Source: Mariniblastus sp. (GTDB lineage: Bacteria > Planctomycetota > Planctomycetia > Pirellulales > Pirellulaceae). Taken from it: a DNA stretch of 64,000 nucleotides. Under the pieces are notes generated by a model, which was given only the letters and a program-made list of their open reading frames with translations, searched no databases and was not told where the DNA came from. Location: assembly GCA_029247405.1 (NCBI GenBank), contig JAQWLH010000108.1, positions 1-64,000 of the forward strand, in the 5' to 3' direction. The position numbers were made by a program, and so were the translations under genes. This document shows positions 1 to 64,000 of this stretch, piece after piece. Numbering within the stretch: position 1 is the first letter of the stretch; each line of letters opens with the position of its first letter.

Positions 1-518
1 CGCTGTCGTTCACCGCCGGACAACTGATGCGGCTTTCGATTGAGCAAATGTTCAATGCCTAATCGCGAAGCCGCCTGCCGAACCTGGTTGTCAATCTCGT
101 CCTGCAACTGAGCCAACTCAGCTGCTTTTCGAGGCTGAAAAATCTTTCTTAAACCACGAGTCAGTACCCCGCCGCCAAAAAAACCAAATAACCCACTACG
201 TAAATTTCGCAAACTCAAACCGAACGTCATGTTCTTGTAGACCGACATGTTCGGGTACAAGGCATAGTTCTGAAATACCATCGAGACACAACGATCTTTG
301 GGTCTTGTGCGAGTGACCACACAATCTCCAATTTTCACATCTCCCGAAGTACATGCTTCGAGCCCTGCAATCAACCGAAGCGCTGTGCTCTTTCCACAAC
401 CACTTGGCCCCACAAGAACTAGAAACTCCCGATCGTTGATTTCGAGGCTTAGGTCATCGACTGCAACCGTGCCGTCTGGAAATCGCTTTGAAACATTTTC
501 CAATAACACGTTGGCCAT
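1..518 (-). CDS. ABC transporter ATP-binding protein, MalK/UgpC-like (partial, runs off left edge)
   Basis: Manual reverse-strand translation from ATG at 518: MANVLLENVSKRFPDGTVAVDDLSLEINDREFLVLVGPSGCGKSTALRLIAGLEA...VFQNYALYPNMSVYKNMTFG...HQLSGGERQR; Walker A, Q-loop and signature motif present. Confidence 0.9.
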   Translation of the reverse strand, partial: MANVLLENVSKRFPDGTVAVDDLSLEINDREFLVLVGPSGCGKSTALRLIAGLEACTSGDVKIGDCVVTRTRPKDRCVSMVFQNYALYPNMSVYKNMTFGLSLRNLRSGLFGFFGGGVLTRGLRKIFQPRKAAELAQLQDEIDNQVRQAASRLGIEHLLNRKPHQLSGGERQ

Positions 519-760
519 CAGTGATTCACCGTGGCTGGATGTCGCAAGCCAAAAAAATCTGCCGTTAGCAGCTGTAATTCTGACCTCCCATTTGGAAATT
601 GGAAGCGCAGAAACCTGCCAAAAATCGAACAATCGATTGAATTAAGATACCGCCAACCCAGCGATCAGTCAACGGAACAAACATCCACATTGTAGAAATG
701 ACCCGGTTGCATCAAGGACCCATGGGCTCCGAGCAACAAGCCTTTCCATGGCAACTGAAG

Positions 761-2095
761 CTAGTTTACAGCGGTAAAAACCCCGTTGTTTTCCTCAGCA
801 ATCGTTTTCATGGTCAGCCGCCCACTGTTTGAACCCAACAAAATGGTGTGAATGGGGATCTTTCGCATCAATCCGTCAGCACCCTTAGCCGCTTTATTCC
901 AAAATCGCAGGTTAAACATGGTGTTGTCACGAAGCTCTCCATCGGAAAGGAAGTAAATCGCGTCCGGCTTTTTCGCAAGTGCCATTCGCATGGCCTCTCC
1001 GGGCTCGGTTCCACCAAACGGCTGTGCAGCTTGAAGCCACTGGCTAATTTTCTTTTTATTTTCTTTCGTGGCTGGGATCAGTTTTTGGTCAGCCGGAGCC
1101 CCAAACATCATGTAAGCCTGGTTGTTATAAAGCAGGACAAGAAAATTTTGGTCGGACCCCAATTGATCAAGCGACGTCTTCAATTCGCGAACCGCACGGA
1201 CCCACCGGTAATAATTGATCATGCTGCTTGAGGCATCAATTACAAATACAAAATCTGATCCGTAAGACTTTGTGCCGAAAAACTCGGCCCCAGCTCCTTG
1301 TTCGGCACCCTTGCCAGCTTCCGCCTGACTCGAGGGGGTATTGGCCTCCCCGCCAGCCTTGGCAGCGGGCAAGGCAAATTCAGGTAATTCCGTCATCGCG
1401 AATGGATCCACCGAATCCGCCAAGACTTCAGGAATCGCTTCTTCGAGTTCAACATCAAAAGTCATTTGCGACTCACTGAACTCGGTAGACTCCATCTCAT
1501 CCATGTTGTCTTCGAGAGTGACATCCTCAAATTCGATTTGCATGGTCATCGAATCAAATTGGGTGTCTCCTATTTCCGCAATCTCAAGTTGAATCGAGGC
1601 GTCTTTTTGAGCCCCCCAAGTCCACAACGCCAGCATTAAGATCAAAGCTAAATGGACAGTGAAACTTACTAACCAGCTTGGCAATGCCGCTACCGCCCCA
1701 AAAGCAGAAAAGGCGAGTTGATCAACAGAAGAAGCAGGCTCGTCGGAATCGAAATTCGACGGGTCGATTTGGCTCACCCCAACCGAATGGAAAATGTCTT
1801 CCTGTTTTTCAGAGCCAGTCGATGGCACCGATTGGGATGACTGCTGTTTTTTGCCTGATTGGCAAGATTGGCGAGTTTCTGGTTCTCGCTGAGACGGGCC
1901 TGTTCCAAATGACTGGGGTGCAAATACCTCCAGTTTTGGAGTCGATCTGGAAATTGAACCGTCTCTGTCCATCTTGTCCCTTGCGTTGGTAGCCTCGCGC
2001 TCTGGGAAGTGGCGGCGAACGGGCACAAATCGACTCATCGACTGCCCAGCTGTGTTGCATTGGTCCATTATCGCGTTTCCACCCCGAACAATCAA
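761..2095 (-). CDS. vWA domain protein with single N-terminal-half TM segment (TonB-like SxxxH motif)
   Basis: 444-aa ORF; FVFVIDASSSM (MIDAS DxSxS) and IYFLSDGE; TM segment LVSFTVHLALILMLALW. Start codon uncertain (internal Met possible). Confidence 0.8.
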   Translation of the reverse strand: MIVRGGNAIMDQCNTAGQSMSRFVPVRRHFPEREATNARDKMDRDGSISRSTPKLEVFAPQSFGTGPSQREPETRQSCQSGKKQQSSQSVPSTGSEKQEDIFHSVGVSQIDPSNFDSDEPASSVDQLAFSAFGAVAALPSWLVSFTVHLALILMLALWTWGAQKDASIQLEIAEIGDTQFDSMTMQIEFEDVTLEDNMDEMESTEFSESQMTFDVELEEAIPEVLADSVDPFAMTELPEFALPAAKAGGEANTPSSQAEAGKGAEQGAGAEFFGTKSYGSDFVFVIDASSSMINYYRWVRAVRELKTSLDQLGSDQNFLVLLYNNQAYMMFGAPADQKLIPATKENKKKISQWLQAAQPFGGTEPGEAMRMALAKKPDAIYFLSDGELRDNTMFNLRFWNKAAKGADGLMRKIPIHTILLGSNSGRLTMKTIAEENNGVFTAVN

Positions 2096-2487
2096 CTGAA
2101 AACATTTAGTGCCGTTTTCAAAGGGAGGGTTTTCCGGCGACTAAGAGCATTCACGCCGTTGCTTAGCTTGCCAGTTGGTTTTTCAACATGAATTTTGTGT
2201 TTGACGGGGGATTTCAAAAAGGGCTAGCGGTGATTCAAACTCACGTTTTTACGAAGGAATACGATAGCGTTTCCGGAAAGAAAAACCTTCAAATCATTAG
2301 CTGTGGTGGGCTCACTGCTAGGTCAGGAAGAACAGATTACAACCTTCCGGCATGTTGCGCGGATCATTTCATCCCCCCCAACCGAAAATTCCACGCCAAC
2401 ATCGATGTTGATTCGTCTTGCCCGCCGTTCGCCTAACTCCCTATACTCCGCACGAAATCAGGCTTAATCCAAGTCGCGGAGGTTGCG

Positions 2488-3822
2488 ATGCGCAAAACCG
2501 GTTTATTAATCCAAATGAAACTCATCCTATTAGTAACGCTAATTGTTGGAGTTGGATCTGTCTCTCCATCGTGGGCATTTCAAACCTCAACTGGTTCAAA
2601 CCGCCCAACGCCAACTCCATGGCGACCTACGTTTGGCCCCGTTAATCGAACCGCCATGGAATCACGAGCAACCAACGGTTCGGACCTCACCCATTCCGCT
2701 GCGAGTTCGGGACGCAACATGTCTCCGGCGGCAGAAGCCAATGGAAAGAGCAATGCGGATTTACTCCAACCAAAAAATCCAGCGGATCAGGCCTCATCGA
2801 CCGATCCGGGCGTCACCCGAGTCACCAAGTCGATGGACAAGCTTCCCAACTCAGCAGGACAAATCTGGCGAGAATACGACATTTCGCCTTACACTTCTCA
2901 AATCACCAATTCCCAGAATCCGCAAAAAGCAATTACCGAGTGGATTCTGCGCGAAACCGGAACCGAGATGTGGTTCAACGAGCCACTCGGAATTTTAAAC
3001 GCCAGTAAGAACGAACTCCTCGTCTATCACACCCCCGAAATTCACGCAGTCGTCAAACGGATCGTTGACCGTTTCGTGAGGACACGGGGGCAAGTTCAAA
3101 ACATTGATGTCAATCTCGTCACCGTTGAAAACCCGAATTGGCGCTCCCTGTCTTACACGATGCTTCAGCCGATTAACGTACGCTCAGCTGGAGTCGAGGC
3201 TTGGATGATCTCCAAGGAAAACGCGGCGATCCTCATGAGCCAACTTTCGCAGCGAGGCGACTTTAAACAGCACAGCGGCGGACGACTAACGAATCACGAT
3301 GGCCAATCATTTGTGCTTGAAAAAACCCAACCCACTCAGTTTGTGCGAAGTCTTCGCTGGGTTCCCAATCAAGTCCCTAATTATCAGCCATTAATGACCA
3401 GTCTCAACGAAGGATATCGACTTTCCATCACCTCGCTTTCGTCGATGAACGACAGTGCAATCGAAGCGGTTATAAAATGTGACGTCGATCAGATCGAGAA
3501 ACTCAATACCGTTCGAGTCAATGTGCCCGCCATTGGTGGGGGTTCGCAAACGGTTAATTTAAAGGTTCCTCAACTAGTCAGCTGGCGGCTTCACGAGCGT
3601 TTCCGCTGGCCCAACGATCAAGTCCTGCTTTTAAGCTGTGGTGTCGTCGCCTCGCCTGACCCCGATTCAGAGGGGGGATTTCGAATTCCAGGCCGATCTC
3701 CCAAATCGAAACGGGCAGATGCCTTGGTTTTCATCGAGTATCGCGGCCCTGCCTCGGGACCGACGATAGGCCAAAACCGAACCGCTCAAAACCGCTTGGC
3801 ACCGCTTGTCGATCAAAAGTGA
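2488..3822 (+). CDS. Secretin N-domain-like exported protein, function unknown
   Basis: 444-aa ORF with signal-like N-terminus (LILLVTLIVGVGSVSPSWAF); NELLVYHTPEIHAVVKRIVDRF resembles secretin/STN N-domain segments; no long C-terminal secretin barrel obvious. Confidence 0.5.
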   Translation: MRKTGLLIQMKLILLVTLIVGVGSVSPSWAFQTSTGSNRPTPTPWRPTFGPVNRTAMESRATNGSDLTHSAASSGRNMSPAAEANGKSNADLLQPKNPADQASSTDPGVTRVTKSMDKLPNSAGQIWREYDISPYTSQITNSQNPQKAITEWILRETGTEMWFNEPLGILNASKNELLVYHTPEIHAVVKRIVDRFVRTRGQVQNIDVNLVTVENPNWRSLSYTMLQPINVRSAGVEAWMISKENAAILMSQLSQRGDFKQHSGGRLTNHDGQSFVLEKTQPTQFVRSLRWVPNQVPNYQPLMTSLNEGYRLSITSLSSMNDSAIEAVIKCDVDQIEKLNTVRVNVPAIGGGSQTVNLKVPQLVSWRLHERFRWPNDQVLLLSCGVVASPDPDSEGGFRIPGRSPKSKRADALVFIEYRGPASGPTIGQNRTAQNRLAPLVDQK

Positions 3823-3985
3823 GAGGGGCCGAAGGATTTTGATACGTGGTCGCCTCAAGTAAACTTAAACGATCGTCAAGTCACCTCGACTCGATTAAAC
3901 CGTTTCGTAGAATGTGGCTTCAGCGTTTTAGCTTAACCAGTTTTGTTTTTGTATTTACCCTCGCCTCCTGATTACCTTTCGATTC

Positions 3986-5305
3986 ATGTCCAATTCAGAC
4001 CGTCGCGTTGTTATTACCGGAATGGGGTTGATCAGCCCGCTTGGCCATTCGTGTGGTGAACTTTGGAATTCACTGGACAATGGCATCAGCGGAGTAAAAC
4101 AACTATCGGCCATTCCAACCGATCACTTCCCATCTGATTTCGGTGGCGAGTGCGCTGAATTTGCAGGTGAGATTGGGAATTTTGGAACGCTCGAAAAAAA
4201 GCTTCAACGGAGTATTAAGAAGGCCTTACGGTTAATGTGCCGAGAAATTCAGCTCGGTGTAGCTGCCGCACAACTGGCGATTGCGGATGCGGGTCTTGCA
4301 ACGTGCGATATTGCTCCGGAACGCATTGGAACTTTATTCGGCAGCGATTACATCATCACGTCTCCACTCGATTTCTCTCAAAGCATCCAAAATTGCATTG
4401 AGCCCGACGGTGAATTCAACTTCGAAAGTTGGGCGGAAAACGGAATCCCCAAGGTCGAACCGCTTTGGCTGCTCAAATATCTCCCTAACATGCCCGCAAG
4501 CCATGTGGCAATTTTCAATGACCTTCGTGGTCCAAGCAATTCCCTGACCGTCCGCGAAGCTTCTGCCAATCTGTCCCTTGCCGAAGCCACCACGATCATT
4601 CAACGTGGTTCGGCTGACGTCATGGTTGCTGGTTCCACCGGCTCACGAATCCATCCACTGCGAACCGTGCACATCGCCTTACAGGAACAATTGGCAGACA
4701 AAAACACCGAGGCTGCCGGCGGCGACCCAACCCGGGCTTGTCGACCCTTTGATGCCGACCGAAGCGGCATGGTTCTTGGTGAAGGCGCTGGCGTGATGAT
4801 CCTAGAAGAACTCGCCTCTGCCGAAAAACGAGGCGCGAATATATTGGGTGAAGTCATTGGATATGGCTCGTCTTCAGTTGCCAACAAACAAGGTGTTGGC
4901 GATTATAAAAAAGCGTTCACCAACGTCATCCAAGGGGCTTTGGAAACTTCAGGGCTGCCAGTATCAGAAGTCGGACATTATCACGCCCATGGCCTGAGTT
5001 CGCCCAAAGGTGATCGTGAAGAAGCAGCTGCAATTAAGGATACCCTAGGCGAAACACCTGTCACGGCGGCCAAGAGCTATATGGGCAATCTCGGTGGAGG
5101 GAGTGGAGTCGTCGAAGCAATTTCCAGCCTCCTGGCAATGGAAAACAACTCGCTGTTTCCAATCCTGAATTGTGACAATCTGGATGATCAATGTCAGATT
5201 TCGGCAGTTCGAGAAAAGGGGACTTCTCCCGGCGACTCATTCATCAGTGCCAATATCACGCCGCAAGGCCAAGCGAGTTCGATCGCTATTCGAAAATTTA
5301 CTTAA
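3986..5305 (+). CDS. Beta-ketoacyl-ACP synthase (FabF/KAS II) homologue with substituted active site
   Basis: RRVVITGMGLISPLGHS start, HAHG motif, GMVLGEGAGVMILEE; nucleophile position reads REASANLS, second His position reads MGNLGGGSG. Confidence 0.85.
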   Translation: MSNSDRRVVITGMGLISPLGHSCGELWNSLDNGISGVKQLSAIPTDHFPSDFGGECAEFAGEIGNFGTLEKKLQRSIKKALRLMCREIQLGVAAAQLAIADAGLATCDIAPERIGTLFGSDYIITSPLDFSQSIQNCIEPDGEFNFESWAENGIPKVEPLWLLKYLPNMPASHVAIFNDLRGPSNSLTVREASANLSLAEATTIIQRGSADVMVAGSTGSRIHPLRTVHIALQEQLADKNTEAAGGDPTRACRPFDADRSGMVLGEGAGVMILEELASAEKRGANILGEVIGYGSSSVANKQGVGDYKKAFTNVIQGALETSGLPVSEVGHYHAHGLSSPKGDREEAAAIKDTLGETPVTAAKSYMGNLGGGSGVVEAISSLLAMENNSLFPILNCDNLDDQCQISAVREKGTSPGDSFISANITPQGQASSIAIRKFT

Positions 5306-5750
5306 AACCAGAGTCCATTACTTGGTTTGCCAAACAGATACCGAGTGTTCCCTGGGCCTAGATACAAACGACTCGGAACCGCGGCTCAGGTTCTATTTGG
5401 CGCACTTTTCGATGCGAATCTCTTCCATTGCCTTGCCTTTCAGCTGAATCACGCTTCCGGCTCTGCTTGACAACAGCTCAGCATGAGCCGGCTTGAATCA
5501 CTTAGTTTGTGGTGAACTGAGCAACTTCTCTGTGGGCAACTGGCTTTTCAATGGGCGTCTTCGATCCCGGTATATCGACTCACGTTGCGTTTTTGCAACA
5601 TCGCTGACCAAGACGTCAAGCAATTATGGAATTTTTTGGCAATCAGGCGACTGAAAAGACTCGCTCAGACTCCTGCAACCTAGGTTTGTCACAAGCCATC
5701 TTTACCCTCACATCTCTTCTATCTTGCACGAGTCTGCATCAAGGCGAACC

Positions 5751-7163
5751 ATGGGCAGTACCCCCCGACAATCAATTAAGCATCAGGAGCGAGCCCCGCG
5801 GTTGCTCATGAAAGCCCTTGATGCGCTGGCTATTTTGGCTGGTCTCTTGATGTTGATCTGTTGGCTTCCAGAGTTTAACAGCAAATCGACTATCGTGATC
5901 AGTTTGGTTGCCATCGGGGTCTTCCACATGAGCGCCGAATTTGCCGGCGTTTATCGCGACTGGAATGGAATTGCATTTGAACGAGAGTCCGTCTGCACGA
6001 TCATCGCGTGGGTCATGACTTTCTTTTTTCTGAACGTACTTGGTCAGTTCAGCCTTTATTCAACCGAGCTTTCGGGACGTTGCCTTTTATTGTGGTTCAC
6101 GATCACGCCGGTTCTCTCTCTGTCGTTTCGAATGTTTTACCGATGGTATTTTCGATGGTCAAAGGATAACGGCATCAACTCGCGCAACTTTGCCGTGGTG
6201 GGAATTAACGATCTTGGAATTCACTTGGTTCGCAACGTTAATGCGGCGACCGACCTTGGCTTGAACTTCCTCGGTTACTATGACGACCGACCCGAGACCC
6301 GAACTTCAAAGTTACCCGACGACATTTCGATCAACCTTGGCAAACTCAGCAAGCTAATTGAGGCGGCCAAAAATGGAGAAGTGGATGTGATTTTCATCAC
6401 GCTTCCCATGCGTGCGGAAAAACGTATCCGAAGTCTAATTCAAGAACTTACCGATACGACGGCATCGGTCTACATCGTCCCGGACCTGTTTGTGTTTCAG
6501 CTGCTGAATTCTCGCTGGACAGACATTCAAGGCTTGCCAGTTGTCAGTGTTTTTGAGAATCCGTTTTACGGGATCGACGGCATTCTTAAACGAGGTGTCG
6601 ATGTCGCTCTGGCAATCTCTGCTTTGGCCATTGCTTCATTTCCAATGGCCTTGATTGCACTAGCGATCAAACTCACTTCGCCCGGCCCCGTTCTGTTTCG
6701 ACAAAAACGATATGGTCTTGATGGAAAAGAAATCTTGGTCTGGAAGTTTCGGAGCATGAAGGTGCAGGACAATGGAGACGTCGTCAAGCAAGCGACTAAA
6801 AACGACAGCCGTTTAACATCCATCGGCGGGTTTCTTCGCCGCTCATCACTCGACGAGTTACCCCAAATCTTCAATGTCTTGACCGGGAAAATGTCATTAG
6901 TCGGTCCGCGACCTCATGCGAACGCCCATAACGAGTTTTACCGCTCGCAAATTGACGGCTATATGTTGCGACACAAAGTCAAACCGGGAATCACGGGTTT
7001 AGCTCAAGTCAACGGCTGCCGAGGAGAAACGGAAACAATCGACAAGATGGAAAAACGAGTGAAGTTCGACCACCAGTACATTCGCGAGTGGTCAATCTGG
7101 CTGGATCTGAGAATTATCGCCCGAACATTTTCGGTAGTGTTCTCACGAGAGAACGCTTATTAA
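5751..7163 (+). CDS. Undecaprenyl-phosphate sugar phosphotransferase (exopolysaccharide polyprenyl glycosylphosphotransferase)
   Basis: SPGPVLFRQKRYGLDGKEILVWKFRSM, SSLDELPQIFNVLTGKMSLVGPRPH, KPGITGLAQVNGCRGET; N-terminal TM bundle. Track ORF starts at 5724, ATG at 5751 preferred. Confidence 0.92.
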   Translation: MGSTPRQSIKHQERAPRLLMKALDALAILAGLLMLICWLPEFNSKSTIVISLVAIGVFHMSAEFAGVYRDWNGIAFERESVCTIIAWVMTFFFLNVLGQFSLYSTELSGRCLLLWFTITPVLSLSFRMFYRWYFRWSKDNGINSRNFAVVGINDLGIHLVRNVNAATDLGLNFLGYYDDRPETRTSKLPDDISINLGKLSKLIEAAKNGEVDVIFITLPMRAEKRIRSLIQELTDTTASVYIVPDLFVFQLLNSRWTDIQGLPVVSVFENPFYGIDGILKRGVDVALAISALAIASFPMALIALAIKLTSPGPVLFRQKRYGLDGKEILVWKFRSMKVQDNGDVVKQATKNDSRLTSIGGFLRRSSLDELPQIFNVLTGKMSLVGPRPHANAHNEFYRSQIDGYMLRHKVKPGITGLAQVNGCRGETETIDKMEKRVKFDHQYIREWSIWLDLRIIARTFSVVFSRENAY

Positions 7164-7367
7164 CCGAACCCCAGCTTCAACACGCTGAACTCTGGAGACG
7201 TAGGAATGAACTTGGGCGACCGACCTTTAGCCAATCGAAAATGAGAGCCGAAGCTATTCCTGCCTCGGTTCAGCCCCCTCAAACATCATCCCCAACCGAA
7301 CTCAACGCTCGCCTCGCGAAGCTCACTTCATCCCGCCCGCCGCGTTACTGATTGAATCGCGAAAACT

Positions 7368-10016
7368 TTAGAATTTGTCATTCTCATTTTCTTCGGGCTT
7401 AACAAGCGGCTTGACGAAATTCGAAATTGAATCCCGCAATTTCTGAACTTGATCAGGCACTGGAGCTATCGCCGTCTCGACGTTCATTCGGATTTTCTTG
7501 GCTGGCACCTTTTGAACCGGAACTGTTGGACCGCTAGCCGGCGTCGTTTTCTTCGAGACACCGGTGGGACTGGTCATGGGTGACTGCCCTGTTTGATTCG
7601 CATCCAAATTGACGATGGTTGCGTCGCGATTAACCGACTTAAGCAAATCAACAGGCCGAACACTGGCAGGTCGAACACTGGCAGGTCGAGGTTTTGTCTT
7701 TCGACTACGACTTGATTTTGACTCTGGATCGTCGACATGAGGTTTTTGATCGCTCCTCAAATCAGAAACGGTTTCACGCTCTTGCGTTATTGGGCGACCG
7801 CCGAGTGAGGAACCTTCAAAGCTCTTATTCGCTCCGAATTCACCTGCGGAGTCCGAGCGATTGGCGGTTCTTTTACCGGCTTGCAATGCTGATCGCTTCA
7901 CACTTCTACATTCGTCTTCAAAGGCTTGATCGAGCATTTCTTCGGTCATCGTTGAATCTTTAATTTCCGGAACTCGACCAATCACTTTAGCGCGTGCCTG
8001 GCGAATCAACTCCGCTAGCGCCGTCCGATCCAAATTGGCTTTTTCTCGAGGTTTACTTGCGTCGTCGTTCTTGGGTGTTTGGAAGATCTCTGCATCCGGA
8101 GAGGTTGGTGGATCCGCGATCGCAGGCATTTGGCGTTCAATTTCAGCCTCGACAATCGAATCATTAAGCGACTCAACGAGACCTTCAATGTCGACCACTT
8201 GGTCGCTTTGCCGGGGCACTTGATCTGATTCGGAAGCCGTTGAAATGACGGGCTCTGCTAAACGCTTTTTTGTTTCGCTGTCTTTTCGCGACCCTGGGTT
8301 CGATGGAAGATTCGTTGCCTCTGCAACGATACCGACTTTGGTGTCCTGATGTTTAGCGACGGTCTTATCGAGATCCTGGGGGATTGGATCCGGACGAGAT
8401 ACAGGCGGTGCGGTAGGCTCGTCGGCGAACGTTCGGGGGGAAGGAAAAAACTTTCGGTCGGAAACTTGCTCATTTTCGACAGTGGCCCAGTCAACTGGCT
8501 TCAAGTTGGTCAGACCCAAATCTGAAAGCGAGGAGCTAGACAACTTACTCGCAATAGTGGGAGCCTCCTGATTGCCATGCCCGCTCGCTCCACTCTCGTG
8601 CAGGGCGCTCGGTTCGCTTGGCAAATCCACTGGCGGATGTTCAACAGTTGGATTTTCCGAATTACTTCCCATTGGTGGTGCGAGCAACATGACCAAGCCC
8701 AAGCCGAGCATCAATCCGCAGAGGCCACCGGCGAGGACAAGTTGTCTTTTGCCCAAGCCATCGGGGCGAGTTGAAACTTGAGCTTCTCCTACTTTGATCA
8801 GCAAATCAGCGTCGACTGATGACAAAATTGAATTGATTTGAGCCAATCCTGTCCGTGCTTCATTTAAAATCCGAGTCTTGTTTTCGACATCGGCCACGAG
8901 TGTCATACTATCTGCATGCCTGTCGCTCAAATTGAACAAACGTTTGCGCAAGCCGCCAATATCACTATCCAAACTATCAAGCCGAGCCTGCTGCACGGCA
9001 TTTTGGCTTTTAATATCACGAACCGCGGGATCAAGAACTAAGCGGATTTGACCTTCCATTGCTCGAATCGCCCCGGATGCACTTGACACTTTGGGATGGA
9101 CCGACGTGTACAGACCGGACAAAACCGCAAACTCACTTTTGCGTTTGACGAGCTCCTGTTTTAATGCATTTAATTCAGGTTGACGCTGTGTCAAATCACT
9201 GGAAATATTGACAATCGCTTCTGGATCTTCATTCGCGAGGGCCAAGCCAGCGAGAATACTGTTGCCTATTTCAATTTCGGATTGAATCACGCGTCGCTCA
9301 AGATTCAGTTGGGCGATCTCTTTCTTGATTGGATCATCCCGAACGGTCGAATCTCCAATCGAGCTGATGCCACCGGCATCCTGTCCCAACAGTCTGTACA
9401 TCTTTTTCAATTCTACTTTGGACGCTTCCAAAGAGTCCTCTGCCGCTTTGCACGTCTGCCGCAATTCGACTTCCATGCTTTGAAATTTACGATGCCGAAC
9501 TTCATTCACTTTTGAAATAATTTCACGGACAAGCAAATCAATAAATTTCTTGGAGCGCTCGCGCGATGAAGCTTTTGAGTTGAGAATAATGACTTCCGTT
9601 TTACCAAACTCGGCACCATTAGGAGCGCTAAATGAAATCGCCCCCTGAATGTCTTCAATCGTCTCTTCGCTGGGATAGACATTGCTACCAAGACCAAACA
9701 AACCGCTTGCAGGAGGACCTAGTTCTTGTAGGGCGTTTCGGATCACCTGCGGTTGTCGAGAGATCTCAAAGATTGTTTCCTGAGCGGACTTCATTGATTC
9801 CGTCGAATTGAATTGGCCCGGCTTGTAGGATTGGCCGAGTAGATCATCTCGCAATTTAAGTGACTGTTTCGCCGACCAGGTTTCCTGCCTCAGGGCAATC
9901 GCGTATATGACCGCGAACATGACGCCGGCCATAGCAGGCAAAATCCAGTAGGCTTTATACTGGTTGAGAGTTGCCAATATGTGGCTTGCACGATCTGGAT
10001 TGGCTTGCTTGTTCAT
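7368..10016 (-). CDS. Wzz/GumC-like polysaccharide chain-length determinant protein with long disordered C-terminus
   Basis: 882-aa ORF; N-terminal TM (YWILPAMAGVMFAVIYAIAL), coiled-coil region, second TM (LVLAGGLCGLMLGLGLVMLL), then about 440 aa low-complexity tail; adjacent and convergent to sugar transferase. Confidence 0.75.
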   Translation of the reverse strand: MNKQANPDRASHILATLNQYKAYWILPAMAGVMFAVIYAIALRQETWSAKQSLKLRDDLLGQSYKPGQFNSTESMKSAQETIFEISRQPQVIRNALQELGPPASGLFGLGSNVYPSEETIEDIQGAISFSAPNGAEFGKTEVIILNSKASSRERSKKFIDLLVREIISKVNEVRHRKFQSMEVELRQTCKAAEDSLEASKVELKKMYRLLGQDAGGISSIGDSTVRDDPIKKEIAQLNLERRVIQSEIEIGNSILAGLALANEDPEAIVNISSDLTQRQPELNALKQELVKRKSEFAVLSGLYTSVHPKVSSASGAIRAMEGQIRLVLDPAVRDIKSQNAVQQARLDSLDSDIGGLRKRLFNLSDRHADSMTLVADVENKTRILNEARTGLAQINSILSSVDADLLIKVGEAQVSTRPDGLGKRQLVLAGGLCGLMLGLGLVMLLAPPMGSNSENPTVEHPPVDLPSEPSALHESGASGHGNQEAPTIASKLSSSSLSDLGLTNLKPVDWATVENEQVSDRKFFPSPRTFADEPTAPPVSRPDPIPQDLDKTVAKHQDTKVGIVAEATNLPSNPGSRKDSETKKRLAEPVISTASESDQVPRQSDQVVDIEGLVESLNDSIVEAEIERQMPAIADPPTSPDAEIFQTPKNDDASKPREKANLDRTALAELIRQARAKVIGRVPEIKDSTMTEEMLDQAFEDECRSVKRSALQAGKRTANRSDSAGEFGANKSFEGSSLGGRPITQERETVSDLRSDQKPHVDDPESKSSRSRKTKPRPASVRPASVRPVDLLKSVNRDATIVNLDANQTGQSPMTSPTGVSKKTTPASGPTVPVQKVPAKKIRMNVETAIAPVPDQVQKLRDSISNFVKPLVKPEENENDKF
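7657..7686. repeat. 15-bp x2 in-frame tandem duplication
   Basis: cgaacactggcaggt repeated twice exactly; encodes RPASV-RPASV in the Wzz-like tail. Confidence 0.95.
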
Positions 10017-10302
10017 TCAATCACCACACAGTTAATCAATAATCGCGTCGGAGAATTAAGCGACCCGGCCCCTGTCTCCGCCTCAATGCCGCCATGGGTA
10101 CGCAGGCGCATATAGTCTTAGAGTCGTATCGGACCGGTTTCCGACTTGAGAACGATCCATCTCCGTGTTGGTTATGGCGCAAAAGGGCCCGTCAGATTAA
10201 GAAGATTGCGCCGCAAAATAGAACCATGCAGTAGGGTTAAGCTAATCAGAAAAGTCGCCACTGGAGCGTTGGGGCGATTTCAGATTCCAAGGCGAGAAAG
10301 AT

Positions 10303-10824
10303 TCAATCAAAATCCTCGATTTCCAACCGCACGCTGCCAATCAAACCACCCGCCAATCCTTGACGAAGACCAGATTGAGCATCACTTGGTTTTTGGATTT
10401 CAAGGCGAACCAAGTTGGCTGCGGTCAGGATATCTTGAATTTCAACGCGGAACGGAGGCTCACTCAAAGCCGTTTCCCCAAGCTCCCGATCGTTTAAATA
10501 GACCTTGGCGTCGTGGTCAACTTCTTCGACCACCAACCAAACTTTTTGATTCGGATCCAAACCAGTGGGTCGGTTGAATTTCCGATGATAAGCAACGCGG
10601 CCGCGAAAAGAGTTACCAAGCCAATGGCTCCAGTCGCAAGGAATCTTGCACTGGAATTGAAGACCAATCGCGGGAAGATCTCCAGAACCCGTCGCAGCAT
10701 CAACGACAAGGACCGTGGCATTCCAAGGTCCATGAAGACGAATCGGATGAATGTTGGGCTGGTTATTCAGGGACGTAGCTTTGAATGATCGACGACTGAT
10801 GAACTTGTTGAGTTGTTTTCTCAA
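10303..10824 (-). CDS. Galactose-binding-like (glycoside hydrolase N-terminal sugar-binding-like) domain protein
   Basis: WSHWLGNSFRGRVAYHRKFNRPTGLDPNQKVWLVVEEVDHDAKVYLNDRELGE resembles GH2 sugar-binding jelly rolls; overlaps the upstream gene by about 62 nt so the start may be internal. Confidence 0.55.
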   Translation of the reverse strand: MRKQLNKFISRRSFKATSLNNQPNIHPIRLHGPWNATVLVVDAATGSGDLPAIGLQFQCKIPCDWSHWLGNSFRGRVAYHRKFNRPTGLDPNQKVWLVVEEVDHDAKVYLNDRELGETALSEPPFRVEIQDILTAANLVRLEIQKPSDAQSGLRQGLAGGLIGSVRLEIEDFD

Positions 10825-12097
10825 TCAAACGCATCGTAATTTTGATCCCCCGAACCGGGAACGGGTAGGGCGGTCTGGTTTCTCGCTCAGCATCATCATC
10901 CGGAGCCGGCGTTCCGCCGGTGACTGGATCGTTGAGGCCATTGGTGCCCTCATCAATCAGTGAGTCACCATCCTGATCGAGACCGTCGTGCTCGTAGAAT
11001 GTTGTCCAAGTGTCAAACACATTAGCAGACCCGCCGCTGAGTTGTGATTGAGAAGCCCCGTTTTGAGCGAACCAAGCAGCCTCGGTCGTCCCAGCCGCAT
11101 ATCCGAGATCGACAAAGGCGCCGATTGCGTGGGTCGTCGGAAGCGGCAAAGCATTGTCGTTGTATCCAACATCACCTGGCTCAACGAGAACCGATCCAGC
11201 ATTCTCTACGGTAGCGTTGGGCGAATAGACTCGGACATCAAACGCCGCAACGTCGGTTAACAAAATGTCCCCACCGGCTGGCTTGATTCGCCCGAGAGCC
11301 AACCCCGCCCAATCAAATTCGTTGGGGAAATTGTGAACGGCAAAAGCATCAATAACGTGTGCAAAACGATTCTTTCGCACAGCCAAATCAGCCAGTGTGT
11401 TTGGAACAATGCTGAATTCTGTGTTTCCAGCATTGGTCGAAATAATGCGAACTGAGAGATCATTGTTGCGAACAAAATTGTTTACTTGGGCTGCCGTTTG
11501 ACCGGTCAACGTTGCCGCATCCGGTCGAATCAGGAGCAATCTCCGATGAAGTCGAACGGAATCTTCGAAGTCAATCACTCCGTCGATATTGACTTCTTTC
11601 CAAGTCGGAAAATACCACACTTCGGCCATCGTCGATTCTGTGACCGTGCCACCAATCACGCCGCGGAATTTCTTGCCATCGGGACTCCGGACCGTCATCC
11701 CGATTGAATCGTCAACATCGCCGATGTAGTTGTTGATGCTTGCAGCTGATGAGCTGTCATTAATACTCCCCTCAACGATTTCTAAAAATCCATTTGGCGA
11801 AGTTGATTCAGAATAAGGTCGCGGGTCGAGAGTCAGGTTTGCCAAATCAGAGCGCAACATTTCTTCGGTGGTGCGCAAGCGGTTGGCCATCTCCATGACG
11901 GCTCGGCCTAGCTGCATTTTTTCACTGGCGTATTTAAACGCAGACATCATCGCACCGAGAACGATTAAGGTCATCGTCAGGGCGATCATAATCTCGACGA
12001 GGGTCAGACCCGCACGGTTGAGGGGGGCTTTGAAGTTGCGAAGTTTTAGCACGCAGGTCCGAGAAGCAGTCATCAAGTCTCCTTTGGCAGGATTCAT
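10763..12097 (-). CDS. Type IV pilin / type II secretion pseudopilin-like protein (prepilin N-terminal methylation motif)
   Basis: NRAGLTLVEIMIALTMTLIVLGAMMSAF N-terminus; C-terminal DGLDQDGDSLIDEGTNGLNDP. Confidence 0.75.
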   Translation of the reverse strand: MNPAKGDLMTASRTCVLKLRNFKAPLNRAGLTLVEIMIALTMTLIVLGAMMSAFKYASEKMQLGRAVMEMANRLRTTEEMLRSDLANLTLDPRPYSESTSPNGFLEIVEGSINDSSSAASINNYIGDVDDSIGMTVRSPDGKKFRGVIGGTVTESTMAEVWYFPTWKEVNIDGVIDFEDSVRLHRRLLLIRPDAATLTGQTAAQVNNFVRNNDLSVRIISTNAGNTEFSIVPNTLADLAVRKNRFAHVIDAFAVHNFPNEFDWAGLALGRIKPAGGDILLTDVAAFDVRVYSPNATVENAGSVLVEPGDVGYNDNALPLPTTHAIGAFVDLGYAAGTTEAAWFAQNGASQSQLSGGSANVFDTWTTFYEHDGLDQDGDSLIDEGTNGLNDPVTGGTPAPDDDAERETRPPYPFPVRGIKITMRLIEKTTQQVHQSSIIQSYVPE

Positions 12098-12702
12098 CAG
12101 GGTCGACGGTTACCAAGTAATTTCCTCAGATCACCGAAATGATCCAGGGAACTACAAATATGAAGTGGGAGCGACAGAAGGTGGGATTCGCACGTCACCT
12201 CAACGGTACCTATCGAATTGGGGGAAAAGGAAAAGTCTCACCATTCTACAAGTTCCCCATCAATTGTACACGCTATTTTTGGGGTCAGATGCTTAATCCA
12301 TCGTCAATTTTGGCTTCAATTGATCACAATTCTCGCTTATTCGTTGAATGTCAGATGGACTCTAGGGCATTTGCCCGGCCAATGGCCGCCGTCCCCCCGG
12401 AAAAACCAGCCAAAATCAGCGGTTTTCGGGAAAATCCGATCTCCTCGTCTTACCTGACATTTCGATCACAATTTCTTCGTTGATTGCCTCCAATTCAACG
12501 TTTGCACGGCTTGAGGGTAATTCGAGGCCCTTCGGAGAACGGTTGATTCAAGCATCTTTGAATTCAAAATCGTCTGGTTTTATCGGTAGAAACCGGCAAC
12601 GCATTTGAGATAATAAATCGTTCACTCTAGCTTCCTTCCAAGCCTCGTTGAGAGATACCGTTGGTTGAATGGCTGCGCGCATGGGAACCCTTTGAGAAAT
12701 CT

Positions 12703-15700
12703 ATGATTCAAAAATGCAAACAAGCAACTGAGGCATCCTTGGGGTCGACCTTTAGTTCAAAAAAAACACTCATTTGTCAAACGCGACTGGGCTTTTTTGT
12801 GGTCCTCGTGTTAGCCAGCCTTTGCTCAACTGTCAGCGGTGCTCCTCAAGACGAGGATGCTGCCCAGCGGATTTACGAAACTGCGACGCTCGCGCAAAAC
12901 AACAATTCGTATGAATTTGCGCTTCGCGAGTGGGACAAACTTCTCACGCAGCATGCCAATTCAGCCCTCGCACCAAAGGCAAATTATTATGCCGGGATCT
13001 GCTCGATCCAAACCGTAAACTACGAAAAATCGATTGGCTACCTGAAAACTGCCGCCCAAAGCCTCGATGCCGAATCAGGACTAAAGGAGAAGGCAACTCT
13101 TTTCTTGGGGTTCGCTCAATACCGACACGGCTTGGACTTGGCTGAGGATGATTCCGCGAATCAAGAGTCAACGACGCTGCTCACCACCGCAACTCAAACA
13201 TTTACCAATCTTTTAAGTAGCAACGCCAAGTTTGAAGAAATGGACCAAGCCTTTTTTTTCCAAGGCGAAGCCTTCGAAGCGCTCGGACGAAACGAGGAGG
13301 CGCTTAAGTCGTACACCCAAATGTTAGCGCTCCCTGAGCAGAAATTTCAGTACGAAGGATTATTAGCTGCCGGTGACATCGAGGCAAAACTGGGACAATT
13401 CAAAAACGCTCTGGGACACTACGAGCAATTTCGTGAACTGGCTACCAAGGCTGGTGGACATCCCAAACTGAATGTTGTGAACCTGGAAACTGGGCGGACG
13501 TTAATTCGAATCGGAGCCACGGAAGAGAAAAATGGCAATTCCCAGACGGCGACTGATCGGTTCAAAGAGGCGGCCCAGATACTCGCTGTTGTAGCAGATC
13601 AAGATTCGGCAAGTCTGACCGACGCAGAAGAACGGCTGATTGCCGAAGAGGCCAAATTCCAACAGGCTTTTTGTGAATCGAGACTGGGGCGATTTGCGAA
13701 ATCAGCTGAACTTTATGCGACGATCGCCAACAATCCAAAATCCAATCGAGCCATCCAGTCGCTATCTTTTGCGGGACGTAATTTCCTCAACGCCGGCGAC
13801 GCCCCGCAGGCCACGCTCGTTCTTGAGAAAGCGGCGACCGCCGAATCCGCTTACGGTGCTCAGGCCGCTCACTGGCTTGCAGATGAGATCTATCTTCGCG
13901 TCGAGCCAATCAAACCCCAAAAAGCAAACGCTCTTGCAACCCGATGGATTAAGCAACTCAGCTCAGATGACCCGATGCTAGTCCCGTTAAAAGCGGATCA
14001 AGCCAACGCGGCCTACGCGATCCCAAAGCGTCGCAAAGAATCGGTAGCTCTATTCCAAGCCATCGTCGACCAACACCCTAATCACGAACTCGCCCCGATG
14101 GCACTTTACAATGCAGCCTACGGCTCGCTGGACCTACGCGATTACAAATCAGCGATTTCCAAATCAAGTGCATTTGAAAAGGCGTACGCTAATTCGGATT
14201 ATCTCGCGGATACACTTGAAGTCAAAGCTGATGCCTCTCTGTTGAACGATCAGCCTGAAATCGCCGAGCAAGTTTTCGGGCAATTGGCGAACCAATTCCC
14301 GGACAACGAGAAGGTTTCGTTTTGGAATTTGCGGTCTGGAGTAGCTTTGTTTCTGCAAAAGAAATATCAGCCCACCATTACCCAACTAAGTCCCTTGGTG
14401 GAATTATTCTCAGACCCATCCCGTCAAGCAGAATCACTTCACTGGATTGGTTCGAGCCAATTTCACCTCAAGGACTACACCAACGCCACCCAATCACTTT
14501 CGCGATCGAATCAACTCAACAACAAGTGGCGCCGTGCCGACGAAACGCTGTTGATGCTTTGCCGATCGCAAATGGCAAACGGCCAAGTCGATGCTGGACA
14601 AGAAACAGCGACCGGACTCATCGCTGGCTACCCCCAATCGCCCCTCTTGGGTGACCTTTACTACCACTTGGGCCGACATGCCTACGACAACAAAAAATAT
14701 GAAGAGGCGTTCGCCAATTTTGATCAAATCCAAAAAAACTACACGGAATCCAAACTCGCCCCATTCGCACTTTATGACGCAGCCTGGAGCCAAATGGAGC
14801 TCAAAAAATTCAAGGAGTCTGAAAAACTATTTGCAACATTGATGGAGCGTTTCCCCCAGCACGAACTGGCTCAAAAAAGTAAGATTGGACGTGGCGCTTC
14901 GTTGCGAAAAATAGGAAATACGGAGGCCTCCATTGTCGAGCTTCAAGATTATTTAAAGACCGCCAATCCGACTGGCCTGGCCAAAACCAATGCCCTATTT
15001 GAAATTGGGCTCAGCCAAGTCGAACTTAAAAAGTGGGATGATGCGATTGGTACCTTTGAAACGTTGATCGCGGAATCCGCCGATTCACCCAAACTCGACC
15101 GGTTCTATTACGAGCTTGCCTGGTCTTATCGTTCCAAGGCAAAAGAAAAACAAGCCCTTAAGTATTTCGCTAAAATCATAGCGGAAACCCCAACCAGCCC
15201 GCTTGTCGGAGAAGCCAGCTTTCATGTCGGAACGGCAGCCTACGATGCCAAGCAATACGCTCGTGCCATCAAGTCATATCAGGCCTGCCTTGAATCCCAA
15301 ACCGACGATAACGTTCGTGAAAAAGCTGCCTATAAACTCGCCTGGGCCTATTACAAACAAGATCAATTTGAGCTGGCTCTGGACAGCTTCACCAAGCAAA
15401 CAACGGTCTACTCAAAAGGCGATCTGGTCGGCGATGGAATGTTCATGGTGGCCGAGTCTTATTTTCGCATGAAAGAACATGCAAAAGCACTCGATGCTTA
15501 TCTTGCCGCCCGACCTGTCATTGATGCCTCCCAAACGGTGGAACCAAAAATTAAATGGCTGACTCTGTTGCATGGCGCTCAGAGTGCTAATCACTCGCGT
15601 GTCAAAAAATACGACCAAGCCATCCAGCTGGCCTCAGAGATAGAAAAAACCCAAGCTGACAAATCGTTTCAACAGGACGCCTGGCTTGAAATGGGCACGG

Positions 15701-16101
15701 CCCACATGGGATTAAGGCAATCTGAACAAGCCTTGGTTTTTTACCGTAAGGCAGCCGAGAATCTTGGGCGAACAGGGGCTCGAGCCCGCTGCATGATCGG
15801 CGACATTCACTTCGCTAACAAAAATTTTGATGACGCAGGTAACGAATTCAAACTGGTCTATTTCGGATTCGGCGGGCCACAAGCTCCCGACGATGTAAAA
15901 CCATGGCAAGCCTACGCAATTTACGAATCCGCGCGTTGTAGCTTCGTTCAGGTCGACCAGGCCCCGCCAAGTGCCAAACCAAAATTGATCAAAGATGCAA
16001 TCCAACAATTCGAATATCTAATCAACAACTACCCCAATGACAAGCTCGCACCAGAAGCCAAACGCCAATTAGAAACGCTGAAAAAACTCAAAGCCAATTA
16101 A
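12703..16101 (+). CDS. Large TPR-repeat protein (tol-pal YbgF/CpoB-like, about 1130 aa)
   Basis: Repeated TPR-type helices (e.g. YEFALREWDKLLTQHANSALAPKANYYAGICSIQ; FANFDQIQKNYTESKLAPFALYDAAWSQMELKKFKESEKLFATLMERFP); immediately upstream of exbB/exbD-like genes. ATG at 12703 preferred over TTG at 12661. Confidence 0.85.
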   Translation: MIQKCKQATEASLGSTFSSKKTLICQTRLGFFVVLVLASLCSTVSGAPQDEDAAQRIYETATLAQNNNSYEFALREWDKLLTQHANSALAPKANYYAGICSIQTVNYEKSIGYLKTAAQSLDAESGLKEKATLFLGFAQYRHGLDLAEDDSANQESTTLLTTATQTFTNLLSSNAKFEEMDQAFFFQGEAFEALGRNEEALKSYTQMLALPEQKFQYEGLLAAGDIEAKLGQFKNALGHYEQFRELATKAGGHPKLNVVNLETGRTLIRIGATEEKNGNSQTATDRFKEAAQILAVVADQDSASLTDAEERLIAEEAKFQQAFCESRLGRFAKSAELYATIANNPKSNRAIQSLSFAGRNFLNAGDAPQATLVLEKAATAESAYGAQAAHWLADEIYLRVEPIKPQKANALATRWIKQLSSDDPMLVPLKADQANAAYAIPKRRKESVALFQAIVDQHPNHELAPMALYNAAYGSLDLRDYKSAISKSSAFEKAYANSDYLADTLEVKADASLLNDQPEIAEQVFGQLANQFPDNEKVSFWNLRSGVALFLQKKYQPTITQLSPLVELFSDPSRQAESLHWIGSSQFHLKDYTNATQSLSRSNQLNNKWRRADETLLMLCRSQMANGQVDAGQETATGLIAGYPQSPLLGDLYYHLGRHAYDNKKYEEAFANFDQIQKNYTESKLAPFALYDAAWSQMELKKFKESEKLFATLMERFPQHELAQKSKIGRGASLRKIGNTEASIVELQDYLKTANPTGLAKTNALFEIGLSQVELKKWDDAIGTFETLIAESADSPKLDRFYYELAWSYRSKAKEKQALKYFAKIIAETPTSPLVGEASFHVGTAAYDAKQYARAIKSYQACLESQTDDNVREKAAYKLAWAYYKQDQFELALDSFTKQTTVYSKGDLVGDGMFMVAESYFRMKEHAKALDAYLAARPVIDASQTVEPKIKWLTLLHGAQSANHSRVKKYDQAIQLASEIEKTQADKSFQQDAWLEMGTAHMGLRQSEQALVFYRKAAENLGRTGARARCMIGDIHFANKNFDDAGNEFKLVYFGFGGPQAPDDVKPWQAYAIYESARCSFVQVDQAPPSAKPKLIKDAIQQFEYLINNYPNDKLAPEAKRQLETLKKLKAN

Positions 16102-16374
16102 CCGCAAACCATCGGCACACTCGCGATGACCAAGCCACGATACAACCCCAACAGCCTAAAATACTGAGGGGCTTTTGCCACTGGACCCCACTCAATGAGC
16201 TTTGCTGATCAACGCACTTTCGAGTGAAAACAATACCAACCATGAAGCATACGCCTACGACGGCGCTCAAAAGCCTTTCCCTTTGCACCGTTGGGAGTTT
16301 GAAGGCCCGGACCGAGCGAAGAGCAGGATGGACCATTACCGTGCGCCACACGAGCAATCACCCCTGGAGTTAAC

Positions 16375-17292
16375 ATGCGACCTTCGGTATTAAAACCGGC
16401 TCAAATTGCCATCACCCTCACGGCTTGGATGATTGGCATGACCTTATGGGTCAGCACGTCAGTTAGCACTCATGCTTCCCAACCCAGTGTTCATCCAGAG
16501 ATCGGGGCACCGCTGATCGCGACTCTGCCTCAGGCCGAGGGAGATACAAGTAAGCCGGCTCAAAAACGCGGGATCAACTTTCTTTCACTGTTGACCCAAG
16601 GCGGCTGGTTCATGGTGCCGCTATTACTGCTCTCAATTGGCGTTTTCACCATCGCCATCGAAAGATATCTCGCTTTACGTCGTACCAGAATCTTCCCACC
16701 GAAACTGGTGGATCAACTTGCGATCCTCAGCCAGTCCGAGAACGGTTTGGAACCGCGACGTGCCTATCAAACTTGCCAGCAATATCCATCATCAGCCGCT
16801 TATGTTTTGCGTTCGATGTTGGTTAAAGTCGGACGTCCACAAATTGAATTGGAAAACGCAGTCGGAGAAGCGAGCCAACGCGAAGCCAATCGACTCTCAC
16901 AAATGACGTCGTGGCTATCACTGGCCGCTGCCATTGCTCCGCTGATCGGACTCCTTGGAACTGTTTGGGGAATTACTCAAGCGTTTTATGATACGACGCA
17001 GTTGGCCGAGTTGAATGCAGGTCAAAACCGAGGAGTTGCCCTGGCCAACGGTATCTACGTTGCCCTGGTAACAACGATGGTTGGATTAATGATCGCAATT
17101 CCTGCGGCGATCCTTTCACACTTTTACGAAAACCGAATTGTACAACTGCTCAACGAGATTGAGGAAATGGCCTGCAACCTTCTCCCCCAATTCGAGCGCT
17201 ACGAAGGCCAAGTTCGATTCACCCAAGGCGTCGCCGAATCGACTGAAATAGGCAACGTCAATCCTGCCGTCGCTCAAACCTCTCACGACTAG
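16375..17292 (+). CDS. MotA/TolQ/ExbB proton channel family protein
   Basis: GGWFMVPLLLLSIGVFTIAIERYLALRR; WLSLAAAIAPLIGLLGTVWGITQAF; GIYVALVTTMVGLMIAIPA. Confidence 0.93.
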   Translation: MRPSVLKPAQIAITLTAWMIGMTLWVSTSVSTHASQPSVHPEIGAPLIATLPQAEGDTSKPAQKRGINFLSLLTQGGWFMVPLLLLSIGVFTIAIERYLALRRTRIFPPKLVDQLAILSQSENGLEPRRAYQTCQQYPSSAAYVLRSMLVKVGRPQIELENAVGEASQREANRLSQMTSWLSLAAAIAPLIGLLGTVWGITQAFYDTTQLAELNAGQNRGVALANGIYVALVTTMVGLMIAIPAAILSHFYENRIVQLLNEIEEMACNLLPQFERYEGQVRFTQGVAESTEIGNVNPAVAQTSHD

Positions 17293-17420
17293 TGTCAAAC
17301 TGAAAAACAAGAAACTCAAGATCCTGACAATGACAAACCATTCGCCCATTCGTCCTGTTTTGCGATCACGTTGATCGCGGCCCGCGAGTAACGGTTTTTA
17401 AGATTAACCCACTGATAACC

Positions 17421-17834
17421 ATGTCTGTAAAAATAAAACGAACCGCAGCCGTCGGCTCATTGAGCATTACGCCTTTGATTGACGTGGTATTTTTGTTGCT
17501 GATCTTTTTTCTCGTCTCCTCAAGATTTTCCGAAGAAGAGCGCGAGCTAGACCTGAACCTACCCAGTGTCACCGAAGCACTGCCGGCGACGGCCCAAACT
17601 GACGAACTGGTCGTCAACATTGACGAACAAGGGCGCTACTATATCGACGGGTCATTCCGTCAACTCGAGCAAGTCGAACAAATTCTGCGACGAGCCAAAG
17701 CAAACAATCCGTTGACTCAAACAGTTGTAATTCGAGCCGACAAGAAAACCGACTGCGAACCATTACTGATTGCCATCGGGCTATGTAAAAAAGTTGGGAT
17801 TAGTGAGTATACCGCGACAATTGATGGTGGTTAG
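17421..17834 (+). CDS. ExbD/TolR biopolymer transport family protein
   Basis: SLSITPLIDVVFLLLIFFLVSSRF TM with conserved Asp; IRADKKTDCEPLLIAI. Confidence 0.93.
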   Translation: MSVKIKRTAAVGSLSITPLIDVVFLLLIFFLVSSRFSEEERELDLNLPSVTEALPATAQTDELVVNIDEQGRYYIDGSFRQLEQVEQILRRAKANNPLTQTVVIRADKKTDCEPLLIAIGLCKKVGISEYTATIDGG

Positions 17835-17909
17835 CCAGATGTTTTCAGTCTTTTTCATTCATCTTCCTTCAGCTGATGTTTCGTTCAACCAAACGTAATT
17901 AACTTTTAA

Positions 17910-20900
17910 TTGATCCACGTGAAACGCCGAACCGTTCACAAAATAACACCTGCCAAGCAGAGCACATTTGACCAGCAATTCTGGCCTGTGCTGGTTGCCT
18001 TGACGGTGCTCTGCAGCATTGCCGTCGGCGCCGCCGTCACCCTTTTACGCGGCCCTTGGATGTGGGGTAGTTTATTCGTGCTCCCCTTGGTTGCGGCGGG
18101 TTCAATTTTATTCCTGATTAGTTTGGACAGCCAAAAACTTCGTCGCTCGCTTCAGCTGGCAATCGTTTTGAGCTTGGCCATTCACTTGTTAGTCATGGTG
18201 TTTGCCTCGGTAACCAACATTTTTCAAAACCCATACAAGCCCAACGAGCGCAAAGTTGCTCAGCGGCCAATTCGAACGATTGAAATTTCTGATCAGCGAG
18301 CCGCCTTTGTCTGGGAAGAGGCCAACTCCCGAGAAACGCCTGAGCCCGACGTTGTGCCGGACAAGGTTCAACGTCCGACGACCACCGTCGTTAAACCACA
18401 AACGGTACCCGTCAAAGAATCTCAGCCAAATATTAATCCTCAGCTAGTCAAACGTGAAACTCCCATCCAATCTGTGCCACGCCAAAACCCTGAGTTATCA
18501 CAATTGCGAAAGCAAACTCGGCCCGCAGTTCAGCCACAGTCGAGTGAGAAAATAACCGAGCAAAAAACAACGCGTCAAACCAAACCCAGCCCCACCAAGC
18601 CAGAAAAGCCAGTTGAAAGCTCAAAGGCGGCTGATTCAGTTTCCCGGCAACCGGTCGCGAAAACCGAAACCCGCGTTGAGCCTGCCAGCGCAAATGCGGC
18701 CAAGGATAACCCGACCGAAATCACTCGCTCTTCGTCTTCGCCACGTCGAACCCAACCCACAAAATCGCCGTCCATTTCAGCGCCCAAGGCATCGTCATCA
18801 CAAGCTCGAGTTCGACGAGATACTCCCCTCATTCCCATCGCAACAAAAAAATCCATGACGGCCGAGAAAGTTACCTCGGCAGCCACTTCAAAACGGGTCA
18901 AGGCCGAGGCATCTAAATCCGCAAATCAAATAACGCGGAGGCCGACCCAATCAACCACCGTGACACCCGCCACAACCAACCAACCCCAAACAGTCCTCAA
19001 CCCTCAATCTCAGATCGCCCGAACCCTCAATCGGCGAAAGCCAACCGCCGCTCAACCCACTATCTCAACTGAGACTTCAGTTAACCGGACTCCACGTCGT
19101 GCAACCACTGATGCGAAGATCGCTGTCTCACCTATCCCGGTAGAGAAACCGTCTCGGTCGCCGGAATCAAAAACGGCCTCCCGAGCACTCAACTCAAAAA
19201 CACTTTCAGTCTCTCGAAGCACGCAAGGAGTCGCGGGCGTTGGACGGTCAAAAAATCTACACCGTGATGTAGGCGGCATGAATAGCCCCGCCGCTCGCGC
19301 TTCGGATTCGGCTCGACGTGAACGATCTTTGAGCAACATGAGTGCTGACCGCATGCTCTCCGCCTCGCAAAAATCCCAAGTGCAGAGAACCATTGGTGCC
19401 ACTCGCATTCCGACCAGCGCTTTTAAAGCGGAAACTTCAAAAGCCGCAAAAGTTGCGGGAGCCAAGACGACAGGCGAACGAACCATGGAGTCTTCGGCCG
19501 CGAAAATAGATGCCAGAGCGGCGTCCGCTCGCGACGAAGTTTCAGCCGAGCGAGGCTCGGCGGAGGTCGATTTAGGACCGACCAAAATTGTGATGGATCG
19601 CCAATCCCAACGACGCTCAGGAGGGGGCCAGCCGGAAGTTTCACAACTCTCCCCCGACGCAACCCAACGCTCAAAAGACCGATCCAACGCTCAGCCATCT
19701 TTGGTTGCTGAATTATCTCCCAGCGTCATGGCGCCCCGCAGCCAATCGGCAACGGCTCCCTCAACCGAGGCCTCTGAAGCTTCCGACTCAGCAAGTCTAG
19801 CGGCTCGAACCGGCGGAAAAGCAGCGGTCATGGCCGAACGCTGGGCCGCCGATTTGAAAGGCGAATTTTCCAACCGGGGAGAGTCAAACCTCGCTGAACA
19901 GCTAAGCGAAAATCGGCAACGGGCAAATCGGAATGAGGCAGTCACCCGCTGGAACACAGATCAAGAAGAGGATGAAGACGAGGAAAACCAACGTGGAACT
20001 CGGCGAACGCGGGTGGCTCAAGCCCCGATCATTCGCTCGGACCCAGGTTTTGGTACCGCGGAGGCTGATGGAATTTCGAAGGCCGCTCCTGCTGATGCGG
20101 GAGAATCACCGACCGAATCTTTAACTGTCAAAGTTCAGCGGCAGGCGTCAGCAGCCCTTCCGGGTTCCGGAATTGGTCAGACCGCAACAAATGCATTACT
20201 TCAAGCAGCCACCTCTTTACCCATCATTGAATCAAAGACCGGTCGCCGGACTGGCAGCGGCAAAGCCACAAATGTCGATTCCGAATTCGCCACCGGACTC
20301 GCTGCCAATCCACAGACTCGCGGCTCCCGGTCGGCTCAGCCAGACGTAAAGACAGCCCTTTCTGGAGTTTCCAAAATCCAACCCACTCCAACCTCAGAAA
20401 AATCTAGTGTTGATGGCTCGGCTGGAAAAAGGGGGCAATCCGATGCGTCAGATGTTTCAATTGCCCGAGCAGAATTAGAACCGTCGGAGAAACTTCAGGG
20501 CAGCGTCCTCGACATCGAAGCAATCGAAGGAGCGGCTGGTTTAGGAATTCGCCCGGATGAATTTGCTGGCATTCCCAATCGCCCTGCCTCTAAGGACAGC
20601 AAGCAGTTGCAACCTGATCTCGACAACCGATTTATCAACAAGAAATTTGGCGGCGCACCTTCGATTAACCCAGACGCCGTGATTGCCCAGAAGGCTTTTC
20701 GAAATCGAACCCCCTCGGCAATCGCCGGCGCGGCAGAACCGACAACGGAAGCAGCAATTCAGTCGGGACTGGAATTCCTGGCGCGTTATCAATCTGCCGA
20801 TGGCAGCTGGGCTCTGAAAGGTTTTGACCCTGATGCGCCACAACATTTGACACAATTGAGCAGCGACACGGCGGCAACCGGACTTGCTCTATTGGCGTTT

Positions 20901-21827
20901 CAGGGAGCCGGGTACAACCATCGCGAATTTAAATACGCACGGCAGGTCGATCATGCACTGCAGTGGCTGATTGAAAACCAATCTGCCGACGGCGGTTTAT
21001 ATGTATCGTCGGACGACAAATCAAATAATGCCTGCCGACTTTATAGCCATGGGATTGCGGCCCTCGCATTGACCGAAGCCTATGGAATGACACAGGATGC
21101 CCGCCTCAAAACGGCCGCTCAAAAAGCACTGGACTATATTGCTGCCACTCAAGATGGTCGAAAGGGGGGGTGGCGGTATTTTGATACACCTGGGAAGAAA
21201 TCAGCCGACACATCCGTCTCCGGTTGGATGATGATGGCGTTGCAAAGCGGACGGTTGGCAGGACTCACCATTGATGAACGTTGCTTTGACGGAATTGACA
21301 ATTGGCTCGACGTTGCCGTCGCCCCCGACAATCAGGCCCTTTTTAGGTACAACCCCTACGCCAAAGACTCTAAAGGCGTCTCAAGAATTCAAGGCCGCCA
21401 ACCATCTGCATCAATGACTGCTGTTGGCTTGTTGATGCGAATCTACAGCGGCTGGGGCAAACAAGACCCGCGACTTTTAGTCGGGGCCGATTACCTACTC
21501 AAATCTCAGTTGCCAACCGATGCCACACCGCGAGGGCGAGATACCTACTATTGGTATTACGCCACTCAAGTCCTCAAGCATGTCGGCGGCACACGCTGGG
21601 AGCAATGGAACAACCAACTCCGCCCACTGTTGATTCGATCACAAGAGAAATCGGGCGATTATGCGGGCAGTTGGCATCCCTACAAACCCGTTCCTGACCG
21701 CTGGGGCGCGTTTGGCGGTCGCATTTATGTTACGACCATGAACTTGCTTTCACTTGAGGTTCGTCACCGGATGCTGCCAATCTATCAAAGGCCCAACCAA
21801 CCAGCAGCGGCAGCCGTGATTAAATAA
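17910..21827 (+). CDS. TonB-like anchored protein with about 700-aa Ser/Arg/Pro/Thr-rich linker and C-terminal prenyltransferase/squalene-cyclase-like toroid domain
   Basis: TM segments including LAIVLSLAIHLLVMVF; long low-complexity segment; toroid repeats ALQWLIENQSADGGLY, ALDYIAATQDGRKGGWRYFDTPGKKSADTSVSGWMMMAL; TTG start (GTG 17919 alternative). Confidence 0.8.
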   Translation: MIHVKRRTVHKITPAKQSTFDQQFWPVLVALTVLCSIAVGAAVTLLRGPWMWGSLFVLPLVAAGSILFLISLDSQKLRRSLQLAIVLSLAIHLLVMVFASVTNIFQNPYKPNERKVAQRPIRTIEISDQRAAFVWEEANSRETPEPDVVPDKVQRPTTTVVKPQTVPVKESQPNINPQLVKRETPIQSVPRQNPELSQLRKQTRPAVQPQSSEKITEQKTTRQTKPSPTKPEKPVESSKAADSVSRQPVAKTETRVEPASANAAKDNPTEITRSSSSPRRTQPTKSPSISAPKASSSQARVRRDTPLIPIATKKSMTAEKVTSAATSKRVKAEASKSANQITRRPTQSTTVTPATTNQPQTVLNPQSQIARTLNRRKPTAAQPTISTETSVNRTPRRATTDAKIAVSPIPVEKPSRSPESKTASRALNSKTLSVSRSTQGVAGVGRSKNLHRDVGGMNSPAARASDSARRERSLSNMSADRMLSASQKSQVQRTIGATRIPTSAFKAETSKAAKVAGAKTTGERTMESSAAKIDARAASARDEVSAERGSAEVDLGPTKIVMDRQSQRRSGGGQPEVSQLSPDATQRSKDRSNAQPSLVAELSPSVMAPRSQSATAPSTEASEASDSASLAARTGGKAAVMAERWAADLKGEFSNRGESNLAEQLSENRQRANRNEAVTRWNTDQEEDEDEENQRGTRRTRVAQAPIIRSDPGFGTAEADGISKAAPADAGESPTESLTVKVQRQASAALPGSGIGQTATNALLQAATSLPIIESKTGRRTGSGKATNVDSEFATGLAANPQTRGSRSAQPDVKTALSGVSKIQPTPTSEKSSVDGSAGKRGQSDASDVSIARAELEPSEKLQGSVLDIEAIEGAAGLGIRPDEFAGIPNRPASKDSKQLQPDLDNRFINKKFGGAPSINPDAVIAQKAFRNRTPSAIAGAAEPTTEAAIQSGLEFLARYQSADGSWALKGFDPDAPQHLTQLSSDTAATGLALLAFQGAGYNHREFKYARQVDHALQWLIENQSADGGLYVSSDDKSNNACRLYSHGIAALALTEAYGMTQDARLKTAAQKALDYIAATQDGRKGGWRYFDTPGKKSADTSVSGWMMMALQSGRLAGLTIDERCFDGIDNWLDVAVAPDNQALFRYNPYAKDSKGVSRIQGRQPSASMTAVGLLMRIYSGWGKQDPRLLVGADYLLKSQLPTDATPRGRDTYYWYYATQVLKHVGGTRWEQWNNQLRPLLIRSQEKSGDYAGSWHPYKPVPDRWGAFGGRIYVTTMNLLSLEVRHRMLPIYQRPNQPAAAAVIK

Positions 21828-21994
21828 CATCAATTCACGCCCGGTGCGTCAGCCTACTTGAGTCCGCGAGCTATCCCGAAACCAAATCATGCCATCACAA
21901 AACGGATCACAGGCGACAACATCGACCCATCGCTGAACAAAACAATTTGAGTTAAACGACATTAATTCGACAGAGCCCGTTGTTTCATTGACCT

Positions 21995-22519
21995 TCAATC
22001 GCCAAATCTCAACCTCAATGATCTAGATCCGCTCGAATGGTTGGTCACCACAAACAGGTTATCGTAGTTTTCGTAGATCACAGAAAAATCTCCGACCCCA
22101 CCGAAGCCTTTGGCGATTTGACCAATGGTGTTGGAATGCCCCACGATTAAAACCACTTGACCCTCGTGTTTTTTCTTCATTTCATCAAACCACTTTTGAT
22201 CGGTTTTTTTGTAAGTCTGGATTTTGACACCCAACTTGTCAGCCGTCGGCTTGGCGGTGTTCATCGTTCGAGGCACGTCAGTGGAATAAACGGCCTTGAT
22301 TCGGAACAAACCGGCAAGTTTTCCGAGCTCCTTTGCCCGCTGTTTACCTTCTTCGCTGAGCAATTCGTTGGCATCTTTTTCAGCATGCCGAACAATCAGC
22401 CAAGTGGTCGTTTTTTCTGCCTGCGATTCTTGCGCCTGCGAAGACGAAGAATAGTGCAGGGAGCAACAGGCCAACAAAACGAACGATACAAATAAATTGA
22501 TACGCGAATGAATTCTCAT
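21995..22519 (-). CDS. Exported histidine phosphatase (SixA-like phosphoglycerate mutase family)
   Basis: TTWLIVRHAEKDAN (RHG/RHA motif), VVLIVGHSNTIGQIA; signal-like N-terminus. Confidence 0.88.
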   Translation of the reverse strand: MRIHSRINLFVSFVLLACCSLHYSSSSQAQESQAEKTTTWLIVRHAEKDANELLSEEGKQRAKELGKLAGLFRIKAVYSTDVPRTMNTAKPTADKLGVKIQTYKKTDQKWFDEMKKKHEGQVVLIVGHSNTIGQIAKGFGGVGDFSVIYENYDNLFVVTNHSSGSRSLRLRFGD

Positions 22520-22716
22520 GGGTCAGTCGTTCCTAAATCGTGTCCAATATTAAGCAAGTCTCGACGTTGGGTCGTCATGGGCTGGTCGAAATCGTACCAC
22601 CGAATGACTCGCCTCGAAAGTGAAATTTGAATTTGAAAGCCCCAAAGAAATTTCAATCACTTCGCGGTATAATTTGTTTCGCTATTTGAATCTAATATTT
22701 CCAACCCGAGCTGACT

Positions 22717-23718
22717 TTGAACTCACGTCTTCCACGAATTGCAATCACCATGGGTGATCCGGCTGGTGTCGGTCCAGAATTGTGTTTGAAGCTACTAGCC
22801 AATCAGAGTGTCGCCCAACTTTGCACACCGATTGTATTCGGCGACATGCTATCTCTTTCGGCCGTTGGAAATCGCTGCGGCTTGCCCCTACCCAACCGAA
22901 CGATCACTTTAAAAGAGTTTGATAAGCAATTTTGTGTCGATGCTCCATTAGCCGTTGATATAGGTGACTTGAAAGCAGACCAACTCAAGCGAGGTGTCGT
23001 CAACCAACACACGGGGTCAGTTTCTTTTGCTTATATCGAAGCCGCCATTGCCGCCGCCCTTGATGGCCGCGTCGATGCGGTCACCACCGGCCCGATCAAC
23101 AAAGAAGCTTGGCAAGCCGCCGGAATCAAGTTTCCGGGCCACACCGAGTTGTTCGCGAATCGAGCCAGCACCGAACGATTTTGCATGATGATGACCGCCC
23201 CGGCCTTTAGTTGCAGTTTGGTTACAACACATATTGGTTACGACCAAGTACCAACAATGCTAAGCACTGACTTGATTGTCGAGGTGATCGAATTAACGAA
23301 CGAAGCACTCACAAGTATCTGCGGTCGCCAACCCAAACTTGTCGCGCTTGGGCTTAATCCGCATGCTGGTGAAGGCGGGCTATTTGGGAATCGCGAAGAA
23401 GAATTAATCATCGCCCCGGCAGTACACCAAGCCACCCAAAAAGGCATCGACATTGTTGGACCGCTTCCACCAGACACCGCGTTTCTGCCTTGGCGTCGAA
23501 AAGAAACCGATGGCTACATTTGCATGTACCACGATCAGGGATTAATCCCTTTCAAGGCGTTTAACTTCGACACCGGCGTTAACATCACTCTCGGCCTACC
23601 TCTCATTCGAACCAGCGTCGATCATGGCACGGCGCTCGACATTGCATGGGAAGGCAAGGCTGATGAGTCGAGCCTTATCGCCGCGGTTGAGCTGGCGGCA
23701 AAGCTTGCAGCTGGATAA
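22717..23718 (+). CDS. pdxA: 4-hydroxythreonine-4-phosphate dehydrogenase
   Basis: RIAITMGDPAGVGPEL; FPGHTELFANR; GLNPHAGEGGLFG; CMYHDQGLIPFK; TTG start. Confidence 0.95.
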   Translation: MNSRLPRIAITMGDPAGVGPELCLKLLANQSVAQLCTPIVFGDMLSLSAVGNRCGLPLPNRTITLKEFDKQFCVDAPLAVDIGDLKADQLKRGVVNQHTGSVSFAYIEAAIAAALDGRVDAVTTGPINKEAWQAAGIKFPGHTELFANRASTERFCMMMTAPAFSCSLVTTHIGYDQVPTMLSTDLIVEVIELTNEALTSICGRQPKLVALGLNPHAGEGGLFGNREEELIIAPAVHQATQKGIDIVGPLPPDTAFLPWRRKETDGYICMYHDQGLIPFKAFNFDTGVNITLGLPLIRTSVDHGTALDIAWEGKADESSLIAAVELAAKLAAG

Positions 23719-23943
23719 ATACTTCAAACTCGACCCCAATCGCTCAACCTTGAAGTCCCCAGCTTCCGGGCAGTTGGTCCGGCAAACGCATCTTTCAGGC
23801 GACAAAACATTGCCCTGACTTCACTCGCTCCACCCGTCTGGGCGGTTCCCATGCCCCTCGTTAAAAAAAGTTGTGCCCGCGCAACGATTAGGCAAGAATG
23901 GATGACGTTTCCCTTTTCTTCCCGCATTCGCGCAAACGGACTT

Positions 23944-24648
23944 ATGAACATTCCCACGCCCCCAACCCACCCCGTCGTTTGGCTTTTGAGTTTGTCTTTG
24001 CTCGTTGGCTTGATTTTCCAATGCGGCTGCAGCAAAGAGGACATGGACAAAATGGCGTCCAAAGTAAAAGACTCCGCCTCCGAGTTCTCCGAAAAGTCCA
24101 GCGAAGCTTTGGAGAAAGCGAAAAAAGGAGCTAAAGATGCATCTGCCAAGATCAAAGAGGCTGCCTCAGAATTTAAAGATAAAACCTCAGAGACGATGTC
24201 GACCCTCAAGGACAAGGCAACCGAGTTGGCCAGTGACGCGGGAAATCTTGTCTCGCTCAATGGCTCTGCCGAAATTACGTTGGACGAGCCGACCAAATTC
24301 TCGGCGTCGTACATCCGAATCATCGAGCTCAACGAAACGACAACGGTTTTGCAGATCAAAAGCTACAAAGACGGAATCACCAATTCTTTCCCCTCGTTTC
24401 TACTTCAGGGTTCGGTTGAGGGACCGATCGAATCACTCCATGGCAAAACAATTCCCTGTCAATTCTATGCCCAGAAAGCTGTCGACGGCGACGTATGGAA
24501 AAATGCTAATGGCCAGCTCATTCCCGTTCAGTTTGCCAAACTTGACGACAATATGAGCGCTAGTTTTGCGAACGCCATGCTGGTCAACACCGCTAATGGC
24601 AGCCAATCGGCTGCGACAGCTATCTTTGATTGCGTTGTCCTGGAATAA
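23944..24648 (+). CDS. Exported/possible lipoprotein with amphipathic LEA/apolipoprotein-like helical repeats
   Basis: Hydrophobic N-terminus ending IFQCGCSKEDM; VKDSASEFSEKSSEALEKAKKGAKDASAKIKEAASEFKDKTSETMSTLKDKATEL. Confidence 0.7.
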   Translation: MNIPTPPTHPVVWLLSLSLLVGLIFQCGCSKEDMDKMASKVKDSASEFSEKSSEALEKAKKGAKDASAKIKEAASEFKDKTSETMSTLKDKATELASDAGNLVSLNGSAEITLDEPTKFSASYIRIIELNETTTVLQIKSYKDGITNSFPSFLLQGSVEGPIESLHGKTIPCQFYAQKAVDGDVWKNANGQLIPVQFAKLDDNMSASFANAMLVNTANGSQSAATAIFDCVVLE

Positions 24649-24705
24649 CACAATTGAGTTTGGTCCCTTCTTCATTCCGACACTCGTCAAATATTTGAGC
24701 ACGCC

Positions 24706-26472
24706 ATGTATTATAAATTAATTCAACTCAGTTCCCTTTCGCTGGCCATCACAACGCTTGCTTTCGTCTCCAATTCATTTTCCCAAACCAATGTCATGTC
24801 GTTGGCCACCAACGGATACTGCGAACAAGCAGCCGAGCTTGGGGCAGCTTGCAAGGACAACTGGGCCTCCATCATTCTGTTCACAAAATCAGTGGATGAG
24901 GCGACGAAAAACAAAACGCTGGCTAATATTGACTGCGACAAAATTGGGCCGGCATACGCCGTGGCCGAACAAATCCTTCGCGATGCACAGGCCCTCAAAA
25001 ATATGCGCGAGCCAGCAGGAGTGGATTGGCAGCATCGGGGGAAATATTGTTCCGACAAACTCAAGCACGCAGCTGCCCTGCTCAAATCGATGCCCGCCGG
25101 GGCCAAAGTTGTTGAAGCTGCCGAAAAATATAAATCTCGTTCAATGGACAAACGGGCCAAAGCAGTTGCAAAAGTTCGTCAACTTTTCGACAAAAACAAT
25201 CTTGCCAAAGCTGAATCTGACTTTGATGAAATCCTGCAAGAGGTTGATCAATTTGTCATCTGGCTTTCCACTGCCTCTGGCCGACAGGTTTTAGGACAGG
25301 TTGATGGGATGCGACGGCAATTAGCCGGGAGCACTAAAGATCTTCGCGAAGCTGAAGCGACGGCGGCCCTGGCAGCGGCTCTCAACAGCCACCCACCCCA
25401 AATCAATGAGCTATTGGAGGCAGCCAAAGCGACAATTACCGCCGTCGGTACCGGTCGATCTGCCAGCATTGATGGACAATCTTACTCCGGTCCCGAGGCA
25501 TTAAAAGCGATCTTTAATAAGTGGCAAACAACCCACTCCAATCTCATTCGAACGATGGGGGTTCATGGGTTGGGACAAGGCCTGAATTTGGGAACAACGC
25601 CAGAGCAATCTTTCGCTTCGCAACTTGGTACGACGACTTTTGCGGACACCATCACCAAACTCAACGCCCAAATGACTGAGATACTGCCAACCATCATCTC
25701 GGTTGATCTCAAGCAAACAACGGATGCCGATGCCAAAGAAAACTATGTCGGTTACCTCAGAACACTTGGCCTGATGGCCAATCGTGTTCCGAACGAACTT
25801 CTCGCAGCACTCGAAAAAGAGCTGGCGGTAATGGAAATGCGACCCGATCTTGGGAACGCGATTAAGAACTATCAAGCGGCAACCGATGACCTATTGCTTT
25901 GGCGAAACCGCGCCGCTATCTCAGCAAAAAAAACGGTCAAACCGAGCCTTGAATTGGTCGAAGCAACCAAGAGTTTGAGCAAACAAACCTATATCCCCTC
26001 ACTCGTTGAAGGTTTGGATCAAATTGCAACAGGTTTGGACAAGAGTGCTGTTGGATTTGAAACGCATGTCAACAACGTGCAGGCATTAACCGGCAACGCA
26101 GCATTTGGAAATTATCGCGATCGCGTCTGGGCAACAGTGCGCGGCGAAATAAATATTGGCCCGGAATTAACATCTCTGCGAAACGACTTATACATCGGCA
26201 AAGGAAGCCCCCCACTCTCGGTGGCTGCCGCTAAATCTTTCGCAACCGCCAGTCGAAAAAACTTCACCGCTGTTGGCGGACCAATTTCCAGTGCGCAAGT
26301 CGAAGCACTGGGATCACGATTTCCCAAACTTTCTGATTCCATGAATTCGTTGGTCCCCCTCGATGCTTGCCCCAGCGAAAACTCGCAAATCGGTGACATG
26401 CTTCTACGTTTTAACGTTACACCCCGATGGGTTCTTCACGAACATTTTTTCAAAAAGATCCCCACTGAGTAA
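24706..26472 (+). CDS. Exported hypothetical protein (588 aa, helical)
   Basis: Long ORF with signal-like N-terminus (LSSLSLAITTLAFVSNSFSQ); no recognised family. Confidence 0.75.
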   Translation: MYYKLIQLSSLSLAITTLAFVSNSFSQTNVMSLATNGYCEQAAELGAACKDNWASIILFTKSVDEATKNKTLANIDCDKIGPAYAVAEQILRDAQALKNMREPAGVDWQHRGKYCSDKLKHAAALLKSMPAGAKVVEAAEKYKSRSMDKRAKAVAKVRQLFDKNNLAKAESDFDEILQEVDQFVIWLSTASGRQVLGQVDGMRRQLAGSTKDLREAEATAALAAALNSHPPQINELLEAAKATITAVGTGRSASIDGQSYSGPEALKAIFNKWQTTHSNLIRTMGVHGLGQGLNLGTTPEQSFASQLGTTTFADTITKLNAQMTEILPTIISVDLKQTTDADAKENYVGYLRTLGLMANRVPNELLAALEKELAVMEMRPDLGNAIKNYQAATDDLLLWRNRAAISAKKTVKPSLELVEATKSLSKQTYIPSLVEGLDQIATGLDKSAVGFETHVNNVQALTGNAAFGNYRDRVWATVRGEINIGPELTSLRNDLYIGKGSPPLSVAAAKSFATASRKNFTAVGGPISSAQVEALGSRFPKLSDSMNSLVPLDACPSENSQIGDMLLRFNVTPRWVLHEHFFKKIPTE

Positions 26473-26529
26473 ACAACGGAAGTAAGCGACACGCTTAGCG
26501 CCATCGCACCCTGACGTCCTCCGGATTCG

Positions 26530-26937
26530 CTATAGCAGAGGCAGCAGTCGACGCGTCACCCACTCAAAGATCAAAAACCCAACCAAGGCAAAGCAGAGTA
26601 TTTTCCCAACACTTGCGGACGGGATAAAACTGCGCCGCGATCCCTTTTTTGGCTTCTTTAAAAATGCCAAGGCTGTTCCCAGGAGCATCCAGCCGACAAG
26701 CCCATACGTCAGGGAAAATGCAGCAAAATCAATTAACTCCCAATGCTCTCGGACCGACCCTGAAAACATAGAGATGGGAAAGTAAAGCCAGTCCAACAAC
26801 CATTGATAAGTATCAGGATCTGCATCAGCGGTCAGGACTGACGGTGACCGACGGTTGAAGGTGCACCAGATCACCATGCCGCCATGGATCACAGCAAATA
26901 AAATCACCGTAAACAGGGGACGAAGAAATGAGAACAT
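26530..26937 (-). CDS. Small integral membrane hypothetical protein
   Basis: 135-aa ORF with three hydrophobic segments. Confidence 0.6.
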   Translation of the reverse strand: MFSFLRPLFTVILFAVIHGGMVIWCTFNRRSPSVLTADADPDTYQWLLDWLYFPISMFSGSVREHWELIDFAAFSLTYGLVGWMLLGTALAFLKKPKKGSRRSFIPSASVGKILCFALVGFLIFEWVTRRLLPLL

Positions 26938-27271
26938 TGAACAATCAGTCGGTTTTGTGAATTATCAGGAAATGTCTGAGCTTACCGCACGAGGCTGGGT
27001 CAAAACTGAAAAAATGAATGCTACGCTGAATCAGGTCGATTCAACTACTGCTTGAATTTTGGGACATTGGACAAGCGTTAACTCTTTGATTCGCTTCAAA
27101 CGAATTCTTCTTGCCAAACAATTCGCCAAACCAGAGAAGTTTGTCATCAATTTTTCGTTGGACAAAACACAGCTATCATCGGCTCTTGGCGACCCGCCTT
27201 TTTACATCAACTTACTCCGTGCCCAAACTCGAGTTTGAAACACAGATTAAAATCTGTTGAGCAATGGCAGA

Positions 27272-27796
27272 TCAGCCCAATTTTGGTTGTAGGTAACCGA
27301 AATGATGCTCGGCATGCAGCAGGCTTACTTTGTGATGCATCGCCATATCCATTTCTCCAAATAATGGAGAGGGGTAAAGGCTGCCCGTGTGAGAGCTAAC
27401 TCGATCGACGGCGGCTCGAAGTTTTTCTTGACCTTGTTGATCTGAGTACTCGTCCGAGCCGGCAACCGTCTCCGGAGCCGTCATCACACCGCCTTTAAAA
27501 CCTTCGGCCAAAATTTTTCGTTTCATCCCCGGGACCACGGTCTTTTTCATGAACCAAAACATGATCCGAATTGGCAGTGGTGGAACGGGAAAACCGTCCA
27601 GTGGAAACAACATCCAGTCAGCAACATGGCTGGAAGCTTGTCCCAAATTCCAATTACCGTTACTCACATACCCGCTTTCAGCAAGAGCCTGAACCTCAAC
27701 CATCATTTCATCGTAATCACTGAATTTGAGCTTTCGTTTTTGAGGCTTTGGTTTGCTCATCGGTCCGCCTGTGGTTCGGAGATCGTTACGTGACAA
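27272..27796 (-). CDS. DUF1569 (DinB-like) family protein
   Basis: WNLGQASSHVADWMLFPLDGFP ... SPLFGEMDMAMHHKVSLLHAEHHFGYLQP. Confidence 0.75.
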   Translation of the reverse strand: MSRNDLRTTGGPMSKPKPQKRKLKFSDYDEMMVEVQALAESGYVSNGNWNLGQASSHVADWMLFPLDGFPVPPLPIRIMFWFMKKTVVPGMKRKILAEGFKGGVMTAPETVAGSDEYSDQQGQEKLRAAVDRVSSHTGSLYPSPLFGEMDMAMHHKVSLLHAEHHFGYLQPKLG

Positions 27797-27858
27797 AGTC
27801 TACCAGCGCGACAGAACGCCGATAAATAAAAGTAGACCCACTGAAACTCGGGCTGCCG

Positions 27859-28758
27859 TCAACCTGAGTTTCTGCCCCTGTTTAGATTCTCCTGCTCCAA
27901 CACATTGGTGACTCGTTGACCCGGAAGCAAACGAAAAACCGGAATCGTGATTCCGCGTTGATCACAGCCCTGCCTGATCGCTTGGTCAATGTCGGCATCG
28001 TCGTAGCGTGAAGAAAAATGACCCAATATCAAACGCTTGACATTTGACTCAGCGACCATGGTCAAAACCTGCTCGAGAGAACTATGTCGATTCCGCCGCG
28101 GATTGTCCGGATCAATCTCGTCATCGCGTAAAAACGTCGCTTCATGAATTAACGTTTCGACGTCATTGTATCGCCCATCCATTTCGATCGGCGTATCAGC
28201 AGAATAAGCCAACAAAGAGGAACGATGCTCTGTGGAGATCGCTTCCTGCCCGTGATTCTTTCGCAGCTGCGCAATTTCGCTTCCAGTTTTCCCCACCAGC
28301 TCAGGCCTTAGCTTGAGGGAGCGGTTCTCAATAAAAAAACTTAGGCTTTTGAGTTGACCGGCAACCGTTTTCACATGCCGATTTTCCAAAGTCCGTACAA
28401 CGATGTCATCCCGAAGTTGAACTTCCTCACCACTTCCAATCGGGATCCACTGCGCCCCCGAAACCTGCGGATCGAACTTTGTGGTAAATCGCTCGAGCGC
28501 CGGAAATGAACCCGAGTCACGAGGGTAATAAATCTTTAATCCGGGGCGAGAATTTAATTGACTAAATTGAAGCAGCCCCGCAAGGTGGTCGCGATCAGCA
28601 TGCGAGATAAAAACATGTTTGACTTTACGGGATTTCTGCAACAGCCCCGCGCAAACTCCATCACCACAATCAAGCAACAGGCTCAATTCATCGACGAAGT
28701 ACCATGTTGCAAACAGAGCAGTGGAGTAGCCAGAAATTGTGAGTTGGTTAAAAGCCAT
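27859..28758 (-). CDS. Ribonuclease Z-like metallo-beta-lactamase fold protein
   Basis: KHVFISHADRDHLAGLLQF, ETLIHEATFLRDDE, NRHSSLEQVL, RLILGHFSSRY. Confidence 0.8.
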   Translation of the reverse strand: MAFNQLTISGYSTALFATWYFVDELSLLLDCGDGVCAGLLQKSRKVKHVFISHADRDHLAGLLQFSQLNSRPGLKIYYPRDSGSFPALERFTTKFDPQVSGAQWIPIGSGEEVQLRDDIVVRTLENRHVKTVAGQLKSLSFFIENRSLKLRPELVGKTGSEIAQLRKNHGQEAISTEHRSSLLAYSADTPIEMDGRYNDVETLIHEATFLRDDEIDPDNPRRNRHSSLEQVLTMVAESNVKRLILGHFSSRYDDADIDQAIRQGCDQRGITIPVFRLLPGQRVTNVLEQENLNRGRNSG

Positions 28759-28826
28759 GCTGGAGCTTAGCAGGAATCGTTTAATCAGTCACCGCTGAGT
28801 AAATGGCATTATGATGAGAAACCAAG

Positions 28827-29441
28827 TTACGGCGAATAGAAATCCACCTCGGTGACGGCGCAATCGAGCGGCACGTCCCATGGCTGATTTTCAATTGAAT
28901 CAACTTTTTGCAAATCAAAAGCAAAACCCGCCAAGAAAACCGAACGCCCCAAAGGACTGGCTCCATCGACGCCACCGCACTGTTCTTGATTGAGAAATGA
29001 AAACGTGCGGTCGTAATAACCACCCCCCATTCCAATTCGGTTACAAAACCCGTCAAAAGCGACCAAGGGTGTGACCACAAAATCCAACTCGCTCGGATCG
29101 ATCCAGCTTGATTCTTCGACGACGGGCTCCAAGATTCCAAAACGATTTGCCTGCATTTCGGCGGTGGGGGTCCAAGGCGCAAATTTAAGCGGCTGAGCTT
29201 TTCCCAAAATCACCGGAACAAAAACATTTTTGCCGCGACGGTACGCTTCCGTCATACAACCGATTGGATCAGCCTCGCCATCGTGTGCCAAAAATGCGGC
29301 AACATTACGGGACCCAGCGAATTCACTCAGCTGGACCAAACGCTCGCAAATTTGCTCACTCCACTGAGCACGCATGACTTGAGAAACGCTATTTCTGGCA
29401 GAACGAATGTCGTTGCGAATTTGTGACGGGATTAGGTTCAT
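28827..29441 (-). CDS. 5-formyltetrahydrofolate cyclo-ligase
   Basis: FVVTPLVAFDGFCNRIGMGGGYYDRTF, plus AAFLAHDGEADP. Confidence 0.88.
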   Translation of the reverse strand: MNLIPSQIRNDIRSARNSVSQVMRAQWSEQICERLVQLSEFAGSRNVAAFLAHDGEADPIGCMTEAYRRGKNVFVPVILGKAQPLKFAPWTPTAEMQANRFGILEPVVEESSWIDPSELDFVVTPLVAFDGFCNRIGMGGGYYDRTFSFLNQEQCGGVDGASPLGRSVFLAGFAFDLQKVDSIENQPWDVPLDCAVTEVDFYSP

Positions 29442-29536
29442 TGGGATGGCTAAAGGGAGTCGAGAATAGGTCGTTCAACGATTCCCCATGAAAGACCCTC
29501 GCGAGTTAAAAATTTGCCCAAGGGTAAATGAAAAAA

Positions 29537-31354
29537 CTAATCCAGCCGTGTCAGCATTAACAAACGAAATTCGATCGATTCGTCACCGGGAATATCGAGG
29601 GTCTTGAGAACAAGCTTGCCTGGGCCTTGGGTCAGGGTAATGGTTCCCATTTCAAGCGGCTTAAAGTTCTTGACAAACGATTCGCCACGAACCGCACGAT
29701 CCTGTTTGGCACCAATCAGTTGGGAAACATGGGAAGCGACAATTTTGGTGGAAACTTTATTACCCCCCATCGAAAGCTCGACCACTGCTCCTAAGTCCTT
29801 CTTCGCACAACAGTAGTGAAGCTCGACTTTGTATTTCCCCGACTGCTGAATATCAACGGGCCAGGAAATAGTATCGTCTGTGTCGACCCAGTTCATCATA
29901 TACGAGCAATTGGGGAATCTATTGGACCGTTTCAGTTTACCGGAAATGACAGCATCCCGAGCGGGTAACTGGGTTTTCGTCATGCTCGGGTGACCGATTG
30001 GAAATAATCGCACTTCCGTGTGATTTAGCTCCGACAAGACGTCATTTCTGAATTCTTGGACGGCAGACTTTAGTTCAGCTACTACTTCGGGTTTGTCAGT
30101 CACTGGTTGCTTTTGGCCATGGTCATCAATCAGATCATAAAGTACTCCTTGGCTGTCCAACCGATAACGTTCACTTCGAACGCTGACTCTATTTTTCCAA
30201 CAGGAGAAAAACTTTCGGGACGGACGATTGACTTTCGAACCCAAAAGATCCAGATGGATCGACATCCCATCAAACTCTTTATTTGGCTCGTATTTTTTTT
30301 CGATTCCGCACAATGCCATCAAAGTTGGAAACAAGTCGATTGCACCTGAAACGGTATTGACCACCGACCCCGGTTTAATCTTGGCGGGCCAACGCATGAA
30401 CAGCGGTGAGTGCACGCCCCCTTCATCCGTCGAACCCTTACGCCCTTTGAAGCCGGCGTTATAGCGTGTGCCGTTGGGGCCATTGTCACAAAAGTAAATC
30501 ACAATCGTGTTGTCAGCCAAATTTAGCTCATCCAGTTTTGCCAAGACACGCCCTACGTTTTCATCGATATTCTCACACATGGCCAATGCCGCCCTCGCGT
30601 GATCAAGACCTTTGCCTTTTTGCTTGCTCGCTTTTTTGAATTGCGGCGGAAGCTGCGTCAACGGTTTGTCTTTGAACTTATTCCAATGCTTGTCAGGAAC
30701 TTGCATGGGTGAGTGAGGCGTGTTGTAAGGTAAATAAACAAAAAATGGATTGTCACGATTTTGTTCGATAAAACTGATGGCATGATTCGTGAAATCGTCG
30801 ACGACAAAACCCTTTCCACGAACGAGTTCTCCATTGTGCTCGAGGACCGGATCAAAATAATGCCCCCAATGCCCACTGCAGAATCCATAATATTCTTCAA
30901 ACCCGCGGGAATTGGGATGAAAGGGAGCTTGCATCCCGTTGTGCCATTTACCAAATGCTGCTGTTGCGTATCCGGCCTGCTGAAAAGCCTCCGCAATCGT
31001 CATTTCATCAAGGTCCAATCGTTCTCCACCGGCAGAAGTCGAATAAACCCCTCCGCGTGGATGATACCGCCCCGTCAGAAACTCGGCCCGGGTAGGTGAA
31101 CAAACCGGGCAAACATAAAAGTTTGAGACGAAAGCACCCTCGCGTGCCAACCCGTCAATATTAGGTGTCGCCAGATCTTTATTGCCGGTGTAACTGAAAT
31201 CACCATAGCCTTGATCATCAGACAAAAAAACAATGACATTGGGAAGCGCTTCAACTGATGCATCAACAACGGCTAAAGATTTTCGAAGTAAGATTAGCGA
31301 CACCAACATCGCGACTGTGACAAAAGGGATCCATCGTCGGTTCATCTGATTCAA
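29537..31354 (-). CDS. Arylsulfatase (formylglycine type) with C-terminal accessory domain
   Basis: NVIVFLSDDQGYGDFSYTGN; PVCSPTRAEFLTGRYHPR (CxPxR); C-terminal beta-rich segment WVDTDDTISWPVDIQQSGKYKVELHY. Confidence 0.93.
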   Translation of the reverse strand: MNQMNRRWIPFVTVAMLVSLILLRKSLAVVDASVEALPNVIVFLSDDQGYGDFSYTGNKDLATPNIDGLAREGAFVSNFYVCPVCSPTRAEFLTGRYHPRGGVYSTSAGGERLDLDEMTIAEAFQQAGYATAAFGKWHNGMQAPFHPNSRGFEEYYGFCSGHWGHYFDPVLEHNGELVRGKGFVVDDFTNHAISFIEQNRDNPFFVYLPYNTPHSPMQVPDKHWNKFKDKPLTQLPPQFKKASKQKGKGLDHARAALAMCENIDENVGRVLAKLDELNLADNTIVIYFCDNGPNGTRYNAGFKGRKGSTDEGGVHSPLFMRWPAKIKPGSVVNTVSGAIDLFPTLMALCGIEKKYEPNKEFDGMSIHLDLLGSKVNRPSRKFFSCWKNRVSVRSERYRLDSQGVLYDLIDDHGQKQPVTDKPEVVAELKSAVQEFRNDVLSELNHTEVRLFPIGHPSMTKTQLPARDAVISGKLKRSNRFPNCSYMMNWVDTDDTISWPVDIQQSGKYKVELHYCCAKKDLGAVVELSMGGNKVSTKIVASHVSQLIGAKQDRAVRGESFVKNFKPLEMGTITLTQGPGKLVLKTLDIPGDESIEFRLLMLTRLD

Positions 31355-31357
31355 TTT

Positions 31358-32902
31358 TCACTTGAGTAATGGTTGTGATTCCAAGGGCTGGAGCGCCGGG
31401 TCGCCAAGCACGACATAAAGAAGACGCATTTGGGGCAAACGTTTACTGCTTTTTTGCTTGTTCGAAATCACGAATCCTCCCGACGTGATTCCACTCTGAT
31501 CAATTAAGCCGTTGATCAACTGCTGATAAGCCTGTCCGACCGTTTGACCACGCAACCAACTCTCAAGTACCGGGTAGAGATGGGGAAATCCACTACTTAA
31601 CCGCTGATGTCCAAAAGCGACAATCGCCCCGTTATCTACAGCGCGAACGATAAAGGCGTCGCGGGGTTGAACGTCATATCCACCCGGCGCACGCCCCATG
31701 GCCGGAAGGTCAGATTTCATGGGAGACGCAGAAAAGCAGGAACCTGACAGCAGAACTTTTCCACTCATATCGTCAGCTAAACCATCAACATCGAGACTGC
31801 ATGACATCCCGGGAATCCCGTGACCATGCATGACCACAAGGTTAGACTCGTCGAATGCCTGACCTGCCGCGGGGGGCAGTTCCTTGACGAAATCTCCCCG
31901 CGACTGAGTCTTCAGGTTCCATATTTTTTCGCCCTCGAGCCTCGGCGCTTGATCAGCAGTTTGACCGTAGATCGCGACGATTGGAGTTTCTAGATTCGCT
32001 TTTTTGAAATGCTTTCTCAAGATGCCAGACTTTTGCAGAGACCTCGTCTCACGAGTGCTCTGAACCTGATTAATCGCAAATGGCTTTAACGATTTTGGCG
32101 TCACCGGCACATGATCTAGCGATTGATCAATCAGTTTCGAAAATGACTTTGAGTTGGAAGCCAAAAGAATGCCGGGAAAACAATCGAGCTGTGGATCCTC
32201 GTCAATGCTGGAAAGCAACTCCCAAATCCCCAGCAACATATTCTCACGAAATGATTCCATCCTGGGAGCCACGGCGACAAATTTGACTTTACCATCCCGC
32301 AATTGCATGCGAATTTTTTCAAACAGCTCCGCATTCTGATGCAATATCGCAAGATCTTCCACAGAAATAATCGTTGCGTTGTGATGCTCAGCGAGCTTTT
32401 CAATTGAGCTCAGGTAATCTTCATCTTGATGATCCGTCAGAATGAAATACTTGTCACCAGCGACCGGATGCAAAGTCGTTTTTAAAACAAATTGTGAGTT
32501 AGAGGCGACAGCACGATCAAGCTTCGTCCCCTCACCCACTCGTTTGAGGTTCGCTACATCCGGAATCGAAAACTCTCTTTCCGAAAGCGGTTCCATTGAA
32601 CGGGGCGATGAATTCCGGCGAGGCGCATTGGAGATTCGAGAGCCGTCAGCCGCAATACCAAATTTAGCGCGAAACTTGATCACCTCGAGCTTGGAAGCCT
32701 CGCCATTCTTGTCAGCATCCCACCGAGGGTGTTGCCGGGCGTACCTCCCGCTTTTGACCACTTCTTCTTTTGATATTAATCCATCGTGATTGGAGTCCAA
32801 CGCCTTAAAGATCTCATCGACATGGGGCTGGTCTTGAGCAGGGACCGAACCACAGGAAAACAAAACGAACGCGATGAAGGAAATATATTTCATGAAGCAC
32901 AA
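31358..32902 (-). CDS. Exported EF-hand protein with gingipain-like (clan CD, peptidase C25-like) domain
   Basis: EF-hand loops DSNHDGLISKEE and DADKNGEASKLE; VVMHGHGIPG (His) and VLLSGSCFSA (Cys); terminal YVVLGDPALQPL. Confidence 0.65.
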   Translation of the reverse strand: MCFMKYISFIAFVLFSCGSVPAQDQPHVDEIFKALDSNHDGLISKEEVVKSGRYARQHPRWDADKNGEASKLEVIKFRAKFGIAADGSRISNAPRRNSSPRSMEPLSEREFSIPDVANLKRVGEGTKLDRAVASNSQFVLKTTLHPVAGDKYFILTDHQDEDYLSSIEKLAEHHNATIISVEDLAILHQNAELFEKIRMQLRDGKVKFVAVAPRMESFRENMLLGIWELLSSIDEDPQLDCFPGILLASNSKSFSKLIDQSLDHVPVTPKSLKPFAINQVQSTRETRSLQKSGILRKHFKKANLETPIVAIYGQTADQAPRLEGEKIWNLKTQSRGDFVKELPPAAGQAFDESNLVVMHGHGIPGMSCSLDVDGLADDMSGKVLLSGSCFSASPMKSDLPAMGRAPGGYDVQPRDAFIVRAVDNGAIVAFGHQRLSSGFPHLYPVLESWLRGQTVGQAYQQLINGLIDQSGITSGGFVISNKQKSSKRLPQMRLLYVVLGDPALQPLESQPLLK

Positions 32903-32917
32903 TTTAAGTTGACGTGT

Positions 32918-33868
32918 CTATTTTTTTAACGAGCCATCCGCGAGGAATCCCGATGTTCTCAACCAAGACTCGAGTTGATGATGCCACTTCGAAACGGGAT
33001 GGAGCGAGTCTCGGATTCCATAGCCGTGTCCGCCTTTGCTGTAAACATGAAGTTCCGCCGGAACTTTGTGTTCTCGCAACTTGGCAAACAACAACGCCGA
33101 CTGGGCACCACGAAAGCGATCGTCCCAGGTCACCGCCATAAATGTTGGCGGTGTCTTCGGGGTGACGGTGATCAAAGAACCAAGTTGGGCCACGTTGTCT
33201 TGATACCCATCTGCCAGATAGGCCGCGTAAATTGGGCAGATGAAATCAGGGCGTGCACTTTGCTTGTCTACATCATCCATTGGCTCGTAACACTTAGTGT
33301 CGTATTGAACACCTGACATGACCGTTAAGTGACCGCCCGCTGAAAACCCCAACGTACCAATGCGGTTTGGATCAATTTGATATTCGTCGGCACGATGCCT
33401 CACCCACCGAATGGCACGCTGGACATCTTGCATCGGTTCCCAGTGGATGTTGTCTGGCAATCTCCGGGGAACCCGATATTTGAGTATAAAGGCGGAAACA
33501 CCAATTGAGTTAAACCACTCCGCCAGTTCGACTCCTTCGTGTTGCCATGCCAAAACGTTGTACCCCCCGCCGGGGCAAATAACGACCGCACAGCCATTTG
33601 ATTTTTCAGCGGGTGCCAGCGATACGGTCAGAGTAGGCGAGTCGACGTAAAGCACATGCCCACGAGAATGCACTGCTTCCTTCGCCTTGAGTTCTTCAAC
33701 CCTCTTCGCATCCAACTGCGTAGCTCCAGCAGGCAAACCATTTGGCCAGATCTTAATTTCTGTTGTTTTACCCTTCGCAACCTCCTGAGCATGGGCAACA
33801 TTGACCCAAGTCATCACCAACAGGACGCAAACCAAAGAACCAACTAGACGGAGCACTCTAGATTTCAT
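32918..33868 (-). CDS. Exported alpha/beta hydrolase (acetyl esterase/BD-FAE-like)
   Basis: AVVICPGGGYNVLAWQHEGVELAEWFNSIGVSAFILKYRVP; IGTLGFSAGGHLT; HGYG. Confidence 0.9.
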   Translation of the reverse strand: MKSRVLRLVGSLVCVLLVMTWVNVAHAQEVAKGKTTEIKIWPNGLPAGATQLDAKRVEELKAKEAVHSRGHVLYVDSPTLTVSLAPAEKSNGCAVVICPGGGYNVLAWQHEGVELAEWFNSIGVSAFILKYRVPRRLPDNIHWEPMQDVQRAIRWVRHRADEYQIDPNRIGTLGFSAGGHLTVMSGVQYDTKCYEPMDDVDKQSARPDFICPIYAAYLADGYQDNVAQLGSLITVTPKTPPTFMAVTWDDRFRGAQSALLFAKLREHKVPAELHVYSKGGHGYGIRDSLHPVSKWHHQLESWLRTSGFLADGSLKK

Positions 33869-34273
33869 GAAAAGCCAGTCAAATGATAAAGTAAAAGTTC
33901 ATTACGAAACACGACCAAACGAAGCACTCGCGGTTCCACACGACATCCATTCTAGCTGCAATTGCGAACCGTCGTCGACACTTAATGCCTCGAAATTGTG
34001 GCACACCCGCCTCACAATGGCTTGAAATTTTTTTGTAAAACCCCATTTGCTCCATCGTCACCTTAGATAGAAACAGCTAACTATTAAATGGATTGGCAAA
34101 GGAGAATCGTCCGAGTCCACCTCATCCAACACGCCGACTAATTCGGCCATCCTTCGGAAAACCTGTTTGGATATCTCTGGCTGCCAACACATGAGTTACC
34201 CCCTGCAATGTTACGCCAAGACACTTCCTTACAAACGCTCCCCAACACTTTAAAACAAAGAAAAATCCACCTC

Positions 34274-34387
34274 ATGGATGACCTTAAACTTGCGGGCAGT
34301 TTTTTTCTATGGCTACTCAGCGCTTGGATACTACTTAGGCTGGCGTTTCTTTTACTTGGCATCGAGATTGATTGGGATGGAAATTAA
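34274..34387 (+). CDS. Candidate small single-TM protein (37 aa)
   Basis: Manual translation MDDLKLAGSFFLWLLSAWILLRLAFLLLGIEIDWDGN*; below ORF-track length cutoff. Confidence 0.35.
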   Translation: MDDLKLAGSFFLWLLSAWILLRLAFLLLGIEIDWDGN

Positions 34388-34675
34388 TCCCCAGGCCGAG
34401 CAGCGGTGACGAGTGAGGACCACCCTGGTCATGGCGAGTTTGTTACCACTCTTGGGACAACATTTCGCGAACGATGGCTGACAACTGAGAAAGTGGAGGG
34501 TGGAATTTGAACCGTTCAAACGCCGGGAAATTCCAAGGCGACACAACGCCGTCGACTTCGCAAGCCGAGGTGCTATCTTTCGAGAAGAAAAATCTTCTCT
34601 TCAACGGGAAGCTTGCTCTTCGGATTTTGCCCGCGCCGACCTGTTGTCCCGACCGCAAATAACCTGGCCTGAGGG

Positions 34676-34706
34676 GTGTTATCGTAAGCAAGGCTTGCAA
34701 TAACAC
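34676..34706. repeat. 31-nt imperfect palindrome
   Basis: gtgttatcgtaagcaaggcttgcaataacac; complementary arms with two G-T pairs. Confidence 0.8.
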
Positions 34707-34838
34707 TCCATAGAGCCAATTTGCTCGACTTTCTCGAATCCGCTCGCTACGATGCGACTGTTCTGTACGTCTGGAGACGGCAGATAAGGAGTTATCACCG
34801 ACCCGACACAAATACATAGTTATCCACCTTAAGAATCT

Positions 34839-35330
34839 ATGACTGAACGCGCGGCGAAATCGAACTGGAAGACTCTTGATGCGCCGCAGCAATGCGAACC
34901 GCTGGAATACGAGTACGTTTTCGACGACGCAGATGCAGACCGCCTGCAACTTGGATTAATCCCCCGAGAAATGGAGGACAAATGGTTTGTCTATTTTGAA
35001 AACGGCTGGGTCTACCTGCACCGTAGCTGGACTGGGTTCCTGATTTATTGGCTCAGACTAGATGGCTGTCCCGACGGTGTTCGCGTTGTCGAATCGTGGG
35101 TTAATCGTAACTCAGATCAATATCTTGAAACCGATACGGCATATGACCGGATGATGCTTGATTTCTTGCTTCGACGGATGCTTCTCGGCCACGAAGTAGA
35201 TTTCCCCGTGCGATCCGCCGATAACCCAACCAATACACCCGGTGTTTATCAACATCACGTCGTAGGGCGAGCCTATCCTGAGAAAACTGTCTCTGATGGC
35301 AACTCAAACGACGAACCAGACCGTGGATAA
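34839..35330 (+). CDS. Hypothetical cytosolic protein (163 aa), cassette-like
   Basis: ORF MTERAAKSNWKTLDAPQQCEPLEYEYVF...; stop TAA lies inside a GATAACAA half-site. Confidence 0.7.
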   Translation: MTERAAKSNWKTLDAPQQCEPLEYEYVFDDADADRLQLGLIPREMEDKWFVYFENGWVYLHRSWTGFLIYWLRLDGCPDGVRVVESWVNRNSDQYLETDTAYDRMMLDFLLRRMLLGHEVDFPVRSADNPTNTPGVYQHHVVGRAYPEKTVSDGNSNDEPDRG

Positions 35331-35344
35331 CAAATTGATGAGCT
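35327..35344 (+). repeat. attC-like left half-site
   Basis: GATAACAAATTGATGAGC overlapping stop codon of preceding gene; no right half found. Confidence 0.4.
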
Positions 35345-35354
35345 TGCGCTGCTT

Positions 35355-35601
35355 ATGCCGGGCGGATTTGTGTTGGCTCTCCGCACCTACTGCGACGGTC
35401 CACGGAACGCGAAACTCAGTGAACACGATCATTACGGACCGTACGTGTACCTCAAAGTCATGACTTGGTCGGTTGCTGGAATTGATGGCAATTCAATTCA
35501 CGAGACTCATCAATGGCTAGGGCGAACCGTATCCCAAACTCAAAAAAGCACTCAAGGCCTGCAGCGACGGGATGTACCAGATCGCCACTCACGGCCGCTG
35601 A
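35355..35601 (+). pseudogene. Frameshifted small hypothetical gene
   Basis: MPGGFVLALRTYCDGPRNAKLSEHDHYGPYVYLKVMTWSVAGIDGNSIHETHQWLG continues in another frame as EPYPKLKKALKACSDGMYQIATHGR*; removing one G from the GGG run restores it. Confidence 0.5.
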
Positions 35602-35604
35602 GTT

Positions 35605-35771
35605 GATAACAAAGCGATGAACGCCGAGCCGTCAATACAAATGCACTTGGCATTGCTGCCGCTAAACAAACCTAAATTATTTTTGACAGTTCGAACTTGG
35701 TTCGTTCTAATCAAGATAGGCGGTTGACAGCAGGCAACATCGCTCGTCGACCCAGTGATCACGAACGCAAT
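35605..35771 (+). repeat. attC-like recombination site (degenerate)
   Basis: Left GATAACAAAGCGATGAAC (35605-35622), right AGTGATCACGAACGCAAT (35754-35771), partly complementary; lies just upstream of ATG 35781. Confidence 0.55.
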
Positions 35772-35780
35772 CCTGTTAAA

Positions 35781-36278
35781 ATGAACGTCAACCCTGACCA
35801 AAATCAAACAAACTTTGTCGGCACAAGAACGCCAGCCGTTCGAGCCGCACTGGCTGGCATTGCAGTTGCCGGTTTCCTGATACTGGGGTTCCTTTTCCTC
35901 CATTCGATGAAAATGCATGACTGGACGATTGCAATTTTATCGGTAGTTGGAGGGCTGTCGGTCATCCCGTGGGCTTCTCACCGATCATCTGCTCGAGATT
36001 GCTGGACAGGCACTGTGTCATTGGCGGCTGGGGCATTGTGTGGAATCGGCGCTGTTATGATTTATTTAGGAATGTTTCATTTCGAATGGTTTAGTGAAAT
36101 CTTCAATCACAAAGAAACCGGACCAATAGGAATGTCCCTTTTTGCAGCCTTAGGATTCGGTGTGGGTGGATATGCCACATTGCTTACACTGATTTGGTGT
36201 TCGTTGCCAACCAGTACGAGCGTTCCAACACTTTTCACAAGCTGCTTCAAAACAACATCATCACAAAAAGCAAGATAA
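35781..36278 (+). CDS. Hypothetical membrane protein (cassette-like)
   Basis: About four hydrophobic segments (AALAGIAVAGFLILGFLFL, TIAILSVVGGLSVIPW...); start ATG 35781 preferred; stop TAA inside GATAACAA motif. Confidence 0.7.
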   Translation: MNVNPDQNQTNFVGTRTPAVRAALAGIAVAGFLILGFLFLHSMKMHDWTIAILSVVGGLSVIPWASHRSSARDCWTGTVSLAAGALCGIGAVMIYLGMFHFEWFSEIFNHKETGPIGMSLFAALGFGVGGYATLLTLIWCSLPTSTSVPTLFTSCFKTTSSQKAR

Positions 36279-36360
36279 CAACCCGATGTGTCAATTCGCC
36301 CAAAGCGATTGTTTTGAATTTTAGATCACCGTGGCGTCTTGGTGATCGTGGCCGTTTGAC
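36274..36360 (+). repeat. attC-like recombination site
   Basis: Left GATAACAACCCGATGTGT (36274-36291), right GGTGATCGTGGCCGTTTGAC (36341-36360). Confidence 0.6.
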
Positions 36361-36478
36361 TTCTGCATCTCACAGAAATGAAGGCCGCTCAAACTCCACC
36401 GATTCCGCCGCTCAGAAATCATGCCGCGACCTCCGAAGATCGCAAGCGGTTTGAACCACTCCACCGGAATCCCTCCGT

Positions 36479-36601
36479 ATGAAATACACTCTCACCGTCT
36501 TCATGATATTGCTAATACTTGCCTGGCTGTCAGTGTTGCACGCTGAAGAATCCACCGAACAAGCTCGCTGGTGCGTTAAAGACCTAGGGTTCAAACCATG
36601 A
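36479..36601 (+). CDS. Candidate 40-aa exported/TM small protein, ATGA-coupled to next gene
   Basis: Manual translation MKYTLTVFMILLILAWLSVLHAEESTEQARWCVKDLGFKP*; TGA overlaps ATG at 36598. Confidence 0.5.
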   Translation: MKYTLTVFMILLILAWLSVLHAEESTEQARWCVKDLGFKP

Positions 36602-37050
36602 AAAGAAAGGCCACGTCCACTAACCAGAGCAGCGGTCACCCAAAAGTGTTATCCGACGTCGAGTTACCCAATCCATACTCGACACCAACCGCACCAGCAT
36701 CAGCCTCGAACGCCCAGTCGCAAGAATCGCAACCAATGTGGGCTGTTCGTGTCGCAATCGTATTCTGCACGTTGACGACCGTTATCTTTTTGCTTGCTGC
36801 GATTGTTCTTATCCCACAAGCCATCCGTCTTGCAAATGATGCGACGCAACTCCCGACGCAGTTCCAGAGCTCAAATGACGCAGCAATTCAGGGTAGTTGG
36901 TTGCTTGGCATTGCCAGTGTGTTTCTTGCTTTTTCCAATTTAGCAGCTGCGATTCTCGCCTATCGGAAACAGATCTATGTCGCATGGTCTATACTCGGAG
37001 CATCAGTTGCATCCTTTATTGGACTTGCAATCATTTTCAAGCCGACGTAA
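36598..37050 (+). CDS. Hypothetical membrane protein (150 aa)
   Basis: Several hydrophobic segments (VAIVFCTLTTVIFLLAAIVLIPQAI; GIASVFLAFSNLAAAILAY). Confidence 0.65.
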   Translation: MKRKATSTNQSSGHPKVLSDVELPNPYSTPTAPASASNAQSQESQPMWAVRVAIVFCTLTTVIFLLAAIVLIPQAIRLANDATQLPTQFQSSNDAAIQGSWLLGIASVFLAFSNLAAAILAYRKQIYVAWSILGASVASFIGLAIIFKPT

Positions 37051-37185
37051 TTGTAACCACGATCGCTTCACAACAATCTAACCCCCTAAAAGCGTCAGCG
37101 CCCCGGTGACGGCTTGGTCGCGGGATTGCTTGCGGGGCATAATCTATCACACCGCTTCGATTTCAGGCAGACGTGGTCGACCAGT

Positions 37186-37203
37186 GATTCGGCGGTCTTC
37201 ACC
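37186..37203 (+). repeat. attC-like right half-site (degenerate)
   Basis: AGTGATTCGGCGGTCTTC directly upstream of ATG 37224. Confidence 0.3.
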
Positions 37204-37223
37204 CTTATCCGGTTGATTACTCA

Positions 37224-37691
37224 ATGCAACCCAACAACAAAGTTGACGAAGCTGGCGAACGACGCATTTTGCGAGTGACTGCCTCAATCATTATCATTGG
37301 ATTTGTGGTGTATGGCATCGTCGTCGCAGCGGGTGAACAATCGGTTTCGGCGCCGCTCGGGATCGCGGCATTTACCGGTTTTGCGATTTTTACCGGAGTA
37401 TTAATGTCGACGATATTGGGCAGACTTTATCGCCAACACGAAGTTCGCGAGTTTAGACTTGATCTTGCGAATCTGATTCTGGTTTCCGTTTTGATCGCCA
37501 TGCCCTTCGCCGCCGCGAATACTGTCTGGGAAATTTTTCACATGCAGAACATCGACGGCGCCACAGAAAACAAGACCGCAGTGCTACTGGTACTGGCTGG
37601 CATCGCAGCATTCTTGTTGTTTCCCATTCTCGTCCTTACTGAGGCGTTGCTCCACTGGCATTCACTGTTTTCTAAAAACAGAAATCACTGA
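37224..37691 (+). CDS. Hypothetical membrane protein (155 aa)
   Basis: ORF with four hydrophobic segments (VTASIIIIGFVVYGIVVA; LVLAGIAAFLLFPILVLTEALL). Confidence 0.65.
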   Translation: MQPNNKVDEAGERRILRVTASIIIIGFVVYGIVVAAGEQSVSAPLGIAAFTGFAIFTGVLMSTILGRLYRQHEVREFRLDLANLILVSVLIAMPFAAANTVWEIFHMQNIDGATENKTAVLLVLAGIAAFLLFPILVLTEALLHWHSLFSKNRNH

Positions 37692-37707
37692 CATTTCCAC
37701 CCAACAC

Positions 37708-37932
37708 CATAAAACAATGCGAGGCATACAAAGCTCGCAAGGTCTGCAAAGTCGTGCGATGAAATGAACCAAGGGTATGCTTTTGAATGCTGCGATTGCA
37801 AGAAACAGAACGCTATAATGGATCTCGACTGATCGCAGTTCGCCGCTCATCAACAAAATACACCTACGTCGCCGACGGTGCGGGAGTTAAAGCAACGATC
37901 ACTCCGGCGAATCGATGATCAGCGTCGTTACC
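37708..37932 (+). repeat. attC-like half-site pair (degenerate, long spacing)
   Basis: Left CATAAAACAATGCGAGGC (37708-37725), right GATGATCAGCGTCGTTACC (37914-37932) just upstream of ATG 37952. Confidence 0.4.
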
Positions 37933-37951
37933 TGACTTGGAGAATCCAATT

Positions 37952-38503
37952 ATGGGGCTCGAAGCCGTTGAACTAGTGATGGATGTCGAAGATCGCTTTG
38001 GAACATCCCTGCCGGATGCTGAAATAGAACGTCTCCAGACGATAGGTGACTTACACGCGTTTTTGATGGCGCGCATTGAATCACAAAATCCTGATATTTG
38101 TCCGTCTGCAACAATGTTCTACCCCATTCGAAGAATCCTTGTTGACAAATTCAACGTCGACCGAGCCGACGTCAAACCGTCTTCACTATTGGAATGTCTG
38201 CTCGACACCGAGAATCGCAAACCATTCTGGCGAACGATTAAATCTACCTTAGCGACGCGATTACCAAATCTAAAACGATCCAGATGGCTGCAATGGTCCG
38301 GTGATATTTTTCCGCCTGAATGTTCAACAGTTTCTCAGCTCGCCAAACGATGCATCGAATTCAATCGAATCACGAACGAGTTCACTTCAAACGATGGTGA
38401 AGCTGTATTTGAGGTCGTGCGTCAACTTGTCGCAGCGGTTGCCGGAGTCGACAAATCGAGGCTAACCGCCCAAACAAATTTTGTGAATGACCTTGGGTTT
38501 TAA
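37952..38503 (+). CDS. Acyl-carrier-protein-like protein lacking the phosphopantetheine Ser motif
   Basis: Begins MGLEAVELVMDVEDRFGTSLPDAEIERLQTIGDLHAFL and ends VVRQLVAAVAGVDKSRLTAQTNFVNDLGF*; track ORF from TTG 37937. Confidence 0.65.
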   Translation: MGLEAVELVMDVEDRFGTSLPDAEIERLQTIGDLHAFLMARIESQNPDICPSATMFYPIRRILVDKFNVDRADVKPSSLLECLLDTENRKPFWRTIKSTLATRLPNLKRSRWLQWSGDIFPPECSTVSQLAKRCIEFNRITNEFTSNDGEAVFEVVRQLVAAVAGVDKSRLTAQTNFVNDLGF

Positions 38504-38523
38504 ACTGATGCAATAGTCACCAG

Positions 38524-38694
38524 ACGACAAGGTGATGTGCGCGAAGCAAACTGGGGTCTTGGCGCAGGTTCTGAACACATGTTTTCAACACCGCAATTTT
38601 GACAGCTCAAGCTCTTATCGGTCTAATCATGTCTGACCGTTGGCTTGATGGTGGTTCACGGGAACCGTCGGCCTGGTGATTTTTTACGTTCTAC
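38524..38694 (+). repeat. attC-like half-site pair (degenerate)
   Basis: Left ACGACAAGGTGATGTGC (38524-38540), right GGTGATTTTTTACGTTCTAC (38675-38694) just upstream of ATG 38724. Confidence 0.4.
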
Positions 38695-38723
38695 AACTCA
38701 TTCATTCAGGATTGGAAACATCG

Positions 38724-39569
38724 ATGAACCAGAAATTCGGCGAGGTTACGATCGCAGTATCTCTACTTGTTCTCCTCCTAATCGCTGTCACGGTTTCGAC
38801 CGCACAGGATGCAACGACGACGAATGAGCAATCGCAATCTGAATCTGACGGAACGACTCACGATCACCTTTGGACGAAAACCACAACCATTGGGCAGATT
38901 GTTGCTGACCGCCCCCAGACTGCACGAGTATTTGAACTCGTTGAGATCGACTATTGCTGTGGAGGGCAGGTCTCACTTGAAGATGCTGCTTTAGAAAAGC
39001 GAATTAAGGTTAACAGGTTACTCGCCGCACTATCTGCCGTGGGATCCGCCACTCAAGAAACCGGGAGACGCAATTGGCAAAAGGCGAACATTGGCGAATT
39101 GATGGACCATATCGTCGCTCGCCATCACACATGGTTGCGACGGGAATTACCGCCGCTGGTTGAAACAACGAAAACCGTCCACCGCGTCCATGGAAGGAAA
39201 CACACGGAACTAAAAAAGATTGCTGACATCGTCGCAAAATTGCCTGACGCTATCCTGCCTCACTTGGCCTACGAAGAACAAACTGTATTTCCTGCAATAA
39301 AAACTCTGGCAACCGGCAATCCGGTGAAAAACATCCCTCGTTTCTTGGAAGAAATGCGAACGGATCACGACCAAATAGGTGAACAGTTGCACGAGCTTCG
39401 AAAGCTCACTGGTGATTTTTTAATTCCAGAAGATGCGTGCGCCAAATACAGAGAAATGCTCACCGGGCTCGAGGCGCTGGAGCGTGACCTGCATATTCAC
39501 GTACACTTGGAAAACAACATATTGCTGTCACGGGCGCTCAAGTTGGCCGAATCTGCCAATGATCAGTGA
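38724..39569 (+). CDS. RIC/ScdA/YtfE-like di-iron hemerythrin protein with N-terminal signal/anchor
   Basis: TIGQIVADRPQTARVFELVEIDYCCGGQVSLEDAA (DUF542) then hemerythrin-like helices with HHTWLRRELP, HTELKKI, HLAYEEQTVFP, DHDQIGEQL; N-terminus MNQKFGEVTIAVSLLVLLLIAVTVSTAQ. Confidence 0.85.
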   Translation: MNQKFGEVTIAVSLLVLLLIAVTVSTAQDATTTNEQSQSESDGTTHDHLWTKTTTIGQIVADRPQTARVFELVEIDYCCGGQVSLEDAALEKRIKVNRLLAALSAVGSATQETGRRNWQKANIGELMDHIVARHHTWLRRELPPLVETTKTVHRVHGRKHTELKKIADIVAKLPDAILPHLAYEEQTVFPAIKTLATGNPVKNIPRFLEEMRTDHDQIGEQLHELRKLTGDFLIPEDACAKYREMLTGLEALERDLHIHVHLENNILLSRALKLAESANDQ

Positions 39570-40771
39570 AACTCGGTGCGGACCCTGTCGCAACGGCATG
39601 GAGTAAATCGGTGCACTGGAGTTGCGTGCTCGCACGTGTTTTAAAATTGATTAACTTATCGTTTCGATTCGGCAATCTATCCCGTCATCTACCGTGGGAG
39701 AGCAAAATTAATCCTCCATCATTGCATGTCATTTTGACTCTGATGCTTGGTTTACCATTGGCCGGCGTCACCAAGGCTCAAACGAATCGCGAACCGCCAT
39801 CAATAAATGAAACGGTCGTAAAACAAGCTCAAGTAGACCCGGCTCAAAAGAAACATGGGTTGATCGGCCTCCGCCCAATTCCAGCCGACCAAGCAGGAAC
39901 AAACCACAACCATGGCGGTTCGTGGGCAGGAATGCCAACCTACGACCAACAGAAAGGGAATTACCCATTTGTCGCCAAGCACATTGACACGCTATTCGGG
40001 TGGGTGCCCGATGGCGACTTTGAGACCAAGCGTATCTTTTTTGAGTACTACTGGGGGCTTAGTAAAAAACGAGACAACCTCGACCCAAACAAGAATCAAT
40101 TGATCCAGACAATTCGTCGATGGGAACAGCGAGGCGGTGAAATTGAACATATCCTCATCTGTCGGGAAGCACGATTAGCGGTCAAACGTGGTTGGGCAGA
40201 TGCTGAACTCGGACCCTTCAAAGAAGATGGGCGAATTCTTTCTGAAAAAGATATCGACGACATACGCCAGCTTTTTAAGGACGCTTACGCGCAAGACCTT
40301 ACGAAACACACTGACTACAAATTACTCATGATGGTCGAGGAGCCAACTTTTTTTTCGACCAATGCGAAGGCGCAGAAAATAATCAAAATGACCAGTGGCG
40401 TGGCATACGAAGCCCATCAGTTCAACCGGCATTGGCCACTGGAAACTGGTTGGTCCAAACCTAAAGAAGTTGTCGCGGGTGCGAAATGGACCCTGGAGCA
40501 AGACCTCGACTACGTTTTTTACTATGGACCTATCCTTTGGAAACAAGACAAGAGCTACGAGCCTTTGCTCGAACGAAAGTGGCTCGAATCGTTTTGGGCA
40601 GCGGGACTTCCTAAACAGCATACAAAGATGCACTATTACCTCAACTTATTTCCACACCACACTGGCCGGAATCGACCGGTCGGTCCAGAATCCAATCCTC
40701 ACTCAATCCTCGGATTTACCAAGTGGATGATTGAAGAGGTAAAATTCAATACTCAACAGCCAAATGAATAA
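39566..40771 (+). CDS. Exported hypothetical protein (start uncertain)
   Basis: 401-aa ORF; signal-like LHVILTLMLGLPLAGVTKAQ; stop TAA inside AATAACAA half-site. Confidence 0.65.
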   Translation: MKLGADPVATAWSKSVHWSCVLARVLKLINLSFRFGNLSRHLPWESKINPPSLHVILTLMLGLPLAGVTKAQTNREPPSINETVVKQAQVDPAQKKHGLIGLRPIPADQAGTNHNHGGSWAGMPTYDQQKGNYPFVAKHIDTLFGWVPDGDFETKRIFFEYYWGLSKKRDNLDPNKNQLIQTIRRWEQRGGEIEHILICREARLAVKRGWADAELGPFKEDGRILSEKDIDDIRQLFKDAYAQDLTKHTDYKLLMMVEEPTFFSTNAKAQKIIKMTSGVAYEAHQFNRHWPLETGWSKPKEVVAGAKWTLEQDLDYVFYYGPILWKQDKSYEPLLERKWLESFWAAGLPKQHTKMHYYLNLFPHHTGRNRPVGPESNPHSILGFTKWMIEEVKFNTQQPNE

Positions 40772-40856
40772 CAAACAACTGAACTTGTTCTTGCCGATGG
40801 CGTGTTTTGATTGAAACAAAGACCACTTTGGCGGCTCGCTGATCGTTGCCGTTATG
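40766..40856 (+). repeat. attC-like recombination site
   Basis: Left GAATAACAAACAACTGAAC (40766-40784), right GCTGATCGTTGCCGTTATG (40838-40856); ATAAC/GTTAT termini complementary. Confidence 0.6.
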
Positions 40857-40933
40857 CCTTGGGAAATTAATGCAAAGAGGATTCGAAGTCGCTCGTTGAT
40901 TTTCTCCATTGTCTGGTTTGAGCGTCGTGAAGG

Positions 40934-41059
40934 TTGAATGAAACGCATCACACAGACGATCATGACAATCCTGCTGCGCCCTTTGTCATCGCATTGGGGC
41001 TTCTTGTGTTCGGAGTACTTGGAGTGATTGCCATTCCACTTTCTGTACGCGGACATTGA
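40934..41059 (+). CDS. Candidate 41-aa single-TM small protein (TTG start)
   Basis: Manual translation MNETHHTDDHDNPAAPFVIALGLLVFGVLGVIAIPLSVRGH*; follows attC-like site. Confidence 0.35.
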   Translation: MNETHHTDDHDNPAAPFVIALGLLVFGVLGVIAIPLSVRGH

Positions 41060-42336
41060 AAACACCGATGTGGGCCTAGACAAATACACGGCTCAAAGAG
41101 AACGTTAACGCCTACCGAAATAGCGGAACAGGGTGGATCAGGAAGCTTAATCGTTGACCAACTCGACTGGGGTGGCAAATCAAAATATTGTTGGTGAACT
41201 CCTGAAGAGGTTGAGGCAATTACTCCACAACCGGTTACCCTCTTGGCTGACCGCATCAAATCACGTGAATCCAAACTTAATGCCGATGAACTTTCACTTG
41301 ATCGATGGATCTACAACACCTATTTGGATCCTTTCAGCGGCATTGCATACCTCATTACGATAGAACGTGGTGATCTTTTAGCGTCACAACTCCAGGCCGA
41401 TATGACCAAGTTAAAACTGATTGAAACTTGGTCAGGTCCTGTAAAGAAATTTGGTTTGCAAAACGCCGAATGACAAGCCAGACATCACAGAAACGAAGCT
41501 TGGGCCCTTTCAAATGGCCCCTCACTCGTCGCGGACCTGTTATGGCGAACGACGTATCAAAATGCACGACCAGACGCCGAGATCAAGTATCACGACGAAG
41601 GGACTCATGCTGGGCTTGGATGGCGCGAGCCGCTGCTGCCGCTCCTTTATCGTTGAAAAATGCCGCTTCAGCTGCCGAGAACGCGCTAATTGCTCAAATC
41701 AAAATTACGATTCAGCACGCGACCACGCTTGCGAGATTAATCATGATCAGTCAGCAAGTTAGAAAGCTATCTTTGTCCTATGTCCTGCGGAAGTCGGGAG
41801 AAGGCCACTGGTTTCAACGGTTGATTAGCTTGGACGCCCCAAAAAAGGGAATAGAAATCTGGCGGTCTTAACGCTAATTTTTGTCAATCGGCGGTGTTCA
41901 CTCGCTCTGCTCATGTTTGTATTTTGGATGCCCAGGGATACGTTGCACCAATTAGCACCGCTGAGCGAAACCAAATCGACGACGACCGCTGCGGATTTTC
42001 TCCGTTCGCGGGTTGGTTTCCTCTGCTACTGCTCCGATGCGATAGCTGGCGTGGCACCCCAATATAGCGCGAGACCTTTGTATTTCTTGCGATATTGGAC
42101 GGTTCTTGTATGGAATCCAAATTCAAGTTTTGCACCTCGATAATTGACCGCCATTTTATTAGACTTACGTCTCGCCAACGTGGGGTAGATCTCTCACCAT
42201 GGCGGTTTGTTCGCGAGTCGACATCGACGTTTTGATTTAGTGGCGATAGTGGAGGGGGGAACTCACCTCGACAACCGCATGAACAGAACGCACCAGACAA
42301 CCAGATAGGCTTATATTTTTAGTCAATATCTGTTTT

Positions 42337-42412
<76 letters not shown>

Positions 42413-42687
42413 CTTTTTCATTTGCGAAACCGGAGCGACCCGCGAGTTGGCCGTCAAGGCAATTTCGCGGTGCGGTAAATCTCGCCGCTTATCCGCAGTG
42501 TTCACAACACCTTGTGATGCCCCTCATCACAATAACGCGCTCAAATTCCTGTTGGCGGGGCGAGGGTTGCTTTCGACTTTCGACCGTACAGCTACTTGAA
42601 TGGACCGTCGAGCAACGGACCGGTTCTTGGTCAGAACATAACAATCATCTGCTCAACTATCACAAACACCACCCATGTGTTCTTTAT

Positions 42688-43599
42688 TCAATTGGCAAAG
42701 ATCTCGTTCACATTTCTGCGCATCATATCGGCAAGCTTCTGGGTTGGCAGGTCATTGGCGTCCCGTCCAAACGGCATCTCGATTTCTTCGGCGATGATTT
42801 CCAAAGAAACCAAGACGTAGAAGACAAAAACCGAAATCGGAATCGCCCAGTATTCGAAATAGGCAACAAATCCGATTGGCAAGGTCACAATGTAGAAGAA
42901 AATAAATTTCTTCAGGAAGATGCTGTACGAAAAAGGAATGGGCGTGTTCTTGATTCTCTCGCAAGCTCCCATAATATCAAAGAAGGATTTCAATTCCTTG
43001 TCGACCACAATCAATTCATCACCGCTGAGGTGACCCGAATCGACCAAAGATTTTGTTTTGCGATACAAAGATTGAATCATTAAGTTGGGGACATGCTGTT
43101 GATCGGCACGAAAAATACTTGGCTTGAATTCTTCGACTTCCTCGATTTCATTTAGCTTGATGCCTTCTCGAAGATGTTCTTTGAGGGCAGTCGGGAAATT
43201 GCCAATCATTGCTCTGAAAAACTCTTTTTCCGCCTGGCAGCTTTCCGGGAGAAAAGCATTAATCTTCACCGACAGATTTCGTGTATTGTTGACTAACGCA
43301 CCCCACATTTTTCGTCCTTCCCACCAACGATCGTAAGCCGTGTTGGTTCGAAAGACGACCAACAGGGAAAGCACGAAGCCGAGAATCGAGTGCATGATGG
43401 TCGTATTTTTCAGCACCTTCTCAACGGCTTCACCCGACTCACTCATTCGCAAGTCACGAAGAAAATGAATTTCAACAGCCGCGACAATGGCTGTGTAGGC
43501 GGCAACAATCAACATCTCTCTTAGCAGGATACGGAAGGTATCCGTTTTGTGAAAGTTGAGAATATGTCGAAACCAGACTTTGTTGTTGTATTCAATCAT
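42688..43599 (-). CDS. Bestrophin-family anion channel protein (UPF0187)
   Basis: MHSILGFVLSLLVVFRTNTAYDRWWEGRKMWGALVNNTRNL. Confidence 0.92.
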   Translation of the reverse strand: MIEYNNKVWFRHILNFHKTDTFRILLREMLIVAAYTAIVAAVEIHFLRDLRMSESGEAVEKVLKNTTIMHSILGFVLSLLVVFRTNTAYDRWWEGRKMWGALVNNTRNLSVKINAFLPESCQAEKEFFRAMIGNFPTALKEHLREGIKLNEIEEVEEFKPSIFRADQQHVPNLMIQSLYRKTKSLVDSGHLSGDELIVVDKELKSFFDIMGACERIKNTPIPFSYSIFLKKFIFFYIVTLPIGFVAYFEYWAIPISVFVFYVLVSLEIIAEEIEMPFGRDANDLPTQKLADMMRRNVNEIFAN

Positions 43600-43941
43600 C
43601 GCGTATACGAATGCGGAACTATGATTTTTAGGGGAAATTTCGATCGAACTTTAAACAACAATTTCCTCATTGTCTAGGCAGTCCGAGAGCAAAGTATGCC
43701 GCTGCGCCTCGATCGGGTTCCGCCCAGTCTCAAACGTTTCCAGAGATACAACTGCCAGTAGTTCTTTTGCAACTCCGGCTGGATCATGAATCTCTGCGAG
43801 AGTGTAAGATAGTGTTTGCTCGATTATCACACTGAAGGCCTAAACGTGCTTGAATGCAAACTAAAATCGATTTTCCGTCGTGGACTTTTCTCAGAAGTAT
43901 CGAATGCTTCATCTCCCTTAACAGGGAACCGTTTGACAAGC

Positions 43942-45273
43942 ATGGCTGTGCCCACCATGTCTCCCGCATCGGTGGTCCTCGTTTGGTTTAAAACAACTCT
44001 TTGCTTGCTGGCTTGTCTCGTCGGTGGGGCGACGCCGAATCTATCGCTCGCCGATCGTCCACCCAACATTGTCGTCATTCTTGCTGACGACTTGGGCTGT
44101 TGCGACATGGACCTGTACGGCGGCTGGGTTAAAACCCCGCGCATCAAAGAAATGGCTCAACAGGGGATGCTCTTTACTGACTTCCACACCAACTCTTCGG
44201 TTTGCAGCCCGACCCGTGCCGCATTCCTTACTGGCCGATATCAGCAGCGTGTCGGCATCGTGGATGTGATCGTGGGTAGTCGAGAACCGGAAAGTGGAAT
44301 CAAGCCCTCGGTCCCAACTCTCCCGCGTGTGTTGAAGGACAATGGCTACGCGACGGGCCTATTTGGCAAATGGCACTGCGGGTATCAAGACGCATACAAC
44401 CCAACCCACCACGGCTTCGATGAATTCGTCGGTTTTCTCAATGGGGCGACGGATTATCACCAACATGGTGCGTGGCGAGTCGGCCTCGAAAAGAAGAACG
44501 TGCCTGGTTATTCGACCCACATCATCACCGATCGAAGCGTCGACTTCATCAAACGCAACCAAGATAAACCGTTCTTCCTTTATGTGTCGCACGCGGCGGT
44601 ACACAATCCCTACCAAAGCATCGAGGACACTCCCGACAAACGCAACAAAGGCGAAAACCCCAACCGGATCAACGACAAGAACCGAGCCAAGTACAAGTGG
44701 ATGCTTGAGGATATGGATCAGGGCGTCGGAAAAATCCTCGACACACTCGCAGAACTCAACCTCGCAGAAAACACCTTGGTCATGTTCTTCTCGGACAATG
44801 GTGCCGTAGGAATGTGCCCGAAGGAATTCCGTAAATATCGCGGGGGCAAGTTTAGCCACTACGAAGGAGGGCATCGAGTCCCAGCGATTGCCTGGTGGCC
44901 GGGCAAGGTCGCGCCAGGTACTCGGTCCGACAAACTGGTCGTCGGCTTCGACCTGTTCCCGACGTTCACTGAAATCGCTGGCCTCACAAAACACACGCCC
45001 GCTAATCTTGATGGTAAAAGTTTCAAGTCGCATTTATTAGAGCAACAAGACTTCCCGGATCGAACTATCTTTTTTGGTTACGAACCCAAACTCGGGACAG
45101 CAATGCGGCGCGGTGATTGGAAAATGATAATCAAACAAAACAACGTCCAACTCTTTAACCTTCAGAACGATCCTCGGGAAACGACCAATGTGGCTTCCCA
45201 AAATTCTGAAATCACCCAATCCATGAGACAAGCGATTGAGCGGTTCAAAGCAGAGGTTACGCCTGGATCATAG
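43942..45273 (+). CDS. Arylsulfatase
   Basis: RPPNIVVILADDLGCCDMDLYGG; NSSVCSPTRAAFLTGRYQQR; ATG 43942 gives a signal peptide. Confidence 0.94.
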   Translation: MAVPTMSPASVVLVWFKTTLCLLACLVGGATPNLSLADRPPNIVVILADDLGCCDMDLYGGWVKTPRIKEMAQQGMLFTDFHTNSSVCSPTRAAFLTGRYQQRVGIVDVIVGSREPESGIKPSVPTLPRVLKDNGYATGLFGKWHCGYQDAYNPTHHGFDEFVGFLNGATDYHQHGAWRVGLEKKNVPGYSTHIITDRSVDFIKRNQDKPFFLYVSHAAVHNPYQSIEDTPDKRNKGENPNRINDKNRAKYKWMLEDMDQGVGKILDTLAELNLAENTLVMFFSDNGAVGMCPKEFRKYRGGKFSHYEGGHRVPAIAWWPGKVAPGTRSDKLVVGFDLFPTFTEIAGLTKHTPANLDGKSFKSHLLEQQDFPDRTIFFGYEPKLGTAMRRGDWKMIIKQNNVQLFNLQNDPRETTNVASQNSEITQSMRQAIERFKAEVTPGS

Positions 45274-45331
45274 ATAAATGCCTGCCCCACTTAGGATGCT
45301 GGATCAATTGTAAAAAAGAGGACGATCAAGA

Positions 45332-46738
45332 ATGGGAAAGAACTCATGTATTTTATTTGGCGTACTATTGGTCTTCCTGACGGCCTTGACTCAGCAAGTC
45401 AGTGCGCAGGCCGAGAAAACCACCAAGTTACGTCAACCGCATATGGTGCTGTTCCTCGCCGACGACTTAGGTTGGGGCGATGTCGGTTACCACGGTAGCC
45501 AGATTAAGACGCCGCATATTGATGCCCTCGCTGAAGCTGGCACGCGATTGAATCGTTTTTATGTGATGCCGGTTTGTTCGCCGACTCGTGGGGCACTCAT
45601 GACAGGACGGTACCCTGTACATTTGGGCCTTCAATGCGGTGTTGTTCGACCTTGGGCCGAGCACGGTTTGCCGACCGACGAACGCACCCTCCCGCAAGCG
45701 CTTCAGGAGGTGGGTTATAAAACAGCAATCGTTGGCAAATGGCATTTGGGCCATAACGACCCTTCGTTCCTTCCTACCAATCGTGGATTTGACCATCAAT
45801 ACGGCCACTACAATGGCGCATTGGATTACTTCACGCATATCCGTGACGGCGGCCATGACTGGCATCGCAACGATCGACGGAACGATGACCCGGGCTATAC
45901 GACCGAACTCATTGCTCGGGAGGCGACACGAGTCATTGAGCAGCATGACCCCTCGAAGCCCTTGTTCCTGTATGTGCCGTTCAACGCCCCGCACAGTCCC
46001 ATTCAGGCACCCGAAAAGTACATTCAACGATACTCCGAAATTAAAAATCCAAAACGCCGAGTTTTCGCGGCGATGGTCGACTGCATGGATGACGCAATCG
46101 GTCAGATCATGGAACAACTCAAAGCCAGTGGGTTTGCGCCTGAAAACACCCTCGTCATTTTCGCGAGCGACAACGGCGGCATCGTCCAATTTGGATCCGT
46201 TGGACCATGGCGAGGACAAAAAGGAAAGCTGTACGAGGGCGGTGTCCGTTCCCCGACCATTGTTGTTTGGAAGGGACAACTCAAACCAGGAAGTCAAGTC
46301 AATGAACCAATGCACATCGTCGATTTGTACCCCACCTTGCTGCGACTCGCCGGCGCTGACCTGAAACAAGCCAAGCCGCTCGATGGCCATGATGCATGGC
46401 CTACGATTTCAACTGGCAAGCCTTCGCCACACACTTCGATCTTGCTCAACAGCACACCTTTTACTGGCGCCGTCCTCGAGGGGAACTGGAAACTCATTTG
46501 GAACGGGCAAGTCCGAGCCAACCAAACCGAGCTACCTAAAAATGAACTCTGGGAATTATACGATCTTGCCAACGACCCGACCGAGAGCAACAACCTCTAC
46601 GCCAAACAACCTGAGATCGCCTCTCGCTTGAAAAAGGTAGTTCAAGACTATCGCAACAAAGCAGCAAAGCCAAACATTCCACCCAACCGCACCCCCAAAG
46701 ATTTCAACACGCCCGCCGTGTGGGGTGAATTCAGATAA
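45332..46738 (+). CDS. Arylsulfatase
   Basis: HMVLFLADDLGWGDVGYHGS; VMPVCSPTRGALMTGRYPVH; signal peptide. Confidence 0.95.
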   Translation: MGKNSCILFGVLLVFLTALTQQVSAQAEKTTKLRQPHMVLFLADDLGWGDVGYHGSQIKTPHIDALAEAGTRLNRFYVMPVCSPTRGALMTGRYPVHLGLQCGVVRPWAEHGLPTDERTLPQALQEVGYKTAIVGKWHLGHNDPSFLPTNRGFDHQYGHYNGALDYFTHIRDGGHDWHRNDRRNDDPGYTTELIAREATRVIEQHDPSKPLFLYVPFNAPHSPIQAPEKYIQRYSEIKNPKRRVFAAMVDCMDDAIGQIMEQLKASGFAPENTLVIFASDNGGIVQFGSVGPWRGQKGKLYEGGVRSPTIVVWKGQLKPGSQVNEPMHIVDLYPTLLRLAGADLKQAKPLDGHDAWPTISTGKPSPHTSILLNSTPFTGAVLEGNWKLIWNGQVRANQTELPKNELWELYDLANDPTESNNLYAKQPEIASRLKKVVQDYRNKAAKPNIPPNRTPKDFNTPAVWGEFR

Positions 46739-46744
46739 GACGAC

Positions 46745-46765
46745 ATTCCAAATCATTCTTGGAAT
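46745..46765 (+). terminator. Possible stem-loop after sulfatase gene
   Basis: attccaa-N7-ttggaat 7-bp inverted repeat 6 nt past the stop; no strong U-tract. Confidence 0.3.
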
Positions 46766-46965
46766 CTTACTTACTTGGTAAAAACCCATAGCTTATTTAC
46801 CAGCGGTGAATACTTATCCTCCGCTCAACGCTGCCTTCGGCCAAATCAATTATTTGCCTCACTTGCCACCCCATTCAATCCGTTTGCGAACGTTAGCAAG
46901 TCAAATGGGATGGTTGAAATCAGAATCGAAACACTCGCCTGAACGTCGACTCCGATTTGAAATTC

Positions 46966-49527
46966 TTAGTTCCCAAAGTACTCGTGCCCAGAATCACCAC
47001 CACTGATGACAAAAGCGATCAAATCGAGAATTTCCTCCTTGGTCATCCGGTCAAACAAGCCCTCTGGCATGGCTGAGGTTTTTGAGACCTTGAGGTCTTC
47101 GATGGAATCGCGATTGATCGATACACGTTGATTAGGGTCCGTAAGATCCGTATTGAGAACCAAAGAGCCTCCATTCTTTTTGATACCTAGATTCACAATT
47201 ACGCCATTGTGAACGACCCCATCCTCAGTAAGCACCATCACTGCAGAAAATTGATCGTTGATGACTTTGCTGGGATTGATTACCTGATCAAGCAAGTCGT
47301 GTGGAGAATAGCGACGGCCAGCAGTCGTTAAATCGGGCCCCGTCATGCCACCTTGATTGTCAAAGCGGTGACACGCGAAACACCCAGATGCCGCAAACAT
47401 TTTACGTCCGTTGGCGAAGTCTCGTTGTTTCAGACCAGTCTGGGCGGCTTGCGACAATTCATCAAGCGTCCATTTTGTTTCCGCTCGTCCGTCAAAAATG
47501 GCCCCAAGGTTTTCGAGGGCAGATTTTTTAACCGGTTTTTGAGCGAGAATCTTTTTTAGCGACGATTTTTGAGATTTGCTCAATGAAGCAACAGCGTCCG
47601 CTCGAATGAACTCGATGAATTTCGCGAAACTAGCTCCGCCGCGATAATTGGCAGCCTTCAGAAACCATTCAAAGTAAGCTGTGCTCAGCTCGTCGGTCCA
47701 ACCCGATTTCAGCATGCGAATTGAACGTGCGTACTGCATTTGCTCTTCTTGAGTAGGAGCGGCTTCAATCATCGCCATTGCTTTTGCCGCAATCGTTGGC
47801 GACTGAAGTCCTGCGAGCGTTTCACATAATAGCCAGTTCAACTCCGTCGACTCCGATGGCAACAGCGGGTCGATGGCAGCAATTAGCTTTTGGACGGTTG
47901 CATCTTCGGGCTGGCCAAATCGATTAAGAATGATCTGCAGTGTGCGCTGCAATGTTAATTGACTGGTCGCATCGAGTTTTGACAGATCAGTCGCGAGGAA
48001 CGCACCCAGCAGCCTATCTCGCATCTTAGTATCAAGCGGCGGAGCCGAATCTGACGTGTGTTGCGGGCAGATACCAGCCACTCGGGCGAGAGCCAGCAGT
48101 GCCTCAACCTGAATCTTGGGATTGGTTTCAGTTAATGCCTTTTCAGACCAAGTCTCAACTGGCTGATGTTCGATTGCTGTTCGTGCCGCGAATCGAATGA
48201 AGCGATCGGAATGAGCAAGGTGCGGCCACGCAACGGCAATCGCACCGGGATCCTGGCGGCCGTGGAAGGCTTCCAATGAACGACGCAGCGCTACCGAATC
48301 GTTAATCGTCGGAGCCATTTCCACCAGCTCGGTTGATTCGTCACCTACGTAAGTGACACGATAAAGTCCTGACTGAACTTTTCGACCACCTATCGTAAAG
48401 TACATCGCACCATCGTCCGGATGAATGATGGCGTCGGTGATTGGCAAAGGGGCGCCAGTTAAAAACTCTTCTTTCGTCGCGGTGTAAGATGACCCTTCGG
48501 GCTTCAAGTGGACCGCGTAGAGTTTGCCCCAACTCCAATCAAGTGCATAGAACGCGTTCTGATACTTGGCGGGAAATTTTGCTCCATAACCAAATGTCGT
48601 GCCCGTCGGTGAACCAGGGCCAATATCGAAAGCGGCTGGAAGATTATCAGCGTAAAACGAAGGTCGCTTTCCAGCTCCATTTCGCCAGCCGAACTCGGCC
48701 CCACTGACCACATGGCAAATCCGAGTTGGACGATACCAGGGCGTATTAAAGTCGTACTCCATATCCGCGTCGTACGTAAACAGTTCCCCTTCACGATTGA
48801 TGGCGCCATCAAAGATATTGCGAAAACCCGAGGCGTAAGCTTCAAACGATTTACCCTCCGGATCAACTTTGTAAATGATACCGCCAGGTGCCAGCCTTCC
48901 GCGATTATGACCTCGTCCATCAGGCATGCTTGGCAGAAGGTGGTCTTCCCCCCAGACTTGTCGGACCGGAGATGATTCTGCCAATGCCGTTGGATTGGTG
49001 GTGTTGCCGGTGATCAGGAAAAGTGATTTTCCATCCTTGGTCGGCACAACGGCGTGGACGCCGTGATCTCCCCTGGCTTCCATCCCCCTCAACAGCTCTA
49101 CCTTGTCCAGTTGATCATCTCCATCACTGTCCGTGATCCGGTACAAACCGGACGAGATTTTTCTTTCGTAGTCATTGACGCCGACATACAACGCATCGAA
49201 TGCCCAAACCATTCCATTGACCGCCCGAATATCAGCGGGCACGGGTTGGACATCGGTATCGCGAATCGTTTCCCCACTGGCTGGTGGTGTAATTCGATAA
49301 AGCCCACCAAACTGATCGCTTACCAGTAACCTGCCTTTGTTATCAGTGCAGAGGTTGACCCACGAGCCCTGTGTATCACCGGGAACTGAGTACAGCAGCT
49401 CAACCTTAAATCCCTTAGCCGCTTTAATACGTTCAACAGGTGTTGCTTTGTTGCCAACTTTTTCATTCTGAGCATAGGCCACGTTCGAAACTAATGCGAT
49501 CATGGCGAGTATTGCGAGTCGTTTCAT
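46966..49527 (-). CDS. PVC-type membrane-bound dehydrogenase-like protein with C-terminal c-type heme-binding domain
   Basis: Beta-propeller-like N-terminal half (DNKGRLLVSDQFGGLYRI; ASGFRNIFDGAINREGELFTYDADMEYD), HEAT-like middle, ASGCFACHRFDNQGGMTGPDLT (CxxCH). Confidence 0.88.
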   Translation of the reverse strand: MKRLAILAMIALVSNVAYAQNEKVGNKATPVERIKAAKGFKVELLYSVPGDTQGSWVNLCTDNKGRLLVSDQFGGLYRITPPASGETIRDTDVQPVPADIRAVNGMVWAFDALYVGVNDYERKISSGLYRITDSDGDDQLDKVELLRGMEARGDHGVHAVVPTKDGKSLFLITGNTTNPTALAESSPVRQVWGEDHLLPSMPDGRGHNRGRLAPGGIIYKVDPEGKSFEAYASGFRNIFDGAINREGELFTYDADMEYDFNTPWYRPTRICHVVSGAEFGWRNGAGKRPSFYADNLPAAFDIGPGSPTGTTFGYGAKFPAKYQNAFYALDWSWGKLYAVHLKPEGSSYTATKEEFLTGAPLPITDAIIHPDDGAMYFTIGGRKVQSGLYRVTYVGDESTELVEMAPTINDSVALRRSLEAFHGRQDPGAIAVAWPHLAHSDRFIRFAARTAIEHQPVETWSEKALTETNPKIQVEALLALARVAGICPQHTSDSAPPLDTKMRDRLLGAFLATDLSKLDATSQLTLQRTLQIILNRFGQPEDATVQKLIAAIDPLLPSESTELNWLLCETLAGLQSPTIAAKAMAMIEAAPTQEEQMQYARSIRMLKSGWTDELSTAYFEWFLKAANYRGGASFAKFIEFIRADAVASLSKSQKSSLKKILAQKPVKKSALENLGAIFDGRAETKWTLDELSQAAQTGLKQRDFANGRKMFAASGCFACHRFDNQGGMTGPDLTTAGRRYSPHDLLDQVINPSKVINDQFSAVMVLTEDGVVHNGVIVNLGIKKNGGSLVLNTDLTDPNQRVSINRDSIEDLKVSKTSAMPEGLFDRMTKEEILDLIAFVISGGDSGHEYFGN

Positions 49528-50504
49528 TCTTCTGATTGGCCTACTTTTTTATGGGGTGGATTTCTTTTAACGTGGTCATCGTGGCGGATGTTTTCAATCA
49601 CCCAAGTACCAGCCAGAACGGCAGTACTAGGAACCATCATTGATATCGGGTCACTCAACATCACACAACGTTTTATCATAGCACTTTTATCGTATTCGAT
49701 GATGAGCAGTTTTAAGTGTTAGCCATCTTCCAAGATTCATAAATAACAATCAACGATCGTCGATTTTGACTTTCAAGCGCTTTGGATGAGGTCTTTTTTA
49801 ATAATTCATGATCCTTGCTCTTGTTGTATGTTTTTATGGTATTGAAAAAGACGGTCCAAAGCTCTCCTTCCCAATTTCGCTCAACCTATCCTTCGATTCG
49901 TCGAGCTTGAAAGGGTTACTTTCACGTGTCATTGGTTAACTGCGCGCAAATAGCGGATCTAAAACCTGCCTCATCTCGATTAATCTGCGACAGCGGGGGT
50001 CAAATATTGATGAAGTCAAATCTATGATTTGCTTCCAACTAGGGTGACGCGAGTTACGACGTGGCACGCTCAAAATTGCGACGTTTCCACCAACGAAGTG
50101 ATGAAATCTCGCCCTAAAAAAACATCTGTCTGGAATTTCTCCCAGAAGCGGAGCGAGTGCCGAGAAGAAATTGACTGGGGTTGCGCTGCTACGACCGAAC
50201 GATCTCGAACACCGCGCCGGCAGGTTATTTGCATTAATTTGTTATAAAAACAAGCAGGGCCTGGCTGTCAACCCGACTACAGCCGCGTCTCATCGTTTAT
50301 GTGAACGCCCCGAGCTGCGTATTATTGAAAATGTTTATTTCCCGCAAAACATTGTATATCAATATATATATGAAATACACTAAAGGCCTTAATCAAGTTG
50401 GATACCTCTCTTTTAGTTTTAAAACTTTGCCGGTAGCCACTTGTCGACCACCAATTCCGACGGCGTCTAACGCTCGGCTTGAAACCTGGCAACGAAAGCA
50501 AACA

Positions 50505-51530
50505 ATGACAGAGCATGGGGATGACATTCAGGCTGTTGAGAGACTCGGCGAGGCGCGAGATGCGATCGTCAACGAATTGCGTAAAACGATCGTTGGAATG
50601 GATGACGTCATCGACGAGATGATGATCGCCATTTTTGCTCGTGGACACTGCCTCCTGGTTGGCGTACCGGGTTTGGCCAAAACATTACTGGTCAGCTCGT
50701 TGGCACAAACCATGTCATTATCATTCAAGCGCATTCAGTTTACACCTGATCTGATGCCTTCAGACATCACCGGGACCGAGCTCCTACAGGAGGACGCCGA
50801 GACTCACCAGCGGCGATTCAAATTCCAAAAGGGTCCCGTGTTCACCAATCTCTTGCTGGCTGATGAGATCAACCGAACGCCGCCCAAGACTCAGGCTGCG
50901 TTACTTGAGGCGATGCAGGAAAAGCGAGTCTCTTCCGGTGGCGTGGACTACAAGCTCGACCAACCATTCTTCGTACTGGCCACTCAAAACCCGATCGAAC
51001 AGGAGGGCACCTACCCGCTTCCCGAAGCCCAACTCGATCGTTTCCTGTTCAACATCATGGTCAAGTACCCCAGCCGCACCGAGGAGCTCGACATCATGCG
51101 GAGTGTGACCAATGACGAAGAACCGGTGCTGAACGAGGTGGTCGACGGCCCCACGATTCAGGAATTCCAGCACGTGGTTCGGCGTATCCCGGTAGCCGAT
51201 CACGTATTTGAATATGCGGCAGAATTGGTCCGGGCCACACGTCCTGACGAGCCGAATGCTCCAGAGTTTGTCAAAAAATTAATGGCTTGGGGAGCTGGTC
51301 CACGGGCGTCGCTCAACTTGATTCTCGCCGGTAAAGCTCGAGCCGCCCTGCGTGGTAGGACACATGTTTCTGTCGAAGACATCAAGGCGTTATGCCTGCC
51401 GATCCTCCGCCATCGCATCATTCCCAGTTTTGCGGCGCGCTCCGAAGGCATGACGGCGGACATGCTAATTGAAAAACTGATTGCAGAAACTCCGACCGAC
51501 GAAAACCTACTCTCACGGAAGACAGGTTAA
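50505..51530 (+). CDS. MoxR-type AAA+ ATPase
   Basis: GHCLLVGVPGLAKTLLVSSLA; LLADEINRTPPKTQAALLEAMQEKRV; FVLATQNPIEQEGTYPLPEAQLDRF. ATG 50505 preferred over upstream track start 50301. Confidence 0.95.
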   Translation: MTEHGDDIQAVERLGEARDAIVNELRKTIVGMDDVIDEMMIAIFARGHCLLVGVPGLAKTLLVSSLAQTMSLSFKRIQFTPDLMPSDITGTELLQEDAETHQRRFKFQKGPVFTNLLLADEINRTPPKTQAALLEAMQEKRVSSGGVDYKLDQPFFVLATQNPIEQEGTYPLPEAQLDRFLFNIMVKYPSRTEELDIMRSVTNDEEPVLNEVVDGPTIQEFQHVVRRIPVADHVFEYAAELVRATRPDEPNAPEFVKKLMAWGAGPRASLNLILAGKARAALRGRTHVSVEDIKALCLPILRHRIIPSFAARSEGMTADMLIEKLIAETPTDENLLSRKTG

Positions 51531-51534
51531 CCGG

Positions 51535-52452
51535 GTGTCCGAACATCTACCACAAACCAATTATCTGCTGCCTGAGGTGCTGCAAAAGTTGGGCGACTTG
51601 CAGCTAGTCGCGCGCGAGGTCGTGGAAGGCTTGCGAGCGGGTACGCATCGCAGTCCCCTCCGTGGCTTCAGCACTGAATTCGCGCATCACCGGCAGTACG
51701 CACCCGGAGATGCAATTCGAAACATTGACTGGCGAGTGTTCGGTCGCACCGACCGTTACTACACCAAGCTCTACGAAGCGGAAACAAATTTCGATTGTCA
51801 CATTTTGATTGATGCCAGTTCTTCCATGAACTATGCCTCAGGCAAAGTCAGCAAATTGGAGTATGCTAAATTTCTGGCAGCCTCACTAGCTTATCTTGTA
51901 CTCAAACAACGCGATTCGGTGGGGCTGTCTATTTTTGACTCGGAGGTACGCGCCTACCTACCCCCGCGTTCTTCAATGGGAATTATCTTGCAGATTGATC
52001 AGCTCCTCCGCGAGATCAAACCAACCCCCCGTACCAACATCGCCCGGCAGTTGCAGGATATCGCGCTGATGATGAAGCGACGTTCTATTGTCGTGCTTAT
52101 CTCCGATTTGCTTTCTGACGTGGATGAAGTTCAGGCTGGGCTCGACCGCCTTCGATTTGCCGGTCACAACGTTGTTGTCTTGCATACGTTGGATCCCTAT
52201 GAATTGGAATTCCCGTTTCAGGGCGCGTGGTGTTTTGAAGGACTTGAGGGAGAAGAGCCCTTAACCACACAAGCCGAACGAATACGAGAGGATTATCTGA
52301 CCAGCTTCAATGAATATATGAAGACACTTCGCGAGGGATGCGTCGCGACTCATGTTGATTACGCTACCATCAATACTTCCCTCCCACTGGATGGCGTCTT
52401 AAGCGAGTTTTTTTTCAAGCGTCAGGCAATGCTTGATGGGGCTCGGTCATGA
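51535..52452 (+). CDS. DUF58 domain protein
   Basis: FSTEFAHHRQYAPGDAIRNIDWRVFGRTDRYYTKLYEAETNFDCHILIDASSSM; GTG start inferred. Confidence 0.93.
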   Translation: MSEHLPQTNYLLPEVLQKLGDLQLVAREVVEGLRAGTHRSPLRGFSTEFAHHRQYAPGDAIRNIDWRVFGRTDRYYTKLYEAETNFDCHILIDASSSMNYASGKVSKLEYAKFLAASLAYLVLKQRDSVGLSIFDSEVRAYLPPRSSMGIILQIDQLLREIKPTPRTNIARQLQDIALMMKRRSIVVLISDLLSDVDEVQAGLDRLRFAGHNVVVLHTLDPYELEFPFQGAWCFEGLEGEEPLTTQAERIREDYLTSFNEYMKTLREGCVATHVDYATINTSLPLDGVLSEFFFKRQAMLDGARS

Positions 52453-54650
52453 CCTTCCTCAACCCCTACGTTCTACTTGCTGGGCTGGCAGTCGCCTTGC
52501 CGATCGTGGCTCATCTTCTGAACCGGTATCAAGTCCAGCATACTCCCTGGGCCGCAATGCAGTTCCTCAACCGCAGCGTGCGCGTTCGATCCCGGCAGTT
52601 GCGGCTTCGCGACCTACTTCTGCTCATTCTTCGCTGTTTTGCAGTACTCCTCTTAGCACTTGCCTTGGCCCGGCCGGCCACGCAAAACCCAGATGGCTCC
52701 TGGCTGCCGGGCGAGCGGCGAGCCGGCGTCGTGATCGCCCTGGATGCTTCTTTCAGCATGCAGCATCACGACGGTAACTCAACACGTTTTGAACGCGCGG
52801 TGAAACAGGCGGGTGTTATCAGCGAGCGAATCCATACCGGCGATCCGGTTACCCTCGTTTTACTCGGTAATGAACATCGAGTTGTCGCCCGAAATATGGC
52901 GTTTGAACCAGTACAGTTCCGCGCGATCCTTCAGCAACAAACAGCATCTGCGGAGTCACTGGATTTGGACAGCGTGCCGAAGTGCCTCCAAGAACTGGCC
53001 GAGGATATGAATACCCACCAGAGGGAAGTCTATCTTGTCAGCGATGTTCAGGCACAAGTTTGGGATCACCGTTCCGATCAACTACGGAATGCCATGCAAG
53101 ATTTGAGTGAGATTGCCAGTGTTTTTGTGGTGCCAGTTTTGGGTAACTCCGACAATCTGGCGGTCACGAATCTGGAGTTTGTTTCCGGATTGCTTCGCAA
53201 GGGCACTGTCGCTCGCTATCAGGCTACCGTACGAAACTGCGGCTTGAGCCCGGTCTCTGATGTTGAGGTTCAGTGCCGAGTCGATGGTGTCGAGATCGAC
53301 AGCAAACTTATTCGCTCGATTCGACCTGATTCCTCCGAAACCGTTTCATTGTTCGTCCCGTTTCATAATGTCGGAGCCACCCGGATTACGGCAGAGATCA
53401 ATGGAGACTCGCTGGAGACCGACAACGTTCGTCGGGCCGTGGCCATGGTGCGGGACCGTGTTTCGGTCCTTTGCGTGGATGGCTCTTCGGGGGACACCGG
53501 CCGGATTATTGTCTCGGCGCTGTTAGCCCGAGATGATGGGACGGAAGACGAAGACTACGTGGTACGCAGCGTGCCATGGCTCTCCCTGCCCGCACAAGAT
53601 CTTGAGAATGTCGATGTTATCGTCCTAGCCGATGTCCCCGACATCACTTCGGATCAGGCCCGGCAACTTTCGCAACATGTCCGCCAAGGGGGAGGTCTAG
53701 TCTGGTTTGCAGGCGATCAGGTAAAGATCGCCGAGTGGAACGAGCGATCTGCAGGGCAGAACATGGAAACGGGCAAGGCTGAGACTCCATTGCTTCCGGC
53801 CGTGATTGGCCAAGTGGTTGATAGCCGCGATGCCCTGGGAGCCGGAAAACCACTCGATCCCAGCATGCCCGATCACGTTTTGTGTCGTCCGTTGCGATCC
53901 CTGCCCGAGGACCTGCTCAGTGAAACACGTTTTCTCAAGCGACTCAAAGTGGAACCTTCGGCGACCAGTGTTCCTGTCCTGAATCTGGCTGGTAGCGACT
54001 CGCCAATCCTTCTCGAGCACACCCTTGGTCGCGGGCACGTCGTTATGTTCACCACTTCGGCTGAAGCGACTTGGAATAATATGGCACTGACGCCCGTCTT
54101 TCCGATGCTGATGCAACAGATCGTGACTTATTTGGCAGGTCGCGAATTTGAACAGCCACGGCTTGTCGGTGATTCACTTTCTTTGGCGTATACCAACGAG
54201 CCCGATGCCAACAACGCGGTTTTTGATACCCCAGCAGAACAAACGATTACAGTGCCCGTGCGTGAGTATCGTGACCAGTACGTAGCGCTCCTCGAGAATG
54301 CGACTGAAGCTGGATTTTACATGGCTCGCGTCAGCGTGCAGGCCCCAGGAATGCCGATTGCGGTCAACGTTGATTGCCGCGAATCTGATGTCGCCTGCCT
54401 GACCGAATCTGAATTGAGTTCCAGTCTTGAAGGGACCGGCATCATGGTCGTCGCGACGGAAACTGATCTGTTGTCCTCCATCGAAGCGACCCGCACGGGC
54501 CGCTCGTCTTGGCGATTCTTCATGCTCGCGGGCCTTGCCGTGCTGCTAATCGAATCCCTTTTTGCGGATCACCTACTCAAAAGGCAATGGGCCCGACAAC
54601 CGAAACCCGACCAGTCGCCGACAAAAGATGGGGTGACCGTAAATGCTTGA
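52449..54650 (+). CDS. BatA-type N-terminal TM and vWA domain protein
   Basis: MTFLNPYVLLAGLAVALPIVAHLLNR; GVVIALDASFSMQHHDG; GTGL-like Ig and GATase-like segments; C-terminal TM. Confidence 0.9.
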   Translation: MTFLNPYVLLAGLAVALPIVAHLLNRYQVQHTPWAAMQFLNRSVRVRSRQLRLRDLLLLILRCFAVLLLALALARPATQNPDGSWLPGERRAGVVIALDASFSMQHHDGNSTRFERAVKQAGVISERIHTGDPVTLVLLGNEHRVVARNMAFEPVQFRAILQQQTASAESLDLDSVPKCLQELAEDMNTHQREVYLVSDVQAQVWDHRSDQLRNAMQDLSEIASVFVVPVLGNSDNLAVTNLEFVSGLLRKGTVARYQATVRNCGLSPVSDVEVQCRVDGVEIDSKLIRSIRPDSSETVSLFVPFHNVGATRITAEINGDSLETDNVRRAVAMVRDRVSVLCVDGSSGDTGRIIVSALLARDDGTEDEDYVVRSVPWLSLPAQDLENVDVIVLADVPDITSDQARQLSQHVRQGGGLVWFAGDQVKIAEWNERSAGQNMETGKAETPLLPAVIGQVVDSRDALGAGKPLDPSMPDHVLCRPLRSLPEDLLSETRFLKRLKVEPSATSVPVLNLAGSDSPILLEHTLGRGHVVMFTTSAEATWNNMALTPVFPMLMQQIVTYLAGREFEQPRLVGDSLSLAYTNEPDANNAVFDTPAEQTITVPVREYRDQYVALLENATEAGFYMARVSVQAPGMPIAVNVDCRESDVACLTESELSSSLEGTGIMVVATETDLLSSIEATRTGRSSWRFFMLAGLAVLLIESLFADHLLKRQWARQPKPDQSPTKDGVTVNA

Positions 54651-57027
54651 GTTAATTTTCAGCAGTGGCCAGATCGAACGTCTTTTTTGGGCACGTCCAT
54701 TACACACCGCTACCATGCTGACGATTTTTATCGGAGTGATCCTGCTGTGTGTTTACCTCTATCGCCGCCCCTGGGGCCTGCAACCTTGGTTGCGCGTTGG
54801 ATTGGGTAGCCTCAGGCTGATCGTACTGGTCCTGATCCTAGCCACCTTGTTCGAACCAACGGCGGTCATTCGCGAAACCCACACGCAGCAACGGGGCCTT
54901 CCAGTCCTGATCGATGTCTCCGAAAGCATGACGATGAAGGACCAGCGCAAGCGTCCCGAAGATCTCGTCGAAGCCGCAGTTGCTCTGGACCTACTCGCGT
55001 CCTCTTCAGAAGCCGAACCGGATCAAGCGACCCTGAATCTCGATGCCAAACAGCGTCAAATGATTGCCGATGCTTCGCGTTTGACTCTGGCTACGAGCCT
55101 GTTATCCCAATCGGCTCGACCAACGCTCGAATCGATTGGCGAGCATGTCGACATCAGCTATCACGCTTTTGGCAAAACAACTCGCATGCTAAGTGACGAT
55201 CATTTGCTGGCACCCAAAATCATATCTGAACTCAAAGCGGCCGAACCGGAAACGTCGATTGCCGAGTCGCTCGAAACAGTCGCCAACTCTGGCAATGCCC
55301 CACCGACGGGAATTGTGCTGTTGTCGGACGGGATCGATAATGCCACCTCACGGCGATCTGAATCTATCCTTCGAGACCTCGGCACTCGCGGCATTCCGGT
55401 CTACACCGTACCTATTGGCTTAGCCGATCCGGACGATGTCTCCATCCGCAACATCGTCATGCAGGAGGTTGCCTATTCGGGGGACCGAGTTCCCGTCCGG
55501 GTTCAACTCCAATCCAAGGGATACGAAAAACGGATGGCTCGGCTGACCGTGCGGCTCAACGGTCGACGTGTATCTCAACGAACCGTTCGTTTTGACAATG
55601 GCTTGCAGTTCGAGGACATCGACTTTCGTGTCGATGTCTATGAGAAAGGTGCGGCTCAGATCACCGTTTCCATCGAGCCCTTCGATGAAGAGGTTTCGGT
55701 CAACAACAATCGAATCGAACGAAGCATCCGCATCGTCAATGAAAAGGTCAACGTGCTCTACATCGAGGGCAATGCGCGATGGGAATACCGGTACCTCCGG
55801 GCAATCCTTAAACGCGATCCCAGAATTAATGCCACCTTCATCGCTTCCAATGTCGGGCCCGAAGTCGCCCGAAATTCCCCCGAACACATCGAGCGATTCC
55901 CCACCGACCGGAACGAGGCCTTTCAATACGACCTGATCATCCTCGGTGATGTGAACGCCTCATTTTTCAAGGACGACGAATTGGAGCTACTTGAGGAACT
56001 TGTTCGTGATCGTGGCGCATCGCTACTAATGCTGTGTGGCCCCATGCACTCACCTGGTTCGTATGCTGGCACCTCCGTAGAGACGATGCTCCCCGTTCGA
56101 TTCAATCCTGATGAGCCATGGGAAGAGGTCGCCGAATCAATTTATCCGGTGCTTACTCCCGAAGGCAGCAGCAGCTTGGTCATGACTTTGGAAAACGAGA
56201 TGGAGGCCAATGATCGCATCTGGAGCCGAGTGGCTCCGCTTGACCACTTGCCTCCGCTATTGGCGCCCAAGCCTGGAGCGACGGTGTTGGCGGTGCTTTC
56301 CGATAGCGGTTCTCGAGCCCAGCGTTACCCGCTCGTGGCATGGCAACGCTTCGGCACAGGCAAATGCATGTCCGTCGCCTCAGACAGACTTTGGCGACTT
56401 CGCTTTAAGACCGGTGACAAGTATCACTGGCGTCTCTGGTCACAGTGCATCCAGTTCATGACTCTGTCCCGATTGATGGGTGAGCATAAACGCGTACGTC
56501 TGGAAACGGACCGGGCTATCTATCCCGTTGGTGACCAGTGCCGACTTTATGCGCATGTGCTCGACACTGACTTTGAACCTGTCGTGCAACCAAGTTTCGA
56601 TATCATCGTAAGTGGTCTCGACGGGGTGAGTGCGAGGGAAACCGTCAGCCTCCGTCCCGATCGATCTCATCCTGGTCTTTATGACGGCTACTTTACACCG
56701 CCAGCGGCGGGCCGTTATCGAGTCGAATCCAATACTGATGATCAGAGTGTTTCCAACACAACAGAATTCCAAGTGGCCGTCGTCAAACGGGAACTGACCG
56801 ACCCAAACGTGCGTCTTGAAAACATGAAACGCATTGCAGATCTGACGGGCGGCGCATGTTTGAGCATACAGGATTTTTCGCAACTAGCATCACTTGTAAA
56901 TGACGAACCAGTGACGACCACCATCCGCACACAACGACCGCTGTGGGACAATGCCTGGGTGGCTTTTTTGCTCTGCATCCTGGTAGGGCTAGAGTGGATC
57001 ATACGGAGGAGGAATGATCTCCCATGA
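54643..57027 (+). CDS. vWA / glutamine-amidotransferase-like domain membrane protein
   Basis: LPVLIDVSESMTMKD, TGIVLLSDGIDNAT, VLYIEGNARWEYRYLRAILKRDPRI, YDLIILGDVNASFF. Confidence 0.88.
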   Translation: MLELIFSSGQIERLFWARPLHTATMLTIFIGVILLCVYLYRRPWGLQPWLRVGLGSLRLIVLVLILATLFEPTAVIRETHTQQRGLPVLIDVSESMTMKDQRKRPEDLVEAAVALDLLASSSEAEPDQATLNLDAKQRQMIADASRLTLATSLLSQSARPTLESIGEHVDISYHAFGKTTRMLSDDHLLAPKIISELKAAEPETSIAESLETVANSGNAPPTGIVLLSDGIDNATSRRSESILRDLGTRGIPVYTVPIGLADPDDVSIRNIVMQEVAYSGDRVPVRVQLQSKGYEKRMARLTVRLNGRRVSQRTVRFDNGLQFEDIDFRVDVYEKGAAQITVSIEPFDEEVSVNNNRIERSIRIVNEKVNVLYIEGNARWEYRYLRAILKRDPRINATFIASNVGPEVARNSPEHIERFPTDRNEAFQYDLIILGDVNASFFKDDELELLEELVRDRGASLLMLCGPMHSPGSYAGTSVETMLPVRFNPDEPWEEVAESIYPVLTPEGSSSLVMTLENEMEANDRIWSRVAPLDHLPPLLAPKPGATVLAVLSDSGSRAQRYPLVAWQRFGTGKCMSVASDRLWRLRFKTGDKYHWRLWSQCIQFMTLSRLMGEHKRVRLETDRAIYPVGDQCRLYAHVLDTDFEPVVQPSFDIIVSGLDGVSARETVSLRPDRSHPGLYDGYFTPPAAGRYRVESNTDDQSVSNTTEFQVAVVKRELTDPNVRLENMKRIADLTGGACLSIQDFSQLASLVNDEPVTTTIRTQRPLWDNAWVAFLLCILVGLEWIIRRRNDLP

Positions 57028-60000
57028 GCGCGACTGCCAAGCCACTCCCATTAAAACAACTCGATGCACGAATGAAATCCGTGTGGCGCCGCAGTCAAAT
57101 GCTGCAGCTCACTTCAGGGGCTCTGGCTTTTTGTCGTTGGGCAGTTCTGATGTTCATTGCCGGAGTGGCAGTGGATTGGATGCTGGAAATCCCCACACCG
57201 GGCCGCGTCGTCATTTTGACCCTGCTATTGACCATCTCGCTGTACAAAGCTTGGCAGTGTGGATGGCGAAATCTTCATGCGTTCAATGCAACGCACACCG
57301 CATTGCAACTGGAAACCCACCACGGTGGCCTCGAAAGCCTGTTGGTATCAGCAGTCCAACTGCGCGACCCCAAAGTCGTGGCCGGAATGTCCGAATCATT
57401 GCGTGCCAGAACATGTTCGCTGGCCGAGGACGCTGCCGCTGACTTGTCTCCGGAAAAGGCTGTTCCATTTTGGCTGCTGCGCCGCCCGGCAATTCTGATA
57501 CTGACGCTCGCCGGACTGTTGGGCAGTTTTGCGGTCGTCAACGGGCCGTTTCTGATGTCAGGATTGAGTCGCATTTTTACCCCTTGGTTAGCCGTCGAGT
57601 ACCCCACATACACACAGCTCGATCTGGCGGTCGGTGACCTCGTTATCAAACAAGGGGCCAGTGCCCAAATTGAAGCTTGTGTATCGGGCATTGTCCCCAA
57701 CCAAGCGAAACTTTTGCTGCAGACCGGTGCGGGGCGCCCACGCGAAATCCCTCTGGATATCACCGATGGGCAATGTGAATACACCCTTGCCTCGGCTTCT
57801 CGTGACTTCACCTACCAGATCAAAGCCGGCGACGCCCGCAGTGCTTGGCATCAAGTTCGGGTTGTTCCCGCCCCGCGGTTCAAGCAAGTGAAGGTGGGGC
57901 TTGAGTTTCCCACCTACCTCGAACGTCCCACGAAAATCGTTGAGGCGCTGACACTGACCGTGCCAGAAGGGACGGGAGTGGATTGGGAGCTGACCCTCGA
58001 CCAACCGATTAGCGAAGCCGTTTTTATTCGGGACGGCGAAGAGCAAGTCGAGTTACAGGTAAGTCAGGATGGTCGTCGGGTAAATTTTAATGCGGTTGCT
58101 GCTGATTCTCGCGGCTACTGTTTCTCGTGGGTGGAAAAAGAGCACGGATTCAGATTCACCAGTCCGCGTTATTTTTTGCAAGTCGTGTCTGACCGGCCGC
58201 CCCAAGTGGAACTTACATCTCCCCCCACCAACCTTTTCGCGATGCCCGGCCGACCGCTTGAACTCGTCGTGCGTGCTCGGGACGACCACGCCATTGCCAA
58301 CGCCAACATTGCTTATCGCGTCAATCGCCGATCGGAAAAATCCGTTGCCCTTTCGTCACCAATCCTCAATGGAAAAGGGGACCATCCGATTGATTGGAAT
58401 TACCAGAATGCTCTGCCCGATTTGGGCGTTGGCGATACCGTTTCATTTGCCGTGGAGGTGAGTGACCGATATCCAGGACCCAAAGGCCCCCACCAGGCTC
58501 GGTCCGAGACGCGGCGGATCACTTTTCTATCCAAAGAGGAGTATCTTATGCAGATGGGACGAAAGAGGGATCGCTTGTTGTCACGCGTGCGGACGATTTA
58601 CCGACAAGAACGAGCGGCTCACGAACTCATTCGGCTGCTTGATCCCAGTGGATCACCCTCGGTTGAGCAACAAAACGGTCTTTCCGCGAACCAGAAACGA
58701 AACCCTAAACTGCTGGCGAAATACCAACAGACGTGCCAGTTGGAAGCTATTCGTCAGGAGATGATTCGCAACCAGCTCAACGAGACGGCAAAGGAAGTAC
58801 AGGTATTGCTCGACGATCTCGCTGCCAACCATGTCTCCGACGCCCCCGAGGGCGACTCGCTCGTTCATGTGCGATCAACACTCCAAGCCATCGCTGAAGA
58901 ACATATTGCTGTGGCCGCATCCTTACTCCGCGGCCAAGTGGGTGCCACCGAAGGCGGCGGTTCAACGACGCTTGACCCCACGCCCGCAACTCGATTGATC
59001 AACACCGCTGCCCGCGAACTCGGTAGTCTGGTGATGTTGCGAGATATTGACTCCGCTCAGGAGGTCTTTGCGCGGGAAACGCATATGTTTGCGCTGCTTC
59101 AGGTTTCGTTGCGGCGGGATGCACTCGAGGCCCGAGCCGCGCTCAGCCAAACTGATGAAAGTCCAGACCAAAAGCCTCTCAACTCCAACGCCAGGCAAAC
59201 ACGTGAGCGACTTGCAAAACAACAGGAGGATCTCGCTCAGTGGACCGACCGCCTGCTTCCCGAACTACAAAGCGGAATGCGTTACACCAAGCGGCCCTTG
59301 GCGGTCCTGAGACTAACTCGCAGCATCAAGGAATTACGCGACTCCAAGGCTGTGTTTGCCATGCGAGAAGCTGCCAAATTGATTCGCCAAGGTAAAATCG
59401 ACCAAGCCGAGAAGATCCAAGCAAAACTAGTCCAGTCCATGCTCAAATCCGAGTTTAGCGTGCGCCCCAGCGGGGAATACGCAACCTTGATGCGGGCTCG
59501 AAACCTCCTGGTTTCGCTCGTGCATGCCCAGCAAGAGCTTCGAATGGATTATGCGGGCGTTAATACAGAGCAATTCGACAACCGTCGGGCCGAGCTGACG
59601 GAAGTGCAAACAAACTTTCGCAAAGAACTCCTGCTGATGCTGTTGCCGTCAATTCCTGCAGCGAGACCACTGTTGTTTGATGATACGATTCCGGAATCAC
59701 CCCCGACAACGGACTTACTGGCGGACGCGGATCAAGCATTAGCCAACGCCCTCAACCAAATTGCAGCCGGGCAAAAAGAAGCGACTGCAGATCAACAGCT
59801 TGCAGCTGAAAAGGCGATGGCCACACTCGCCGAGATCGTCGACCAGTGGTCAATCGAACTTGGGCTTAAAACACAAGGTCTCAGCACTTTAGTGACGGCA
59901 GCCAGCGAGCGTCTTTTGCGTATCGAGGAATACGAGGCGTGGCAGATTGAACTTCTTGAAAAATTAGACATTGCCGCAGCCGAAGGAAAAAAAGTTGAGA

Positions 60001-61574
60001 GCTTGGCCGAGCCTCAACAGATTCTGACCGAGGAGGTCGCCGGATTCCGAAAGGAACTCTTCGAGCAAAACCAATTGTTACCAGAAAAAGATGTGCTGCC
60101 GATTATCAGCCGACTCAACCAGGTTGAACAAGCGATGGGCCAAGCTGTCGATGCACTCAAAAACAACCTGCTCGACGATGCTTTCGAGCATCAGGAACAG
60201 GGGGCTGATGCATTGGCCCAAGCCCGCTCGCTAGTCGCTGCTCAAAGTGAGCGTCTCGATTTATTGCAGGACCTTTACATGTTCCAGCGAGCGGTCGGAT
60301 TTGCCAAAGGCTATGTGACCGACATCGTCGCCGAACAACGCGATCTTATTGTGGCAACCGAGGCGGTCAAAGCGGAGCAGACAGCGGGTCTTTTACCCGT
60401 GTTTAGCAACCTGCAAAAGTGTTTGGTTGATGTGGCCCCTCTTTTGGATCTGGTTGCGGCAAGGCTGGACGTCGGCACACCACTAGTTTTCGCCGGGACA
60501 GATCTCGAAGATGCGATGGCTTCGCTCGAAGACGGAGACCTGCTTGATGCCGTCGACGCTCAGGAGGTGGCCGCCGAATCACTAGCCGAAGTACAGATTC
60601 TGGTTCAGGCCGTACAAACGCAGACCGGATATGTCGCGGAGATAGTGGAATTCCTGCACCGTTCACTGTCGGATTCTGCCATGATGCAATTTCAGATTGA
60701 GGAGCTCTCACAAAAAGTCAAAACGGCGAGCTCTCAAACAATGCCAGCCCTAGTGGCAGAACAGCGTGCCATAGCAGCCAAGGCAAAAACATATGGTCAG
60801 CAATTGGAAAAAGTTACGGGACTCGGGGATTACTCGATTGCCGAGCAACAAATTAACGCCGCACTGAAACCAATGGAGGCCAACGAAACATTGGCAGCGG
60901 TCAAGCAGTTGGAACTCGCTCATTTGACACTCGTGGCCAATGCAGAGGTCTTGTTGCCCACAATCCGCATGCTCCATGGGCTTCCAAGTATTGAAATCAC
61001 AGCTCAATCACCCAAGGAACTTATACGTTTGATTGATGTGTTATCAGTGGCTAGTGTTCATCAAGGACTGCTCCGACAAACATCGACCACCCCTGCAGAC
61101 GACATTGCGAGCTTGATTAAAAAACAACGCGAGCTGGAGATGCGCTGCAAGCAGTTGGTCGAAGAGGAGCAGCCGCATCCCAAGCTGGGTTCTGCTCTTC
61201 AGTATTTGTCATCCGCGGTCTCCGCCTTGCAAGCATCGGATTGGAACGAGGTCAAACTCAATCAAAAAGCTGCCGACACTCAGCTTCGGCAATTCATTGT
61301 GGAACAGGCGTTGATCTTAGAAACCGCGGCAGCGATATCGGCCGGCACGGAGGGTGCTCCAACCGATGATGGCCCCGGTAGTGACAGCGAGTCAGCCTTT
61401 GCCGCGGGCTTTATTTCTGACTTTGTGAGCGGTGAAGCCCCTAAAGACAAGCGTACTGAGTGGAAAGTTTTGGGTGATCGCAATCGGGCAGCGTTGAACC
61501 AAAACTTTGCCCGTGAGTTGCCACTGGAATATCGCGGCTTGCTAAAAAACTACTACGAGAGAGTTGCCAAATGA
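57024..61574 (+). CDS. Very large TM + coiled-coil protein (possibly DUF4175-like), 1516 aa
   Basis: N-terminal hydrophobic pairs, Ig-like region, then about 900 aa charged helical sequence; ATGA overlap with upstream gene. Confidence 0.8.
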   Translation: MSATAKPLPLKQLDARMKSVWRRSQMLQLTSGALAFCRWAVLMFIAGVAVDWMLEIPTPGRVVILTLLLTISLYKAWQCGWRNLHAFNATHTALQLETHHGGLESLLVSAVQLRDPKVVAGMSESLRARTCSLAEDAAADLSPEKAVPFWLLRRPAILILTLAGLLGSFAVVNGPFLMSGLSRIFTPWLAVEYPTYTQLDLAVGDLVIKQGASAQIEACVSGIVPNQAKLLLQTGAGRPREIPLDITDGQCEYTLASASRDFTYQIKAGDARSAWHQVRVVPAPRFKQVKVGLEFPTYLERPTKIVEALTLTVPEGTGVDWELTLDQPISEAVFIRDGEEQVELQVSQDGRRVNFNAVAADSRGYCFSWVEKEHGFRFTSPRYFLQVVSDRPPQVELTSPPTNLFAMPGRPLELVVRARDDHAIANANIAYRVNRRSEKSVALSSPILNGKGDHPIDWNYQNALPDLGVGDTVSFAVEVSDRYPGPKGPHQARSETRRITFLSKEEYLMQMGRKRDRLLSRVRTIYRQERAAHELIRLLDPSGSPSVEQQNGLSANQKRNPKLLAKYQQTCQLEAIRQEMIRNQLNETAKEVQVLLDDLAANHVSDAPEGDSLVHVRSTLQAIAEEHIAVAASLLRGQVGATEGGGSTTLDPTPATRLINTAARELGSLVMLRDIDSAQEVFARETHMFALLQVSLRRDALEARAALSQTDESPDQKPLNSNARQTRERLAKQQEDLAQWTDRLLPELQSGMRYTKRPLAVLRLTRSIKELRDSKAVFAMREAAKLIRQGKIDQAEKIQAKLVQSMLKSEFSVRPSGEYATLMRARNLLVSLVHAQQELRMDYAGVNTEQFDNRRAELTEVQTNFRKELLLMLLPSIPAARPLLFDDTIPESPPTTDLLADADQALANALNQIAAGQKEATADQQLAAEKAMATLAEIVDQWSIELGLKTQGLSTLVTAASERLLRIEEYEAWQIELLEKLDIAAAEGKKVESLAEPQQILTEEVAGFRKELFEQNQLLPEKDVLPIISRLNQVEQAMGQAVDALKNNLLDDAFEHQEQGADALAQARSLVAAQSERLDLLQDLYMFQRAVGFAKGYVTDIVAEQRDLIVATEAVKAEQTAGLLPVFSNLQKCLVDVAPLLDLVAARLDVGTPLVFAGTDLEDAMASLEDGDLLDAVDAQEVAAESLAEVQILVQAVQTQTGYVAEIVEFLHRSLSDSAMMQFQIEELSQKVKTASSQTMPALVAEQRAIAAKAKTYGQQLEKVTGLGDYSIAEQQINAALKPMEANETLAAVKQLELAHLTLVANAEVLLPTIRMLHGLPSIEITAQSPKELIRLIDVLSVASVHQGLLRQTSTTPADDIASLIKKQRELEMRCKQLVEEEQPHPKLGSALQYLSSAVSALQASDWNEVKLNQKAADTQLRQFIVEQALILETAAAISAGTEGAPTDDGPGSDSESAFAAGFISDFVSGEAPKDKRTEWKVLGDRNRAALNQNFARELPLEYRGLLKNYYERVAK

Positions 61575-62620
61575 ATACGATCCACCACCGACTATTGCAA
61601 AATATTTTGTTTTTGATCGTAACATGCATCTTCGTGTTGCCGCTTTCGGCTCAAGACTCACCAGCGGCTGCTGAAACTGAAGCACCTGAACTGACCAAGG
61701 AGGCGGAGCAGGCGATCGATCGCGGCTTGCAATCGCTGCTCGCCAGTCAGAACGCCGATGGCTCGTGGTCTTCCGCCAATGGTGACTACGCGATCGCAGG
61801 AACCAGTCTGGGGCTGATGGCATTCATGGTGAAGGGTGAATTCCCGGGGTTTGGTCGCAACCGCAAAGCACTGGACCGTGCAAAAGATTTCCTGTTAAAA
61901 AAATCAAAAGACTCACCCAGCGGTGCCATGGGTGTGAAGATGTATGAAATCGGACTCTTCACGATCGCCATGTCAGAATTATGGGGCATGACCCAAGATC
62001 CTGAAGACAACCAAGCCATCCAGAAGGCACTCGAACGATCCGTCCAAATCATCCTCAGGTCGCAAAGCCCGTTAGGTGGTTGGCGATACGCGCCGCGACC
62101 GGATGCCGGGCAAGACACCTCCGTCACGGCAATGGTGTTTGTCTCACTGGCGTCAGCGAGAGAAGCGGGGGTCTTAGTTCCTACTGAAACGATTGACCGA
62201 GTCACAGGATATTTGCGTGATCAAGCATGGGATGAAAAAACTGGCGGATTCGGCTATCAGGGAAAAGGCTACACCATGGCCTGCACAGCCGGTGGTGTTT
62301 ACGCCGCCCAACTCGCTGGTAATCGAGACACCGAGTGGGTCACCGCCGCGCTCAACTCACTTGAAAATAACCCCAAGATGTTTTCCAGAAAAGATAATGG
62401 CCACTTCTATTACTCGCACTATTACGCAATGCAAGCGATGGTTCAGGCGGGCGACGAAAGGTATGCCAAATGGTATCCCAAAATCCGTGACTCCTTGATC
62501 AAGTTGCAACAGCCCGATGGTTCGTGGCAGGAAAAGGAAGGGGATTATCCGCATAAAACTCCAATGTCGATCATCATTCTCGGAACGCCTCATCGGTACA
62601 TCCCGGTTTATCAAAGGTAA
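61571..62620 (+). CDS. Exported prenyltransferase/squalene-oxidase-repeat (alpha/alpha toroid) protein
   Basis: RGLQSLLASQNADGSWSSANGDYAIAGTSLGLMAF; SPLGGWRYAPRPDAGQDTSVTAMVFVSL; IKLQQPDGSWQE. Confidence 0.88.
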   Translation: MNTIHHRLLQNILFLIVTCIFVLPLSAQDSPAAAETEAPELTKEAEQAIDRGLQSLLASQNADGSWSSANGDYAIAGTSLGLMAFMVKGEFPGFGRNRKALDRAKDFLLKKSKDSPSGAMGVKMYEIGLFTIAMSELWGMTQDPEDNQAIQKALERSVQIILRSQSPLGGWRYAPRPDAGQDTSVTAMVFVSLASAREAGVLVPTETIDRVTGYLRDQAWDEKTGGFGYQGKGYTMACTAGGVYAAQLAGNRDTEWVTAALNSLENNPKMFSRKDNGHFYYSHYYAMQAMVQAGDERYAKWYPKIRDSLIKLQQPDGSWQEKEGDYPHKTPMSIIILGTPHRYIPVYQR

Positions 62621-62625
62621 AACAG

Positions 62626-63477
62626 ATGGACAAATTCAATCACCCGAATCACGTCAGGCAAAACGGATTTCAGTCTCTAAATCAGACCCGGATCAGTGCG
62701 ACAACCATCCTTGGGCGCCTCCTCATAGGTGTGGCAGCAACCGTCTTGATCTTGGCAAACAATGCAGGTGCCGAGGAATCTGAAAATCACTTGTTTATCC
62801 TTTCAGGTCAGTCAAATATGACGGGCGGTCTTGAGGCCAGTTTTGCACAAGCCGTCGAGGGTGTGTTTGGCGATCAGAACGTTACTGTTGTCCGCAGTTC
62901 CAAGTCCGGTCGGGGCATCCGTTTTTGGGACGAGCACTACCAGTTTCCAAGCAACTACAAATTTCCTGGCAAAGGGGCTCCTGAGAAAAAGCATTTTCAG
63001 CAGCACGGCCAGCTTTATGGGCCGTTAATTCAAGCAATCCAGAGTGCGACCCAAGATCAATCCTATGACACAATCACATTCATCTGGATGCAGGGTGAAT
63101 CGGATGCTGGACGAGGGTTGGAAGAAGTGTATGAACAAAGTTTTTTGAGGCTTTTAGGTAGGCTGAAGACCGACCTGAAACGAGACGACTTAAACTTCGT
63201 GATTGGTCGTCTCAGTGACGCTCAAATGGACAACGCCCACTGGAGGAACGTTCGCAAAGTGCAGGTCAAACTCGGAGAAGACCACGAGATGGGTGCTTGG
63301 ATCAACACGGACGATCTTAATGGTGGTGAAGCGGATAAACCGGGTGGAGACGTCCACTACCCACAAGCGAAAATTAAAATCTTGGGCGAGCGATTTGCGG
63401 CGAAAGCCGTGGAATTGATTCGTAAAGAATCCGCAAACGCTGGAAAAGTCATTGAAACACAAGGCAAACTAAAATGA
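62626..63477 (+). CDS. Exported SASA/CE6-like carbohydrate esterase
   Basis: HLFILSGQSNMTGGLE; FIWMQGESDAGRG; GGDVHYPQAK. Confidence 0.85.
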   Translation: MDKFNHPNHVRQNGFQSLNQTRISATTILGRLLIGVAATVLILANNAGAEESENHLFILSGQSNMTGGLEASFAQAVEGVFGDQNVTVVRSSKSGRGIRFWDEHYQFPSNYKFPGKGAPEKKHFQQHGQLYGPLIQAIQSATQDQSYDTITFIWMQGESDAGRGLEEVYEQSFLRLLGRLKTDLKRDDLNFVIGRLSDAQMDNAHWRNVRKVQVKLGEDHEMGAWINTDDLNGGEADKPGGDVHYPQAKIKILGERFAAKAVELIRKESANAGKVIETQGKLK

Positions 63478-64000
63478 AAATACCATTCCATTCAACCAGC
63501 CTGCGTTTGTGCCTGACGACTCTCCTATTGAGCTTGTCAATGGCTGCCTCATTGTCGGCTCAGGAACCGGCAGTGACACTTACCGAACAGGGTAAGAAGC
63601 TCGAGCAACACTATTCCGCGTTGCTCGATTCGCTGCGGGCTGAGGTGGTGAAATCTCTGCCTGGGATCGAGGCTCAAAAGAAGGCGGCGTTTTTGGATGC
63701 CCGCTCGGCATTGGCCCGCCTCAAACCACCGGGTGAGGATGCTGACGTACAGGTCAGGAAAGCGTATGACGCCAGCCAATCTCTCGCAGAGGCCAAAACC
63801 CTTGATGCCGCGCGAGTCATTCTCAATGACGTGGACGGGACTCTTGAAAATAACACGCTGGATTCAAAATTGATGACCTCTGCAATCATCAGACATGGCA
63901 CGCCGCGCGGGCTAGCCGAGTTTGCCCAGCAAGGCGAGGAGGAGAAACGTCTGCTCGACCAACTTTTTGCCGATCAAGTATTGATGAAACAGATACTCGT
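63474..64000 (+). CDS. Exported hypothetical protein (partial, runs off right edge)
   Basis: ATGA overlap with upstream gene; MKIPFHSTSLRLCLTTLLLSLSMAASLSAQEPAVTLTEQGKKLEQHY... Confidence 0.8.
   Translation, partial: MKIPFHSTSLRLCLTTLLLSLSMAASLSAQEPAVTLTEQGKKLEQHYSALLDSLRAEVVKSLPGIEAQKKAAFLDARSALARLKPPGEDADVQVRKAYDASQSLAEAKTLDAARVILNDVDGTLENNTLDSKLMTSAIIRHGTPRGLAEFAQQGEEEKRLLDQLFADQVLMKQIL

Follow-up and report, generated by a model that had tools for sequence, protein, structure and literature searches.

The 64,000-nucleotide stretch of DNA analysed here (the window) encodes a 1305-aa protein that is likely an SHLS-type (TonB/TolA) periplasmic force transducer, powered by ExbBD and carrying a new kind of head; no experiment has yet been brought to bear on this reading. 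Non-TonB-headed SHLS transducers with a vWA head are already known. New is the head formed by an alpha/alpha toroid, for which a mode of action is proposed by analogy. The window derives from an 83.7%-complete MAG; among named relatives, Mariniblastus and further Pirellulaceae MAGs are nearest to it.

Gene organization of the locus

Four confirmed ORFs follow each other on the + strand and encode a secreted TPR protein, ExbB, ExbD and the 1305-aa protein. This gene row had been proposed in a preliminary description made from the sequence alone, and it held. The TPR-repeat protein (12703..16101, +) has 1132 aa from the ATG at 12703, in an ORF open from a TTG at 12661. Its N-terminus is visibly hydrophobic and of the export type, and the protein matched TPR families as well as TIGR02795 (ybgF) in Pfam and NCBIfam, with a score summed over 10 stretches. 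Most homologous loci retain the gene ahead of exbB. Its placement had been likened to that of CpoB/YbgF, which did not hold: the TPR gene precedes the motor genes, whereas cpoB is the last gene of tol-pal in E. coli.

The second protein (16375..17292, +) affiliates with the ExbB/TolQ proton-channel subunits (PF01618, E 2.9e-24) and the third (17421..17834, +) with the ExbD/TolR subunits (PF02472, E 3e-24). Both meet the criteria for an ExbB/ExbD motor, that is, Pfam family and pore residues, and both score under the NCBIfam equivalog cut-offs for ExbB, TolQ, ExbD and TolR. Operon neighbours identified with Pfam include PdxA, a histidine phosphatase and a pilin-motif protein, among others; no tolB- or pal-like product was present among the neighbouring genes examined.

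The genome contains five exb loci in total. In a second one (L114, G000:C156, 1821-6990), ExbB and two ExbDs are preceded by a toroid protein with a signal anchor and by a protein of 290 aa with a single TM. The loci L112, L113 and L115 have no toroid gene; their exb genes, with two ExbDs, are paired with genes for long TPR proteins.

Architecture of the 1305-aa protein

The protein (17910..21827, +) starts with three predicted transmembrane helices, where the preliminary description had recognized only one: TM1 (residues 27-45; 17988..18044, +) and TM2 (residues 54-72; 18069..18125, +), both inferred from hydropathy and present as helices in a low-confidence model, and TM3 (residues 83-101; 18156..18212, +), inferred from hydropathy and alignment. 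The Ser-x3-His motif (SLAIH) described earlier, which corresponds to the initial half of SHLS, was confirmed within TM3, with the codons for Ser88 at 18171-18173 (+) and for His92 at 18183-18185 (+). A model of the N-terminal 200 residues yielded the three helices followed by disorder, with low confidence (pLDDT 60). Among 16 close homologues, His92 and the pair Arg78-Arg79 just ahead of TM3 are invariant and Ser88 is nearly so.

TM3 is followed by a linker of the disordered type, as judged by composition (residues 102-945; 18213..20744, +). Its length is approximately 840 aa, a correction of the initial estimate of about 700 aa. The linker is composed of 13.0% A, 12.5% S, 8.9% R, 8.9% T and 8.0% P, while ILVFMWY together account for only 16.3%. 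No TonB_C domain was matched by Pfam in the protein. The pattern of the D-box or motor box strand, which binds ExbD and was defined according to PMC10907165, occurred in 12 of 48 cases with 9.6 expected from shuffles, hence without a signal above the shuffled background.

The C-terminal part (approximately residues 946-1293; 20745..21788, +) is predicted to be an alpha/alpha toroid by profile match, AF2 and Foldseek; in Pfam, the protein matches PF13243, the C domain of squalene-hopene cyclase, at E 1.3e-6. The claim that a toroid replaces the TonB C-terminal domain was thus upheld by Pfam, AF2 and Foldseek. The AF2 model of the toroid reached a pLDDT of 84.7 and a pTM of 0.87. Foldseek placed it among alpha/alpha toroids generally, including class II cyclases, GH76 mannanases, sugar epimerases and prenyltransferases; query TM-scores were about 0.5-0.6, and therefore the likeness is at the fold level only. 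The window toroid shares the fold and QW-like repeats with squalene-hopene cyclases and other alpha/alpha toroid proteins. In contrast to these, the window protein has a single toroid without DXDD, joined by a linker to a membrane anchor.

The cyclase motif DXDD is absent from the window toroid at the homologous positions, and D.DD was found in 3 of 58 toroid representatives, in none of them at the homologous place. A conserved set of polar and aromatic residues (Tyr1045, His1047, Glu1056, Trp1088, Tyr1090, Asp1100, Tyr1213/1216/1217 and Arg1271) is common to anchored and soluble members. Because this set is kept and DXDD is missing, the toroid is more likely to serve for binding, or to be an enzyme of another kind, than to be a cyclase. 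A terpene cyclase function of the toroid was rejected for lack of DXDD. The genome's own squalene-hopene-cyclase-like protein possesses the motif. The latter protein is encoded elsewhere (locus L014, 12909-14621, -), contains the sequence DADD and lies beside a polyprenyl-synthase-like ORF.

The putative docking helix and the motor

In E. coli, the Ser and His residues of the TonB/TolA helix contact ExbB/TolQ; Ser16 and His20 of TonB touch Ser34 and Trp38 of ExbB, in a path leading to Pro190 (PMC12215075). An HMM built from 48 TM segments of planctomycete toroid proteins and searched against a background of more than 1,082 ORFs ranked E. coli TolA first (E 2.9e-4). TonB came next with an E-value of 0.82, which is not significant alone. 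Both matches were lost with reversed or Ser/His-masked profiles. Four of five column-permuted profiles also lost the match, whereas TolA kept the first rank, at E 0.2, with the remaining one. No proof of Ser/His conservation was drawn from the column entropies near the motif, since possession of the motif had been the criterion for choosing the segments.

The residues of the motor were compared in an alignment of 40 ExbB-like sequences from all exb loci retrieved, and not from the window locus alone. The positions equivalent to Thr148 and Thr181 of the E. coli proton path are occupied by Thr in 40 of 40 and 39 of 40 sequences, and the equivalent of Asp25 of ExbD is Asp in 51 of 51. Among the contact positions, Ser34 is found in 37 and Pro190 in 38 of the 40 sequences. 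The Trp38 position is mostly Val and the Glu176 position is variable, so that neither is conserved. Since Ser34 and Pro190 are conserved and Trp38 is not, the contact network of E. coli is mostly, but not wholly, kept.

The window protein resembles TolA and TonB of E. coli in its putative docking helix with Ser-x3-His, its long linker of the presumably periplasmic type and a motor of the ExbBD/TolQR type, which shares the Pfam families and proton-path residues of ExbB/ExbD and TolQ/TolR. It differs from them in lacking the TonB_C or TolA C-terminal domain and a detectable D-box, and in having three predicted TM helices instead of a single N-terminal one.

Conservation of the window-type locus

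The window-type set comprised 18 named relatives and 22 further loci from the family and order, all annotated. Gene linkage was counted only for the 36 loci with upstream sequence, the window included. In 34 of these, exbD lies directly upstream of the toroid gene, and nearly all have exbB too; L147 has kept exbD and not exbB. The exceptions are L090, which has no exbD in this position, and L083, with none in the 1.1 kb available. Among the 36 aligned window-type homologues, 33 retain the His of the motif (SxxxH), the exceptions being L072 and L075 with Asn and L085 with Tyr. Ser is found in 27, and the other nine have Ala, Gly or Cys. The preliminary description had stated that homologues lacking either the exbBD linkage or the SxxxH helix would speak against its proposal. 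The linkage proved to be conserved and the motif is largely retained, albeit with real exceptions.

In the phylogenetic reconstruction, the window type formed one supported clade (100/98), with all sampled members from the same order. Their linkers range from 423 to 1335 aa with a median of 834, compared to a median of 117 in other anchored toroids. No close homologue was found in 8 of 27 other genomes of the genus (best E only 1e-50 to 1e-61). Since some of these genomes are more than 92% complete, the locus is not universal even within the genus.

Toroid proteins across the phylum

Of 246 sampled Planctomycetota genomes, 219 contain members of the toroid family, as do all 60 genomes covered by the search among relatives. 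The short paralogues found across the phylum mostly consist of one TM helix, a linker of approximately 117 aa and the toroid, and most are encoded without nearby exb genes. This phylum-wide combination of helix and toroid goes beyond the initial idea. Among the 116 toroid ORFs having a TM ahead of the toroid, 92 (79%) carry SxxxH in the last TM, compared to 9 of 426 non-toroid ORFs (2%) in the same loci (Fisher p 7.5e-70). This p-value overstates the case because the sequences are related; after clustering at 60, 50 and 45% toroid identity, the motif was represented in 43.1 of 59, 14.3 of 20 and 7.6 of 13 clusters, respectively (fractions summed per cluster). The count is not circular, since loci were chosen by similarity of the toroid and not of the helix. 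Most of the exceptions either possess helices of the signal type or carry Ala, Gly or Cys in place of Ser.

Toroid genes adjoin exb genes in further separate branches (L098, L102, L109, L175/L176 and L180), and the exb-linked toroids required at least seven label changes on the tree. Some toroid paralogues bear Tat- or Sec-type signals. A short SxxxH-toroid paralogue of the same genome as the window (L009, 11193-13220, -) has a Cys-rich, zinc-ribbon-like stretch ahead of the TM, consistent with a cytoplasmic N-terminus. In deep branches of the phylum, for instance in L161, L165, L171 and L174, a SurA/PpiC-like gene is followed by short toroid genes, frequently as a tandem, and an mfd-like gene also precedes short toroids in several of these loci. 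The SurA/PpiC-like neighbours may point to a link with outer-membrane protein biogenesis.

Proposed mechanism and alternative explanations

In the proposed mechanism, TM3 would dock on the outer face of the ExbB pentamer via Ser88 and His92, and proton flow through ExbB-ExbD would drive the motor. The force would travel along the disordered linker to the C-terminal toroid in the periplasm, which would grip an as yet unidentified protein or glycan partner in the envelope. The sequence data show the gene order, motor residues, motif, architecture, conservation and a predicted toroid fold; that TM3 docks, that the topology is periplasmic, that force is transmitted and that a partner is bound is inferred. 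A cytoplasmic toroid, the third objection named in the preliminary description, is disfavoured by the secreted toroid paralogues and by the charge bias around the helix (net charge is higher before than after it in 35 of 48 toroid-protein TM segments), and is not excluded by experiment. Short paralogues without adjacent exb genes would have to use motors encoded elsewhere in the genome.

Among the closest known systems are the SHLS transducers with vWA heads that Williams-Jones et al. (2025; PMC12204202) described from PVC bacteria, Planctomycetes among them; their genes follow those for a TPR protein and for TolQ- and TolR-like proteins. These transducers share with the window protein the SHLS-type TM helix, a disordered linker, a non-TonB head and the TPR/tolQ-like/tolR-like neighbourhood. 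In contrast, the head in our case is a toroid according to Pfam and the predicted fold, the locus contains one exbD instead of a pair, three TMs are predicted, and the linker spans approximately 840 aa against about 100. The words "toroid" and "squalene" are absent from PMC12204202, and no report of toroid-headed transducers was found in the open-licence literature searched. If confirmed, the toroid would be the second non-TonB head, after vWA, in a small class of proton-driven periplasmic force transducers, in a design that most of the phylum holds in several copies per genome.

Several observations speak against a transducer: Ser is lost in 9 and His in 3 of the 36 homologues despite the kept exb linkage, Trp38 of ExbB is not conserved, no D-box signal was obtained, three TMs are predicted, the match to TonB is weak, and close homologues are missing from part of the genus. 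Among the alternatives, a membrane-tethered periplasmic enzyme, with a toroid acting on glycans or lipids and sitting on ExbBD or merely encoded beside its genes without any force transmission, is improbable yet the least so. In its favour, toroid folds are mostly enzymes, the Foldseek matches include cyclases, GH76 mannanases and sugar epimerases, and soluble toroids have the same strongly conserved polar and aromatic set. Against it, DXDD of class II cyclases is missing at the homologous positions, and a mere anchor would not require a Ser/His helix like that of TolA/TonB. It is far less plausible that a generic TM anchor carries Ser-x3-His by chance or by descent alone, with exb genes adjacent only coincidentally. 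The substitutions of Ser and His, the lack of nearby exb genes for most short paralogues and the non-independence of counts from related sequences would fit this explanation, but the difference in motif frequency (79% versus 2%) persists across identity clusters, and the TolA/TonB match disappears once Ser/His are masked.

Equally remote is a Tol-Pal-like locus proper, in which TolA would have diverged into the 1305-aa protein and the TPR protein would take the part of CpoB. Support comes from the match of the TPR protein to TIGR02795 and from the TM profile, which ranks TolA highest among its E. coli matches. However, no tolB- or pal-like genes are among the neighbours examined, the gene order is unlike that of E. 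coli, a C-terminal domain of the TonB/TolA type is lacking, and the ybgF score was accumulated from many TPR stretches; membership in Tol-Pal was therefore rejected for the locus as it stands. The force-transducer idea of the preliminary description is supported overall, its Tol-Pal part is weak, and force transmission and binding of a partner by the toroid remain inference.

Relation to Ton in the lineage

TonB_C was detected neither in the genome of the window nor in any of the 25 genus genomes examined. The plug of TonB-dependent receptors is likewise absent from the window's own genome and was found in 1 of the 25. At the order level, all eight genomes with TonB_C also have plugs and carry toroid proteins besides. 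The absence of TonB_C from its own genome could suggest that the toroid protein substitutes for TonB at classical TonB-dependent receptors. This is highly improbable, given that 24 of 25 genus genomes have no receptor plug and that TonB_C in the order occurs only in plug-bearing genomes, next to toroid proteins; service to such receptors was rejected for the genus. Across the phylum, 79 of 119 genomes possess TonB_C, so Ton has not been replaced everywhere.

Planctomycetes take up macromolecules into their enlarged periplasm in a CCCP-sensitive manner, by an outer-membrane step that is unexplained (PMC5394234). A bolder and doubtful reading would regard toroid transducers as a phylum-wide system of outer-membrane energisation in Planctomycetota, doing the job of Ton where TonB and receptors are missing; powering this uptake would be one example, purely as a hypothesis. 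The more restricted reading, an ExbBD-powered transducer with a toroid head, bears on this energy-dependent uptake, and its Ser/His pair offers a concrete, mutable motif for probing outer-membrane energisation in planctomycetes, including genomes without TonB and receptors.

Other features of the window

Upstream of the operon (7368-12097, -), the window encodes a protein with a type IV pilin motif (N_methyl) and an 882-aa protein with a weak match to Wzz; an N-methyl-motif-like ORF is likewise located upstream in locus L146. Further downstream (50301-63477, +), a gene row encodes a MoxR AAA+ protein, DUF58, BatA/vWA and glutamine-amidotransferase-like proteins and a 1516-aa protein without Pfam match. 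A second toroid protein of the window (61571-62620), soluble and with an export-type N-terminus, lies within this MoxR/DUF58/BatA row and is followed by a SASA esterase. Lastly, a tandem pair of sulfatases is encoded at 43816-46738 (+).

Follow-up and report, generated by a model that had tools for sequence, protein, structure and literature searches.

An integrase-less cassette array in Mariniblastus sp. that is very probably the relic of a chromosomal integron

Is a row of small genes separated by attC-like sequences, with no integron integrase nearby, simply a cluster of attC sites, or is it what remains of an integron? A locus in Mariniblastus sp. raises this question, and we addressed it in a stretch of 64,000 nucleotides (the window) compared with the rest of the source genome and with related genomes. 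A preliminary description had read the locus as a candidate CALIN with attC-like half-sites between small genes. That reading was right in kind, as the region is a CALIN, a decaying cassette array with attI at its head and no integrase; four of its attC sites are supported by covariance models and are decayed, and the head of the array, with its attI and intI promoter sequences, had been overlooked. We conclude that positions 34676 to 40857 are, in all likelihood, the relic of a chromosomal integron in which intI has been lost and the attC sites are eroding. The CALIN state here probably arose through loss of intI, and to call it the relic of a once-complete integron is more apt than to call it just a cluster of attC sites. 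The assembly of the source genome is fragmented and 84% complete, and within it the contig carrying an integrase gene (C166) and the contigs carrying arrays could not be joined.

attC sites and their erosion

Narrow DNA patterns for attC gave nearly no matches in the same genome or in relatives because the relatives' sites differ, and an Rfam gathering search of the window returned the tRNA only. We prepared covariance models of our own. A search of 148 related genomes for integron integrase loci gave 55 with a match at E<=1e-40; the flanking DNA was taken, and 63 attC sites were collected from it by pattern and pairing. Alignment of 51 of these produced a 20-pair hairpin with compensatory changes at 14 pairs, a count that is not independent proof of the fold since pairing had been used to select the sites. 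This alignment gave model R1, which is the broader of the two; sites located with it in the same genus and on other contigs of the same genome, 21 in number, gave a second model, R2, which was then applied to the window. Both models are free of window sequence, and their E-values are rough.

The four best R2 matches in the window all fell within the array and on one strand, at 29.5, 28.9, 23.7 and 20.4 bits, the next match scoring 9.7 bits. Control sequence totalling 91 kb gave R2 matches of 17.0 bits at most, followed by 10.7; we rejected the 17-bit match, on contig C58, as chance, the sequence around it having no other signs of an array. The window sites are individually weak under R1, and a single one of them passes E<0.01: 36273-36360 has E=0.001, and 37848-37933 has E=0.34, both for a search of the window. 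Across the genome the strong R1 matches are on C180, C268 and C99, mostly at 36-80 bits versus at most 22 bits for the window sites, and below these came the window site at 36273, the highest-scoring one anywhere but on those array contigs. The four window sites belong to the attC family of the relatives' arrays.

All four sites lie on the plus strand. The site at 35604-35773 is 170 nt long (R2 29.5 bits, E=8e-5 on 64 kb) and keeps 11 of the 20 stem pairs; its right core has changed from GTT to GCA, breaking an R box. Fourteen pairs are kept in each of the next two, an 88-nt site at 36273-36360 (R1 22.2 bits, R2 28.9 bits) and an 86-nt site at 37848-37933 (R2 20.4 bits). The last recognisable site, 92 nt at 40766-40857 (R2 23.7 bits), keeps 9 pairs and intact R boxes, and has a 77% blastn match to part of an attC site in the C180 array. 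Counted as Watson-Crick pairs of the model stem, the window sites thus retain 9-14 of 20, compared with 16-20 in other arrays, where one site has 13. Both AAC/GTT R boxes are kept in three of the four.

The half-sites that had first drawn attention to the locus held up in part. Exact copies of the left half GATAACAANNNGATG number only three in the window, all on the plus strand and at places given in the preliminary description (35326, 35605 and 36274); among the others named there, 38523 carries two mismatches, 40766 reads AATAACAAACAACTG and 37708 has no match. With up to two mismatches GATAACAANNNGATG occurs 13 times in the window versus 5.25 +/- 2.3 times in shuffled sequence, a number reached by none of 100 shuffles, and such matches are also scattered outside the array. 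The right halves at 36342, 37915 and 40839 are the only ones in the window with at most one mismatch, all of them in the array and on the plus strand, whereas at two mismatches the right-half pattern is not above chance (30 matches versus 23.6 expected; 9 of 100 shuffles had as many), and the one proposed at 37186 was not recovered. The covariance models support pairing of the halves at the four sites listed above; some of the pairings first proposed are wrong, and the partner of the right half at 37914 is at about 37848 rather than at 37708. The TAA stop codons do lie inside left halves as described, at 35328-35330, 36276-36278 and 40769-40771.

Three further places may be half-lost attC sites: 35326, about 37053-37200, and 38523-38695, where complete sites have no covariance-model support. 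The exact left half at 35326-35340 (plus strand) is probably what is left of the attC site of cassette 1; no right half was found for it, and no model matched it. At 38523-38695 (plus strand) a possible eroded site has a left and a right half, each with two mismatches.

Free single-strand DNA folding proved not to be a discriminating test for attC sites. The partly complementary halves noted earlier still form 9-14 model pairs, but as free folds the window sites were not much better than shuffled sequences (z from -1.9 to +0.6), and two of three better-preserved sites failed the same shuffle test. Folding does not separate the window sites from better-preserved ones, and we therefore argue for decay from the model and not from energies.

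The attI end and the missing integrase

Ahead of the first cassette, the segment 34676-34834 (minus strand) is a remnant of an intI promoter and attI region, matching C166:72-229 by blastn with 70% identity over 159 bp (E=2.6e-12). Its counterpart on C166 is the 159 bp before intI, in reversed orientation, and the alignment stops shortly beyond the attI core GTTAT; the segment also aligns with the attI region of genome G027 in a three-way alignment. The predicted crossover core, placed by comparison with known attI sites, is GTTATCC at 34819-34825 (plus strand), where the window and C166 have CATAGTTAT in common and the window and G027 have TAGTTAT in common. GTTAT occupies the expected crossover in all three sequences, and a few bases beyond it they cease to resemble one another, the pattern that an attI with a different first cassette at each locus would give. 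The DNA running from attI into cassette 1 was not found in the 27 other genomes of the genus.

Within this remnant lies a 29-bp imperfect palindrome, TGTTATCGTAAGCAAGGCTTGCAATAACA, at 34677-34705. Elements of this type (TGTTATTGC...GCAATAACA) stand upstream of intI in two genomes, on C166 (L010:200-228) and, as a looser variant, in G027 (L049:1213), and the element has been kept in the relic. No copy was found in the other arrays and intI loci scanned, or elsewhere in the window. By eye it is not of the LexA type, and it is a possible intI operator.

No integrase gene is present in the window, as had been reported. Neither tblastn nor Smith-Waterman comparison against shuffled sequence detected an intI remnant to the left of 34676, and a 9-base match near the expected intI start codon was within chance. 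A search of the genome with TIGR02249 found no integrase on contig C112, which carries the array; an intI elsewhere in the genome, which the preliminary description had suggested looking for, is present on C166, whose IntI scores 356 bits against a cut-off of 265 and is an intact-looking, full-length ORF with Pfam domains. Of the other integrases found, that of G027 is nearest to it, at 72% identity. The locus thus has no functional intI beside its attI and array, as a complete integron would. In another genome, G025, which is a single contig, an integron integrase gene scores in two pieces (L139; G025:C1:3500502-3501203), and R1 finds no attC site at E<=0.01 in the 20 kb beside it.

Cassette genes and chromosomal setting

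The genes of the array are all on the plus strand. Cassette 1 (34839-35330) encodes a 163-aa protein with no Pfam, NCBIfam or PADLOC family. Its relatives, 45-48% identical, are attC-bounded cassettes in three genomes of the same family (G210, G213 and G257); there are scattered relatives in other phyla, one relative is titled Pirellula sp., which together with the gene content of the source genome suggests a Pirellulaceae-like planctomycete, and the gene was found in none of the 27 other genomes of the genus. Cassette 2 is a weak 83-aa ORF (35355-35606) that may not be a gene; its end falls within the left half of the attC site that follows. Cassettes 3, 4 and 5 are ORFs for hydrophobic proteins: 165 aa at 35781-36278, with its stop inside an attC left half; 150 aa at 36598-37050, of an NPYSTP type, with similar NPY-TP motif proteins that the same genome encodes in its C180 array; and 155 aa at 37224-37691. 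Cassette 6 (37952-38503) encodes a 183-aa acyl-carrier-protein-like protein (PF00550, E=2.4e-9). It is followed by a 281-aa iron-sulfur cluster repair protein of the RIC/YtfE/ScdA type at 38724-39569 (TIGR03652, 231.7 bits, cut-off 204.7) and by a 401-aa ORF of no family at 39566-40771, whose start is uncertain and whose stop lies inside the last attC site.

Distant relatives of cassette 6 occur in attC-rich loci, but its close relatives elsewhere lie neither in arrays nor next to attC sites, and the 63-64% identical relatives of the 401-aa ORF in G187 and G260 are not next to attC sites either, so that comparison shows a cassette origin for cassette 1 only. No PADLOC defence family was found in the array, and no cassette gene of the window has a match in the C180, C268 or C99 arrays.

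The chromosomal site is also known without the array. Genome G024 has an empty site, with about 270 bp between the esterase gene (80% identical) and its neighbour tRNA-Arg(tct), whereas the two are separated in the window by 8.5 kb of DNA that includes the array. Gene order is not conserved across related genomes, a comparison that the preliminary description had proposed. Genome G020 has a SulP-like transporter gene, named by sequence, between the esterase and tRNA-Arg (L127:1932-4139), so that the content of this interval differs between species even where there is no integron. In G003 two attC sites lie upstream of the esterase gene in the opposite orientation (L121:2907-3001 and 3749-3840); the history of the locus may thus be more complex, and integrons may have been present at the esterase on more than one occasion. 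An explanation of these reversed sites by joined contig ends (C189 and C14) could not be demonstrated from the assembly. The integrase flanks of the same-genus genomes contain neither the esterase nor tRNA-Arg, and no relative was found with intI at this locus.

The roughly 1.5 kb from the last attC site to tRNA-Arg (40858-42336) contains doubtful ORFs only and may hold further eroded cassettes. Sulfatase genes, which are common in planctomycetes, flank the array at 29537-31354, 43816-45273 and 45332-46738 of the window.

Origin of the array and comparison with known integrons

The history we propose begins with successive capture of cassettes at the attI core 34819-34825 by an integron integrase, presumably of the C166 type, whose gene would have lain just to the left of attI on the minus strand. 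This intI would then have been lost, most likely by a deletion with one end within or close to the 5' end of the gene, a cause we infer, as the searches gave no fragment of intI. No longer under selection at this locus, the attC hairpins have eroded, and what is left is an array with attI at its head, no integrase, and genes that are probably mostly fixed cargo by now.

The serious rival to this history holds that there was never a full integron here, and that a rearrangement or partial duplication brought the attI end and first cassettes from the other integron of the genome without its intI. As such a copy would predict, the attI most similar to that of the window is the one on C166, within the same genome, and the strongest attC similarity is with the C180 array; the two attI regions are however merely 70% identical and no cassette gene matches C180, C268 or C99, so that any such event must be old. 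We consider this account possible but the less favored one, and it differs from the loss of intI in place solely in history. It is improbable, in our view, that the array is still in use, with the IntI of C166 acting in trans at this second attI as well as at the better attC sites. The attI core and three of four sites do retain both AAC/GTT R boxes, the genome has an intact-looking integrase, and trans mobilisation of CALINs has been described (PMC12444791), but stem pairing of 9-14 of 20, compared with mostly 16-20 elsewhere, suggests that there has been no recent selection on these sites. A narrower form, in which the relic would be a second landing platform without integrase at whose attI the C166 IntI still inserts cassettes, also seems improbable; if true, one integrase would serve two attI-headed arrays in one genome.

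Insertion of cassettes at a secondary site by an IntI encoded elsewhere, with attI never present, is a general route proposed for CALINs (PMC8618304), but would not explain why this array is headed by a 159-bp attI/promoter homologue, which largely refutes it and makes it very unlikely here. Chance resemblance within an ordinary gene cluster might be suspected from the right-half pattern and the weak folds, but the model matches, the attI homology, the empty site and the cassette relatives are independent lines that agree, and together they refute it in practice; we give it hardly any weight. The relic of an integron that lost intI thus stays our preferred reading. It puts on view an integron partway through decay, with the attI/promoter remnant still readable, the attC hairpins partly gone and the genes still open. 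It could serve as a reference for locating older relics that standard attC models may have overlooked, and as a case for asking whether captured genes remain useful once their integron is dead.

Like other CALINs, a term used here, with the proposed origins, as in the literature (PMC8618304, PMC12444791), the array combines two or more attC sites with small genes in one orientation and has no intI nearby; unlike them, it retains a remnant of attI and the intI promoter and has strongly eroded attC sites. It has the attC type of its relatives' arrays in common with the sedentary chromosomal integrons of Planctomycetes, for which a phylum-specific attC model exists (PMC8352920), but its locus is without an integrase gene. 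Frequent intI pseudogenes have been reported (PMC2426708), and progressive inactivation of integrons has been described (PMC12444791). The inactivated integrons of Xanthomonas in the latter work resemble the present case in that intI was lost or inactivated and a static array followed; they differ in belonging to another phylum, and the genome studied here has another, intact-looking intI with arrays of its own and window attC sites that are barely recognisable. The C180, C268 and C99 arrays and the C166 intI of the same genome have the same attC family and a related attI, whereas the window sites score far lower with R1. Integrons and CALINs are thus already known from Planctomycetes, and the region 34676-40857 is a new and unusually legible example of them, instructive rather than a new kind of element.
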